Made by a program: the position numbers and the translations under genes
Shown: positions 1-46,003 of the stretch, in pieces
How the letters are laid out: each line of letters opens with the position of its first letter
Position numbering within the stretch: the stretch's first letter is position 1
Source of the DNA: Hydrogenimonas sp.
GTDB lineage: Bacteria > Campylobacterota > Campylobacteria > Campylobacterales > Hydrogenimonadaceae
Direction: 5' to 3'
NCBI GenBank assembly: GCA_003978765.1
Contig: QNYO01000078.1
Span: forward strand, 1 to 46,003
Length of the DNA stretch: 46,003 nt
The notes under the pieces: generated by a model
What the model was told of the DNA's origin: nothing
Databases searched by the model: none
Seen by the model: the letters and a program-made list of their open reading frames with translations, nothing else

Positions 1-480
1 TGACAGGCTCGCAGGCCTCCTCCATTTCATTCTTTGTGATCTTGCCTCTCATGTGGAGGCTGCGGGCCATCACCAGTAGTATGGTTGTACACCAGGAGTT
101 GTCGGCCATCTTTCAGCGTGACAGCATCGGTCCCAGCACTTGGATTTGGAAGGCTGGTGGCAGTCATCTTCGACCAGGTTTTGCCCATATCGGCTGACCA
201 GCTTTGAGAAATTACATCTTGTCTTGTGCGGCAAAGAATCTGCATCCTATTTCCCGGGTAGAAAAGGATACTTGGTTGGATGGCATCAAATTCGATCCCG
301 TCATTGATGTAATCGGTTACTTCCCATGTTCTGCCATTGTCAGTTGTGCTTTCGAAAAATACCCTCCAGAAATCATCGTTTTTCTCATCTTCATACTCAA
401 TGCTCGTTGGACATATTATAGTTCCGTTGTCCAACTGTACCGGTTTATTTTTAATGGGGCCAAGTAGGTCTCCATGTATT
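1..480 (-). other. Sialidase/BNR-repeat fragment, probably foreign to this locus
   Basis: Read on the minus strand, about positions 70-478 encode part of a predicted exo-sialidase-like beta-propeller. It contains the GPIKNKPVQL segment and two Asp-box motifs of the form SxDxGxTW (STTDNGRTW and SADMGKTW). Neither the N-terminal nor the C-terminal part of such a protein is present. Recognisable similarity ends near position 70; the last bases encode PQPPHERQDHKE and a stop, while another frame stays open. Nothing else in the window is related to sialic-acid or glycan metabolism. Confidence 0.7.
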
Positions 481-1031
481 CCTTTACAGATATAGTCACG
501 CACCTTCTCATCAAAGATCTCTGCCCCACCACCTGGCATCGAATCGACACCATTTTCAATCATACGATCGAGTACCTCATCGATACTTAATCCAAACTCT
601 TCTGATAAGAAGTTGATCTCAGCCGCTGTTAACGCTTTGATATGAATCTCAGGTAGAGCCTCTTTAATCGCTTTAAACATGCCAAGATACCAATCAAGCC
701 CCGCTTCAGGGTTGTGGGCAGAGACAATATGAACCTCTTTGGCTCCCCGTTCCCAAGAGTTTTTGGCAATCTCTACAATCTCATCAATCGACATGGTATA
801 GGGGTTTGGATTTTTCCGACTGGCACTATAAGCACAAAACTTGCAGATATCTTTGCAGATATTGGTGGGGTTAATATGGCGGTTGATATTAAAGTAGGTT
901 TTCTTCCCATGCAGTGCTTGACGCTTCTCGTCAGCAAGCTCTCCTAGTGTAAAAAGATCAAGTTCATACAGTTTAAGCGCATCTTCAAGATTAACACGTT
1001 CTCCACTGCGCACTTTTTCAACTACATCCAT
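27..1031 (-). CDS. mqnE: Chimeric ORF: MqnE N-terminal half joined to a sialidase fragment
   Basis: Residues 1-184 are aminofutalosine synthase MqnE, a radical-SAM enzyme of the futalosine menaquinone pathway. The cluster motif CxxxCxxC is at C59, C63 and C66, preceded by HINPTNIC, and a GGGAEI motif lies near residue 167. MqnE is normally about 350-380 residues, so its C-terminal half is missing. After YICKG (residues 180-184, about position 480) the frame runs on into an unrelated sialidase/BNR-repeat sequence with two Asp-boxes (residues 228-236 and 279-286), and it stops at position 27. The start ATG at 1031 is divergent from glnD. A join between unrelated folds at the window edge is most likely a misassembly or recombination scar, not a real fusion enzyme. 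The MqnE half is certain; an intact mqnE probably continues elsewhere in the genome. Confidence 0.75.
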   Translation of the reverse strand: MDVVEKVRSGERVNLEDALKLYELDLFTLGELADEKRQALHGKKTYFNINRHINPTNICKDICKFCAYSASRKNPNPYTMSIDEIVEIAKNSWERGAKEVHIVSAHNPEAGLDWYLGMFKAIKEALPEIHIKALTAAEINFLSEEFGLSIDEVLDRMIENGVDSMPGGGAEIFDEKVRDYICKGIHGDLLGPIKNKPVQLDNGTIICPTSIEYEDEKNDDFWRVFFESTTDNGRTWEVTDYINDGIEFDAIQPSILFYPGNRMQILCRTRQDVISQSWSADMGKTWSKMTATSLPNPSAGTDAVTLKDGRQLLVYNHTTGDGPQPPHERQDHKE

Positions 1032-1094
1032 CGATAAAACCCCATTAGAAAATTTTCGGTATTATATCTAAAAAGAAAAAGGCATGGACGGAAG

Positions 1095-3623
1095 ATGGAT
1101 CTGAATATTGAAATCGAATCACTCCTTAATCAAAATGCCCCCGACTTCAAGATCTCTAAACTCTTGAAACAGGCGATTAGAGACTATCTTGATAACCTTG
1201 AAGAGATCTTCAAAGAGACCCAAGGGAAAGCATTTCTTGTCCACCACACCAAAAAGGTCGATCAATTCCTCTCAATCATCTATAAAGTGGTGCTTCGCAA
1301 AATGTTTCAAGCATTTCAACCGATGCGAAACTCGGTTCCAATTGCACTCGTTGCACTCGGTAGTTATGGTCGTGAACAACTCTGTGTATATAGCGATATT
1401 GACTTGATGATTGTCTATAAAGATATTCCCGGTTATAACATTAAAGAGATTATTGAAAAGATCCTCTATATTGCTTGGGATGCTGGGTTTCAGTTGGGAC
1501 ATCGTGTTCATGAAATTACTGAACTTCCCGATGTTTCAAAAACCGATATTACAATCAAAACAGCCCTCTTAGAGTCACGCTTTATTATCGGTTCTAACTT
1601 CATCTGGATGGAGACACAGCGTCAATTGGGACTCATCCGACGCGATAACACCAAAGATTATGTTCTTGCAAAACTTCAAGAGACCCATATACGCCACCAA
1701 AAGTACCCTATTTCGATGGAACCAAATATTAAAGAGGGGATTGGTGGAACACGTGATGCCAACCTTGTCTATTGGATCGCTTCGGTACGTCACAATGTTT
1801 TCCGTCTTAAGGAGTTGGTTGGAACAATCATAGATGAGACCGACTATGCAGAGTACCGTTCAGCACTTGAGTTTATCTTCCGTGTGCGTGCCGCACTCCA
1901 TCTAAGTGCTGGAAAAAAAGAGGATACCCTACGTCTTGAGCATGTCCCCAATGTTGCCAACCTACTCGGTTTAGAAAAGGGCAACCCTCAAAAAGCTCAA
2001 CGGGAGTTAGTCAGCCGTACCTTTCAAGCCTTAGATACAATTCGTAAAAAGACCGCTTACTGGAATGGTGTCCTTACCAAACCCTATCTTTATGATGCAA
2101 GCCATATTCCATCACTTAAAGCATCTCTCATCGAGCCTCGTATCTATCTATGTGATCATACACTCTATGCCCGTAGAGATCAAAAACCCAAAACCTTTCT
2201 CTACTATCTTAAACTGTTGCTCAAAATTGCTTACGATACTCCTGTGAAAGCTGATGCCTCTTTCTGCCATCTCATCGATCGCACTGAAATTCCGAAAACC
2301 AAAGGAAAACAGCTCATTAGTGCCATCCGTCAAATCTTCTATATTCCCCACAGTGCTGCCATTATTGAAATACTCTTTCAAAGTGGAAAACTTCCCCAAG
2401 CCATTCCACCGCTCAAACGGATTATGTATCTGCCACAATTTGACGGGTACCACCACTACCCTGTCGATATCCACTCCATTAAGACCCTTGAAGCTCTTGA
2501 CCGACTCGATCATGATCTGCTCAAACCACTCTTTAATAAACTCGACAAAGACTCCAAAGCGATGCTAAAACTTGTAGCACTTCTGCATGATGCTGGTAAG
2601 GGTCGGATTCGTGACCATCATGAAGTGGGTGCCGACCTCTTTAGAGTCTATGCCAAAAAGCTCGGTTTCTCCGACCAGCTTATTAAAGAGGGGATTTTGC
2701 TCATTCGACACCATACCCGTATGACTAAAACCATCCATAATGAAGATATTTATGATGAATCAACCATCTCCAAATTTGCGGCACCACTCAATAGCCAAAG
2801 ACTGCTCGATATGCTCTTTATTCTCACCTATGCCGATGTGAGTGCTGTTGGTGAGGGTATCTATAACGCCTTTACCGATAGGATGTTACGAACCCTCTAC
2901 TATGCCGCTTCAGAGATTCTTGAAAAACCAGCCATTATTGGTGAAACAGCCAAACGTCTCCGCCGCGAACAGGCTCTTAAAAAACTTCCCGAATTTCAAA
3001 CACTGCCACGCTCCCTACAAAAAAAGATTCTTTCGATCGAATCGAATCTCTTTTTCATCAAACATACAGCTCGTGAGATTTTGAATATTGCATTAGAGGT
3101 CAAAGGTGTCTCCAACTATGCCATGAAGATCGACTCGACAGAGACACTTAAAATTGAAATCTATAGAAAAGTACCGATTAATCTCGGCTTCTTACTCGGC
3201 AAACTAAGCCATCTTGAACTTGTCGCAATGGAGATTTTTAAACTTTTCGATGGGGTCAAATATTTTGTCTTAGAGTTTAATGACACAATTGCAAGTGATG
3301 AGATTCCAATGGTTGAAGCGATTATCCATGAGTCGTTTGATATGCAAAAAGAACTCAATTTAACTAAGCCAAAAATCAAGCCTAAAGAGATTACTATCGA
3401 TTGCGAACACTCCAAAACCTATGCTACGATGCAGATCAAAACCTCCAACCAACGTGGCTTAATGGCGTATGTCGCACACTACTTTGATAAACTTGGTATC
3501 GATATTGCATCTGCTGTAATCACAACACGAAAACATCGTGTCAACGACTTCTTCCTCATCGAGAAGAATGGAAACTTCTGTACTAATAAAGAGAAGATTT
3601 TACAAGAGTTAGTAGAGGCTTAA
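1095..3623 (+). CDS. glnD: [Protein-PII] uridylyltransferase / uridylyl-removing enzyme
   Basis: GlnD senses glutamine and uridylylates or deuridylylates the PII nitrogen-signalling protein in the cytoplasm. The 842-residue length fits the family. A nucleotidyltransferase domain carries GSYGRE at residues 89-94 and the metal-binding SDIDL at 100-104. A PII-uridylyltransferase helical region follows. An HD hydrolase domain has the LLHDAGKGR motif with H498-D499 and a downstream RHHTR. Two ACT-like regulatory domains lie at about 685-760 and 775-842. The ATG is preceded by GGAAG. An A/T-rich TATTATAT about 40 bp upstream could be the -10. It is divergent from mqnE and convergent with the next gene, whose stop lies 5 bp away. 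Confidence 0.92.
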   Translation: MDLNIEIESLLNQNAPDFKISKLLKQAIRDYLDNLEEIFKETQGKAFLVHHTKKVDQFLSIIYKVVLRKMFQAFQPMRNSVPIALVALGSYGREQLCVYSDIDLMIVYKDIPGYNIKEIIEKILYIAWDAGFQLGHRVHEITELPDVSKTDITIKTALLESRFIIGSNFIWMETQRQLGLIRRDNTKDYVLAKLQETHIRHQKYPISMEPNIKEGIGGTRDANLVYWIASVRHNVFRLKELVGTIIDETDYAEYRSALEFIFRVRAALHLSAGKKEDTLRLEHVPNVANLLGLEKGNPQKAQRELVSRTFQALDTIRKKTAYWNGVLTKPYLYDASHIPSLKASLIEPRIYLCDHTLYARRDQKPKTFLYYLKLLLKIAYDTPVKADASFCHLIDRTEIPKTKGKQLISAIRQIFYIPHSAAIIEILFQSGKLPQAIPPLKRIMYLPQFDGYHHYPVDIHSIKTLEALDRLDHDLLKPLFNKLDKDSKAMLKLVALLHDAGKGRIRDHHEVGADLFRVYAKKLGFSDQLIKEGILLIRHHTRMTKTIHNEDIYDESTISKFAAPLNSQRLLDMLFILTYADVSAVGEGIYNAFTDRMLRTLYYAASEILEKPAIIGETAKRLRREQALKKLPEFQTLPRSLQKKILSIESNLFFIKHTAREILNIALEVKGVSNYAMKIDSTETLKIEIYRKVPINLGFLLGKLSHLELVAMEIFKLFDGVKYFVLEFNDTIASDEIPMVEAIIHESFDMQKELNLTKPKIKPKEITIDCEHSKTYATMQIKTSNQRGLMAYVAHYFDKLGIDIASAVITTRKHRVNDFFLIEKNGNFCTNKEKILQELVEA

Positions 3624-3630
3624 AAGCCTC
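3615..3630. terminator. Short dyad between convergent glnD and yjdF-like genes
   Basis: A perfect 7-bp dyad, GAGGCTT-AA-AAGCCTC, spans the glnD stop codon and reaches the stop of the convergent gene. The loop is only two bases, so fewer pairs would form in RNA, and there is no clear T-run. It may act as a weak bidirectional terminator. Confidence 0.35.
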
Positions 3631-4249
3631 AATCGACACACCGCCCTCTCCAAGGCGGTCGTAGATGGTAGAGTATAATCGCTGTCACTGCTCCCAATCC
3701 ATCACTTAACATATCTTTTTGTGCATCCCACATATCGCCTTGCGATCCCAGAAAGGCAACACCTGCTTCATGGTCGGCAAGTACAGCAAACCACCACTCA
3801 ATAATCTCATACAAAGCTGCAACACTCAAAATGGCAAAGAGTCCAAAGAGGTAGGCAACCCAACGCCGTGCCACAAGGGCTTGACGACAAAGAAACTCAA
3901 CAATGGCAAAAGCATAAAACCCAACACTAAAGTGAGCAACACGATCAAAGTGGTTACGCTCAAATCCAAAGAGATTGGTGATCCAATCAAAGGGTACCCG
4001 TTCAAATGTGTAGTGACTACCAAGCGTATGAAGAAAGATCAAAATACTCATCAAAAAGTAGGCTTGATTGGAGAAACGAAACCGTTTAAAAGTTGTTACC
4101 AGTATGGCTACAATCAAAATAATAGGAATATTTTCACTCAACCAGACTTCACGACTATATGGCGAAATTCCCAATAGAACAAACCAAATAAGATATGCCC
4201 CAAAAAGAGTATGGGGAAAGTATCGAGCAAATGTTTCTCTCATAATCAT
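3629..4249 (-). CDS. YjdF/DUF2238-type inner-membrane protein
   Basis: This 206-residue protein is very hydrophobic, with about six predicted membrane segments. It carries the marks of the DUF2238/YjdF family: FDRVAHFSVGF near residue 100, then YEIIEWW, and FLGSQGDMWDAQKDMLSDG near the C-terminus. The conserved acidic, His and Trp residues at membrane boundaries suggest a shared active or binding site, but the biochemical role of the family is not known to me. It starts MIMRET; ATG at 4249 or 4243 are both possible. It follows the nuclease-like gene by 3 bp on the same strand, so the two are probably co-transcribed. Confidence 0.8.
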   Translation of the reverse strand: MIMRETFARYFPHTLFGAYLIWFVLLGISPYSREVWLSENIPIILIVAILVTTFKRFRFSNQAYFLMSILIFLHTLGSHYTFERVPFDWITNLFGFERNHFDRVAHFSVGFYAFAIVEFLCRQALVARRWVAYLFGLFAILSVAALYEIIEWWFAVLADHEAGVAFLGSQGDMWDAQKDMLSDGLGAVTAIILYHLRPPWRGRCVD

Positions 4250-4252
4250 CTC

Positions 4253-5137
4253 TTAATAGGCTTGTACACCATACTTAAGTAACATTCTTGGAAGAACATC
4301 ATCAAGATTTTGGACATCTTTATCGGAAAGTTCTATCAGATTAAAGCCATACTTCTTATAAATTTCAAGTTTTTTCTCTTTGCGTGCCAAATATTTTGGA
4401 TCATCCTCATATCCCCAATACTCGATATAGACTTTACCGGTAGGAATATAAAAGTCACAATAGACATCCTCTTCAATAGGCAACTTTCTCTCATACGCAT
4501 GGACAATTTCAGCCATATAGAGCCAATTATCGATGAGCATCTCTGCTTTAGACCGAACATAGTGTCCATCGGCACTTCGATGTTTTGGAATAAACTTCTC
4601 TCGAAATGTGACATCCTCATTTTGAGTATTTGAAGACTCTGCTTGATGGGTAGTTCCTTGAACCTCTGCAACAGTCTCTACCAAAGATTTTACCTCGATA
4701 ATCGATTCAGGCCAACGAACATAAGGGATACCCGATTTTTTATCTTCCGACTGTACACCCCCAAGCTTTTTTCCCTGCTCGGTCACAACCCAACCCTTTA
4801 AACCTTTATTAACCCAACCAAGCTCTGAAAGGATAAAGTTAATCTTATTGGCAGATAGACCAAAATGTTTACCTATCACTGTAGCAGTAATAAGTTTTTG
4901 AGAGGATTGTGGTGATGTTGTTGATGAGATATGAAGTTCAATATCTTCGGGCCACACAATATATCGACCAAACTGTTTCGACTCCTTGTAGGCACCACCC
5001 TTCTCTTCTCCCTTTTTGGTCAAAACCCATGCCTCACCCTCTTTCTTAATCCATGCCTCTTTTTGTAAATGGTCAAAAAGCTCTTTGGCAGGGATCCCAA
5101 GTGTTTTAGAGAGTGCTGTTGTCGAAATCAATTTCAT
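4253..5137 (-). CDS. Double winged-helix protein with PD-(D/E)XK-like nuclease domain
   Basis: This is a 294-residue protein I recognise only by architecture. Two related segments of about 65 residues repeat at the N-terminus (about 1-67 and 82-148). Each runs from an LxLGI- or HFGLS-type helix through a GW/AW-V-T-x-x-G-x-x-x-GG turn to a YxxWPE(D/S)I end, and each looks like a small winged helix. A charged linker follows (about 155-180). The C-terminal domain has RSKAEMLIDNWL, then CDFYIP, then YIEYWGYEDDPKY, then a KKLEIYKKYGFNLIEL strand. This E / D / ExW spacing fits PD-(D/E)XK restriction-like nucleases of the DUF559 or Vsr type. The inferred role is DNA binding plus cleavage or repair; no substrate can be assigned. 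Confidence 0.6.
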   Translation of the reverse strand: MKLISTTALSKTLGIPAKELFDHLQKEAWIKKEGEAWVLTKKGEEKGGAYKESKQFGRYIVWPEDIELHISSTTSPQSSQKLITATVIGKHFGLSANKINFILSELGWVNKGLKGWVVTEQGKKLGGVQSEDKKSGIPYVRWPESIIEVKSLVETVAEVQGTTHQAESSNTQNEDVTFREKFIPKHRSADGHYVRSKAEMLIDNWLYMAEIVHAYERKLPIEEDVYCDFYIPTGKVYIEYWGYEDDPKYLARKEKKLEIYKKYGFNLIELSDKDVQNLDDVLPRMLLKYGVQAY

Positions 5138-5308
5138 CGAAAGACCTTTCCATAGTTTTAATATCTATCAAAATTTTAAATCACACTATATTACAGTCAT
5201 ATCAATTAACGACTAATTAATATATTCTGTTTTTTAATCGGAAGGTTTCGTAATCAAAAAGGAGCTGTAGAAAGTAGTTTTGTAAAAGAGGAGTTAAAAA
5301 GATAAGAG

Positions 5309-5330
5309 TGACCCGACAGATGTCGGGTCA
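5309..5330 (-). terminator. Hairpin downstream of mrp
   Basis: A perfect 10-bp inverted repeat, TGACCCGACA / TGTCGGGTCA, begins 8 bp beyond the mrp stop on the minus strand. A pyrimidine-rich, T-biased stretch follows in that direction. It would form a strong GC stem with a four-base loop and probably ends the thiC/mrp transcripts. Confidence 0.7.
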
Positions 5331-5337
5331 AAAGGTA

Positions 5338-6504
5338 TTAGTGACAGCCACAACCGCCACCACCGTGGCCATGTCCACCTTGTGGCTGACCACCACCTGC
5401 TGTTGAACATGCAGAGACACCTGGAGGGGTTGTTGGCTGAATCGCTTCATTGCTTACGCCACCCTCTTCATTGATCTTCTCAATAATTGCCCAAAGATCT
5501 TCAGCCGCTTTGAGGTAGCGTTTTGCTGTTTCACTTTCAGGATAGTGATACGTAATTGGTTTTCCTTCATCACCACCTTCACGAACTGCTGGTTCGATTG
5601 GAATCTGTGCAAGAAGTGAACTACCATACTCTTCTGCGACGGCAGCTGCTGTACCGCGTCCAAAGATATCGCTTTCAGTATTACAGCTTGGGCAGATAAA
5701 GCCGCTCATATTTTCGACAACACCTGCAATTGGAATATGAAGTTTCTTGAACATATCAAGACTTCTGCGAGAGTCATCCAATGAGACTTTTTGTGGTGTT
5801 GTAACGGTAATACCTGCGGTAACAGGAACACTCTGAGCCAATGTCAACTGTGCATCACCTGTTCCTGGTGGCATATCGATAACAAGCACATCAAGGTCAC
5901 TCCAAAGAATATCGCGCAAGAACTGCTCGATCGCTTTCATAACCATCGCACCACGCCAAATGAGTGACTGTCCCTCTTCCATCAAGACACCCATACTCAT
6001 CACTTCAACACCATAAGCGTTGATTGGTTTGACTTTATTGCCAACAACATCTGGACGTTGATCTTCAACACCCATCATACGTGGTACGTTTGGACCATAG
6101 ATATCAGCATCAAGGAGCCCCACTTTTTTACCCTGCATCGCCAAAGCAATCGCAAGGTTAACAGAAGTGGTCGATTTACCGACACCCCCTTTACCAGAGC
6201 TGACCATAACAAAGTTTTTAACTTGTGGTGCAATGTTTTTACCACGGCTTGATGTTTCGCGTGGCATTTTAGGCTGGATGATCATCGGAATAACTTGCGA
6301 TGCACCCGCCATCTCCAATTTTGTTTTAATCTCCTCTTCAAGTGCCTGCTTCACTTCTGGCGCACTTGAAGTAATTTCGATCGTCACCGCAACACGGCCA
6401 CCATCGATTTCGATTCCTTTTACGAATCCAAAGGTAACAATATCTTTTGTAAACCCAGGATAGGTTACAGTTGATAGTACCTCTTTAACTTGACTCTCTG
6501 TCAT
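5338..6504 (-). CDS. mrp: Mrp/ApbC/Nbp35-family P-loop ATPase, Fe-S cluster carrier
   Basis: Mrp/ApbC proteins bind a [4Fe-4S] cluster at a dimer interface and deliver it to apo-enzymes, using ATP. An N-terminal DUF59/MIP18-like domain occupies about residues 1-85. The deviant Walker A motif SGKGGVGKST follows, then DADIYGPN (switch I), VIDMPPGTGDAQLT, and the cluster-binding CPSC. The 388-residue length is typical. The C-terminus is unusual: a Gly/His-rich tail ends GGGGCGCH and may bind metal. It lies 85 bp downstream of thiC on the same strand. ThiC is itself a [4Fe-4S] radical-SAM enzyme, so the neighbourhood makes functional sense. Confidence 0.9.
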   Translation of the reverse strand: MTESQVKEVLSTVTYPGFTKDIVTFGFVKGIEIDGGRVAVTIEITSSAPEVKQALEEEIKTKLEMAGASQVIPMIIQPKMPRETSSRGKNIAPQVKNFVMVSSGKGGVGKSTTSVNLAIALAMQGKKVGLLDADIYGPNVPRMMGVEDQRPDVVGNKVKPINAYGVEVMSMGVLMEEGQSLIWRGAMVMKAIEQFLRDILWSDLDVLVIDMPPGTGDAQLTLAQSVPVTAGITVTTPQKVSLDDSRRSLDMFKKLHIPIAGVVENMSGFICPSCNTESDIFGRGTAAAVAEEYGSSLLAQIPIEPAVREGGDEGKPITYHYPESETAKRYLKAAEDLWAIIEKINEEGGVSNEAIQPTTPPGVSACSTAGGGQPQGGHGHGGGGCGCH

Positions 6505-6561
6505 ACACGTTCCTTTATTAAAATTTCTTTCTTATTCTTTACAATCAACTTCTATGTAAGA

Positions 6562-7945
<1,384 letters not shown>

Positions 7946-8007
7946 TTACCTCCTACTTGACTGTCCAAAAATTATCACAAAAAAGATAAAACCAAGCTTT
8001 CTTAATG

Positions 8008-8013
8008 TATAAT
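8008..8013 (+). promoter_or_regulatory. -10 element for the ispDF operon
   Basis: A perfect TATAAT sits 33 bp upstream of the ispDF start codon in an A/T-rich region with no recognisable -35. This is usual for sigma-70 promoters of Campylobacterota. Confidence 0.6.
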
Positions 8014-8045
8014 TTCGTAACACATAGGGCTTTTTAGGAGAAAAA

Positions 8046-9170
8046 TTGTCTGATTTAACACTGGTGCTTCTCGCTGCAGGTGAAGCAACACGTTTTAAAA
8101 AACCTGTCAAAAAACAGTGGTTACGTATTGGTAGCGATCCCTTATGGTTACATGTTGCCAAAGCGTTTGAGAAGATGGGACTTTTTCAAGAGATTATCAT
8201 CACTTCCCATCCTGATGAACTATCTTATATGCAACGTTTTGGCCACTATACCTTTGTTGAAGGGGCTTCGACACGTCAAGACTCTCTTCGTAATGCACTT
8301 CAATATGTCAAAACCCCTTTGGTACTTGTAAGCGATGTCGCAAGAGCCTGTGTCGATATTGCCATCTGTCAACGCCTTTTAGAGGGATTAAAGGATGCCG
8401 ACTGTGCCGTACCTGTTCTCCCAGTGAGTGATACAGTCTATTATGATGGACAACCTATCGATCGTAGTAAAGTGTTTCGTATTCAAACACCTCAACTAAG
8501 CCGAACCGAAACACTCCAAACAGCACTCCAAAGTGAAACACTCTTTACCGATGAGAGCAGTGCCATCTACCATTATAATGGTAAAGTGGTCTTTGTTGAG
8601 GGGGATACAGCACTTCATAAATTGACATTTGCTGAAGATCTGAAACATCTTCCCTGTCTCAAACATCCCGACACATCCCTCTCCTTTACAGGTAACGGCT
8701 TCGATGTCCATGCTTTTGAAGAGAGTAAACCGATGGTACTGGGTGGTGTTGAGATTGATGCACCATTTGGCTTTAAAGCCCACTCGGATGGGGATGTTGC
8801 TATCCATGCCCTCATTGATGCCCTACTTGGTGCAGCTGGAATGGGTGATATTGGTGAGCTCTTTCCCGATACCGATGCCACCTATGCTGGTGCTGACTCC
8901 AAAGAGCTTTTAAAGCGTGTGGTGCAAAAAATCCATCATGTCGGTTTTGATATTATCCATGCCGATATTACAATTATGGCACAAACGCCTAAATTGGCAC
9001 CCTATAAAGTTGCAATGGCACAAACACTTGCCAATATCCTCGACGTTCCTGCAACACGTCTTAATGTCAAAGCCACAACAACAGAGAGACTTGGCTTTGT
9101 AGGACGTCAAGAGGGTGTTGCTGTTTCAGCCACTGCCACATTAAAATATTTTGACTGGACACAATCATGA
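8046..9170 (+). CDS. ispDF: Bifunctional IspD/IspF, isoprenoid (MEP pathway) enzyme
   Basis: This fusion protein catalyses two steps of the MEP pathway: CTP-dependent cytidylyl transfer to methylerythritol phosphate (IspD) and formation of the cyclic diphosphate (IspF). The IspD half (about residues 1-210) starts LLAAGEATRF and has KKQWL and a degenerate VSDVARA acidic motif. The IspF half (about 217-374) has GNGFDVHAF (the DxH zinc site), HSDGDVAIHAL, DIGELFPDTD and TTTERLGFVGR. The start is TTG at 8046 with TAGGAG upstream; no ATG fits the N-terminal beta strand. The gene overlaps the next by 4 bp. The fusion is characteristic of Campylobacterota and some alphaproteobacteria. Confidence 0.95.
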   Translation: MSDLTLVLLAAGEATRFKKPVKKQWLRIGSDPLWLHVAKAFEKMGLFQEIIITSHPDELSYMQRFGHYTFVEGASTRQDSLRNALQYVKTPLVLVSDVARACVDIAICQRLLEGLKDADCAVPVLPVSDTVYYDGQPIDRSKVFRIQTPQLSRTETLQTALQSETLFTDESSAIYHYNGKVVFVEGDTALHKLTFAEDLKHLPCLKHPDTSLSFTGNGFDVHAFEESKPMVLGGVEIDAPFGFKAHSDGDVAIHALIDALLGAAGMGDIGELFPDTDATYAGADSKELLKRVVQKIHHVGFDIIHADITIMAQTPKLAPYKVAMAQTLANILDVPATRLNVKATTTERLGFVGRQEGVAVSATATLKYFDWTQS

Positions 9171-10054
9171 AAATTCTTATCGTCGAAGATGAAATCTATC
9201 TGGCACAGAGTATCGCTGGTAAGCTGATCGACTTCGGCCACGAATGTGATATATTTGCAACTGTTAATGATGCACTCGATCAGCAGACACACTATGATGT
9301 GGTTCTACTCTCTACCAATCTTTCAGGTCAAGACTTCTATCCTGTCATTAAGAAGTTTAGTGAGAATATCATCTTATTGATGGTCTCCTATATTAGTAAT
9401 GATACAGTGACCGATCCACTCAAAGCAGGCGCACACGACTATATTCAAAAACCTTTCATGATCGAAGAGTTGATTCGTAAGATTCAACACTACCACCGCT
9501 ACAAACAGTTACAAAAACAGTGTGAACTCTATGAGAGCTATCTCAACCATCAACTTGGTAATATTCAACTTCCTGAAAGTCTCAACTACCCACTCCCATT
9601 GATGGTACAAACCAATTACCAAAAGCAAGCAGATGCTTTTGCGTTCGCACTGGCCAAAGAGTTGGATCGCCCCTTACGCTATCTTCCACTCAGCCAATCC
9701 TCTTCACTCCAAAAACTTGAGCAGTTAGATAGCGATACCATCGCCTATATGCCAGAGTTTCAAACGCTTAAGAAGAGTGAAAAAGAGGCCTTTTTAGCGG
9801 CCATTCAAGGGAAGAGTGTCATTACATCGACCACTGAAAATTTTGATAATGATGCACTCCATACAATCGAACTTGTTAGTGAGCATAAGATCTTTGATCG
9901 TACCGAAATTCTCACGATTGATGATTATGTCAAATTTATCATTCATAACTATCAGAGCAAATTCCCCGATACAGAATTGAGTAAAAAACTCGGTATTTCA
10001 CGTAAGTCGCTCTGGGAAAAGAGGAAAAAGTATGGCATCTTCAAGAAAAAGTGA
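9167..10054 (+). CDS. HP1021-type atypical orphan response regulator
   Basis: The N-terminal receiver-like domain (about 1-120) keeps the acidic pair E7-D8 and the conserved Lys of IQKPF near residue 98. The position normally held by the phospho-accepting Asp is Ser49 (DVVLLST). It therefore cannot be phosphorylated in the usual way. The middle section (about 150-240) looks like a shortened NtrC-type region without Walker motifs. The C-terminus (about 268-295) is a Fis-like helix-turn-helix, LSKKLGISRKSLWEKRKKYG. Position behind ispDF and architecture match Helicobacter pylori HP1021 and C. jejuni Cj1608, which are known to act as redox-responsive transcription and origin-binding regulators without a kinase. 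It overlaps the next gene by 23 bp. Confidence 0.85.
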   Translation: MKILIVEDEIYLAQSIAGKLIDFGHECDIFATVNDALDQQTHYDVVLLSTNLSGQDFYPVIKKFSENIILLMVSYISNDTVTDPLKAGAHDYIQKPFMIEELIRKIQHYHRYKQLQKQCELYESYLNHQLGNIQLPESLNYPLPLMVQTNYQKQADAFAFALAKELDRPLRYLPLSQSSSLQKLEQLDSDTIAYMPEFQTLKKSEKEAFLAAIQGKSVITSTTENFDNDALHTIELVSEHKIFDRTEILTIDDYVKFIIHNYQSKFPDTELSKKLGISRKSLWEKRKKYGIFKKK

Positions 10055-11228
10055 TAAAGCGATCTTTATTGACCAAGAGGCTTTATCGACACTGGCATTG
10101 GTGCAAGAGGGACTTCTCTATCCTGTTGATGGATTGATGGATAAAAAGACCTCTGAAGAGGTCAACCGTACCAAATGTTATAAGGGGCATAGCTTCCCTT
10201 TCTCCTTCATCTTAGCCCCCAAAGGGCGACGCAATGAAGAGGTTCTCAAAACCCTCAAACCGAGTGAGAGGGTCACTCTCATTGTCGATCATCAACCTGT
10301 CGGTTGGATTCAAGTTGATGAAGTCTTTGAGATCAACCCCCAAGAGCGTGTTCAAGAGATTTATGGTACACAAAATGCATCGCACCCAGGTGTTCAAGCC
10401 ACAATGAAACGCCTTGGACGCTATGCTGTCAGTGGTAAATATCATGTTGAATATCCCAAGCTTCACGCGATTAAAGAGAAGATTGCCACAGCCAAAGAGC
10501 GTATTGGTGCCAAACAGACCAGTGCTTTAATGATGGCGGCACGTCCTCTCCATCGCGCCCATGAGCGCCTTATCCGAACCACACTTGACCGTTCTGATCT
10601 GGTTGTGATCTTTCTGTTTAAACCCTACCGAGAAGACCCTACCCTTCCCTATGAGCTACGCTACCGCTCAATGGACTACTTTGTTAAAAACTATCTACCA
10701 GCCAACCGCGTCGTAATCGTTCCACTCGAATATACCTATATCTTTGCAGGTTATAATGAGGTGATTCTCGATGCACTGGTGGCACAAAATTATGGATGTG
10801 ATGAGCTGGTCATTGGACAAAATCATGCGGGACTGGGATCATTCTATGATAAAAACCGTATCCAATCGGTCTTTGATCACCTCAAAGGGTTTAAGATTCA
10901 GATCCACACGGCACCTGAGTATGCCTACTGCGACATTTGCCGAACCCTTGTGAGTAATAAAACCTGTCCACATGGTGAACATCACCACATCTCTTACCAT
11001 GCCGACTCAATTCTTGAACTTCTTAAACAAGGGCTTTTACCACCCGCTGTTTTGGTACGTAAAGAGATTTCAGCCATGATTTTGGCACACCTCTTTCCAA
11101 ACCGCTTCCATAACCTTGAAAAGATCTATTACGATCTTATGCCTGGTTCTGGTCTGTTGGAGAGCCAAAGTGAAGAGGATTTCTATATTAAACTGATGCA
11201 ACTTTATCAAACAACATCATTGAAATAG
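10032..11228 (+). CDS. Sulfate adenylyltransferase-like protein, active site degenerate
   Basis: This 398-residue protein has the ATP-sulfurylase fold: an N-terminal PUA-like region, then a nucleotidyltransferase core with the HxxH motif LHRAHE, then GQNHAGLGSFYD (usually GRDHAG), then a zinc-type CxxC...CPHGEHHH. Two features of active enzymes are altered. The Q-x-RNP before HxxH is replaced by MMAARP, and the ISGTxxR loop is replaced by ISYHADS. It may be a weak ATP sulfurylase or have another nucleotidyl-transfer role. No sulfate-assimilation genes adjoin it. It is translationally coupled to the response regulator upstream, as I recall for C. jejuni Cj1608-Cj1609. The ATG lies 8 bp after GAGG. 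Confidence 0.7.
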   Translation: MASSRKSDKAIFIDQEALSTLALVQEGLLYPVDGLMDKKTSEEVNRTKCYKGHSFPFSFILAPKGRRNEEVLKTLKPSERVTLIVDHQPVGWIQVDEVFEINPQERVQEIYGTQNASHPGVQATMKRLGRYAVSGKYHVEYPKLHAIKEKIATAKERIGAKQTSALMMAARPLHRAHERLIRTTLDRSDLVVIFLFKPYREDPTLPYELRYRSMDYFVKNYLPANRVVIVPLEYTYIFAGYNEVILDALVAQNYGCDELVIGQNHAGLGSFYDKNRIQSVFDHLKGFKIQIHTAPEYAYCDICRTLVSNKTCPHGEHHHISYHADSILELLKQGLLPPAVLVRKEISAMILAHLFPNRFHNLEKIYYDLMPGSGLLESQSEEDFYIKLMQLYQTTSLK

Positions 11229-11241
11229 TGGAGAGATAGTG

Positions 11242-11715
11242 ATGAACTTTAAAGAGAAGCTCTTTTTAGCAGGATTGGGTAGTGGACTTTTGCCCAAAGC
11301 ACCTGGTACATGGGGATCACTGGTTGGATTGGCATCAGGTGTTGCTACTCTTACCTACTTCCCCATTGAAACCCTCTTTTTACTTACGATTCTCATCACC
11401 CTTTTTGGTGTTCGTGAGATCGATCGCTACGAAAAAGAGAGTGGTATCCATGATGATAAACGGATTGTGATTGATGAAATTGCAGGAATGTGGCTGGCAC
11501 TCTGTTTTAGTGGAGCAACACTCTTAGCGGCAGGTCTAAGCTTTATCTTTTTCAGAGTTTATGACATCAAAAAACCCTCAATTATTGGACGTATTGATCG
11601 TCAAGCACCAGGGGGATGGGGTGTTATGGGAGATGATTTGATTGCAGGTGCGGCAGCTGGCCTCTCAAGTGCGCTTATGATGCAAACCCTTCACTACTTC
11701 CATATTATAGGATAG
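11242..11715 (+). CDS. pgpA: Phosphatidylglycerophosphatase A
   Basis: PgpA dephosphorylates phosphatidylglycerol phosphate at the inner membrane, the last step of phosphatidylglycerol synthesis. About 157 residues carry the family blocks APGTWGSL near residue 22, DDKRIVIDEIAGM near 71, YDIKKPSIIGRID, and GGWGVMGDDLIAG near 135. There are three or four hydrophobic segments. ATG at 11242 has GGAGAG six bases upstream and is preferred over the in-frame GTG at 11239. It is the fourth gene of the ispDF run and is followed 2 bp later by the methyltransferase gene. Confidence 0.92.
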   Translation: MNFKEKLFLAGLGSGLLPKAPGTWGSLVGLASGVATLTYFPIETLFLLTILITLFGVREIDRYEKESGIHDDKRIVIDEIAGMWLALCFSGATLLAAGLSFIFFRVYDIKKPSIIGRIDRQAPGGWGVMGDDLIAGAAAGLSSALMMQTLHYFHIIG

Positions 11716-11717
11716 TA

Positions 11718-12650
11718 ATGGCACTCCCAGAAGCCTTTATTGAACGATTTTATGCCATCTATCCCAAGATGGCTGATACCCTTCTAGCCACATTTGAAAA
11801 ACCGAAACGGGTCGCATTTCGTATCAATCCACTAAAAACCGATGTTCAAACCGTTTTGGAAAAACTTGAAGCAGAGGGAATCGTACCTGAACCAGTCGAT
11901 TGGTATCCTTATGCCTTTACCACAGCGCCTGAACTGCGTGATCAACTCACCCATTCTGAACTTTTTGAAAATGGCGATATCTATATTCAAAGCCTCTCAT
12001 CGATGCTTGCTCCCCTTGTCTTAGCACCACAACCGGGTGAAAACATTCTTGATTTGACAGCGGCACCAGGTGGTAAGTCGCTGATGATGGCGGCACAGAT
12101 GCACAATGATGGGTGGCTCTCTGTGGTTGAACCTGGAAAAGATCGTTTCTTTCGCCTCAAAGCCAATTTAGAGCGTGGAGGTGTCACCATTGCACACACC
12201 TACATGACCGATGGTCGTAGTGTTGGAAATAAGTGTCCGGAAATGTTTGACCGTGTCATGCTCGATGCCCCCTGCTCGACGGAAGCCAAATTTAAAAGTT
12301 TCGATCCCAAAAGCTATGCCTACTGGAGCGAACGTAAAATCAAAGAGATGGCAAAACTTCAGCAACGTCTGATGGTATCGGCTATTAAAAGTCTTAAACC
12401 TGGTGGGAAACTCCTCTATGCCACCTGCTCATTTGCCCCTGAAGAGAATGAAGCGATTGTCGATAAAGCCTTAAAAAAGCATCCTGAACTGCAGGTGGTT
12501 CCTATCGATCTTCCAATCCAAAATAAGCAAGCTGGCTTCACACAGTGGGGAAAAAAGAGTTACAACCCTCAACTTGAACACGCCATCCGTATCCTTCCAA
12601 CAGAGATGATGGATGGCTTTTTCCTCTGCCTATTAGAAAAGAAGGGGTAA
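11718..12650 (+). CDS. RsmB/RsmF-family RNA m5C methyltransferase
   Basis: This is a SAM-dependent cytosine-5 RNA methyltransferase of the NOL1/NOP2/Sun family. Sequence marks are YIQSLSSML, the SAM-binding DLTAAPGGKSL near residue 110, DRVMLDAPCSTE with one catalytic Cys near 187, and LYATCSFAPEENE with the second Cys near 234. At 310 residues it lacks the long N-terminal NusB-like domain of E. coli RsmB and the C-terminal PUA region of RsmF, so the exact rRNA or tRNA target is unknown. It ends the plus-strand run, and the next gene converges on it 5 bp away. Confidence 0.88.
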   Translation: MALPEAFIERFYAIYPKMADTLLATFEKPKRVAFRINPLKTDVQTVLEKLEAEGIVPEPVDWYPYAFTTAPELRDQLTHSELFENGDIYIQSLSSMLAPLVLAPQPGENILDLTAAPGGKSLMMAAQMHNDGWLSVVEPGKDRFFRLKANLERGGVTIAHTYMTDGRSVGNKCPEMFDRVMLDAPCSTEAKFKSFDPKSYAYWSERKIKEMAKLQQRLMVSAIKSLKPGGKLLYATCSFAPEENEAIVDKALKKHPELQVVPIDLPIQNKQAGFTQWGKKSYNPQLEHAIRILPTEMMDGFFLCLLEKKG

Positions 12651-12654
12651 GCCT

Positions 12655-13800
12655 CTACCCTTTTAAAATCTCTCGTTTCATCTTTTTAAGGTCAACCTTC
12701 TCTCCACAATAGACCGCTTGTTCAAGTTGATCGATCCAGATAGCATAGTGATTGGAGTGATCTTTGAGTAACACTTTAAGCAGTGCTTTGGCAGAATCAG
12801 CTGACTTCACTGCTTGCTGAAAACTATCATCCTCCTCTTTTTTGGAAAATCTTACACGACGAATACGTTGTACAATCAATGCACTGATATAACCCGATAC
12901 AAAAATAAGACAATAGATAAGCCACTGCTTCATGGCTTCTAATTGATCATAGATACTCTCACTACTGGTGGAATCTACAAGCTTTTGAATCGTCACACCC
13001 TGCACATGAATCGAAATTGGTTGACTTTGGAGCTGATAGGTTTGCCCTTTTTTATAGGAAAACCCCTCTATCGTGATAGCAGGAATTGTAAAGTTCTGAT
13101 CACTCAAAAGGGCATAGGAGAAGCTTCCCCGATAGTGCAGACCATCAGTCTCATAACGGAGATTGATCTTAGGTTCATCATCAAAAACCTTAACCCCCTC
13201 TATCTTTGGCGTTATATTGAGATCTTTCGGCAAAGCCCCTACCCCCTCTAAAAGTATATTCAAATAGATTGGGGCATTGACCTCGGTTTCATGCTTATCG
13301 ACAGAGACGTTAAGTTTGTAATCTCCCACCAATGCCACATCCTTAGGTAGAGGGTTGATATGAAGATGAAGCGGTGGAAGCACTTCATGGGTGTCGGTTG
13401 TGTCAATCGCTTTGGCTTTGACAGGTTCACCCGTATTGTTATGGCGCAATCGCTCCTCATCTGTCCGTTTGACAATAAAGTTAAAAGAGAGTAAGAGATC
13501 CCCCACCTTTTGTGGAAAGAGCAGATATTCAAATGTAATGGCACCCCTTTCCATATCACGTCGCTCTTGCAGAAGCCTCATCTTCCAATCAGAAGAATGG
13601 GCAACTGGCTCAAACTCAAAAAAGATAATCTTTTTAGGGTCGGTTTGCCACACCTTAAAGGTCAAAAGTATCGGCTCATTTAGATAGGCAGAGCGTTTGT
13701 TCAAATGCAAATTGTAAGCATAATCGGTTGCCGAAAAGAGCAAGAGTGGCGATAATAAAAAGAGGTAGAGCCATCTACCAAGGTTTCTCTTCATGTACAT
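12655..13800 (-). CDS. batD: BatD-family membrane-anchored periplasmic protein
   Basis: This 381-residue protein starts with a hydrophobic signal (about residues 8-24), followed by all-beta periplasmic modules to about residue 270. A single membrane helix lies near 288-310, and a basic then acidic cytoplasmic tail follows. Position and architecture match BatD (the 'oxygen tolerance' family) of the Bacteroides aerotolerance operon. The start ATG at 13800 lies inside the end of the upstream batB-TPR gene (26-bp overlap), so the two are translationally coupled. Bat proteins are thought to work with a MoxR ATPase in envelope stress or complex assembly; no moxR lies in this window. Confidence 0.8.
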   Translation of the reverse strand: MYMKRNLGRWLYLFLLSPLLLFSATDYAYNLHLNKRSAYLNEPILLTFKVWQTDPKKIIFFEFEPVAHSSDWKMRLLQERRDMERGAITFEYLLFPQKVGDLLLSFNFIVKRTDEERLRHNNTGEPVKAKAIDTTDTHEVLPPLHLHINPLPKDVALVGDYKLNVSVDKHETEVNAPIYLNILLEGVGALPKDLNITPKIEGVKVFDDEPKINLRYETDGLHYRGSFSYALLSDQNFTIPAITIEGFSYKKGQTYQLQSQPISIHVQGVTIQKLVDSTSSESIYDQLEAMKQWLIYCLIFVSGYISALIVQRIRRVRFSKKEEDDSFQQAVKSADSAKALLKVLLKDHSNHYAIWIDQLEQAVYCGEKVDLKKMKREILKG

Positions 13801-15373
13801 AACCTTTATTGATCATTTCATAGACTTTAGAGCCGAGAGGATGGCGTTTGACACCCTCTGTAGGCAGATGTTGTGGATGGATACGGGTCGATTGCGAGGT
13901 TTGGGAGTGACCACTCCCCTCTCCCATCTTGCCATGAGATTTTGATGTTGTTTCATCTTTTCTCTCATCGGTTTGATCCGCACTGCCACTTTGTGATTCT
14001 GCTTTCACACTACGATTGGCTTTGGCTTCCACACGTTTTTGCTTCTGCTCTTCAAGAAAGAGTACCATCTCTAAATTCTTCATGGCATCTTCATCATATC
14101 CAATCTGAAGGGCTTTAATATAGTAGGCTTTGGCACTCTTATAGTGTCCTAACTTCATAGCACAGTTGCCCAAGTTGTACCAGATACGCTGTTTAATCAA
14201 TGGATTGGAAGATTGACACTTCAGATAGAGTCTGCCAGCCAACTTATAGGCTCCAAGATGGTAGTAACTGTTTGCTAAAGCGTAGGTACTCTCAAGAAGT
14301 GGTGGATCGATAGAGGCAAAGATTGCTTTTGCCTCTTCAAACTGTTTATTTTGATAGGCTGTGTAGCCTTTATGAAGTTTATAAAAGTCCAAAATCCCTG
14401 CTTCAGCATTGAGACCAATAAGAGCCAAGAGCCACAACCAAAGTCTCTTTTTCATCATACCCATCGAAAGGGTTCCTGCTAAAAAGAAGAGGATACCCAA
14501 GAGTAGAGGAAACCAAAAGAGCTCTTTGTAGCGTATCTCTGCATGCTTGGTTTTCTCTCGTATCATTTCAACATGCCTCATAATCGCATCAGCCACCTCT
14601 TCTGGTCTATCAGCATCAATAAATACCCCTCCTGTCTCAAGACTCAATGCCTCAAGCTGTGGGTTGAGTACCGAGACAACCAATCGTCCCGATGGATCAC
14701 GTAGCCACCCCTCATCGGTTGGGATTTTACTCCCCTTTTGGGTTGCACATGCGACACCATAGATACGAATATGGTTTGTTTTTGCCATCTGCACCAATGC
14801 ACCAAGATCCTCACCATCACCCCCATCACTGAAAATAATCAGATCCTTCTTATCACCTGCCATCTTTGCTACCATCTCAAGCAGTGACATGAGTGATGTA
14901 CCATGGGTAAGAATAAAATCGGGGTTGAGTGCCTCCAAAGCAGAGACAATCAAAGCACTATCCTCTGTGGGTGGTGAGAGGATTAAGGTATTGGTGGTAA
15001 AGGCAAGGAGTGCAAATGAGTGTCCTTGATCCTTTTGAACCAGCTGTTGAATCGCCTCTTTGGCAAAGGTTAAACGGTTGGGGGTTCGATCGGTTCCTTG
15101 CATCGAGCGGGAGAGGTCAATGGCGAGGTAGAGTGTCTGAAATGAAGGGCTCTTTTCAACACTTTTATCAAGAAGAACAGGACGACAGAGTGCCACCAAC
15201 ATCCATACCAATGCCATAAAGGGGGCAAGCCGTACAAAAGGAGAGTTTTGATGACCAATCATCACTTTGGGATGGATCGGTACCCTCTGCTTGTGTACCG
15301 TACGATATCTTAACCATGTTAAGAGTGATAAGGGTACTAGTAACCAAAGAAACTCTGGATAGAGTAGTTTCAT
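13775..15373 (-). CDS. batB: BatB-BatC fusion: VWA domain plus TPR repeats
   Basis: This 532-residue protein joins two Bat functions. The N-terminal part has a hydrophobic YPEFLWLLVPLSLL anchor, a second hydrophobic segment near residue 50, and a von Willebrand A domain with the MIDAS motif DLSRSM near residue 88, then FSDGGDGED. Further membrane segments lie at about 290-325. From about 335 to 440 there are TPR-like repeats (ANSYYHLGAYKLAGRLY, LGNCAMKLGHYKSAKAYY), typical of BatC. The tail is Lys/Gln/Ser-rich and low in complexity. Its start overlaps the stop of batA by 4 bp. BatB and BatC are separate proteins in Bacteroides. Confidence 0.87.
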   Translation of the reverse strand: MKLLYPEFLWLLVPLSLLTWLRYRTVHKQRVPIHPKVMIGHQNSPFVRLAPFMALVWMLVALCRPVLLDKSVEKSPSFQTLYLAIDLSRSMQGTDRTPNRLTFAKEAIQQLVQKDQGHSFALLAFTTNTLILSPPTEDSALIVSALEALNPDFILTHGTSLMSLLEMVAKMAGDKKDLIIFSDGGDGEDLGALVQMAKTNHIRIYGVACATQKGSKIPTDEGWLRDPSGRLVVSVLNPQLEALSLETGGVFIDADRPEEVADAIMRHVEMIREKTKHAEIRYKELFWFPLLLGILFFLAGTLSMGMMKKRLWLWLLALIGLNAEAGILDFYKLHKGYTAYQNKQFEEAKAIFASIDPPLLESTYALANSYYHLGAYKLAGRLYLKCQSSNPLIKQRIWYNLGNCAMKLGHYKSAKAYYIKALQIGYDEDAMKNLEMVLFLEEQKQKRVEAKANRSVKAESQSGSADQTDERKDETTSKSHGKMGEGSGHSQTSQSTRIHPQHLPTEGVKRHPLGSKVYEMINKGYVHEEKPW

Positions 15374-16272
15374 CGACCTCTCCGCAGACTTATCGACCCA
15401 ATCAACAAAATCATTGCAAGAATGAGTGGGTAGATATAGAGCATCTTTTTATTGATTAAGTGGTGGGAACGGATGGGGCTTGGTTCAAGTGATTCGATAG
15501 TATCAAAAACCTCTTGCAGATCATTACGGTTACGTGCCCAAAAGGTTTGCCCACCTGTTTCATCTGCAATCTTTTGCAGAAGTTCCGCATCAAAACTCCC
15601 CTTTTTGCCAACACCGATCGTATAGATCGTAACTCCCTCTCTTTTGGCTCTCTCTACCGCCTCTTTGATCGAAACCGACCCAGCATTTTGGTAACCATCG
15701 GTAATGAGGACAATCACTTTGTGCTTGGCTGAGCCAAATCGTAAGGAGCGCAGTGCCTGATCGATCCCCTCTCCAATCGCTGTACTCTCACCTGCAAGCC
15801 CCACATCACTCAAACGTAACACCTCTTTAAGGGCTACTAAATCATATGTCACAGGTGACGCGGGATAGGCAAAGGTACCAAAGATCACCAGACCGATATT
15901 ATCATCAAAACGCTTTTCAAGAAAACTCTCCACAATCTCTATCAGAGCATCATACTTTCGCTTCATTGGATCTTTTGCATCAAACCCCGACTCAGCCATC
16001 GAACCGCTACTATCAAGAGCAAGAACAAGATCACGTCCATGACGCTCATGTGCAGCCAAACGGTCATAAACAATCGGTGATGCAAGGGCTGTCACTAAGA
16101 GTGCATAGATGATAGCATAGAGTAATGGCTCTTTTTGAAGGCTCAAAGATGCCCCACCCACATCTTCTGTTCTAGGAAAATAAAACTTCGTCACCCCTGA
16201 TGGACATCGCCAAAAACAGGGAATTAGAAGGAGAAGGAGAAAAAGGTATGGATACTCAAACGTAAAGTGAAT
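15370..16272 (-). CDS. batA: BatA-type VWA protein, probable ATT start
   Basis: BatA is a membrane-anchored VWA protein. The MIDAS motif DSSGSM and LITDGYQNAG are present, and a C-terminal membrane helix (LYIYPLILAMILLIG) ends the protein. The first ordinary start is GTG at 16194, but the frame stays open upstream. It encodes HFTFEYPYLFLLLLLIPCFW, exactly the YP-anchored N-terminal helix expected for BatA. No ATG, GTG or TTG precedes that helix. An ATT at 16270-16272 follows GGAGGG with a 6-base spacer, so I propose ATT initiation and a 300-residue protein. If it starts at GTG 16194 instead, it has 274 residues and lacks the first anchor. The upstream gene ends at 16275, 2 bp away. Confidence 0.78.
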   Translation of the reverse strand: MHFTFEYPYLFLLLLLIPCFWRCPSGVTKFYFPRTEDVGGASLSLQKEPLLYAIIYALLVTALASPIVYDRLAAHERHGRDLVLALDSSGSMAESGFDAKDPMKRKYDALIEIVESFLEKRFDDNIGLVIFGTFAYPASPVTYDLVALKEVLRLSDVGLAGESTAIGEGIDQALRSLRFGSAKHKVIVLITDGYQNAGSVSIKEAVERAKREGVTIYTIGVGKKGSFDAELLQKIADETGGQTFWARNRNDLQEVFDTIESLEPSPIRSHHLINKKMLYIYPLILAMILLIGSISLRRGR

Positions 16273-16274
16273 GG

Positions 16275-16715
16275 TTATCCCTCCGGAAAGTAGGTCTCTA
16301 AGACATCATTAAAGTAGGCTTTGACACGTTCAGCCTTTTGGATCTTCTCTTCAAAAATAGGTGCAGAGGCTGGATAATTCTCCATCATCTCACGATAGGG
16401 TTCAAGTTTTGCATCGATGAGTGAGGCAAATGCATTTAGAAGTTGCTCCATCGTTGCTTTATCATGCACCGAGCGCATTAACATCTTATACATGCGTGCC
16501 CGTGTATCCATCGCAATCGATGCATTGATCGCCTCTCCAACCACTTTAAGATCCCAGCGGCTAATATAGACCCCACTTTTACTTGGTGGCATCAACTCGG
16601 CATTGATCGCTTCAACATAATCGGGATACTCATAAGTATCCTCTTCCATTTCACAAGCACTTGTAACACAGCGATCTTCCATTAAGGTTTCAAACTCTTT
16701 TCTTAAATCATTCAT
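16275..16715 (-). CDS. Conserved-looking protein of unknown function
   Basis: This 146-residue acidic, soluble, mostly helical protein has no domain I recognise. It has two Cys near the start (C16, C20), an EYPDYVEAINAELMPPSKSG segment, and a long helical C-terminus. It lacks a signal peptide and membrane segments. It has a good upstream GGGAGAG and sits 13 bp after the shikimate-dehydrogenase-like gene. It lies between the molybdoenzyme maturation genes and batA, so it may belong functionally to either side. Confidence 0.65.
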   Translation of the reverse strand: MNDLRKEFETLMEDRCVTSACEMEEDTYEYPDYVEAINAELMPPSKSGVYISRWDLKVVGEAINASIAMDTRARMYKMLMRSVHDKATMEQLLNAFASLIDAKLEPYREMMENYPASAPIFEEKIQKAERVKAYFNDVLETYFPEG

Positions 16716-16728
16716 TCTAACTCTCTCC

Positions 16729-17580
16729 CTACGCTTTTAAAATCGTCATATAATCTTCAAGACTTGGTTTGCCACCAAGCCACTCATCTGCAACACTCAA
16801 AGCGGTTGCAACCATCCACTCTGAAGCCCCTATCTTTCGACACCCCAACTCTTCTGATAAGCGGTCAAAAGCACCCTCTCCCCGTACAAAATCGATTAGA
16901 GTCAATGATGAAGCAGAACCATTAAGATGAATCAACCTTTTATTACGGTGGGCATAAAGATCGGTGGCATTGATAATCAGATCATACATCTCACCATCCA
17001 CTTCCATACCACTTTGTAACCATGAAATATCTGTATCCACTCCAATTAGTGTTGGTTTTGCCATCTCAAGTGCTTCAGCAGCACGCTCAACACTGCTATC
17101 TGCCACTTCAATCGATGATGGTGCAAAGGCTCCAAAAGAGGATAGAAGTGCTCGCCCCATCGCTCCAGCACCAAGAAGCAATATCCGCTTACCTTGAAGA
17201 TCCAAATTTTCATATCGTATCAGATGAGAAAAGGCTTTAGCATAAAAGCACTGTCCAACAAGTCTTCCTTCATGGGCATACGCTCCATCACATAATCCAC
17301 TCTGTTGTGTACAGCTATCAGAAACATCCAAAAGTGGTACCACCTCTTCATGATACTCTGGCTCATAGAGTGCCATTGTCACTTTTGAGTTTGGCATCCC
17401 CTTCACCATATAGGCAAAATCTTCGGGCTTAATATTTAACCCAATGGCAAAATCGTTCAATTCCAACTGCTTAAATGTGGTATTGAGTATCTTTAAAAAG
17501 GGAGAGGTCTGCGCATTAACCCCATAAAGAGCAATCAAGCGACTCTCTTTGGTCAAAATTCCTTCATCTATCATACTCAC
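16729..17580 (-). CDS. Shikimate-dehydrogenase-like Rossmann protein without catalytic residues
   Basis: This 283-residue protein has AroE-like layout. The N-terminal part has ALYGVNAQTSPFLK in place of the shikimate-binding SxS region. A Rossmann nucleotide-binding GAGAMGRALL lies near residue 137, then IINATDL. The catalytic Lys motif (NVTxPHK in AroE) is replaced by KVTMALYEP, and the NTD motif by GQCFYAK. It is therefore unlikely to reduce dehydroshikimate. It overlaps the ferredoxin gene by 4 bp, so it is probably tied to the molybdoenzyme operon; an NAD(P)-dependent or regulatory role there is inference only. Confidence 0.6.
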   Translation of the reverse strand: MSMIDEGILTKESRLIALYGVNAQTSPFLKILNTTFKQLELNDFAIGLNIKPEDFAYMVKGMPNSKVTMALYEPEYHEEVVPLLDVSDSCTQQSGLCDGAYAHEGRLVGQCFYAKAFSHLIRYENLDLQGKRILLLGAGAMGRALLSSFGAFAPSSIEVADSSVERAAEALEMAKPTLIGVDTDISWLQSGMEVDGEMYDLIINATDLYAHRNKRLIHLNGSASSLTLIDFVRGEGAFDRLSEELGCRKIGASEWMVATALSVADEWLGGKPSLEDYMTILKA

Positions 17581-18752
17581 CCTTTATCCTCTTGTAATGT
17601 TTTAAAGACAACAGTACCATCCTCTTGCTCTTCTAATCCCCATAGATCAAGTGCCTCCTCCTCTTCAACCATACAACGTGGACAGGTCTGTTCACCATGC
17701 AACGATGTAAAGTGAACACCACACTCACGACAACGAACCAATTTAAAGGTGGCAAGAAGTCTTTGTGTCGGTTCAAAAAACTCTTTCAGCTCAAAGGTGG
17801 GTTGAAGCTTCAGACTATCAGGCTCACAGGTATCGTGGCAGGCACGACACTTAATACACATCATGGTATCAAAATAGATCTTACTATTTTTTGGATTGGA
17901 GCTTAATGCACCCGTTGGACAGATACGGTAACACATTTGACAGTTGGTGCAACTCTCCATATCGATATACTTCTGTGATGCAAAAGAGATATCCTCTTCT
18001 GCAATCGTATGGAATATGGAGGGTTTTGGAGCCCGTTTGAGTGCAGTAAAGAGAATTTTACGCTTGTCAGGAAGACTCTTTTGGCGTATCTTTGCCACAT
18101 CAACGAGATCTAGATGGTGCGTTTTGGTCTCATCACTCACTGAAGCGACCGCATCTTCAAATTCTCGTTTGGATTGAACAACCCCTTTTAATGAGAGACG
18201 CTCTAAAAAGGCACGACGATCATTGGGATCAATATCCTCTGCAACATCCTCCTCTTCAACTGCCACCTCTTCCACACGAATCACCTTACCACTCTCACAC
18301 GCTTCAAGCAGATAGTTAGCCTCTTCCACACTCTTTAGAATCTGCACATAGAGTGGCTCTTTGTAAGGGCAACTCTGACAGTGCCCAATATCTAAAACCA
18401 TCGGATCCTCTTTAATGAGTGCTAAAGCGATAAGGTGTTCACTGCTAAGAGCCGCAATACAGGGGACATTGAGACGACATGAGATGAGTGCTTCATCGGA
18501 TGTGGCAAAGGAGAAGAAAAACTCTGTAGGATCAAACCCTTTAAGTTTGAATGCTTCTGAAGGGCAGACCCCTAAACAGCCACCACAATCGACACAAGCT
18601 GACGGGGTGAATGCAGGAAGGTTGTTATCGGCAATGTGAAGTGTACCGACAGGACATATCTCCACACACTTGGTACACTCTGAAAATTTGGTGACACTAC
18701 GAACACATGCTGAAGGATTGAAGATCAATGTACTCATTGTGCGTAACGACAC
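17577..18752 (-). CDS. Multi-cluster 4Fe-4S ferredoxin protein with zinc-ribbon tail
   Basis: This 391-residue cytoplasmic protein has two pairs of ferredoxin motifs. One pair is near residues 26-65 (CTKCVEICP, CVDCGGCLGVCP) and the other near 270-310 (CTNCQMCYRICP, CIKCRACHDTCEP). A CQSC motif lies near 125, and a C-terminal CREC...CPRC pair looks like a zinc ribbon. It probably passes electrons or helps cofactor insertion for the adjacent molybdoenzyme. The start is ambiguous. GTG at 18752 sits four bases after GAGG, and ATG at 18737 has a longer spacer; either overlaps the end of the torD-like gene. Similar proteins accompany formate dehydrogenase genes in other Campylobacterota, as I recall. 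Confidence 0.75.
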   Translation of the reverse strand: MSLRTMSTLIFNPSACVRSVTKFSECTKCVEICPVGTLHIADNNLPAFTPSACVDCGGCLGVCPSEAFKLKGFDPTEFFFSFATSDEALISCRLNVPCIAALSSEHLIALALIKEDPMVLDIGHCQSCPYKEPLYVQILKSVEEANYLLEACESGKVIRVEEVAVEEEDVAEDIDPNDRRAFLERLSLKGVVQSKREFEDAVASVSDETKTHHLDLVDVAKIRQKSLPDKRKILFTALKRAPKPSIFHTIAEEDISFASQKYIDMESCTNCQMCYRICPTGALSSNPKNSKIYFDTMMCIKCRACHDTCEPDSLKLQPTFELKEFFEPTQRLLATFKLVRCRECGVHFTSLHGEQTCPRCMVEEEEALDLWGLEEQEDGTVVFKTLQEDKG

Positions 18753-19384
18753 CCTTCCTCTGTAATCAACTCATGGAGATATTCGTAATCGTTAAACATA
18801 AACTCTAATGCAAGTGAAGCGGCATCAAAATAGAGTGGTGTACCAGCTTCCGCTTTGACATTTTGCAAAAACATCAGTGTCCACTGCAGTAGATGGTCTC
18901 GCAAAAAGTCTCTCTCTATCTTAGCAATTTCGCATGCCACTGCTTCATCCCCACTCTCTAGTGCCTTATACTCTGAACTTGCCAACATATACATAAACTC
19001 AAGCTCAATTCCAATATGATCGGGGCTGACCGAACGTGCCTTCTCAAGCTGTACACGAAAATCGTAGGTGTTATAGAACTGAAGAACGGGGTTGGCTCCT
19101 CCTGTCTCAAGCATCTGATCCTCTCTCATATAGAATGACTCATAAGGAATCAGATGTAAGACAAAGAGGTTAGTAAAATCAACATTGAGATAACTCTCAA
19201 GGAGCTCTTTTTTAGAGAGTTCTTTGGGCTTCTCCCATGCCTGATAGTTTGGAAAGAATGAGAGCATCATCTCATCACTCTCAAGCTTCTCTAAAAAATC
19301 TTCATCCAACTCTTTCATCAGAATACGGGAGATTAAGGCATAGAGATTCACCCGTGCCATCTGTTTGGTTAGAACATCATTCAT
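18734..19384 (-). CDS. TorD/DmsD-family molybdoenzyme chaperone
   Basis: This all-helical 216-residue cytoplasmic protein has the TorD-family layout. The N-terminal helix carries NLYALISRILM. The middle has YESFYMREDQML near residue 85, with the expected aromatic-rich turn before a helix, and HIGIELEFMYMLA near 122. TorD-like chaperones bind the Tat signal of a molybdopterin enzyme and hold it for cofactor loading. Its client is almost surely the RR-signal enzyme encoded just upstream in the operon, 96 bp away. Its stop overlaps the ferredoxin gene. Confidence 0.85.
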   Translation of the reverse strand: MNDVLTKQMARVNLYALISRILMKELDEDFLEKLESDEMMLSFFPNYQAWEKPKELSKKELLESYLNVDFTNLFVLHLIPYESFYMREDQMLETGGANPVLQFYNTYDFRVQLEKARSVSPDHIGIELEFMYMLASSEYKALESGDEAVACEIAKIERDFLRDHLLQWTLMFLQNVKAEAGTPLYFDAASLALEFMFNDYEYLHELITEEGCRYAQ

Positions 19385-19455
19385 ACAACGACCTTTACAG
19401 TGAAAAATAAAAAGCTAAAAGTTTTATATTTTAGTTTTTCATTTCTCACGTATGT

Positions 19456-19475
19456 GACGGGGCAAACGCCCCGAC
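19456..19475. terminator. GC-rich hairpin between the oxidoreductase and torD-like genes
   Basis: An inverted repeat, CGGGGC-aaac-GCCCCG (19458-19473), sits in the 96-bp gap after the oxidoreductase stop. There is no T-run on the minus strand, so it looks like a transcript-stabilising or attenuating hairpin. It would let the three structural genes be expressed above the maturation genes. Confidence 0.5.
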
Positions 19476-19479
19476 ACCC

Positions 19480-22400
19480 TTAGATATCTTTAATGGTACA
19501 AGAGTAGGCTTTTTTACTCAATGGTACGGCTGGACGTGGCATCCAGTATGGACGACGCTCACGATCTTGTGCAGTGAGTGGTCGTGTCAATTTGTCACGC
19601 CATGCTTTATAGGTTTTCATATTATTTTCATAGTTAACCCAAATATCCCCAATCACATCATCTGAACCCGCTTTTTCAAGAATAACCTTCTGATTCCATG
19701 CATGGTTACCTGCAATTGGGTCTGGATGGACAGGTGCCACAGCATTTTGCCATGATCCACTAAGACCATCCCACCAGATATTGTCAAGATCTTTGTTGAA
19801 GGCTTTAAACTGCCACGATTTTGGACGTTTATTGATGCCCTCATCGATACCCTCTTTTGGCTTCAAAGTACCCACTTTACCATCCATTGTCATCTCATAG
19901 AGTGGTGCACCCAGACCCATGACCCCAAGGGCATGTTCAAAGCCTGGAATCTCAACAGCATTTTTAAGCTTCCATCGACCCGCATGGTGGCTACATGCCA
20001 AAACGCCTGGCATTGTCGCTTCGGTTGGAACAGCCATAGCGATAAAGTAACCACTCTCCAAACCACTGACCGTATCAACAATGCGAATCTTCACGGCATC
20101 CCCGCGTTTAATACCAAGACGTTCAGCATCTTTGGTATAGATCCAAACAGGGTTATGGTTTTGACTAATCTCCATCAAGTGTTTTGAGTTGACACTTCGG
20201 GTATGGATATTATACGGCAAACGGAAGACTGTATTCAAACAGAACTCATTCTCTTGATTGATATAGCGGTGATGCACTTGAGAGACGATATGGATCATCT
20301 TATCATATTCACGCTCATTACGTGGATAGATTGGGAGTGCATACTCTGGCCATTTCCAGTCGATCAACCACTCACAGAAGAGGTCAAGTTTCTTATCTGG
20401 TGTATGGAACCCTTCATAGAGTTTGCCCTCAACCTCAACACCGATTGAGCGTTTACGTCCCTCATGATCTACAATCCAAAGAACCCCAAACTTATCTTTC
20501 TCTACCTCATCAACATGGTACTTATGCCCATGCGCATGGTAGTACGTTCCATCAAACTCAAGTTCTTTCTCTTGTGGTCGATAGACATTGGTCTTCTCTG
20601 TCCATGCACCACGATCGCGCATAAACTCATAGCATGGGTACTCACTATCTGGATAAGCTGCCTCTGCCGCTTTTTTAAGGTTTGGAAGAAGGCTAAATCC
20701 AGCATTGTAGTACTCTTTAACCGTAACTGGTTTACCCGGATGTTTACGAGACTCCCAATATTGGCGAACTCCAAGGCTTCCATCTGGGTCGACATGCAAG
20801 CACAAGAGCTCTGCCCAGAACTCATTCTCTTCCCAGATCTCACCAAGTCCCGCTTTAATATGGGCTTCAAGTGTTCCGCGATGCTCAACTTTTGGCTTCC
20901 ATCCCATCTTTTCAAGTGCAACACGCAAGACTGGTTGACGGAAGGCTGTCCACTGCTCCGGTTTTGTTGGTTCAGACTGCTGGTCGTGACGCTCACCTGC
21001 CAACCCTGTTGGTAGAACATAGTCGCAGTACCAGTTGGTCTCTGACCATGTTGGAGAGAGGTTGAAGCTCATCTCAATCTTACTCTCATCTTTAAGTGCT
21101 TCAATCCATCGGAATCCATCTGGATTGATCCAAACAGGGTTGTACATACGTGGAATCCAGACTGCAAGTTTGGTTGGAACATTCAGACCGCGTGCTCTCC
21201 ACTTATTCTGCCACTCTTCATCCATCAAAAGGTGTGGCAAGATATAACTCATCTCATAGGTTGAGAGTGGATACTCTGGTGGCCATGCCAACTCATTCCA
21301 TACCTCAACTTTTGGTGCTTTCTTACCTGCAACCGTTGCAGCATCACCCTTTCCACCAATCGAAATCTTATGCCAATGGTGCCAGCTTACACCACCCACA
21401 TCACCACGCATTGCACCACGCAGTGCCAATGGAAGGAATGCCGAACGGGTAATCATCCAACCACCACGGTGAGCAATCGCACCTGATCGCCAAATATAGG
21501 TTGCAATTTTCGGACCCGCTTCAATAAACATCTCAAAGAGTTTATCAAGCTTATACTCCTGTCCTTCGAGCTTACACTCTTTCACAACATACTCTTTCGT
21601 ATATGGTGCATAGAGCTCTTTCATCACCTCAATAAAGCTTTCATAGCTCTCATCTTCTGGCATTTTAGAGATATACCCCTTGGTCACCATAAACTTCAGA
21701 TACTCTCTGTTGGCCATCAGACGATCCCAGTTGAGCCAATTTTTAACAAACCCATGATCAATGAGATCATCCCCATTCTTATCTTTCTCATTCAAAATAC
21801 GGTTGGCAAGATAGAGATAGAGTGCTGTTTCTGTTCCTGGCCATACTGGAAGCCACATATCGGCAATCCCTGCTGAATTGCTCAGACGTGGATCAAGAAC
21901 AACCATCTTCGCACCCTTTTTACGGGCATCAGCGATCAATCCTGCAGACTGCTGGAAGTAGTGGCCTGCATCAGCAGCGTGTGATGATTGCAAGAAGATT
22001 AGTTTTGCATTCGCCCAGTCAGGTGAGTTACGGTCATCATTTGCCCACTGAATCGATCCTTGGCGTGCACCTGCTGAACAGATATTGGTGTGTGAGTCGT
22101 ACCCATCCAATCCCATCGTATGCGGTACACGGTGACCAAAACCATTCTCATTAGGACGACCAACATGGTACATAATCGACTTTTTAGAGATCTCATCACC
22201 ACTTTTGAGTGTGTCATGCATCTTCTTACCGATCTCTTTGAGGGCTTGATCCCAGCTAATACGAACCCATTTACCCTCTCCACGTTTTGAACCTGGCGCA
22301 CGCTTGATTGGGAATGGAATACGATCGGGATCGTACATTTGCGACTCAACAGCATACCCTTTTGCACAGTTACGTCCACGGCTGGCACTATGGAGTGGGT

Positions 22401-22779
22401 TACCCATATATTTACGAACAGTAAGTGTCTTTTTGTCAACCCATGCTGTCAAACCACACCCTGCTTCACAGTTGGAGCAGACACATGGTACAATCGTGTA
22501 GTCATGCACTTCAATACCATCTGGGTTATCGTCACTTCGGACACCCTTACGATTGATTCCCCCTCGCTTCCAATCATCACCATCAAGCTCTCTAAAGCTA
22601 TCCCACTTCTCCAGTGGTGGATAGAAATCGAGGCTTGCAGGGGTATTGGTAAACTCTGCCGTTGCCTCTTTAGAAGCTTCTGCGACACTCTCAAATACAC
22701 CCGTCGCCAGTGTTGCACCTGCAACTGTAAATGCAGCGCCTTTTAAAAAGGTTCTTCGACTTTCATTCATCATAATCAT
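19480..22779 (-). CDS. Tat-exported molybdopterin oxidoreductase, catalytic subunit
   Basis: This 1099-residue protein belongs to the DMSO-reductase superfamily. A Tat signal (SRRTFLKGA then a hydrophobic stretch to about residue 30) sends it to the periplasm. A [4Fe-4S] motif follows: C101-x2-C104-x3-C108, with C138. C234 in SHTNICSAGAR is the likely Mo ligand. It also carries VLDPRLSNSAGIADMWLPVWPGTE, a molybdopterin-binding block. A Cys ligand places it near polysulfide, thiosulfate, tetrathionate, arsenate and Soe-type sulfite enzymes rather than Sec formate dehydrogenases or Asp nitrate reductases. It is much longer than PsrA or PhsA (about 760). The neighbours encode a ferredoxin subunit, a quinone-site anchor and a TorD chaperone. 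Start ATG 22773 fits the GGAG spacing better than 22779. Substrate and direction are undecided. Confidence 0.88.
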   Translation of the reverse strand: MIMMNESRRTFLKGAAFTVAGATLATGVFESVAEASKEATAEFTNTPASLDFYPPLEKWDSFRELDGDDWKRGGINRKGVRSDDNPDGIEVHDYTIVPCVCSNCEAGCGLTAWVDKKTLTVRKYMGNPLHSASRGRNCAKGYAVESQMYDPDRIPFPIKRAPGSKRGEGKWVRISWDQALKEIGKKMHDTLKSGDEISKKSIMYHVGRPNENGFGHRVPHTMGLDGYDSHTNICSAGARQGSIQWANDDRNSPDWANAKLIFLQSSHAADAGHYFQQSAGLIADARKKGAKMVVLDPRLSNSAGIADMWLPVWPGTETALYLYLANRILNEKDKNGDDLIDHGFVKNWLNWDRLMANREYLKFMVTKGYISKMPEDESYESFIEVMKELYAPYTKEYVVKECKLEGQEYKLDKLFEMFIEAGPKIATYIWRSGAIAHRGGWMITRSAFLPLALRGAMRGDVGGVSWHHWHKISIGGKGDAATVAGKKAPKVEVWNELAWPPEYPLSTYEMSYILPHLLMDEEWQNKWRARGLNVPTKLAVWIPRMYNPVWINPDGFRWIEALKDESKIEMSFNLSPTWSETNWYCDYVLPTGLAGERHDQQSEPTKPEQWTAFRQPVLRVALEKMGWKPKVEHRGTLEAHIKAGLGEIWEENEFWAELLCLHVDPDGSLGVRQYWESRKHPGKPVTVKEYYNAGFSLLPNLKKAAEAAYPDSEYPCYEFMRDRGAWTEKTNVYRPQEKELEFDGTYYHAHGHKYHVDEVEKDKFGVLWIVDHEGRKRSIGVEVEGKLYEGFHTPDKKLDLFCEWLIDWKWPEYALPIYPRNEREYDKMIHIVSQVHHRYINQENEFCLNTVFRLPYNIHTRSVNSKHLMEISQNHNPVWIYTKDAERLGIKRGDAVKIRIVDTVSGLESGYFIAMAVPTEATMPGVLACSHHAGRWKLKNAVEIPGFEHALGVMGLGAPLYEMTMDGKVGTLKPKEGIDEGINKRPKSWQFKAFNKDLDNIWWDGLSGSWQNAVAPVHPDPIAGNHAWNQKVILEKAGSDDVIGDIWVNYENNMKTYKAWRDKLTRPLTAQDRERRPYWMPRPAVPLSKKAYSCTIKDI

Positions 22780-22791
22780 TCTCTCCTACTC

Positions 22792-23691
22792 TTAGCTAAG
22801 ATTCAACAACTGTGGAATCACGAGCCATACATGCTTAGCAATCCAAAGACCTGCAAGTGCCAAAACCGATGCCAATGCCAACAGACTATTGGACTGGGTA
22901 CGAAGGGCAAAGATCACAAAAACGACTGGAAGGATATATCCAAGTGTCTGTCCAACCCAGAACATTGTGTGGTAAGAACCACCCTCTTTAACAAATGCAA
23001 TTGTTGCGGCAACCTCTTCAGCCTTCATGGCACCAAAGTAGTACTCTCCCATATAGACAATGAATGAGAGTGCAGCACTCACAGCCAAAACAATGGCCAA
23101 GTCTCGTTTAATCTCACGATCTCCAATCCCAAAGATAAGATAGGTTGCAGAGCCACCAATAAATGCAGCAAGTGCCATCTGAAGCAGTTCAGTTGGTGTT
23201 TGCCACAATTCGCGTGCAGAAGCCTCTCCCATAATGGTCGCTGTATAGAGTGTAACTGGAATAGCAAAGATAAATGCTGCCCACATCAACTTGTTATACT
23301 GTTCATCACTCACCTTGCGCATGATACGTCCAGCGGCCATCACAAAGATAATCCCTGTAAAGATGGTTGCCAACCATGCCCCAACAGTAATAGCAGAGGT
23401 CCAGTGTGGATAGAAGAAGATATGCCACATTCTAAGTGGTTGATGCAGATCAAGCAGTGTAAAGAGCAAAAAGATATTAAGGAAAATGAAAGAGACGACA
23501 GGCATCAATGTTTTGATCGATTCAACACGATCCCCATACTTTTTCAAAAGATAGACCCCAATCAAAACGGCACCCGTTCCGATACTCTTTGCCCACATAT
23601 TGAGTGTAATCATCCAACCCCAAATAATGCCAGGGAGTGCAACATCGAGTGTTACAACGGCATGGGTCGCGGCTGTTGTATGTTCAACCAT
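22792..23691 (-). CDS. NrfD/PsrC-family membrane anchor subunit
   Basis: This 299-residue integral membrane protein has about eight hydrophobic segments across its length, of the NrfD/PsrC type. Such subunits exchange electrons with menaquinone and pass them to or from the ferredoxin subunit. An early PGIIWGWMITLNMW segment and the later ETWQTP-like ELWQTPTELLQ loop fit the family. It starts 1 bp after the ferredoxin gene and is followed 12 bp later by the catalytic subunit, so the three are one transcription unit. With menaquinone as the only expected quinone (mqnE is present), the complex would be menaquinone-linked. Confidence 0.87.
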   Translation of the reverse strand: MVEHTTAATHAVVTLDVALPGIIWGWMITLNMWAKSIGTGAVLIGVYLLKKYGDRVESIKTLMPVVSFIFLNIFLLFTLLDLHQPLRMWHIFFYPHWTSAITVGAWLATIFTGIIFVMAAGRIMRKVSDEQYNKLMWAAFIFAIPVTLYTATIMGEASARELWQTPTELLQMALAAFIGGSATYLIFGIGDREIKRDLAIVLAVSAALSFIVYMGEYYFGAMKAEEVAATIAFVKEGGSYHTMFWVGQTLGYILPVVFVIFALRTQSNSLLALASVLALAGLWIAKHVWLVIPQLLNLS

Positions 23692-23692
23692 C

Positions 23693-24331
23693 TTAGTGAC
23701 CTCCTACATGTTTGAGATGCGTAATGTTATTAAAGAGGTTGTACCCCTCTTCACGCTTGCTTGCCAACGGATTGAGGTTCACTTCACCACCACTGGTATA
23801 GAAGTGTTTTGGATGCGTATTCTTTTCAGGTTTACGTACTTTGACATTCCCCTGATGCTCCATAATGTAACGGCTGATATTACTGGTTGGATCGTCAAGG
23901 TCACCAAAGATGTTGGCCTCTACAGGACATGCCACGACACATGCTGGCATCATACCGCCTGCAATACGGTGGGCACAGTAGGTACACTTATCTGCAGTAT
24001 TGGTTTCAGGATCAATATAGATTGCACCATAAGGACATGCCATGACACAACCCGCACATCCGATACAACGCTCTTTATCGACATTAACAATACCATTTTC
24101 AAGATAGTGCAGTGCACTTACTGGACAGATACGTTCACACGGTGCATTTTCACAGTGGTTACAGCGAAGCGGTGTAAAGGTTCTCTTTGTCTCTGGGAAG
24201 GTTCCTACATCGACATACTTAACCCGAAGGCGCCACATACCCAGTGGAACTTCATTTTCCACTTTACAAGAGACCTCACAGCCTTTGCATCCCATACAAA
24301 GCGCCAGGTCCACTAAAAAGCCGAGCTTCAT
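23693..24331 (-). CDS. Four-cluster 4Fe-4S electron-transfer subunit
   Basis: This 212-residue protein of the DmsB/PsrB/NrfC type has four cluster motifs: CMGCKGCEVSCK, CNHCENAPCERICP, CIGCAGCVMACP, and CTYCAHRIAGG followed by CVVACP. They would form a wire of four [4Fe-4S] clusters between the molybdenum subunit and the NrfD anchor. It has no signal peptide, so it is probably exported together with the catalytic subunit's Tat signal. It is first in the operon, with a strong AGGAGGAG before the ATG. The tail after residue 175 is His-rich and not conserved in pattern. Confidence 0.92.
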   Translation of the reverse strand: MKLGFLVDLALCMGCKGCEVSCKVENEVPLGMWRLRVKYVDVGTFPETKRTFTPLRCNHCENAPCERICPVSALHYLENGIVNVDKERCIGCAGCVMACPYGAIYIDPETNTADKCTYCAHRIAGGMMPACVVACPVEANIFGDLDDPTSNISRYIMEHQGNVKVRKPEKNTHPKHFYTSGGEVNLNPLASKREEGYNLFNNITHLKHVGGH

Positions 24332-24351
24332 AGACTCCTCCTGAATTTATT

Positions 24352-24419
24352 TATATAGGCGTTTTAAATTAGCTTATAAGTTTCATAAGCTGTTCAAAAC
24401 TCCATCAAATGCCTATATC
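24352..24419. promoter_or_regulatory. Two inverted repeats in the molybdoenzyme promoter region
   Basis: An inner dyad, AGCTTAT-n7-ATAAGCT (24371-24391), lies inside an outer, nearly perfect one: TATATAGGC (24352-24360) against GCCTATATC (24411-24419). They sit 20-90 bp upstream of the first structural gene, where an operator would be expected. No regulator is encoded next to it, and the rest of the 219-bp gap (24332-24550) shows nothing else clear. Confidence 0.4.
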
Positions 24420-24550
24420 ACGACATTTTCAGTCTATCAGTGGTTCTTTTAATGGAAGCTGAATAGAGGAGTTTTTCTAAAATTTTTTCTTATATAAGGG
24501 GGAATATAAGAGGAAAAAGTTTATGCGTTCAAATTAATTTGGAAGATACT

Positions 24551-25981
24551 TCATTTTTTTTGATTTTCAGGTAATTGTGAAAAAGCATTGATATGAAAGC
24601 AGAAAGTTGTCCCTTTTCCAACCTCTGAGCTTATATCGAGTTTTGAGTGGTGAAGTTTAAGAATATAGCTGACAATCGCTAAGCCAAGTCCCATCGAATT
24701 GTCCCAACTATTCTTATTGATACGGTAGAACTTTTTGGTAATCTCATCGATCTCCTCTTCAGGAATCCCTGTACCGCGATCGATAACACAGAGTGACTGC
24801 TCGGTCAGTCGTATGGTGACATCATCTTCTGAATATTTAAGTGCATTGTCAAGCAGATTGATCACTGCCATCTCCATCATCGTCTTATCGGCATAGACCA
24901 TAACCGGTTGGCTCTCGATATGGATGGTTCGTCCTTGATACTTTTGGCTCAGTGTATGGACAGCATCTTTCACAACCCTCTCCATATCAAAACCACTCAT
25001 ATCAGGCTTTAGCTCACTACTCTCCATCCGTGTCATAAAACTCAAGCGATCAATCATCTGGGTAATGCGCCGCGCATTCTGCTCAATACGCTCCAAAAAC
25101 TTCCGCCGAATTGCAACAGGGACCCCATCATCATCCAAAAGGGTCTCGGTATATCCCATAATGGCAGCGACAGGATTTTTAAACTCGTGACTAATCGCTG
25201 AAATCATATCACTGCGCTGTTTACTAATGAGTCGTAGTTTGGCATTATATTTACGCTTCTTCCTCTCATTCTTCTCAAGACGTTTGGCCAACTTCTTTAA
25301 TAACTGTGCAATTGTCGTAAACTCTTTAGAAAATCCTGCACTAAAGTTGGCATGGTAATTCTTATTAGCAATCGCTTTGAGGTAGTCGGTCAATTTTCCC
25401 AACTCCTCATCAATGCGTCTTTGCAATGCTCGACTAATCAGATATCCAATAAAGAGTGCTACCAAAAAGACCGATGCAATACGCAACCAAAGAGCTCTGA
25501 AGTCATTCATCACTGTCTCAAGAGAGACAGAGAGGCGTAGAATCGCCTTCTTCCCATTCCATCGAATCGTTTTGGCAACATAGATCAGGTCATGATTCAG
25601 TGTCTTTGAGTAACGGATGGCTGTACCAAAACCTGTCCGTTTGGCATCCATAATCTCTGGACGGTTGGCATGGTTCTCCATCATATTAATATCAGCTTGG
25701 TTATCAAAGATCGGAGTGCCATCTAATGCAATAAGTGTGACCCGAAGAGGTCGCCCCATAATCTCATTCATCTCACGTGCGGCGACCTCTAACGACTTTC
25801 CTTTATCAAGCCGTGCCCGAACATAGGCAATTTCACCCTTAAGCTGATTGGTATATTGTGTAATCTCTATCTCTTGAATCGAGTAGTAGATAATAAATGA
25901 GGCCACAAGGAGTGTGCCAAACAGCAAAAGAAAAAAGTTGGCAAAAAAGATCTGTGGAAGTCTAAAGTACTCTTTTAACAA
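24551..25981 (-). CDS. phoR: PhoR-type sensor histidine kinase
   Basis: This 476-residue membrane kinase has one helix at about 11-33, a periplasmic sensor region of about 130 residues, and a second helix at about 166-184. A HAMP-like linker follows, then the dimerisation domain with SHEFKNP (phospho-accepting H265). The ATPase domain has NLLDNALKYS, DRGTGIP and MGLGLAIVSYI. Its start overlaps the response regulator gene by 7 bp. Unlike E. coli PhoR, which has a small periplasmic part and a PAS domain, this one has an extended periplasmic region. The Pho assignment rests on the operon with phoU and the divergent pst genes. Confidence 0.87.
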   Translation of the reverse strand: MLKEYFRLPQIFFANFFLLLFGTLLVASFIIYYSIQEIEITQYTNQLKGEIAYVRARLDKGKSLEVAAREMNEIMGRPLRVTLIALDGTPIFDNQADINMMENHANRPEIMDAKRTGFGTAIRYSKTLNHDLIYVAKTIRWNGKKAILRLSVSLETVMNDFRALWLRIASVFLVALFIGYLISRALQRRIDEELGKLTDYLKAIANKNYHANFSAGFSKEFTTIAQLLKKLAKRLEKNERKKRKYNAKLRLISKQRSDMISAISHEFKNPVAAIMGYTETLLDDDGVPVAIRRKFLERIEQNARRITQMIDRLSFMTRMESSELKPDMSGFDMERVVKDAVHTLSQKYQGRTIHIESQPVMVYADKTMMEMAVINLLDNALKYSEDDVTIRLTEQSLCVIDRGTGIPEEEIDEITKKFYRINKNSWDNSMGLGLAIVSYILKLHHSKLDISSEVGKGTTFCFHINAFSQLPENQKK

Positions 25982-26646
25982 ACCTGATACCCTACCCCAC
26001 GAATCGATTTAATATAGTTTTTACTCTTATCTGGATCAATCTTATCTTTTAAACGATTGACAGCGACATTGACGGTACGATCTTGATAATCCCCATCATC
26101 GCCCCAAACTCTCTCTAGAAGCTGTTCTCGACTCAACACCATATTTTTATGTGTTACAAGCTCCAATAGAAGTTTAAACTCAAGGCGTGTCAAATCGATC
26201 TTACGCCCCTCAATAAAGACTTCATAACTTTTTGGCTTAATCACAATATCACGATAGAGGACTTCATCACGTTCTTCTGGTTTACTGCGTCGTAAAATGG
26301 CACGAACGCGGTGAAGCAACTCTTTAATATTAAAGGGTTTGGTCACATAATCATCTCCACCGCGTAAAAAGCCCTCTTCAACCTCACGATCAGAGACTTT
26401 AGCCGTTAGAAAGATGACAGGGATATCGATCCCCTGCTCTCGGAGTGATTGGACAAACTCACTCCCCTCAACACCAGGAAGGTTGCGATCAACAATCATC
26501 AGATCGGGTGGCTCCTCCTCGTTGAGGAGCTTTTCAATCGGTTTGACCGAGATAGCAGCAAAGGTCTCATACCCCTCTTTTTGGAGATGGTACTCCAAAA
26601 GATCGAGAAGATCTTGTTCATCTTCAATGATAGCAATCAGTGCCAT
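25975..26646 (-). CDS. phoB: PhoB-type OmpR-family response regulator
   Basis: This 223-residue regulator has a receiver domain (about 1-120) with acidic E8-D9, phospho-acceptor D53 (LMIVDRNLPG) and the conserved Lys in VTKPF. It ends in an OmpR/PhoB winged helix (about 128-223) with LTRLEFKLL, SREQLLERVWGDD and the C-terminal IRGVGYQV. Its start shares one base with the phoU stop. The 11-bp direct repeats found in this island are the expected kind of binding site, because PhoB-type proteins bind head-to-tail on sites of one helical turn. By sequence alone it could be any OmpR-type regulator; the neighbours make PhoB the best call. Confidence 0.88.
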   Translation of the reverse strand: MALIAIIEDEQDLLDLLEYHLQKEGYETFAAISVKPIEKLLNEEEPPDLMIVDRNLPGVEGSEFVQSLREQGIDIPVIFLTAKVSDREVEEGFLRGGDDYVTKPFNIKELLHRVRAILRRSKPEERDEVLYRDIVIKPKSYEVFIEGRKIDLTRLEFKLLLELVTHKNMVLSREQLLERVWGDDGDYQDRTVNVAVNRLKDKIDPDKSKNYIKSIRGVGYQVC

Positions 26647-27320
26647 CAGTAACTCTCCAACTCTCCACCTGTTTTAATGAAAAGAAGCAGTTTAGCAATA
26701 TTTACAGCATGATCACTAATATTTTCAAGTTTACGGGCAAGCTTCAACACGGTCATAAAGTCGAGTGGATCCATATCGATCTGATACAACATTTCAGAGA
26801 TATCTTTTTGGACAATTGAGTAGAGGTCATCTCCTTTGGACTCCTCCACCTTAATGGAGCGATAGAGGCTACGAACATCCTCTTCACTCTTATTCAGAGC
26901 GATCATATCAACCATATGCTTGATTGAGTTGAGTGCACTCTGATGGAGAGGAATAAAAGAGGACTCCATCGATGACATATCAAAATCACCAGCAATCAAT
27001 GCCTTATTATGCTTGACATAAGAGCGAATACTTCCAGCTGTATTGACAAGTTCATTCGTAATCTTCAAATAGCCCACCATCTCCCGTAACTCAGTCGCCT
27101 CAGGACCATAGAGTGCCAATGTTTTAATAATCTCATTATCGATCTCGTTCGCTTTAATACGGCACCCTTTCACCGTCTCACGTGCTGTATCGAGAATCTG
27201 CATATCTTTTGTTTTAAACCCTTCAAAACATAAGCGTTCACCCTCTTGAATCATTAGGGCAAGATCTTGCATCATCTGGTTAATTTGATCGAGCTTTTCT
27301 TGAAAGTTTGAAAGCATCAT
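26646..27320 (-). CDS. phoU: PhoU-family phosphate signalling protein
   Basis: This 224-residue all-helical protein repeats a three-helix unit. The second unit carries the metal-binding signature KVEESKGDDLY, and LARKLENISDHAVNIAKLL is the typical C-terminal PhoU motif. PhoU links the Pst transporter with PhoR so that the regulon is off when phosphate is plentiful. It is first in a phoU-phoB-phoR operon, divergent from pstS; in E. coli phoU is instead the last pst gene. The start MML has two ATG choices, 27320 and 27317. Confidence 0.88.
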   Translation of the reverse strand: MMLSNFQEKLDQINQMMQDLALMIQEGERLCFEGFKTKDMQILDTARETVKGCRIKANEIDNEIIKTLALYGPEATELREMVGYLKITNELVNTAGSIRSYVKHNKALIAGDFDMSSMESSFIPLHQSALNSIKHMVDMIALNKSEEDVRSLYRSIKVEESKGDDLYSIVQKDISEMLYQIDMDPLDFMTVLKLARKLENISDHAVNIAKLLLFIKTGGELESY

Positions 27321-27360
27321 TTGACCTTTCTAATAAATAATTAATGGAAGTGTAAAACCA

Positions 27361-27382
27361 TTTGGTAACAGTTTGGTAACAG
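27361..27382 (-). promoter_or_regulatory. PHO-box-like tandem repeat facing phoU
   Basis: This is a perfect tandem duplication of an 11-mer. Read toward phoU it is CTGTTACCAAA twice, so the CTGTTAC cores are 11 bp apart, like E. coli PHO-box half sites. It lies about 40 bp upstream of the phoU start and probably makes phoU-phoB-phoR autoregulated. Confidence 0.65.
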
Positions 27383-27414
27383 ATATTATAACAGGTGTAA
27401 GGACTCTGCAACAG

Positions 27415-27436
27415 TTTTGTAACCAAATTGTAACCT
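27415..27436 (+). promoter_or_regulatory. PHO-box-like tandem repeat facing pstS
   Basis: The sequence TTTTGTAACCA followed by AATTGTAACCT gives two TTGTAAC cores 11 bp apart on the pstS strand. An A/T-rich -10-like ATTATACAAT follows directly. This fits a PhoB-activated promoter in which the box replaces the -35. Confidence 0.7.
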
Positions 27437-27497
27437 TCACATTATACAATTCCGCGATTTAAAAAAAGGGGCGATTAAACCTCCAAAGGAGTTCTCA

Positions 27498-28493
27498 ATG
27501 CTTAAAAAGACTATCGCAGCTTTGGCGGCTAGTATCATAACAGCAAGTGCTGCAAATATCAGTGGTGCAGGTGCATCTTTCCCAGCTCCTGTCTATTTTG
27601 ACTGGGCCTATATGTATCAAAAGGCGACTGGTAACCAAGTCAACTACCAATCGATCGGTTCTGGTGGTGGTATTAAGCAGGTCTCTGCACGTACCGTCAA
27701 CTTTGGTGCAAGTGATAAGCCTCTCAAACCAAAAAAACTTGACAGAAAACGCCTCTACCAATTCCCTGCTGTCATCGGTTCAATCGTTGCAGCTTACAAC
27801 ATTCCTGGCATTAAAGATGGTGAGCTAAAGATCGAAAACAAAGATCTTGCAGCGATCTTTATGGGTAAGATCAAATATTGGGATGATAAGCGTATTACTG
27901 AAGATAACCCAGGTCTTAACCTTCCACACAAAGAGATTGTTGTATGCCACCGTGCAGATGGTTCAGGCACAACCTTTAACTTCAGCTACTTCTTGGCACA
28001 TGTAAGCGAAGATTGGGCAAACAATGTTGGTATTGGTAAAGCACTTGATTGGCCAACAGGTCTTGGCGGTAAAGGAAACGAAGGTGTTGCAAGCCTCATC
28101 TCTCAAAACCCTTACAGCATCGGCTATGTTGAGTATGCTTATAAACTAAAAAATGGGTTTGGTGCTGCCGTTTTGCAAACAGCAAGCGGAAAGTGGGTTG
28201 AAGCAAAAGAGGAGAACTTTAAAGCAGCAGCAAAATATGCGAAGTGGACACCAGCAAAACACTTCTACCAAATTCTTGCTTTGCAACCAGGTGATAACAG
28301 CTACCCAATCGTTGCTGCAACCTTTATTCTTCTTCCACGCGAAGCAACAGAGATGAATAAAGAGGTTGTGAAGTTCTTTGACTACTCATTCAAACATGGT
28401 GATGAGGATGCCAAAAAGCTTGGCTATATTCCACTTCCAGAGCAAACCAAAGAGATGATCCGAAGCTACTGGAAAGAGCACGGCATCTATTAA
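27498..28493 (+). CDS. pstS: Phosphate-binding periplasmic protein
   Basis: PstS captures inorganic phosphate in the periplasm for the PstCAB transporter. The 331-residue precursor has a signal peptide (MLKKTIAALAASIITASA) and then GAGASFPAPVYFDWA, a typical mature PstS start. Phosphate-binding motifs are SIGSGGGIKQ near residue 51, FGASDKP near 70, and HRADGSGTTFNF near 155. AAGGAG precedes the ATG. It is controlled by the 11-bp repeats upstream. The porin gene follows after 73 bp containing a hairpin. Confidence 0.95.
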   Translation: MLKKTIAALAASIITASAANISGAGASFPAPVYFDWAYMYQKATGNQVNYQSIGSGGGIKQVSARTVNFGASDKPLKPKKLDRKRLYQFPAVIGSIVAAYNIPGIKDGELKIENKDLAAIFMGKIKYWDDKRITEDNPGLNLPHKEIVVCHRADGSGTTFNFSYFLAHVSEDWANNVGIGKALDWPTGLGGKGNEGVASLISQNPYSIGYVEYAYKLKNGFGAAVLQTASGKWVEAKEENFKAAAKYAKWTPAKHFYQILALQPGDNSYPIVAATFILLPREATEMNKEVVKFFDYSFKHGDEDAKKLGYIPLPEQTKEMIRSYWKEHGIY

Positions 28494-28503
28494 TTCTGCC
28501 CCA

Positions 28504-28523
28504 TGCCATACTACGGTATGGCA
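28504..28523 (+). terminator. Intercistronic hairpin between pstS and the porin gene
   Basis: TGCCATAC-TACG-GTATGGCA is a perfect 8-bp stem with a four-base loop, 10 bp after the pstS stop. No T-run follows. It is probably an mRNA-stabilising or partial-termination hairpin that gives more pstS than porin mRNA. Confidence 0.55.
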
Positions 28524-28566
28524 CAACCCATTGTAATAAAAACTTTAAACCATAAAAGGAATAGTA

Positions 28567-29961
28567 ATGTTGAAAAAAACTCTTCTATCTTTTTCACTTC
28601 TTACACCATTTGCATGCGCACTCTATGCACAATCTGTAACACTCTATCAAGATACTGAAACTGGTGCGATCTATACAAAACCAGGTGAGAATCGCGTTGA
28701 GTTGGGTGACTTCATTGGTGCAAAAGAGGCATTTATTGATCATCAAAAGATCAGCTCAACAATCACCAAAAAAGAGCTCAAACTTAAGAAAAAACTTCCA
28801 AAAGTTGAGAATAGCAAATCACCAGAGTTTCTCCTTGGTAAACAGACGGGTCCAAATATGAAGATCTACGCTTTTGACAACCCTGATATGTGGGTTAAAC
28901 TTGGTGTTCGTCTCCAAGGAACATTTGAGAATCGTCAAGTCGATTATGCTGACAATACTCCAGATACTAACGTCTGGGATGCTTACCTTCGCCGTGTCCG
29001 CTTTGAAGTTGGTGTCGGATTCTCAAAACATGTCTCTTTCAGCATGGATATCCGAAATGACAAAGCAAACTACCAAAATAAAGGTGAGCAAGAGTTCAAC
29101 GTTGGTGATGCTTACTTGAAAATTAAAAAGCCATTTGATACTTCATTGGTGAACTTCAAACTCTATCGTGGTAAGATCGATGTCTCTCGTACAGAGACTG
29201 TCAAATCTGCCTATGTCTTGCACTACGATCGACCACATGTAGCTGATGAAGCGGCACAATTTATTACCCATAACCGCCGTGGTACCAACGTAAAAATGTA
29301 TGGTGACTGGAAGAAGAAAGTTCACTATGAAGTTGCATTTGGTGATGGTGTTTACTCTGGCAAATTCCATGATGCAACCGGTGCATCTTTCAGCGGTGAC
29401 AGCTTTACTCAAAAGAGCTTCTTCTACGGTGGAAAAGTTGTCCTCTCTCCATTTGATGGTTGGGAAGAGAAAAAACGTACAGAGAGCTACTTTGGACAGG
29501 GTAAACACTTTGAAATTGGTGCAGCATACTGGAAGAGCCCTAATATTGCCTATACAATTGGTACTGTATCAAAAGAGATCGATCATGAGTTGATCAACCT
29601 TGAAATGTCTGCACACTACAAAGGTGCCTTTGTTCAAGCAGAATATTTTAAATTTGATGGTGTTGTCAAAAATTTCGATACTGCTCCACAAACTATCGGT
29701 CAATCACATGGTTGGTATGTCACAGGTGAGTATGTATTCGAAGATTTGAACTATGTTGCACCATTTGTCCGCTATGAGAAGTGGGACAAATTGGAAGATG
29801 AGAATGGCTATAACCTTGAGTCAAAAGTTGCGGGTGTCAACTGGTATCTCCGTGGCAACACAACCAAAGTTGGTCTTGCTATTCAAAAAGATACTTATGG
29901 TGTAGAACTTGGTAATAAAACTGAAACTCGCTATAAATTGACAACACAGTGGTTCTTCTAA
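28567..29961 (+). CDS. Phosphate-selective porin O/P family outer-membrane protein
   Basis: This 464-residue precursor has a signal peptide ending near CALYAQ. A charged region (about 50-95) rich in Lys follows, then a porin barrel of alternating amphipathic strands. Porin_O_P marks are VKLGVRLQGTFENRQ near residue 112, YLRRVRFEVGVGFSK near 139, and KFKLYRGKIDVSRTE-like text near 200. It ends in Phe (TTQWFF), the outer-membrane assembly signal. OprP and OprO form anion channels that favour phosphate or polyphosphate. The position between pstS and pstC supports phosphate passage across the outer membrane. Confidence 0.9.
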   Translation: MLKKTLLSFSLLTPFACALYAQSVTLYQDTETGAIYTKPGENRVELGDFIGAKEAFIDHQKISSTITKKELKLKKKLPKVENSKSPEFLLGKQTGPNMKIYAFDNPDMWVKLGVRLQGTFENRQVDYADNTPDTNVWDAYLRRVRFEVGVGFSKHVSFSMDIRNDKANYQNKGEQEFNVGDAYLKIKKPFDTSLVNFKLYRGKIDVSRTETVKSAYVLHYDRPHVADEAAQFITHNRRGTNVKMYGDWKKKVHYEVAFGDGVYSGKFHDATGASFSGDSFTQKSFFYGGKVVLSPFDGWEEKKRTESYFGQGKHFEIGAAYWKSPNIAYTIGTVSKEIDHELINLEMSAHYKGAFVQAEYFKFDGVVKNFDTAPQTIGQSHGWYVTGEYVFEDLNYVAPFVRYEKWDKLEDENGYNLESKVAGVNWYLRGNTTKVGLAIQKDTYGVELGNKTETRYKLTTQWFF

Positions 29962-29994
29962 GCCACACTTCTTAAATCCAAAATAGAAGGGATA

Positions 29995-30034
29995 GATGAG
30001 GAGAGTGATCGCTATCGATCACTTGCTCCTCATC
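29995..30034 (+). other. Long hairpin after the porin gene
   Basis: GATGAGGAG-AGTGATCG-CTAT-CGATCACT-TG-CTCCTCATC forms a 17-bp stem with a four-base loop and a two-base bulge. It starts 33 bp after the porin stop and about 60 bp before the T-tailed terminator. It encodes no protein and could stabilise the pstS-porin mRNA or act in RNA processing. Confidence 0.6.
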
Positions 30035-30090
30035 AATGGACTCCTTAAAAACTATTTAAAAGCTTGCAAATTTCATACCTACTTCTAAAA

Positions 30091-30117
30091 AAGTGGCTTT
30101 TTTGCCACTTTTTTTTT
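30091..30117 (+). terminator. Rho-independent terminator after the porin gene
   Basis: AAGTGGC-TTTTTT-GCCACTT is a 7-bp stem followed by a run of T. It ends the pstS-porin transcript, so pstCAB needs its own promoter, which follows directly. Confidence 0.88.
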
Positions 30118-30128
30118 AGAATTGGACG

Positions 30129-30164
30129 ATATGTAATATTTTTGTAATCAAATTTCTCTATAAT
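30129..30164 (+). promoter_or_regulatory. PHO-box and -10 for pstCAB
   Basis: Two TGTAAT cores 11 bp apart (30129-30150) are followed nine bases later by a perfect TATAAT (30159-30164). This is the spacing of a PhoB-activated promoter lacking a -35. It lies 31 bp before the pstC start. Confidence 0.72.
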
Positions 30165-30195
30165 TACGGATATTTTTCACCCTAAAGGAAAGCGT

Positions 30196-31059
30196 GTGAA
30201 TCGACTCCTCGACACCATCTTCCACAACACCACCCGCTTTTTCGCTATTTCGGTTTTGATGGTTCTTGCAGCCCTCTTCTTCGTTCTCTTTAACGAAGCA
30301 AAACCTGCTATCGATGCATTTGGTCTGCAGTTCATCACCAATAGCAAGTGGGCACCCAATATGGATATTTTTGGCGGTTATCCGGCAATTTATGGTTCGA
30401 TTATCTCGACAATTATTGCAATGTTGATTGCGACCCCTGTGGCGATCGGTATTGCGATCTTTTTGAGTGAACTTGCACCACCATGGATTGCAACCATTGT
30501 AGGTATGGCGATCGAGCTTCTTGCAGCCATTCCATCGATTATCTATGGTATGTGGGGTCTCTTTTATCTTGCCCCTATTTTGCGTGATATTTGGGGTGGT
30601 AATGGCTTAGGGCTTGCCACAGCCGGTTTTGTCCTTTCGATTATGATTCTGCCCTTTATGGCAGCCATTACACGTGATGCGATGAAGACCACCCCACCTA
30701 TTCTCAAAGAGTCAGCCTACGGTATGGGGGCGACACGCTGGGAAGTGCTTAAAGATGTCGTCATTCCATACGTTAAAAGCGGTATTATCGGCTCAATTAT
30801 TCTTGCACTTGGTCGTGCCATTGGTGAAACCATGGCGGTCACATTTGTTATGGGGAACTCCCATAAAATCCCTGACTCAATCTTTAAGCCAGCTACGAGT
30901 ATTCCTGTAACATTGGCCAATGAGTTTACTGAAGCTGATACCGATCTGTACTACTCAAGCCTCTTCTATTTGGCACTCATTCTACTGGTGATTAGCTTTA
31001 CAGTCATTGCTATAGCAAAATTCTGGTTCCTTAGAAACCTTCAGGAGCAGCGCGTATGA
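30196..31059 (+). CDS. pstC: Phosphate ABC transporter permease PstC
   Basis: This 287-residue inner-membrane permease has six predicted helices. The first follows a short basic N-terminus. The EAA-type ABC-coupling loop is ESAYGMGATRWEVLKDVVIP near residue 174, followed by GIIGSIILALGRAIGETMAVTFVMGN, a PstC hallmark. The start is GTG at 30196 with AAGGAAA upstream. It overlaps pstA by 4 bp (ATGA). With PstA it forms the channel that PstB powers. Confidence 0.95.
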   Translation: MNRLLDTIFHNTTRFFAISVLMVLAALFFVLFNEAKPAIDAFGLQFITNSKWAPNMDIFGGYPAIYGSIISTIIAMLIATPVAIGIAIFLSELAPPWIATIVGMAIELLAAIPSIIYGMWGLFYLAPILRDIWGGNGLGLATAGFVLSIMILPFMAAITRDAMKTTPPILKESAYGMGATRWEVLKDVVIPYVKSGIIGSIILALGRAIGETMAVTFVMGNSHKIPDSIFKPATSIPVTLANEFTEADTDLYYSSLFYLALILLVISFTVIAIAKFWFLRNLQEQRV

Positions 31060-31904
31060 CACGACAAGAGCGACGTATTCTTCTGAATAACATCATTATG
31101 TTCCTCTCTTCAGCAGCTGCGATTGCAGGAATGCTCTTTCTCTTTTGGATTATCGGTGTGCTGATCTATAAAGGATTCACTGCACTCAATCTTGATATCT
31201 TCACCTACGATATGGCACCGCCAGGTCGTGAAGAGAGTGGTCTGCGCAATGCTCTGGTTGGACAGTTGATGCTTGTACTTGGTGCATCACTCATTGGTGT
31301 GCCTATCGGTGTACTTGCTGGAACCTATCTAAGCGAATATGGCGGTAAAAAGGGTCGTCTTGCCCGTCTGATTCGTGACATATCTGACATTATGATGAGT
31401 ACACCAAGTATCGTTATTGGTGCTTTCATCTATGCCCTTTTGGTTGAGCCATTTGGACACTTTAGCGGTTGGGCAGGGATTGCGGCATTGGCAGTCATGA
31501 TGGTGCCAATCGTTCTACGCACCACTGATGATATGCTTCAACTTGTTCCTGGTAGTCTTCGTGAAGCAGCCATTGCCCTCGGCGCACCCAAATATAAGAT
31601 GATTCTTCAAGTGGTCTATCGCGGTGCAAAAACGGGAATGCTCACAGGTATTTTGCTCTCTATTGCCCGTATTGCTGGTGAAACAGCACCACTTCTCTTT
31701 ACATCATTTAGCAATAACTTCTTCTCAACCGATCTGAATCAACCGATCGCATCGCTAACTGTTACGATGTTTAACTATGCCACCAGTCCTTATGATGACT
31801 GGATCAATCAAGGGTGGGCCGCAGCGCTTATCCTCGCCCTCTTCGTACTGGGTGCCAATATTATTGGACGAATTATTATTAGAACGAAAAAAGGAGACCG
31901 CTAA
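31056..31904 (+). CDS. pstA: Phosphate ABC transporter permease PstA
   Basis: This 282-residue permease has six helices and PstA features: [13 protein letters not shown] near residue 88, [41 protein letters not shown] (the coupling loop) near 167, and [16 protein letters not shown]. It overlaps pstC by 4 bp and pstB by 1 bp (TAATG), so the three subunits are translationally coupled. Confidence 0.95.
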
Positions 31905-32689
31905 TGTCAACGATTTGTGAAGTGACCCATGAACATATTATCGAAGTCAAAGATTTTAGCTTCTACTATGCCGGTCTCGATACACCGAACCTAAAAAAGA
32001 TCAATATGCCAATCGGCAAGGGAGCAGTCACGGCACTCATTGGTCCAAGTGGTTGTGGTAAAACCACCCTACTACGCTGTTTTAACCGTATGCATGACCT
32101 CTATCCTGGCAACCGCTATGATGGAGAGATCCTCTTTAAAGGGCGTAATATCCTTGATAAGAAAGAGGATCTAATTAAATTGCGTACACAAATTGGTATG
32201 ATTTTCCAAAAACCGACCCCTTTCCCAATGAGTATCTACGACAATGTTGCTTATGGTTTGCGTCTGCAAGGGATTAAGAGTAAAAGTGAGCTTGATGATC
32301 GTGTCGAGCAAGCTCTTAAAGATGCAGCTCTTTGGAAAGAGGTGGGTGATCGTCTTAAAAGTTCAGGAACAGCACTTTCAGGGGGTCAGCAACAGCGCCT
32401 CTGTATTGCGCGTGCCGTTGCGGTAGAGCCTGAAGTCCTTCTTTTTGATGAGCCAACATCAGCACTCGACCCTATCTCAACCCAAGCGATTGAAGAGTTG
32501 ATTATTAAGCTCAAAGAGAAGGTTACAATTATTATCGTAACCCATAACATGCAACAAGCAGCACGTGTCAGTGACTATACCGCCTTTATGTATCTTGGTG
32601 ATCTGATCGAACTTGGTGTCACAGAAGAGCTCTTCATTACTCCAAAAGAGGAGATGACCGAACAGTATATTACTGGAAAGTTTGGTTAA
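31904..32689 (+). CDS. pstB: Phosphate ABC transporter ATPase PstB
   Basis: This 261-residue ATPase has Walker [10 protein letters not shown] near residue 46, the PstB-typical [36 protein letters not shown] (Q-loop), signature LSGGQQQR near 157, Walker [13 protein letters not shown], and the switch His in [12 protein letters not shown] lies 8 bp before the ATG. It ends the pstCAB operon; no phoU follows it, as that gene is in the divergent regulatory operon. Confidence 0.96.
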
Positions 32690-32697
32690 GATTCATC

Positions 32698-32730
32698 GAC
32701 TTTACGCACCCTTCAAATCTGCGTAAAGTC
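32698..32730 (+). terminator. Stem-loop after pstB
   Basis: GACTTTACGCA (32698-32708) and TGCGTAAAGTC (32720-32730) form a perfect 11-bp stem with an 11-base loop, 8 bp after the pstB stop. The tail is CCCCTTT, so the U-run is weak, but the position fits a terminator. Confidence 0.65.
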
Positions 32731-32778
32731 CCCTTTCACCCCTATCTCTTAAAAATCTCTCCTCTATCTGCATAGATT

Positions 32779-32822
32779 CCCTGTAACTATTTTGTAATGG
32801 TTGTGTAATGATCCAGTAACTG
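32779..32822 (+). promoter_or_regulatory. Four-unit PHO-box upstream of the lipoprotein gene
   Basis: Four 11-mers in exact phase carry GTAAY cores at 32784, 32795, 32806 and 32817: CTGTAAC, TTGTAAT, GTGTAAT and CAGTAAC. An A/T-rich -10-like stretch (ATAATTATCAT) follows. Four units could bind two PhoB dimers and suggest strong activation. Confidence 0.72.
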
Positions 32823-32865
32823 TTCATAATTATCATTTCGCATGTACAGTTATATCAAGGAGTCT

Positions 32866-35800
32866 ATGTTGCATACAAGTAAAAAACGATTGAGTGGCTT
32901 TGCGATCGGTCTAAGCACGGCCGCAATTTTGGCCTTAACAGGGTGTACCAATGGAGATGGCTCATCCTATACATATACCAACTACAATGGAGATAACTAC
33001 ATCTTCAATAGTTCTGGAGAGACCTCAACAACTTCAAGCTCCACAACCTCGACAACAGATACAACCACCACAACAGCATCAACAACAGACACGACCACAC
33101 CAACAACAGATACAACCATTGTCCAAGCGGCATCCATTAGCTATCTTGAGGGAGATATTACCCAAGATACTACCCTTACAAGTGATACAGCATGGAAACT
33201 TCGTGGATTGGTTAAAGTGCGTCCAGGTGTCACGCTAACAATTGAACCAGGAACCATTATTCTCGGAGGTGATGAGACAGTTTTATCAAATCTTTCGACC
33301 CGTGCTCTCACGACCAGTGATACCAAAGACTACCTTGTCATTATGAAGGGTGCAAAAATCGTTGCAGATGCTACACCAGAGAAACCGATCATCTTTACTT
33401 CAACCATCGCCTACACCGATCCAACCAAAGCAGATACAGGTCAGTGGGGAGGGTTAACTATTCTTGGTAATGCACCAACCAACCATATCAATCCACACTA
33501 TGAAGTTGATGAGAATGACCCTGACTTTGCATTTGGTGGTACAGAAGCCAACGATAGTAGCGGTATTTTACGCAATGTAAAAATTCTCAATTCTGGTCAG
33601 GCTGTTGCAACAGATATTGAGATCAATGGTCTTTCACTTGCAGGTGTGGGTGCTGGTACAGTCATTGAAAATATTACTGTCGAAAACTCATCCGATGACT
33701 GTGTCGAAATTTGGGGTGGTACAGTCAATGTCACCAACCTTGAACTCAAAAACTGTCAAGATGATAGTCTCGACCTCGACTATGGATATGTAGGGATTGC
33801 CAAACATATTCATGTCACACAAGTTTCACCAGCACATGCAGGGTTTGAGATCTCAAGTGGTGGTACAAATCCAATGACCAGTCCAAAAATCATGGACTTT
33901 ACGATCCAAAAAGTAAATGGAAGTGATGAGGGTGGTATCTATATCAAAGATGATACCACTGCACCTATCTTTGGATATGGAACGATTACAACAGAAGGTA
34001 CCGATGCCGCAATCCATACCAAAACTCTCTTTACACCAGAACAGAAAGCGGCAATCGCATTTGAAGCAGTTCGATTAAACGCTGCTGTCAAATTTGATGG
34101 AAATGGTCAAGCTGATGTTGCAGAGCGCTACAACGCCGATGATGGTGACCAACAGATTGTTAAAACTCTTAGTGGTGATCTTACAACAGATACCCATTTA
34201 ACAGCCGACACATATTGGAAAATTGATGGACTTGTCAAAGTTCGACCAAGTGTCACCTTAACGATCGACCCTGATACCACCATTTTTGGTGATAATATTG
34301 GTGATGACTATATTGTTGTGATGAAAGGTGCAAAAATCATTGCAGAGGGTACAGAGAGTCAACCGATCATCTTTACATCAGAAACGGCACTGAAAGACCC
34401 TAATGCCGCAGATGTCGGACAGTGGGGTGGTTTAACAATTCTCGGTGGTGCACCAACCAACCATGCCAATCCACACTATGAAGTGAATGAGAATGATCCA
34501 GATTTTGCATTTGGTACGGCAACAGCAGGCAAAGGGAATGCAACCGAAAGTAGTGGTATTATTCGCTATGTTCATATTCTCAACTCTGGTAAAACCGTTG
34601 GAACCGATATTGAAATTAATGGCCTCTCACTCGCAGGGGTTGGTTCAGGAACAGTTGTCGATAATATCTTGGTAAAAAACTCTTCAGATGATTGTGTCGA
34701 AATTTGGGGTGGTACGGTTAACGTAAGCAATCTACAACTGGTGAACTGCCAAGATGATAGTTTAGACCTCGATTATGGTTATAGTGGTATGGTCAACCAT
34801 GTTGCCGTCACACAAGTTGCACCAGCCCATGCCGGTTTTGAGATCTCAAGTGGCGGTAACAATCCGATGACACAAGCAATTATCAAAAACTTTACCATTA
34901 ATAAAGTGGCTGGAAGTGATGAAGGGGGGATCTATATCAAAGATGATACCACTGCACCTATCTTTATCGATGGAACAGTCAATGTCGATACAACCGATGT
35001 TGCAATCCACACAAAACTACCAGCCTCAACAGAACAGATCAATGCCATCGGCTTTAAAAATGTGAACCTCACTCCTGCAACATTTGATGGTGCAGCAGCC
35101 AATGATATCCAACTTCGTTGGGAAGCCAATGATGGTGCCATTCCAATCGATACCACAACCCTTGTAGGTGATATCACATCAGATTTGACACTCCATAAGA
35201 CACGTATCTATAAAATCGATGGACTTGTCAAAGTTCGACCAGGTACTACCTTAACCATCGAACCGGGTACAACAATCTTTGGTGATAACCAAGGTGATGA
35301 CTATATCGTTGTCATGAAAGGAGCAAAGATTATTGCAGATGGCACAGCAGAAGAGCCCATCATCTTTACCTCTGAAATTGCATTGAATGATCCAACACAA
35401 GCGGATGTCGGACAGTGGGGAGGTTTGACAATTCTTGGTAGTGCACCAACCAACCATGCCAATCCACACTATGAAGTGAATGAGAATGATCCTGATTTTG
35501 CCTTTGGTTCACTTAATGCAGGTGAAGGTGATAGCAACGACAATAGCGGTATTTTACGCCATGTCAAAATTCTTAACTCAGGAAAAACCATCGGTACCGA
35601 TATAGAGATCAATGGACTATCACTTGCTGGTGTCGGTGCTGGTACAATTGTCGATAACATTACAGTTGAAAACTCATCTGATGACTGTGTTGAAATCTGG
35701 GGTGGTACGGTCAATGTGAGCAATCTCAACCTCACAAATTGCCAAGATGACAGCTTAGATCTCGATTATGGCTATAGTGGAACGGCCAGCTATGTCACTG

Positions 35801-36135
35801 TTACGCAAGTTGCACCAGCCCATGCCGGTTTTGAAATCTCAAGTGGCGGCAATAACCCAATGACACATGCCCGTATCGAAAACTTTACAATTAACAAAGT
35901 AGCCGGCAGTGATGAAGGGGGGATCTATATCAAAGATGATACCACCGCACCTATCTTTATCAATGGAGTCGTCCATGTTGATACAACCGATGTTGCAATC
36001 CATACCAAACTACCAGCAACCGCTGAACAGAAAGCAGCCATCGCCTTCAAAGATGTAACACTCTCACCAGAGACTTTTGATGGTGCAGCAGCTGATGATA
36101 TCAAAGCACGTTGGTTAGCCAATGATGCCCAATAG
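32866..36135 (+). CDS. Large surface lipoprotein with three beta-helix-like repeats
   Basis: I prefer ATG 32866, which has AAGGAGT just upstream, over the in-frame ATG at 32842. The 1089-residue precursor has a lipoprotein signal with lipobox LALTGC (C27), then a Thr/Ser-rich linker (about 50-90). Three homologous units follow (about residues 96-436, 437-767, 768-1089). Each runs from a GLVKVRPxVTLTI start through GQWGGLTILG-APTNH, an SGI(L/I)R strand, EINGLSLAGVG, NSSDDCVEIWGGTVNV, QDDSLDLDYGY, AHAGFEISSGG and GSDEGGIYIKDDTTAPIF. The spacing suggests a right-handed parallel beta-helix. It probably sits on the outer membrane. Similar GQWGGL proteins partner TonB-dependent receptors in other phyla, as I recall. 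The PHO-box and neighbours point to capture of a phosphorus source; no enzymatic motif is visible. Confidence 0.75.
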   Translation: MLHTSKKRLSGFAIGLSTAAILALTGCTNGDGSSYTYTNYNGDNYIFNSSGETSTTSSSTTSTTDTTTTTASTTDTTTPTTDTTIVQAASISYLEGDITQDTTLTSDTAWKLRGLVKVRPGVTLTIEPGTIILGGDETVLSNLSTRALTTSDTKDYLVIMKGAKIVADATPEKPIIFTSTIAYTDPTKADTGQWGGLTILGNAPTNHINPHYEVDENDPDFAFGGTEANDSSGILRNVKILNSGQAVATDIEINGLSLAGVGAGTVIENITVENSSDDCVEIWGGTVNVTNLELKNCQDDSLDLDYGYVGIAKHIHVTQVSPAHAGFEISSGGTNPMTSPKIMDFTIQKVNGSDEGGIYIKDDTTAPIFGYGTITTEGTDAAIHTKTLFTPEQKAAIAFEAVRLNAAVKFDGNGQADVAERYNADDGDQQIVKTLSGDLTTDTHLTADTYWKIDGLVKVRPSVTLTIDPDTTIFGDNIGDDYIVVMKGAKIIAEGTESQPIIFTSETALKDPNAADVGQWGGLTILGGAPTNHANPHYEVNENDPDFAFGTATAGKGNATESSGIIRYVHILNSGKTVGTDIEINGLSLAGVGSGTVVDNILVKNSSDDCVEIWGGTVNVSNLQLVNCQDDSLDLDYGYSGMVNHVAVTQVAPAHAGFEISSGGNNPMTQAIIKNFTINKVAGSDEGGIYIKDDTTAPIFIDGTVNVDTTDVAIHTKLPASTEQINAIGFKNVNLTPATFDGAAANDIQLRWEANDGAIPIDTTTLVGDITSDLTLHKTRIYKIDGLVKVRPGTTLTIEPGTTIFGDNQGDDYIVVMKGAKIIADGTAEEPIIFTSEIALNDPTQADVGQWGGLTILGSAPTNHANPHYEVNENDPDFAFGSLNAGEGDSNDNSGILRHVKILNSGKTIGTDIEINGLSLAGVGAGTIVDNITVENSSDDCVEIWGGTVNVSNLNLTNCQDDSLDLDYGYSGTASYVTVTQVAPAHAGFEISSGGNNPMTHARIENFTINKVAGSDEGGIYIKDDTTAPIFINGVVHVDTTDVAIHTKLPATAEQKAAIAFKDVTLSPETFDGAAADDIKARWLANDAQ
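33151..36132 (+). repeat. Three tandem repeats of about 1 kb inside the lipoprotein gene
   Basis: Units begin at about 33151, 34174 and 35167, with lengths of about 1023, 993 and 966 bp. Units 2 and 3 are more alike than either is to unit 1, sharing long identical stretches around the NPHYEVNENDPDFAFG, SSDDCVEIWGGTVNVSNL and DEGGIYIKDDTTAPIF coding regions. This suggests a recent second duplication and possible recombination hot spots. Confidence 0.85.
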
Positions 36136-36166
36136 TGATAACCACCCTCTTCTCTCTCTTCTCTAA

Positions 36167-36206
36167 AGAGAGACCGGGAACCTCTCCCGGTCTCTCTAAT
36201 TTTTTT
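36167..36206 (+). terminator. Rho-independent terminator after the lipoprotein gene
   Basis: AGAGAGACCGGGA and TCCCGGTCTCTCT form a perfect 13-bp stem with a five-base loop, followed by AATTTTTTT. It separates the lipoprotein transcript from the TonB operon. Confidence 0.92.
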
Positions 36207-36216
36207 AAATATTTTA

Positions 36217-36249
36217 AAACTTAATTAATACGTAACCGACTTGTAACTT
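36217..36249 (+). promoter_or_regulatory. PHO-box upstream of the DUF3450-TonB operon
   Basis: Three 11-mers in phase carry TAAT or TAAC cores at 36222, 36233 and 36244; the last two read CGTAACC and TTGTAAC. A TATTAC -10-like element follows about 15 bp on. This would place the whole seven-gene TonB operon under PhoB. Confidence 0.65.
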
Positions 36250-36300
36250 ACTTTTTCTAAACTTCTATTACTAATTCATATCTTAATTCATGGGGAAATC

Positions 36301-37068
36301 ATGATTCATCGAACAATCAAATCATGCGTGACAGGATCATTAATCCTTTCATCGGTTCTCTTTGCTGGAGACGATGATACGATGGCCAAAGCGTTGATGA
36401 AGCTTCGTGCCGAAGTGGAACAACTCAATACACAGATTCAAGATCAGCGTGATGCAACCAAAGCCACGATGCGATCGCTTATGATGGAGAAGAATGATCT
36501 CGAAGCGACAATTGCACGTAGTGATCTAAAGATCAAACAGCTCGAACAGGAGATTCGTAAACTCAAAAAGGAGATTGCTGAAGCAAGCAAGAACTCTGAA
36601 GGGATCAAGCCAATCGTTCTTAAAGCGATCACACAACTTGAATCGCATATTCAATCAGAGCTCCCTTTTAAAACAGAAGAGAGAGTGCAAGATGTACGAC
36701 GCATTAAAGAGGAGATGCAAAATGGCATCATCACACCACAAAAGGCACTTGCACAGGTTTGGAACAGTTATGCCGATGAGATTCGCCTCACCAAAGAGAG
36801 TGGCATCTTTAAACAGACCATTACATTAGATGATCAAGAAAGATTGGCAGAAGTGGCACGTATTGGGATGGTGATGATGTACTTCAAAACACCCGATGAT
36901 CGTGTCGGCTATGTCGATCATAATGGTGATGGATGGTACTACAAAGAGGTGATCGATAAAGAGAAAAGAGAGATGATTCTCACTCTTTTTGATTCGATGC
37001 ATAAACAGATCCGTACAGGATTCTTTACCCTTCCTAATGCTATCGCTACATCAAAGGTTCAACGATGA
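36301..37068 (+). CDS. DUF3450-family periplasmic coiled-coil protein
   Basis: This 255-residue protein has a signal peptide (about 1-22), a long coiled coil (about 25-105) rich in Lys, Glu and Gln, and a globular C-terminal half with ITPQKALAQVWNSYADEIRLT and VARIGMVMMYFKTPD typical of DUF3450. The family is encoded at the head of TonB2-type operons (DUF3450, ExbB, ExbB, ExbD, TonB, TPR) in many proteobacteria; its exact role is unknown. It may couple the energy complex to the envelope. It overlaps the next gene by 4 bp (ATGA). It is the first gene after a PHO-box. Confidence 0.82.
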   Translation: MIHRTIKSCVTGSLILSSVLFAGDDDTMAKALMKLRAEVEQLNTQIQDQRDATKATMRSLMMEKNDLEATIARSDLKIKQLEQEIRKLKKEIAEASKNSEGIKPIVLKAITQLESHIQSELPFKTEERVQDVRRIKEEMQNGIITPQKALAQVWNSYADEIRLTKESGIFKQTITLDDQERLAEVARIGMVMMYFKTPDDRVGYVDHNGDGWYYKEVIDKEKREMILTLFDSMHKQIRTGFFTLPNAIATSKVQR

Positions 37069-38399
37069 TGAAACATATCATGCTCATAACTTTAACCCTA
37101 CTCTTTACAATCACACCACCACTGCGTGCTGAAACATCTGATGAGAATCGCCTTGAACGGGCATATGCCAAAGAGTTTGCCTTCTTAAAAGCTCAAAAAG
37201 AGATGCTCAAAAAGCGTCTTAAAGAGGTAGAAGAGAGTGATGCTCAAAAGATTGCCAAAGCCCAAAGAGAGATTGAGAAGCTTCAAGAGCGTGTCATTGC
37301 CAAAGATTTGCGTGTTGAAACACTCAATGATACTCTTTTAAACCTCCAACGCAATGTCGAAAGTATCGAGAGTGATACCCAACTGATTGAGTCGGTTGTG
37401 ATGCAAGGAAACTCTCTTTTGCGCCAATATGGGTATCAACTCCATCTCGATCCTAACAACTACCCCAAAACGCTCTCTGAACTCTTTGAAGTCTCATTAA
37501 AAAAAGCGGATACCCTCTCACGTGTTCGTACCCAAAAGGGAACATTCTACCTCAAAGATGGAACACAAAAAGCAGGAGAGATAATTAAGGTTGGAAATAT
37601 CGCCTCTTATGGTGTTGCCAATGGTGTTGCTGGGGCATTGGTTCCAGCAGGTGGTGGTCAATTCAAACTTTGGGATCAGAGACTTTCAGCCCAAACGGCA
37701 CAGGCACTTGCTTCCGGCACGATGCCAGAACTTCTTCATATCTTTATCTATGAAAATACCCAAAAAGAGGTAGCAGATAAGGAGGAAAAGAGTGCGCTTG
37801 ATGTGATTCAATCGGGTGGTATCATCGGCTGGGTCATTGTGGGTCTTGGTCTGTTTGGTCTCCTTTTGATTCTTTTGCGTATTCTATTCCTCTCAACCGC
37901 TTCATCTAAAACCATGACCATTGCTAAAGAGGTTTCAGAAAAACTACGTACTCAAGGGCGTGAAGATGCCTTGAATCTTCTTAAAGGACGTCGAGGTGCT
38001 GCAGCACGTGTCCTTAAAGCAGTTGTTAGAAACCTTGACCGTGATCGTGAACATATTGAGGATATTGTGACAGAAGCTTTGATTCATGAGAGTGAACGCC
38101 TCGATAAGTATGGTACTGCCATTATGGTCATTGCTGCTGTTTCACCCCTTCTTGGACTTTTGGGAACTGTCACAGGAATGATTGCAACCTTTGACATCAT
38201 CACAGAGTTTGGTACAGGTGATCCAAAACTTTTATCTGGTGGTATCTCGATCGCACTGGTTACAACAGAACTTGGTCTTATTGTCGCCATTCCTCTCCTT
38301 CTTATCGGTAACCTCCTTAATGGATGGTCGGAGCGTATTAAAGATGAGATTGAAGCTTCAGCGCTTCATATCATCAACCAATACCATATGAAGCAGTAA
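37065..38399 (+). CDS. Long ExbB/TolQ-type proton-channel protein with coiled-coil periplasmic domain
   Basis: This 444-residue protein has a signal-like N-terminus (about 1-22) and a long coiled coil (about 25-115). A periplasmic domain of about 120 residues follows. The C-terminal MotA/TolQ/ExbB domain (about 245-440) has three membrane helices. The last two carry AAVSPLLGLLGTVTGMIATF and the ISIALVTTELGLIVAIPLLL motif, with the Thr/Gly pattern of the ExbB pore. Long ExbB forms of this type are typical of TonB2-like systems, as in Vibrio. It is followed 2 bp later by a second, short ExbB, so both probably join one complex. Confidence 0.88.
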   Translation: MMKHIMLITLTLLFTITPPLRAETSDENRLERAYAKEFAFLKAQKEMLKKRLKEVEESDAQKIAKAQREIEKLQERVIAKDLRVETLNDTLLNLQRNVESIESDTQLIESVVMQGNSLLRQYGYQLHLDPNNYPKTLSELFEVSLKKADTLSRVRTQKGTFYLKDGTQKAGEIIKVGNIASYGVANGVAGALVPAGGGQFKLWDQRLSAQTAQALASGTMPELLHIFIYENTQKEVADKEEKSALDVIQSGGIIGWVIVGLGLFGLLLILLRILFLSTASSKTMTIAKEVSEKLRTQGREDALNLLKGRRGAAARVLKAVVRNLDRDREHIEDIVTEALIHESERLDKYGTAIMVIAAVSPLLGLLGTVTGMIATFDIITEFGTGDPKLLSGGISIALVTTELGLIVAIPLLLIGNLLNGWSERIKDEIEASALHIINQYHMKQ

Positions 38400-38401
38400 C
38401 A

Positions 38402-39025
38402 ATGGCTGAGACACTCTCCAATCTATTCCAGCAATTTTTGCTCTATATGCAAAGTGGTGGCTTTGTGATGTGGCCACTTCTTGTGTTAACGATCATCCTA
38501 TGGTATGCGATTGGTTACCGATTCCACACACTCAAACGTGGTTCTAAAAAGAGTGTACGGGTCTTGATTCGCAAATATCTTACCGGTAAGCGACAAAAGA
38601 CCAAAGGGTTGATTGACCGTGCGATTGTCGATGCGATTGAAGCTGTCAATGGAAAGTGTGATGGAAAGAGAGGGCGTGAAATTATTGAAGATCTTTTCTT
38701 CCCCTATTATCAAGATTTGAAACGATACAGAAAAGTCATTAGCACTATCGTAATGGTTGCACCACTCATTGGACTCCTTGGAACGGTGATTGGAATGATT
38801 GAAACCTTCGACTCTCTTGCAAGCATGGCACTCTTTACACAAGGTGGTGGTATTGCTGCAGGTATTTCACAAGCACTCTTTACCACCCAGCTTGGATTGG
38901 TTGTAGCAGTTCCTGGTCTCATCATGGGGCGTATGCTCGATAACAAAGCCAATATGATGGAGCTGGAGTTGGAACAGATCAAAGATATTCTCTGTGCGGA
39001 GAAAGGATTAGACAATGAAATATAG
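38402..39025 (+). CDS. exbB: ExbB-type proton-channel protein (short form)
   Basis: This 207-residue protein has three membrane segments: one near residues 17-38, then the pair near 115-140 and 160-185 with VAPLIGLLGTVIGMIETF and GISQALFTTQLGLVVAVPGLI. These are the standard ExbB/TolQ motifs. The cytoplasmic loop is basic. It overlaps exbD by 11 bp. With ExbD it uses the proton gradient to drive TonB. Confidence 0.93.
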   Translation: MAETLSNLFQQFLLYMQSGGFVMWPLLVLTIILWYAIGYRFHTLKRGSKKSVRVLIRKYLTGKRQKTKGLIDRAIVDAIEAVNGKCDGKRGREIIEDLFFPYYQDLKRYRKVISTIVMVAPLIGLLGTVIGMIETFDSLASMALFTQGGGIAAGISQALFTTQLGLVVAVPGLIMGRMLDNKANMMELELEQIKDILCAEKGLDNEI

Positions 39026-39419
39026 AAAAAAGAGTATGACCGACCAAAATGTCGATATCTCTCCACTCATCGATATGGTCTTTATTCTTCTGATCTTCTT
39101 TATGGTCAGTTCAACCTTTGTTAAAGATATGAAGATCGATTTAGAGCGACCTGGTGCCACCTCTGCAACACGTGCTTCAAGCAAAGTGATCAAAGTCTAT
39201 ATCGATAATCAAGGGCAACCCTATATCGATAACCAACCGATCAAAGCGTGGGCAGTACAGAGTAAGGTGCGTGACCTGCTTCGTAACTCAACTGAAAAAT
39301 CGGTACTGGTTGTCACCGATGAGACCATTGCTGTTGAGAAGTTGATCGATATTATCGATCAGTGTCGTCAAGCAGGTGCCAAAGATGTCGCTGTCGCAAC
39401 CAATAAAGAGGTCGGTTAA
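39015..39419 (+). CDS. exbD: ExbD-type energy-transducing protein
   Basis: This 134-residue protein has one membrane helix near residues 15-35 with the ExbD signature DISPLIDMVFILLIFFMV. It contains the essential membrane Asp (D17) and a periplasmic domain ending with VDIIDQCRQAGAKDVAVAT. The N-terminus is basic, as expected for the cytoplasmic side. The TonB gene starts 1 bp after its stop. Confidence 0.95.
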   Translation: MKYRKKSMTDQNVDISPLIDMVFILLIFFMVSSTFVKDMKIDLERPGATSATRASSKVIKVYIDNQGQPYIDNQPIKAWAVQSKVRDLLRNSTEKSVLVVTDETIAVEKLIDIIDQCRQAGAKDVAVATNKEVG

Positions 39420-39420
39420 C

Positions 39421-40065
39421 GTGCGAAGAGAACCATCTACGCTCAAACGGCACCTACTGGCTCTATCATGGAGTCTTTTTGGACTCTTTTTTGTCTTTAT
39501 CGTTGTGATTGAGATGAATCATGAGGGGTGGAAAGAGCCACCCAAAAAGAGAGAGGTTACAGCATCATTTGATATTCCACCGATGCAAAAACCCAAGCCG
39601 AAGCCAAAGCCCAAACCAAAACCTAAGCCCAAAAAGAGAGAGACCAGCCGACCCCATCCAGCCCCAAATCTAATGTCACAACTCTCTGGAATCGATACAG
39701 GGCTTGAGGCATTCCAAAGCGATGATCTCATCTCTGAATCATCACTCCTTAAAGATGTGGATCATAGCAATATGGTAATGACCGATGATACAGTGGACTC
39801 TCCACCAAAACCGATCCAGAGAACTCCTATTGAGTATCCTAAAAAGGCACGACGGCAAGGGATTACAGGCTATGTTGTTATGAATCTCCTACTTGACCAG
39901 CATGGCAATGTCCAAAAGGTCAAAATCCTTGAGAGCCAACCAGAAGGGGTCTTTGATGATGTGGCGATTGCCAGTGTCAAAGGATGGAGATTTAAACCGG
40001 CAGAGTATCAGGGAAAACCTGTCAAAGTATGGGCGAAACAGAAGATTCGCTTTGAACTCAATTAA
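39421..40065 (+). CDS. tonB: TonB energy transducer
   Basis: I start it at GTG 39421, directly after the exbD stop with GAGG nine bases upstream, giving 214 residues; an in-frame GTG at 39376 lies inside exbD. There is one N-terminal membrane helix (about 12-32). A periplasmic Lys-Pro repeat (eight KP units near residues 55-72) spans the periplasm. The C-terminal TonB domain (about 135-214) has YPKKARRQGITGYVVM, VKILESQPEGVFDDVAIASVKGWRF and a WxKQKIRFEL end. It carries energy from ExbB-ExbD to the receptor at the end of the operon. Confidence 0.93.
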   Translation: MRREPSTLKRHLLALSWSLFGLFFVFIVVIEMNHEGWKEPPKKREVTASFDIPPMQKPKPKPKPKPKPKPKKRETSRPHPAPNLMSQLSGIDTGLEAFQSDDLISESSLLKDVDHSNMVMTDDTVDSPPKPIQRTPIEYPKKARRQGITGYVVMNLLLDQHGNVQKVKILESQPEGVFDDVAIASVKGWRFKPAEYQGKPVKVWAKQKIRFELN

Positions 40066-40074
40066 GGAGAGCGT

Positions 40075-41226
40075 ATGAGACCTATCATGAGCCTGCTACT
40101 GACCGTCGCGCTCTCAATGCAGACACTTTTTGCCAAGAGTGACGAGGTCGATTATATGCAACTTACTGCACTTCTGCTAAAAGATGGTTATATCGACCGT
40201 GCCTATGAGACACTCAAACAGGTCGATCTCAATAGCTCAACAGTAGATAAAGGCTACTACTATCTGCTCAAGGGGCTTATCTTAACCAAAAAGGGAGAGT
40301 ATCCATCGGCAAACCAAAACTTTTATGATGCCATTGCACATAGCAGTGATGCCAATGCCACCCAACCCATCTATCTCTATATTGCACAAAACAGCTTTCT
40401 AATGCAAGATTATGGGGGGTGTATCGATGCCCTTGACCATATTCCTGAACAGGTGAACAGAAACCCAAAACTTCAGAGCCTCAAAGCAGAGTGTTACTGG
40501 AAAGTTGGGAAAAGAGAGAGAGCACTTGATACCTTAACCAAACTTTTAGAGCATCATCCTAACTTTATTAATGCCTATAAACAGCGGTTCTACTACTTTA
40601 TCGAACTGCAACTCTATCAATCGGCACTTGACGATGCCAACAACTATCTTCAACATGCCCAACCCAATGAGACCATTATGCTCAACTTCATTCAAGCACT
40701 ACGCAAAAGTGGGCAGATTGATCGTGCCATTGAGTTGGCAGAGAAGGCAAAGCTCACCTACCATAACCGTGCCAAAATCATTGTTATGCTTGCCCATCTC
40801 TACCTTGATAAAGGGATGATTCATGCAGCGGCTGATCTCTTTAATCAAGCCTCCATCTATAACCCAACCTATACCAAAGAGACAGCAGAGATGTATCGAC
40901 GTGCCAAAGATTATGTGATGGCACTGATGAAAAATGCTCAAATGCTCGATACCAAAGAGAAGTATAAACAGCGTATCGCCATCTTTCTTGAGTATGGTGA
41001 CTTTGAGAGGATGATTGCTTCAAAAGATGCACTTGATCGTAACGGTTTGCTTGATGATGAGACAATGCGGTATGCCTTGGCATATGCCTACTATATGGAG
41101 GGGGAGTTCGACCAAGCCGAATCTCTCCTAAGCACCCTAACCCAACCAGAACTCTTTAAAAAGGCCACAGAATTGCGACGAAAGATGCAACAGTGTAAAA
41201 ATAGTATTTGGGAGTGTGAACAATGA
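40075..41226 (+). CDS. TPR-repeat periplasmic protein of the TonB operon
   Basis: This 383-residue protein has a signal peptide (to about residue 21, TLFAKS) followed by tandem helical repeats of the TPR or Sel1 type: YYYLLKGLILTKKGEYPSAN, LKAECYWKVGKRERALDTL, AHLYLDKGMIHAAADLF, and YALAYAYYMEGEFDQAESLL. It occupies the position of TtpC in Vibrio TonB2 operons, where a TPR protein is needed for receptor energisation. AAGGAG lies 7 bp before the ATG. Its stop overlaps the receptor gene by 4 bp (ATGA). Confidence 0.85.
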   Translation: MRPIMSLLLTVALSMQTLFAKSDEVDYMQLTALLLKDGYIDRAYETLKQVDLNSSTVDKGYYYLLKGLILTKKGEYPSANQNFYDAIAHSSDANATQPIYLYIAQNSFLMQDYGGCIDALDHIPEQVNRNPKLQSLKAECYWKVGKRERALDTLTKLLEHHPNFINAYKQRFYYFIELQLYQSALDDANNYLQHAQPNETIMLNFIQALRKSGQIDRAIELAEKAKLTYHNRAKIIVMLAHLYLDKGMIHAAADLFNQASIYNPTYTKETAEMYRRAKDYVMALMKNAQMLDTKEKYKQRIAIFLEYGDFERMIASKDALDRNGLLDDETMRYALAYAYYMEGEFDQAESLLSTLTQPELFKKATELRRKMQQCKNSIWECEQ

Positions 41227-44200
41227 TACAAAGAGCCCTTCTTCTCATACTCCTGCTAACCATCGAGCTTTTAGCGGGTCGTGGTGAGTTGGCACTCTAT
41301 CTCTTTAAAAATGGGCAACCATTAGCCCATCAAAAGGTTGTGATCTATCCTATTACAGGTCAACCCAACCAAAAGATCTCAACCACAAAACCGATCAAAA
41401 TCGTCTATACCGATGAGGAGGGTGCTATCATAACCCCTCTGAAAACGGGAAAATATCAACTTCAAATCTTTGCACAAGATCATGGAGAGACCCAAGCCTT
41501 TATCCGAAAAAACGTTATGATCGATGAGGAGAAACAGTCACAGATAATTCTTTCTCTCTCATCTGATAATCAACTCCGTTTTTCTGATGTTGAAGCAACA
41601 CAAACAGTAGAAACAGTACCGACCAAACAGACGGTTAAAAAAGCAGTTCAAAAAGGGAGTGTTGCCCTAACACTCATCTCATCAGAAGAGAAGCAGCCTA
41701 TTGTGGGTGCGAGAATCTTTGTTCCTGGTTTAAAGATTGATGCCATCAGTGATAAAAAGGGGCAGGTCATCATCGATCTACCAGAAGGGAGTCAAACCCT
41801 CTCCATCATCCACCCAGACTTCTCATCACAAAGTGTGACAGTCACCATCTACCCCAATGAGCTAACAAGTAAAAGGGTAGAACTGACCCCTTCAGCAATG
41901 GAGCTTGAAGAGTTTGTTGTCCTTGCTCCACACCTTCAAGGAAGTATCGCTGCGGTGGTTGCAGAAGAGAAGAGCAGTGAATCGATTGCCAATATCTTAG
42001 GGTCTGAACAGATCTCCAAACAGGGAGACTCAACCGCCGCAGGTGCATTAAAACGGGTCGCTGGTGTTACAATCATTGGTGGAAAAAATATCTATATCCG
42101 TGGTCTTGGCGACCGTTACTCATGTACGGAACTCAATGGGATGTCACTTCCTTCTCCTAACCCCATCAAACGCACCGTACCACTCGATATGTTCCCAAGT
42201 GGGGTCATTGGAAGTTTGCAGGTTCAAAAGAGTTTTACCCCCGATATTACGGGAACATTTGGTGGAGGATATGTTAATATCCGAACCAAACACTCAAGCC
42301 CTGAAGATCATGTCACCATTAAAGTAGGTGTCAAAGCCCATGAGTCTGTAGGTCAAGAGGTGACATCATATGAAGGTTCAACAACCGATTGGTTTGGATA
42401 TGATCATGCCTATCGTCCTTTTCCCGATACACTCAATCAACCACTTATCCCTGTTCAAGGCGAACGTCCACCCACACTCAACATCTCTTCAGATGCTATG
42501 CAAAAGATCTTAGTTGAGCGTGTTATTGACCCCAAACAGGAGCGTATTCCTATAGGAGTCGACCATCAACTTGAAGTAGCAAAAACTTTTGATCTGGGAG
42601 AAGATGAAGAGATTAGTCTACTAGGCAACTATGGCTATAAAACCGATGCACGACGTGTTACATACACCACCTATGACTACATTATCTCAAGTAACGGAAC
42701 CCAGTTACCTGAACCTGATAATACAGCAGTCAATAATCTCTACCGCACAACCATTCAACATGGTGGTATCTTAAATGTCGGATATAAAAATGGTACATTT
42801 GATGCCAAATATACCAAACTCTATGTCCTCAATACGATCGATCAAACCCGCGATATTAACGGTACATTTGGAGAGAACAACTCAAAAGAGCATCAATACT
42901 TCTTTGAGTGGCAAGAGCGTGAACTCAATGTTGATCAACTTAGTGCTGGAGTCGATTATCAGTTTGGGGTTCATCATCGTTTGGATGTTGGTGGTGAGGT
43001 TGCACGTGCAGAAGAGTATGTCCCCAATGATGTTTACTATAACTATAAGCAGTATCGTCTCAATGAACCATATGTTTTTGAACAACCCGACAGTCGCCTC
43101 CGTTATAGCCATCGTACAACAAAAGATAAGGTCAAAAACATCTTCTTAAAAAATAGAACCGATCTACCGATGCTCTTCAGTAAAGAAGATTATCTTGAGT
43201 TGGGTCTTTTTAGTGAACAAAAAGAGCGTGAAGGTCGTCGTATCGATATCGAAGTACAAAGTACCCTCAAAAATGATGTGATAACATCCCTTCCAATCGG
43301 TGGTACCCTAACATACAATGATGGTGATGCCGATCATCTGGTTGTCAGCCTCACATCCCGTCCAAAAGATCAGTATGATGCATCGCTAGATCGTGATGCC
43401 TACTACTTCAAACTGATGTCGCATCCAACTTCCAAGCTTAGTGCTATGTTTGGTGGACGTTATGTCACCATTACACAGAGTGTTGATCAGATGAGAGTCG
43501 ATCAAAATATTGTTGTGAATGAACGCAATAGCCTATCGTTTAAAAAGTTTCTTCCAAGTGTAACCTTGAAATATATGATCAGTGAGAGTGATCAAGTCCG
43601 TTTTGCGTATGGTAAAACCTTTATCTATCCCGACTTTCGTGAGTTTGTCAATGCTGAATTTATGCACCCCATCTTCTTGGCAAAAATTTCAGGCAACCCA
43701 AATCTTGTCGAAACCGATATTAAAAGCTATGACCTTCGATATGATCACTACTTCGGTGATATCGATAATATGAGCACTACCCTATTCTATAAAGATCTGA
43801 TGCATCCGATTGAAGATACACGTGAATTTACAACCTCAACACTCGATCGCTTTGGATTCGATAATGCCAAACGTGCAACACTCTATGGGGTTGAATTGGG
43901 CTGGCTAAAAAACCTCAGCTTTCTCACGCCCTACTTTGAGAACCTCACCCTATCAGGCAACTATACCTATATCAAATCACGCATTGAGCTCACAGAGGAG
44001 CAGAAGTTGAAGTATGTGACACAAGAGAGAGGTCTGCAAGGATTATCCCCTTATGTCATCAATCTATCCCTCACCTACGATATCCCTAAAACACGCTCCA
44101 TCAACCTCTCTTACAATAAGATGGCAAAACGTTTGATGCGTATTGCGATCAAAAATGGTGATGTTATTCTTGGACTCGATGATTATGAGATTCCACCTCA

Positions 44201-44381
44201 TCTTCTTGATGTCACATGGATTGAGAAGATGAGATTTGATACGATTCCTGGAAACTATGCCATGACCTTTAAAATTCGCAACCTCTTAGATAGTGAAACC
44301 AGATGGGTTCAAGGAGATAATGTCTCTCTAACCTATAAAACTGGTCGTGAACTCTCCCTTTCAATCAGTGGTACATTCTAA
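41223..44381 (+). CDS. TonB-dependent outer-membrane receptor with two N-terminal Ig-like domains
   Basis: The 1052-residue precursor has a signal peptide (to about residue 19), a first beta domain (about 20-115), and a second carboxypeptidase-regulatory-like domain (about 145-225). The TonB box, ELEEFVVLAP, lies near 227. The plug (about 250-365) has LKRVAGVTIIGGKNIYIRGLGDRYSCTELNG and VPLDMFPSGVIGSLQVQKSF. A 22-strand-type barrel follows and ends in Phe (SISGTF). The IRGLGDRY/PLDMFPS form resembles receptors paired with large surface proteins in Bacteroidota and marine gammaproteobacteria. Its substrate is unknown. Operon position behind a PHO-box suggests a phosphorus-containing ligand, perhaps an organophosphate or polymer. 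Siderophore uptake is possible but no Fur-box-like site is seen. Confidence 0.88.
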   Translation: MIQRALLLILLLTIELLAGRGELALYLFKNGQPLAHQKVVIYPITGQPNQKISTTKPIKIVYTDEEGAIITPLKTGKYQLQIFAQDHGETQAFIRKNVMIDEEKQSQIILSLSSDNQLRFSDVEATQTVETVPTKQTVKKAVQKGSVALTLISSEEKQPIVGARIFVPGLKIDAISDKKGQVIIDLPEGSQTLSIIHPDFSSQSVTVTIYPNELTSKRVELTPSAMELEEFVVLAPHLQGSIAAVVAEEKSSESIANILGSEQISKQGDSTAAGALKRVAGVTIIGGKNIYIRGLGDRYSCTELNGMSLPSPNPIKRTVPLDMFPSGVIGSLQVQKSFTPDITGTFGGGYVNIRTKHSSPEDHVTIKVGVKAHESVGQEVTSYEGSTTDWFGYDHAYRPFPDTLNQPLIPVQGERPPTLNISSDAMQKILVERVIDPKQERIPIGVDHQLEVAKTFDLGEDEEISLLGNYGYKTDARRVTYTTYDYIISSNGTQLPEPDNTAVNNLYRTTIQHGGILNVGYKNGTFDAKYTKLYVLNTIDQTRDINGTFGENNSKEHQYFFEWQERELNVDQLSAGVDYQFGVHHRLDVGGEVARAEEYVPNDVYYNYKQYRLNEPYVFEQPDSRLRYSHRTTKDKVKNIFLKNRTDLPMLFSKEDYLELGLFSEQKEREGRRIDIEVQSTLKNDVITSLPIGGTLTYNDGDADHLVVSLTSRPKDQYDASLDRDAYYFKLMSHPTSKLSAMFGGRYVTITQSVDQMRVDQNIVVNERNSLSFKKFLPSVTLKYMISESDQVRFAYGKTFIYPDFREFVNAEFMHPIFLAKISGNPNLVETDIKSYDLRYDHYFGDIDNMSTTLFYKDLMHPIEDTREFTTSTLDRFGFDNAKRATLYGVELGWLKNLSFLTPYFENLTLSGNYTYIKSRIELTEEQKLKYVTQERGLQGLSPYVINLSLTYDIPKTRSINLSYNKMAKRLMRIAIKNGDVILGLDDYEIPPHLLDVTWIEKMRFDTIPGNYAMTFKIRNLLDSETRWVQGDNVSLTYKTGRELSLSISGTF

Positions 44382-44422
44382 TCTCCCTTACCATCTGACT
44401 CTTTTGAGTTGGATGGTCACTA

Positions 44423-44467
44423 CTTTGTAATCGTTCTGTTCTTCAATTGTAATCTTTTTCCTATAGA
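44423..44467 (+). promoter_or_regulatory. PHO-box-like element and -10 for psiE
   Basis: TTTGTAATC at 44424 and ATTGTAATC at 44446 are 22 bp apart, two turns of the 11-bp register. A degenerate middle unit, CTGTTCT, lies between them. A TATAGA (44462-44467) follows in -10 position. This is the weakest of the boxes in the island. Confidence 0.55.
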
Positions 44468-44504
44468 CTACGCTCAAACAAATATCTATAAGGAGCAAAC
44501 ATTT

Positions 44505-44873
44505 ATGGCATTACAAACCCGTTTTAAACTCTTTGAGTCGATCGATCTTGTGGTAGCAAGTATCATCTTTATCGCACTTATTATCACTGGTGCAGATTTT
44601 ACAAAGACAATTATCCTTCTCTTAGAGCTGATTGTCATTATTGAGGTGACACAGATGATCTTTATCTTCTTTAAAAAGCATCGGATCAAACTTCGCTATA
44701 TGATCGATACAGCAATTATCTATATCCTTCGTGAATTGATGATCTCTATCACACATGAGCATATCGATATGCTCAAAATTTCAACCATCATCGCCTCTCT
44801 CTTTGCTCTCTTCTTTATGCGCTACTTGGCTATTACGATTACCTACTCTTCTAAAATGCAAATGACTGATTAA
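44505..44873 (+). CDS. psiE: PsiE-family phosphate-starvation-inducible membrane protein
   Basis: With ATG 44505 (AGGAG nine bases upstream) the protein has 122 residues and three or four membrane helices. The PsiE-family marks are the final conserved block IDTAIIYILRELMISI and FFKKHRIKLRYM before it. PsiE is induced by phosphate starvation in E. coli; its molecular function is not known. The frame is open to 44409, but that part lies over the PHO-box and -10 and is not translated in my reading. Confidence 0.82.
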   Translation: MALQTRFKLFESIDLVVASIIFIALIITGADFTKTIILLLELIVIIEVTQMIFIFFKKHRIKLRYMIDTAIIYILRELMISITHEHIDMLKISTIIASLFALFFMRYLAITITYSSKMQMTD

Positions 44874-44880
44874 CAGAAGA

Positions 44881-44904
44881 TTATCACGTCAAACGACGTG
44901 ATAA
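44881..44904. terminator. Hairpin between convergent psiE and the acyltransferase operon
   Basis: TTATCACGTC-AAAC-GACGTGATAA is a perfect 10-bp stem with a four-base loop, 7 bp after the psiE stop and 22 bp before the end of the minus-strand small gene. There is no T-run, but it is symmetrical and could end both transcripts. Confidence 0.65.
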
Positions 44905-44926
44905 AGTGGAAGTTTATAGAAGTCAA

Positions 44927-45049
44927 TTAACCTTGAAAGAGGTAATGAAACTCTGGTGAATTTTTATAGCGATAAACCACATAACTCTCACTATAACCAT
45001 ACTTCTTTTTCACCAACTTAAAGACCTTTTTCCATGGCTGTTTCATCAT
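44927..45049 (-). CDS. Small basic protein of 40 residues, coupled to the acyltransferase gene
   Basis: This minus-strand ORF is MMKQPWKKVFKLVKKKYGYS and continues through SYVVYRYKNSPEF to FQG. The start has two ATGs (45049 and 45046) overlapping the TGA of the upstream acyltransferase, with GGAG 4-7 bases before. The sequence is highly basic at the N-terminus and rich in Tyr at the C-terminus. It has no signal or membrane segment. Coupling and the ribosome-binding site support real translation; I do not recognise the family. Confidence 0.6.
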   Translation of the reverse strand: MMKQPWKKVFKLVKKKYGYSESYVVYRYKNSPEFHYLFQG

Positions 45050-46003
45050 CTATCTCCTATATAGCGTTTTCGTTTCGATGGCTTGAGACGTTGTAAATCG
45101 ACAACAATAAATCCATCAAGACACTCATTAAAGTCTCTATCGACACCAAAATCCATCAACTGCATTCCACCCTCTTCACACACCTCTGCATACTGTTTAT
45201 AAAGAACAGGAATCGAAAATCCTCGAATCTCTAACGCCTCCTTTAAGCACTTTAAATCAGCTCGGTAGTCATCACCTGTAAAGATGATTGCAAGATGGGA
45301 GTGAAACTCCTCATCGATTCTATAGGGCTCTTTATGCTTAACAAGTGGCTCTTCAACACCAAAATAGAGCCTATAGAAATAGACAACCAAAGCTTTTGCC
45401 TCTTCCGTAAAAGAGGCACTCAAACTCACAGGACCAAAGAGATATCGAATCTCTGGATGCTGACGTAGATAGGCACCAATCCCTTGCCATAGATAGTCAA
45501 GAGCGCGAGAGTTCCAGTAGCGTGGTTGCACAAAACTTCTTCCCAATTCAAGCCCTTGGGTTAAATAGGGTTGAAAACGTATATCATAATCAAAGAGTGT
45601 TGATGTATAGAGCCCCTCTATACCGTAAACGTCTATAATCTCTTTACAGACTCCGATACGGTAGGCTCCAGCAATCTCCAACGCCTCCTCATCCCAAAGA
45701 ATCAGATGTTTATAGATAAAGTCATAATCATCAATATCACGCTTTTTACCACTCCCCTCTCCTACCTGACGAAAAGAGATTTCACGAAGACGACCAATCT
45801 CTCTAAAGAGAGCATTCATCTTTGTACCTTCATAAAGGATAATCTTCTTACCGTCAAAGGTAGTTCCCAACTCTACTCCACTTTTTAGCTCATTTTTTAT
45901 CTCACTGCGCGGTTCGGGAAGCGCAATCTCATTAACACTTTTAAAAATCCCCTTTTTACCTTTTGCAATATTGTAAAAGTGTTTACGCAAAAGTTTTACT
46001 ATC
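45046..46003 (-). CDS. OlsB-like GNAT acyltransferase, 5' end beyond the window
   Basis: About 318 residues are visible. The frame remains open to the window edge (IVKLL before the TTG at 45990), so the gene probably begins outside. Family blocks are IGRLREISFRQVGEGSGK, DIDDYDFIYKHLILWD, IAGAYRIG, GLYTSTLFDYD, ELGRSFVQPRYW and LFGPVSLSASF. These are the C-terminal half of proteins in which a PlsC-type lysophospholipid acyltransferase is fused to an OlsB-like N-acyltransferase, as in OlsF. Such enzymes make ornithine lipids, which replace phospholipids when phosphate is scarce, so the location beside psiE is apt. Whether the missing 5' part carries the PlsC domain cannot be seen here. Confidence 0.75.
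   Translation of the reverse strand, partial: IVKLLRKHFYNIAKGKKGIFKSVNEIALPEPRSEIKNELKSGVELGTTFDGKKIILYEGTKMNALFREIGRLREISFRQVGEGSGKKRDIDDYDFIYKHLILWDEEALEIAGAYRIGVCKEIIDVYGIEGLYTSTLFDYDIRFQPYLTQGLELGRSFVQPRYWNSRALDYLWQGIGAYLRQHPEIRYLFGPVSLSASFTEEAKALVVYFYRLYFGVEEPLVKHKEPYRIDEEFHSHLAIIFTGDDYRADLKCLKEALEIRGFSIPVLYKQYAEVCEEGGMQLMDFGVDRDFNECLDGFIVVDLQRLKPSKRKRYIGDR

Follow-up and report, generated by a model that had tools for sequence, protein, structure and literature searches.

What does a TonB-type uptake system with its own receptor do inside a phosphate-starvation island? Passage of phosphate compounds across the outer membrane is usually ascribed to porins. The window analyzed here, a 46,003-nucleotide stretch of Hydrogenimonas sp. 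DNA, is one contig of a 1.6-Mb genome (80% complete) and carries an eight-gene cassette at 32842–44381, placed between pstB and psiE. For the whole cassette, gene calls and Pfam matches bore out the genes, order, and coordinates that a sequence-only reading had assigned; the seat in a phosphate-starvation island claimed there was confirmed as well, and the neighborhoods of relatives from several other genera were of the same kind. We propose, with a probability of roughly 0.7, that the cassette acts during phosphate starvation, under Pho control, to import a phosphorus source across the outer membrane.

Table 1. Features of the cassette and the surrounding phosphate island (positions in the window).
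Feature	Position	Strand	Remarks
phoU-phoB-phoR	24551–27320	-	divergent from pst genes; likely island regulator; used as queries
phoR	24551–25981	-	
phoB	25975–26646	-	
phoU	26646–27320	-	
Pho-box-like direct repeats before pstS	27364–27434	+	units at 27364, 27375, 27418, 27429
pstS, OprO/P-like porin, pstC, pstA, pstB	27498–32689	+	high-affinity phosphate uptake; upstream of cassette
Pho-box-like direct repeat before pstC	30132–30148	+	pattern search
Four Pho-box-like units before lipoprotein gene	32782–32820	+	32782, 32793, 32804, 32815; 11-bp steps
Lipoprotein	32842–36135	+	three tandem β-helix units; Pfam β-helix match; lipobox LTGC; ElpS-like
Lipoprotein units	33127–34128, 34150–35118, 35143–36114	+	three tandem, ~330 aa each
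Acidic ladder, unit 3	35605–35835	+	E922, D947, D948, E951, D969, D970, D973, E998; repeated in units 1 and 2
Two good Pho-box-like units before DUF3450	36231–36247	+	units at 36231, 36242; third weak
DUF3450 protein, TtpB-like	36301–37068	+	Pfam; cassette-specific subtype
Long ExbB, TtpC-like	37065–38399	+	Pfam; coiled coil at N-terminus
ExbB	38402–39025	+	Pfam
ExbD	39015–39419	+	Pfam
TonB	39376–40065	+	Pfam; best of three TonB_C matches genome-wide
TPR protein, TtpD-like	40075–41226	+	Pfam
TonB-dependent receptor	41223–44381	+	Pfam CarbopepD_reg, Plug, and barrel domains
psiE-like gene	44505–44873	+	Pfam; ATG at 44505; in pst operon of cassette-less congener
Acyltransferase-GNAT fusion, C-terminal part, OlsF-like ornithine lipid synthase	45046–46003	-	Pfam; contig end cuts gene

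Multiple observations support Pho control of the cassette. First, PhoB-type direct repeats with an 11-bp period occurred at its promoters in common with those of the pst genes. The pair pattern TGTAAYN5TGTAAY, at one mismatch or fewer, was found seven times in the window compared to 1.19 expected, a count reached by 0 of 100 shuffles, and all seven matches lay on the plus strand, in the promoters of pstS, pstC, and the genes for the lipoprotein and DUF3450; the three-unit pattern was found four times (0.01 expected). The four units claimed before the lipoprotein gene were present, and two of the three claimed before the DUF3450 gene were good, with the third being weak. Second, the exact pair pattern occurred nine times genome-wide, with four of these matches on this contig, compared to two for a reversed control, and no obvious phosphate genes adjoined the matches found elsewhere than on this contig. 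Third, pstS and pstC of congeners were also preceded by Pho-box-like repeats. Finally, in a survey of 96 related loci (pair pattern, two mismatches or fewer, within 200 bp of the gene), a Pho-box-like pair preceded 66 of 79 lipoprotein genes, 49 of 59 DUF3450 genes, and 21 of 30 neighboring PhoB-like regulator genes but only 38 of 283 other genes, and the reversed-pattern control before the lipoprotein gene was low (13/79); the Fisher p of 6e-32 for lipoprotein versus other genes is inflated, as the sequences are related and non-independent. The excess of sites in the window and their conservation in relatives support the claim made for this locus, strengthen it well beyond the sequence-only reading, and are strong evidence that the cassette is likely to be Pho-controlled across its range.

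Congeners indicate that the cassette is a variable part of an otherwise conserved island. In the congener G125, the island contained phoR-phoB-phoU and pstS-pstC-pstA-pstB, with psiE a few bases past pstB and then a GNAT gene; relative to this arrangement, the cassette occupies precisely the junction of pstB with psiE. Because these two genes are adjacent in an island that is otherwise the same, the cassette appears as a module that was gained or lost. The receptor was found in none of 17 congeners. Their orthologues of phoU-phoB-phoR were 81–90% identical and those of the pst genes mostly 84–97% identical (pstA 83–92%), with 73–78% identity for the porin where it was full length. A misbinned or misassembled contig was rejected for the island, based upon the 83–97% identity of most pst proteins to those of congeners.

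Among 397 Campylobacterota genomes, the lipoprotein was present in 19 (~5%), nearly all of which carried the full cassette adjacent to it, contig permitting, and there were a few extra lone lipoproteins. DUF3450 scores in these 397 genomes fell into two sharply separated classes, 85–123 bits in 20 genomes and 217–257 bits in ~17. The low-score class consisted of exactly the 19 lipoprotein genomes and one other (G196), in which the contig starts at DUF3450 and continues with the remaining cassette genes, and members of the high-score class belonged to more distant TonB operons (ExbD ~29–33% identical in the five examined). Within this sample, co-occurrence of the lipoprotein and energizer was obligate, and this confinement of the cassette-type DUF3450 strongly supports the earlier claim of a dedicated energizer. 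An additional scan of named genomes gave 77 further loci, 53–57 of which carried the energizer and receptor, in Sulfurimonas, Sulfurovum, Sulfuricurvum, Arcobacter, and Thiovulum as well as in genomes labeled Desulfobacterota and Gammaproteobacteria. A PhoB-like regulator was detected in 37 of these 77 loci and directly flanked the cassette in many, several unrelated loci had the cassette near pst or pho genes, linkage to a phosphate porin also recurred, and a PiT gene lay near the cassette in five loci. The survey for co-localization with pst that the sequence-only reading had proposed thus revealed recurrent linkage to pst, pho, phosphate-porin, and PiT genes. In the cassette neighborhoods of relatives, no phosphatase, phytase, or nuclease was found reproducibly within the cassette.

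The triplication of the lipoprotein was real, with protein identities of 63–79% between units. A model of one unit formed a right-handed β-helix (pLDDT 94.5), for which the closest solved structures in Foldseek were polygalacturonase-type helices, together with alginate enzymes, at TM-scores of 0.2–0.5 that mark similarity at the level of fold only and indicate no particular substrate. By sequence, the lipoprotein had no PDB match and no Pfam match to GH28, and identity as a GH28-like polygalacturonase was rejected on these grounds; a SusCD/PusCD class was likewise rejected, as the lipoprotein is a β-helix without a SusD domain. In an alignment of 52 units from Campylobacterota, alpha- and gamma-proteobacteria, and Bacteroidota, E155, D180, D181, E184, D202, D203, and D206 (unit 3 numbering) were invariant and E231 was nearly so. 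These acidic residues are spaced by 22–29 positions, which matches successive coils, and judged from this spacing they probably form one strip. Such a conserved ladder suggests a putative metal-binding or catalytic site; an acidic patch does not favor direct binding of a polyanion. The receptor model (pLDDT 81.5) resembled iron, heme, PQQ, and metal TonB-dependent receptors about equally in Foldseek, a comparison that gave no hint of phosphate or other specific cargo, and by sequence the receptor matched RagA alone among solved structures, weakly and in its N-terminal part.

Both proteins have relatives linked to phosphate starvation. In Caulobacter crescentus, ElpS (CC0170) and the receptor CC0171 adjoin T2SS genes, in an arrangement common to Sphingomonas; phosphate starvation causes ElpS to be made, the T2SS releases it, and secreted alkaline phosphatase activity is raised, with CC0171 being constitutive and internal phosphate unchanged (PMC2996285). 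A plasmid search placed the lipoprotein and receptor genes of Sphingomonas and Indioceanicola directly before gsp genes. The Hydrogenimonas lipoprotein was 34% identical to the Sphingomonas protein from this ElpS-type locus (E 4e-25 on searching 7.3 Gb; pairwise E 2e-30), and the receptors matched with an E-value of 2e-63. Judged through the Sphingomonas locus, the cassette has in common with ElpS/CC0171 a homologous lipoprotein and receptor, encoded together, a lipobox, and the link to phosphate starvation. By contrast, it has three lipoprotein units rather than the one of the Sphingomonas homologue, has its own TonB motor operon rather than an adjacent T2SS, and lies beside pst with Pho-box-like sites. 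In Flavobacterium johnsoniae, the ElpS-related lipoproteins FI, FII, and FIII are assigned a pectin-lyase fold and adjoin TonB transporters that contain a carboxypeptidase-like domain (PUSIII/PUSIV), one set is beside phoBR, and such ElpS relatives, encoded beside TonB receptors, rank with the proteins that Pi depletion induces most strongly (PMC8115612). These sets differ from the cassette in being from Bacteroidota and in having no cassette-borne energizer described, and their link to the host lipoprotein is indirect, via ElpS. The Bacteroidota homologues that we found, in Parabacteroides and Aureibacter, were receptor-lipoprotein pairs without a motor.

A complete counterpart was present on plasmid pBGP9 of Alteromonas macleodii, where phoB-phoR-pstS is followed by genes for lipoprotein-receptor-DUF3450-ExbB-ExbB-ExbD-TonB-TPR. 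The whole cassette, the three-unit lipoprotein, and the position beside phosphate genes are as in Hydrogenimonas, but the lipoprotein and receptor come first and the proteins are only 25–40% identical. Pseudoalteromonas carries the cassette as well, and no functional study of the pBGP9 cassette was found in the literature. Because the receptor-lipoprotein pair belongs to a known phosphate-starvation family, which already holds ElpS (PMC2996285) and FI/FII with TonB receptors (PMC8115612), the novelty claimed for this locus was worded too strongly, and it is reduced further by the Alteromonas cassette beside phoBR and by the frequency of the cassette among the sampled Campylobacterota. The Pho-controlled combination was not found as a cassette in the literature searched, and full-text literature, with subscription journals outside the scope of the search, contained nothing on DUF3450 with phosphate starvation and PhoB. 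The parts of the cassette are known; the complete Pho-controlled cassette appears to be undescribed.

In the importer that we propose, scarce phosphate would lead PhoR-PhoB to switch on the lipoprotein gene and the DUF3450-to-receptor operon via the 11-bp direct repeats; these sites are observed, and induction by phosphate starvation is expected from the behavior of relatives. The lipoprotein, with three ElpS-like units in the outer membrane, would capture or trim a phosphorus-bearing substrate, with the choice between binding and cutting being speculative, and would serve the receptor, as is expected from relatives. More speculatively, it may be exposed on the surface, possibly after export by the T2SS of the host, as for ElpS in Caulobacter. 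Family knowledge and co-occurrence predict that the TonB of the cassette would open the receptor, powered by ExbB and ExbD as motor and aided by proteins resembling TtpB, TtpC, and TtpD, and phosphate released in the periplasm would then be taken up by PstSCAB. Several observations count against the importer: the lack of a phosphatase, phytase, or nuclease that recurs in the cassette, the lack of a PhoX in the 80%-complete genome, the unspecific receptor model, the acidic patch of the lipoprotein, and, in Caulobacter, the constitutive CC0171 and the unchanged internal phosphate (PMC2996285). A more far-reaching version, possible but doubtful, is that the ElpS-like unit, through its invariant Asp/Glu ladder, depends on metal and either acts on a phosphorus polymer as a surface enzyme or captures it, as a protein of a type not yet described, arranged in tandem and feeding a phosphate-dedicated TonB channel, and that Campylobacterota and Proteobacteria have this route of outer-membrane phosphorus import in common, with Bacteroidota joining at the level of the receptor and lipoprotein. 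As a conserved combination of a Pho-controlled receptor, an ElpS-like lipoprotein, and their own TonB motor, the cassette allows direct tests of whether a phosphorus source is actively imported, offers a testable function for a widespread and uncharacterized family of β-helix lipoproteins, and has a genomic definition (DUF3450 subtype, lipoprotein, and Pho-box-like sites) that is searchable in other phyla.

The motor itself raises the strongest alternative. Its six genes, TtpB (DUF3450), TtpC, ExbB, ExbD, TonB, and TtpD (TPR), have the identical order in the Vibrio TonB2 and TonB3 systems, and Vibrio TonB2 is Fur-regulated, serves siderophore uptake, and needs both TtpB2 (DUF3450) and TtpD2 (TPR) for transport; TonB3, which has a receptor gene as well, is not regulated by iron (PMC6957404). 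The energizer is thus of the TonB2/TtpC type, and the cassette might import a different nutrient for which phosphate-starved cells have a need. Examples are iron or calcium to supply phosphatases of the PhoX/PhoD type, and phosphate complexes of ferric iron or calcium; the acidic lipoprotein would then be the partner that binds the metal. The invariant acidic residues and the generic receptor fold are consistent with this idea, as are PhoX-like genes in nine of ten cassette genomes searched but not in the host, in whose 80%-complete genome no PhoX was found. We nevertheless regard metal import as unlikely. No Fur box was present in the window at three mismatches or fewer, which is why iron control and, despite the TonB2-like motor, an iron TonB2 class were rejected; Pho-box-like sites are found instead, and the island has no siderophore or metal genes. 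Moreover, the DUF3450 subtype is clearly apart from the other subtype of the phylum. The cassette differs from the Vibrio systems in this separate DUF3450 subtype under Pho-box-like sites and in its ElpS-like lipoprotein, of which none is described there.

It is less likely still that, as proposed for ElpS, the lipoprotein is an enzyme of the cell surface that is shed into the medium and stimulates phosphatase activity, with the receptor and TonB motor acting in release or activation rather than import. The T2SS-dependent release of ElpS and the accompanying rise in secreted alkaline phosphatase activity (PMC2996285) provide a precedent, and a T2SS cluster does lie elsewhere in the host genome. 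Congeners without the cassette carry a T2SS too, however, so that the T2SS is not tied to the cassette and was rejected as a marker for it, and a complete, dedicated TonB motor with a receptor is typical of import. We know of no case in which TonB drives the release of a lipoprotein, which also counts against this proposal. Finally, uptake of a carbohydrate or glycan by a system merely located in a phosphate island, as the polygalacturonase- and alginate-enzyme-like fold of the lipoprotein, the likeness of the receptor to a polysaccharide receptor, and its weak match to RagA might suggest, is very improbable given the low TM-scores, the lack of sequence matches between the lipoprotein and solved structures, the absence of carbohydrate genes from the cassette, and the conservation of Pho-box-like sites in relatives.

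Upstream of psiE in the window lies a leader of its own that carries two TGTAAT units 22 bp apart. In G125, a congener with the same phosphate island but no cassette, psiE starts a few bases 3' of pstB. In many relatives, the cassette is flanked by a second PhoB-like response regulator, which shares 42-55% identity with PhoB, is absent from the window, and often has Pho-box-like sites upstream of its gene. An acyltransferase-GNAT fusion gene, truncated in the window by the contig end, is complete in G125 and adjoins the cassette lipoprotein in nine further loci. The fusion resembles OlsF-type ornithine lipid synthases, enzymes that make membrane lipids without phosphate.

Coordinates of the features discussed (L-numbers, loci from relatives or from the window's genome, G000)
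Feature	Position	Strand
psiE leader	window 44382-44504	
Second PhoB-like response regulator	L045 14217-14879; L047 17142-17804; L053 16148-16813; further loci	
Acyltransferase + Acetyltransf_5 (GNAT) fusion, C-terminal part	window 45046-46003	minus
Lone lipoprotein homologues	L054 16788-17780; L063 11456-12436	
Type II secretion gene cluster	G000:C8 (L161 9449-16992)	
334-aa ORF (by eye)	window 27-1031	minus

Two lone lipoprotein homologues lack both a lipobox-type start and the motor, and their genomes possess the cassette as well. A second class of DUF3450-TonB operons, distant from the cassette, is present in ~17 Campylobacterota genomes (L185-L194 and L195-L199). G000, itself a Campylobacterota genome, hosts a type II secretion cluster in which GspD, identified by a profile match, is followed by ATPase-like, GspF-like, and pseudopilin-like genes; congeners likewise carry GspD.

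At the contig start, the first half of the ORF is similar by eye to a radical-SAM menaquinone-synthesis enzyme and the second half, also by eye, to a sialidase/BNR-repeat protein; this ORF is possibly an assembly chimera at the contig edge.
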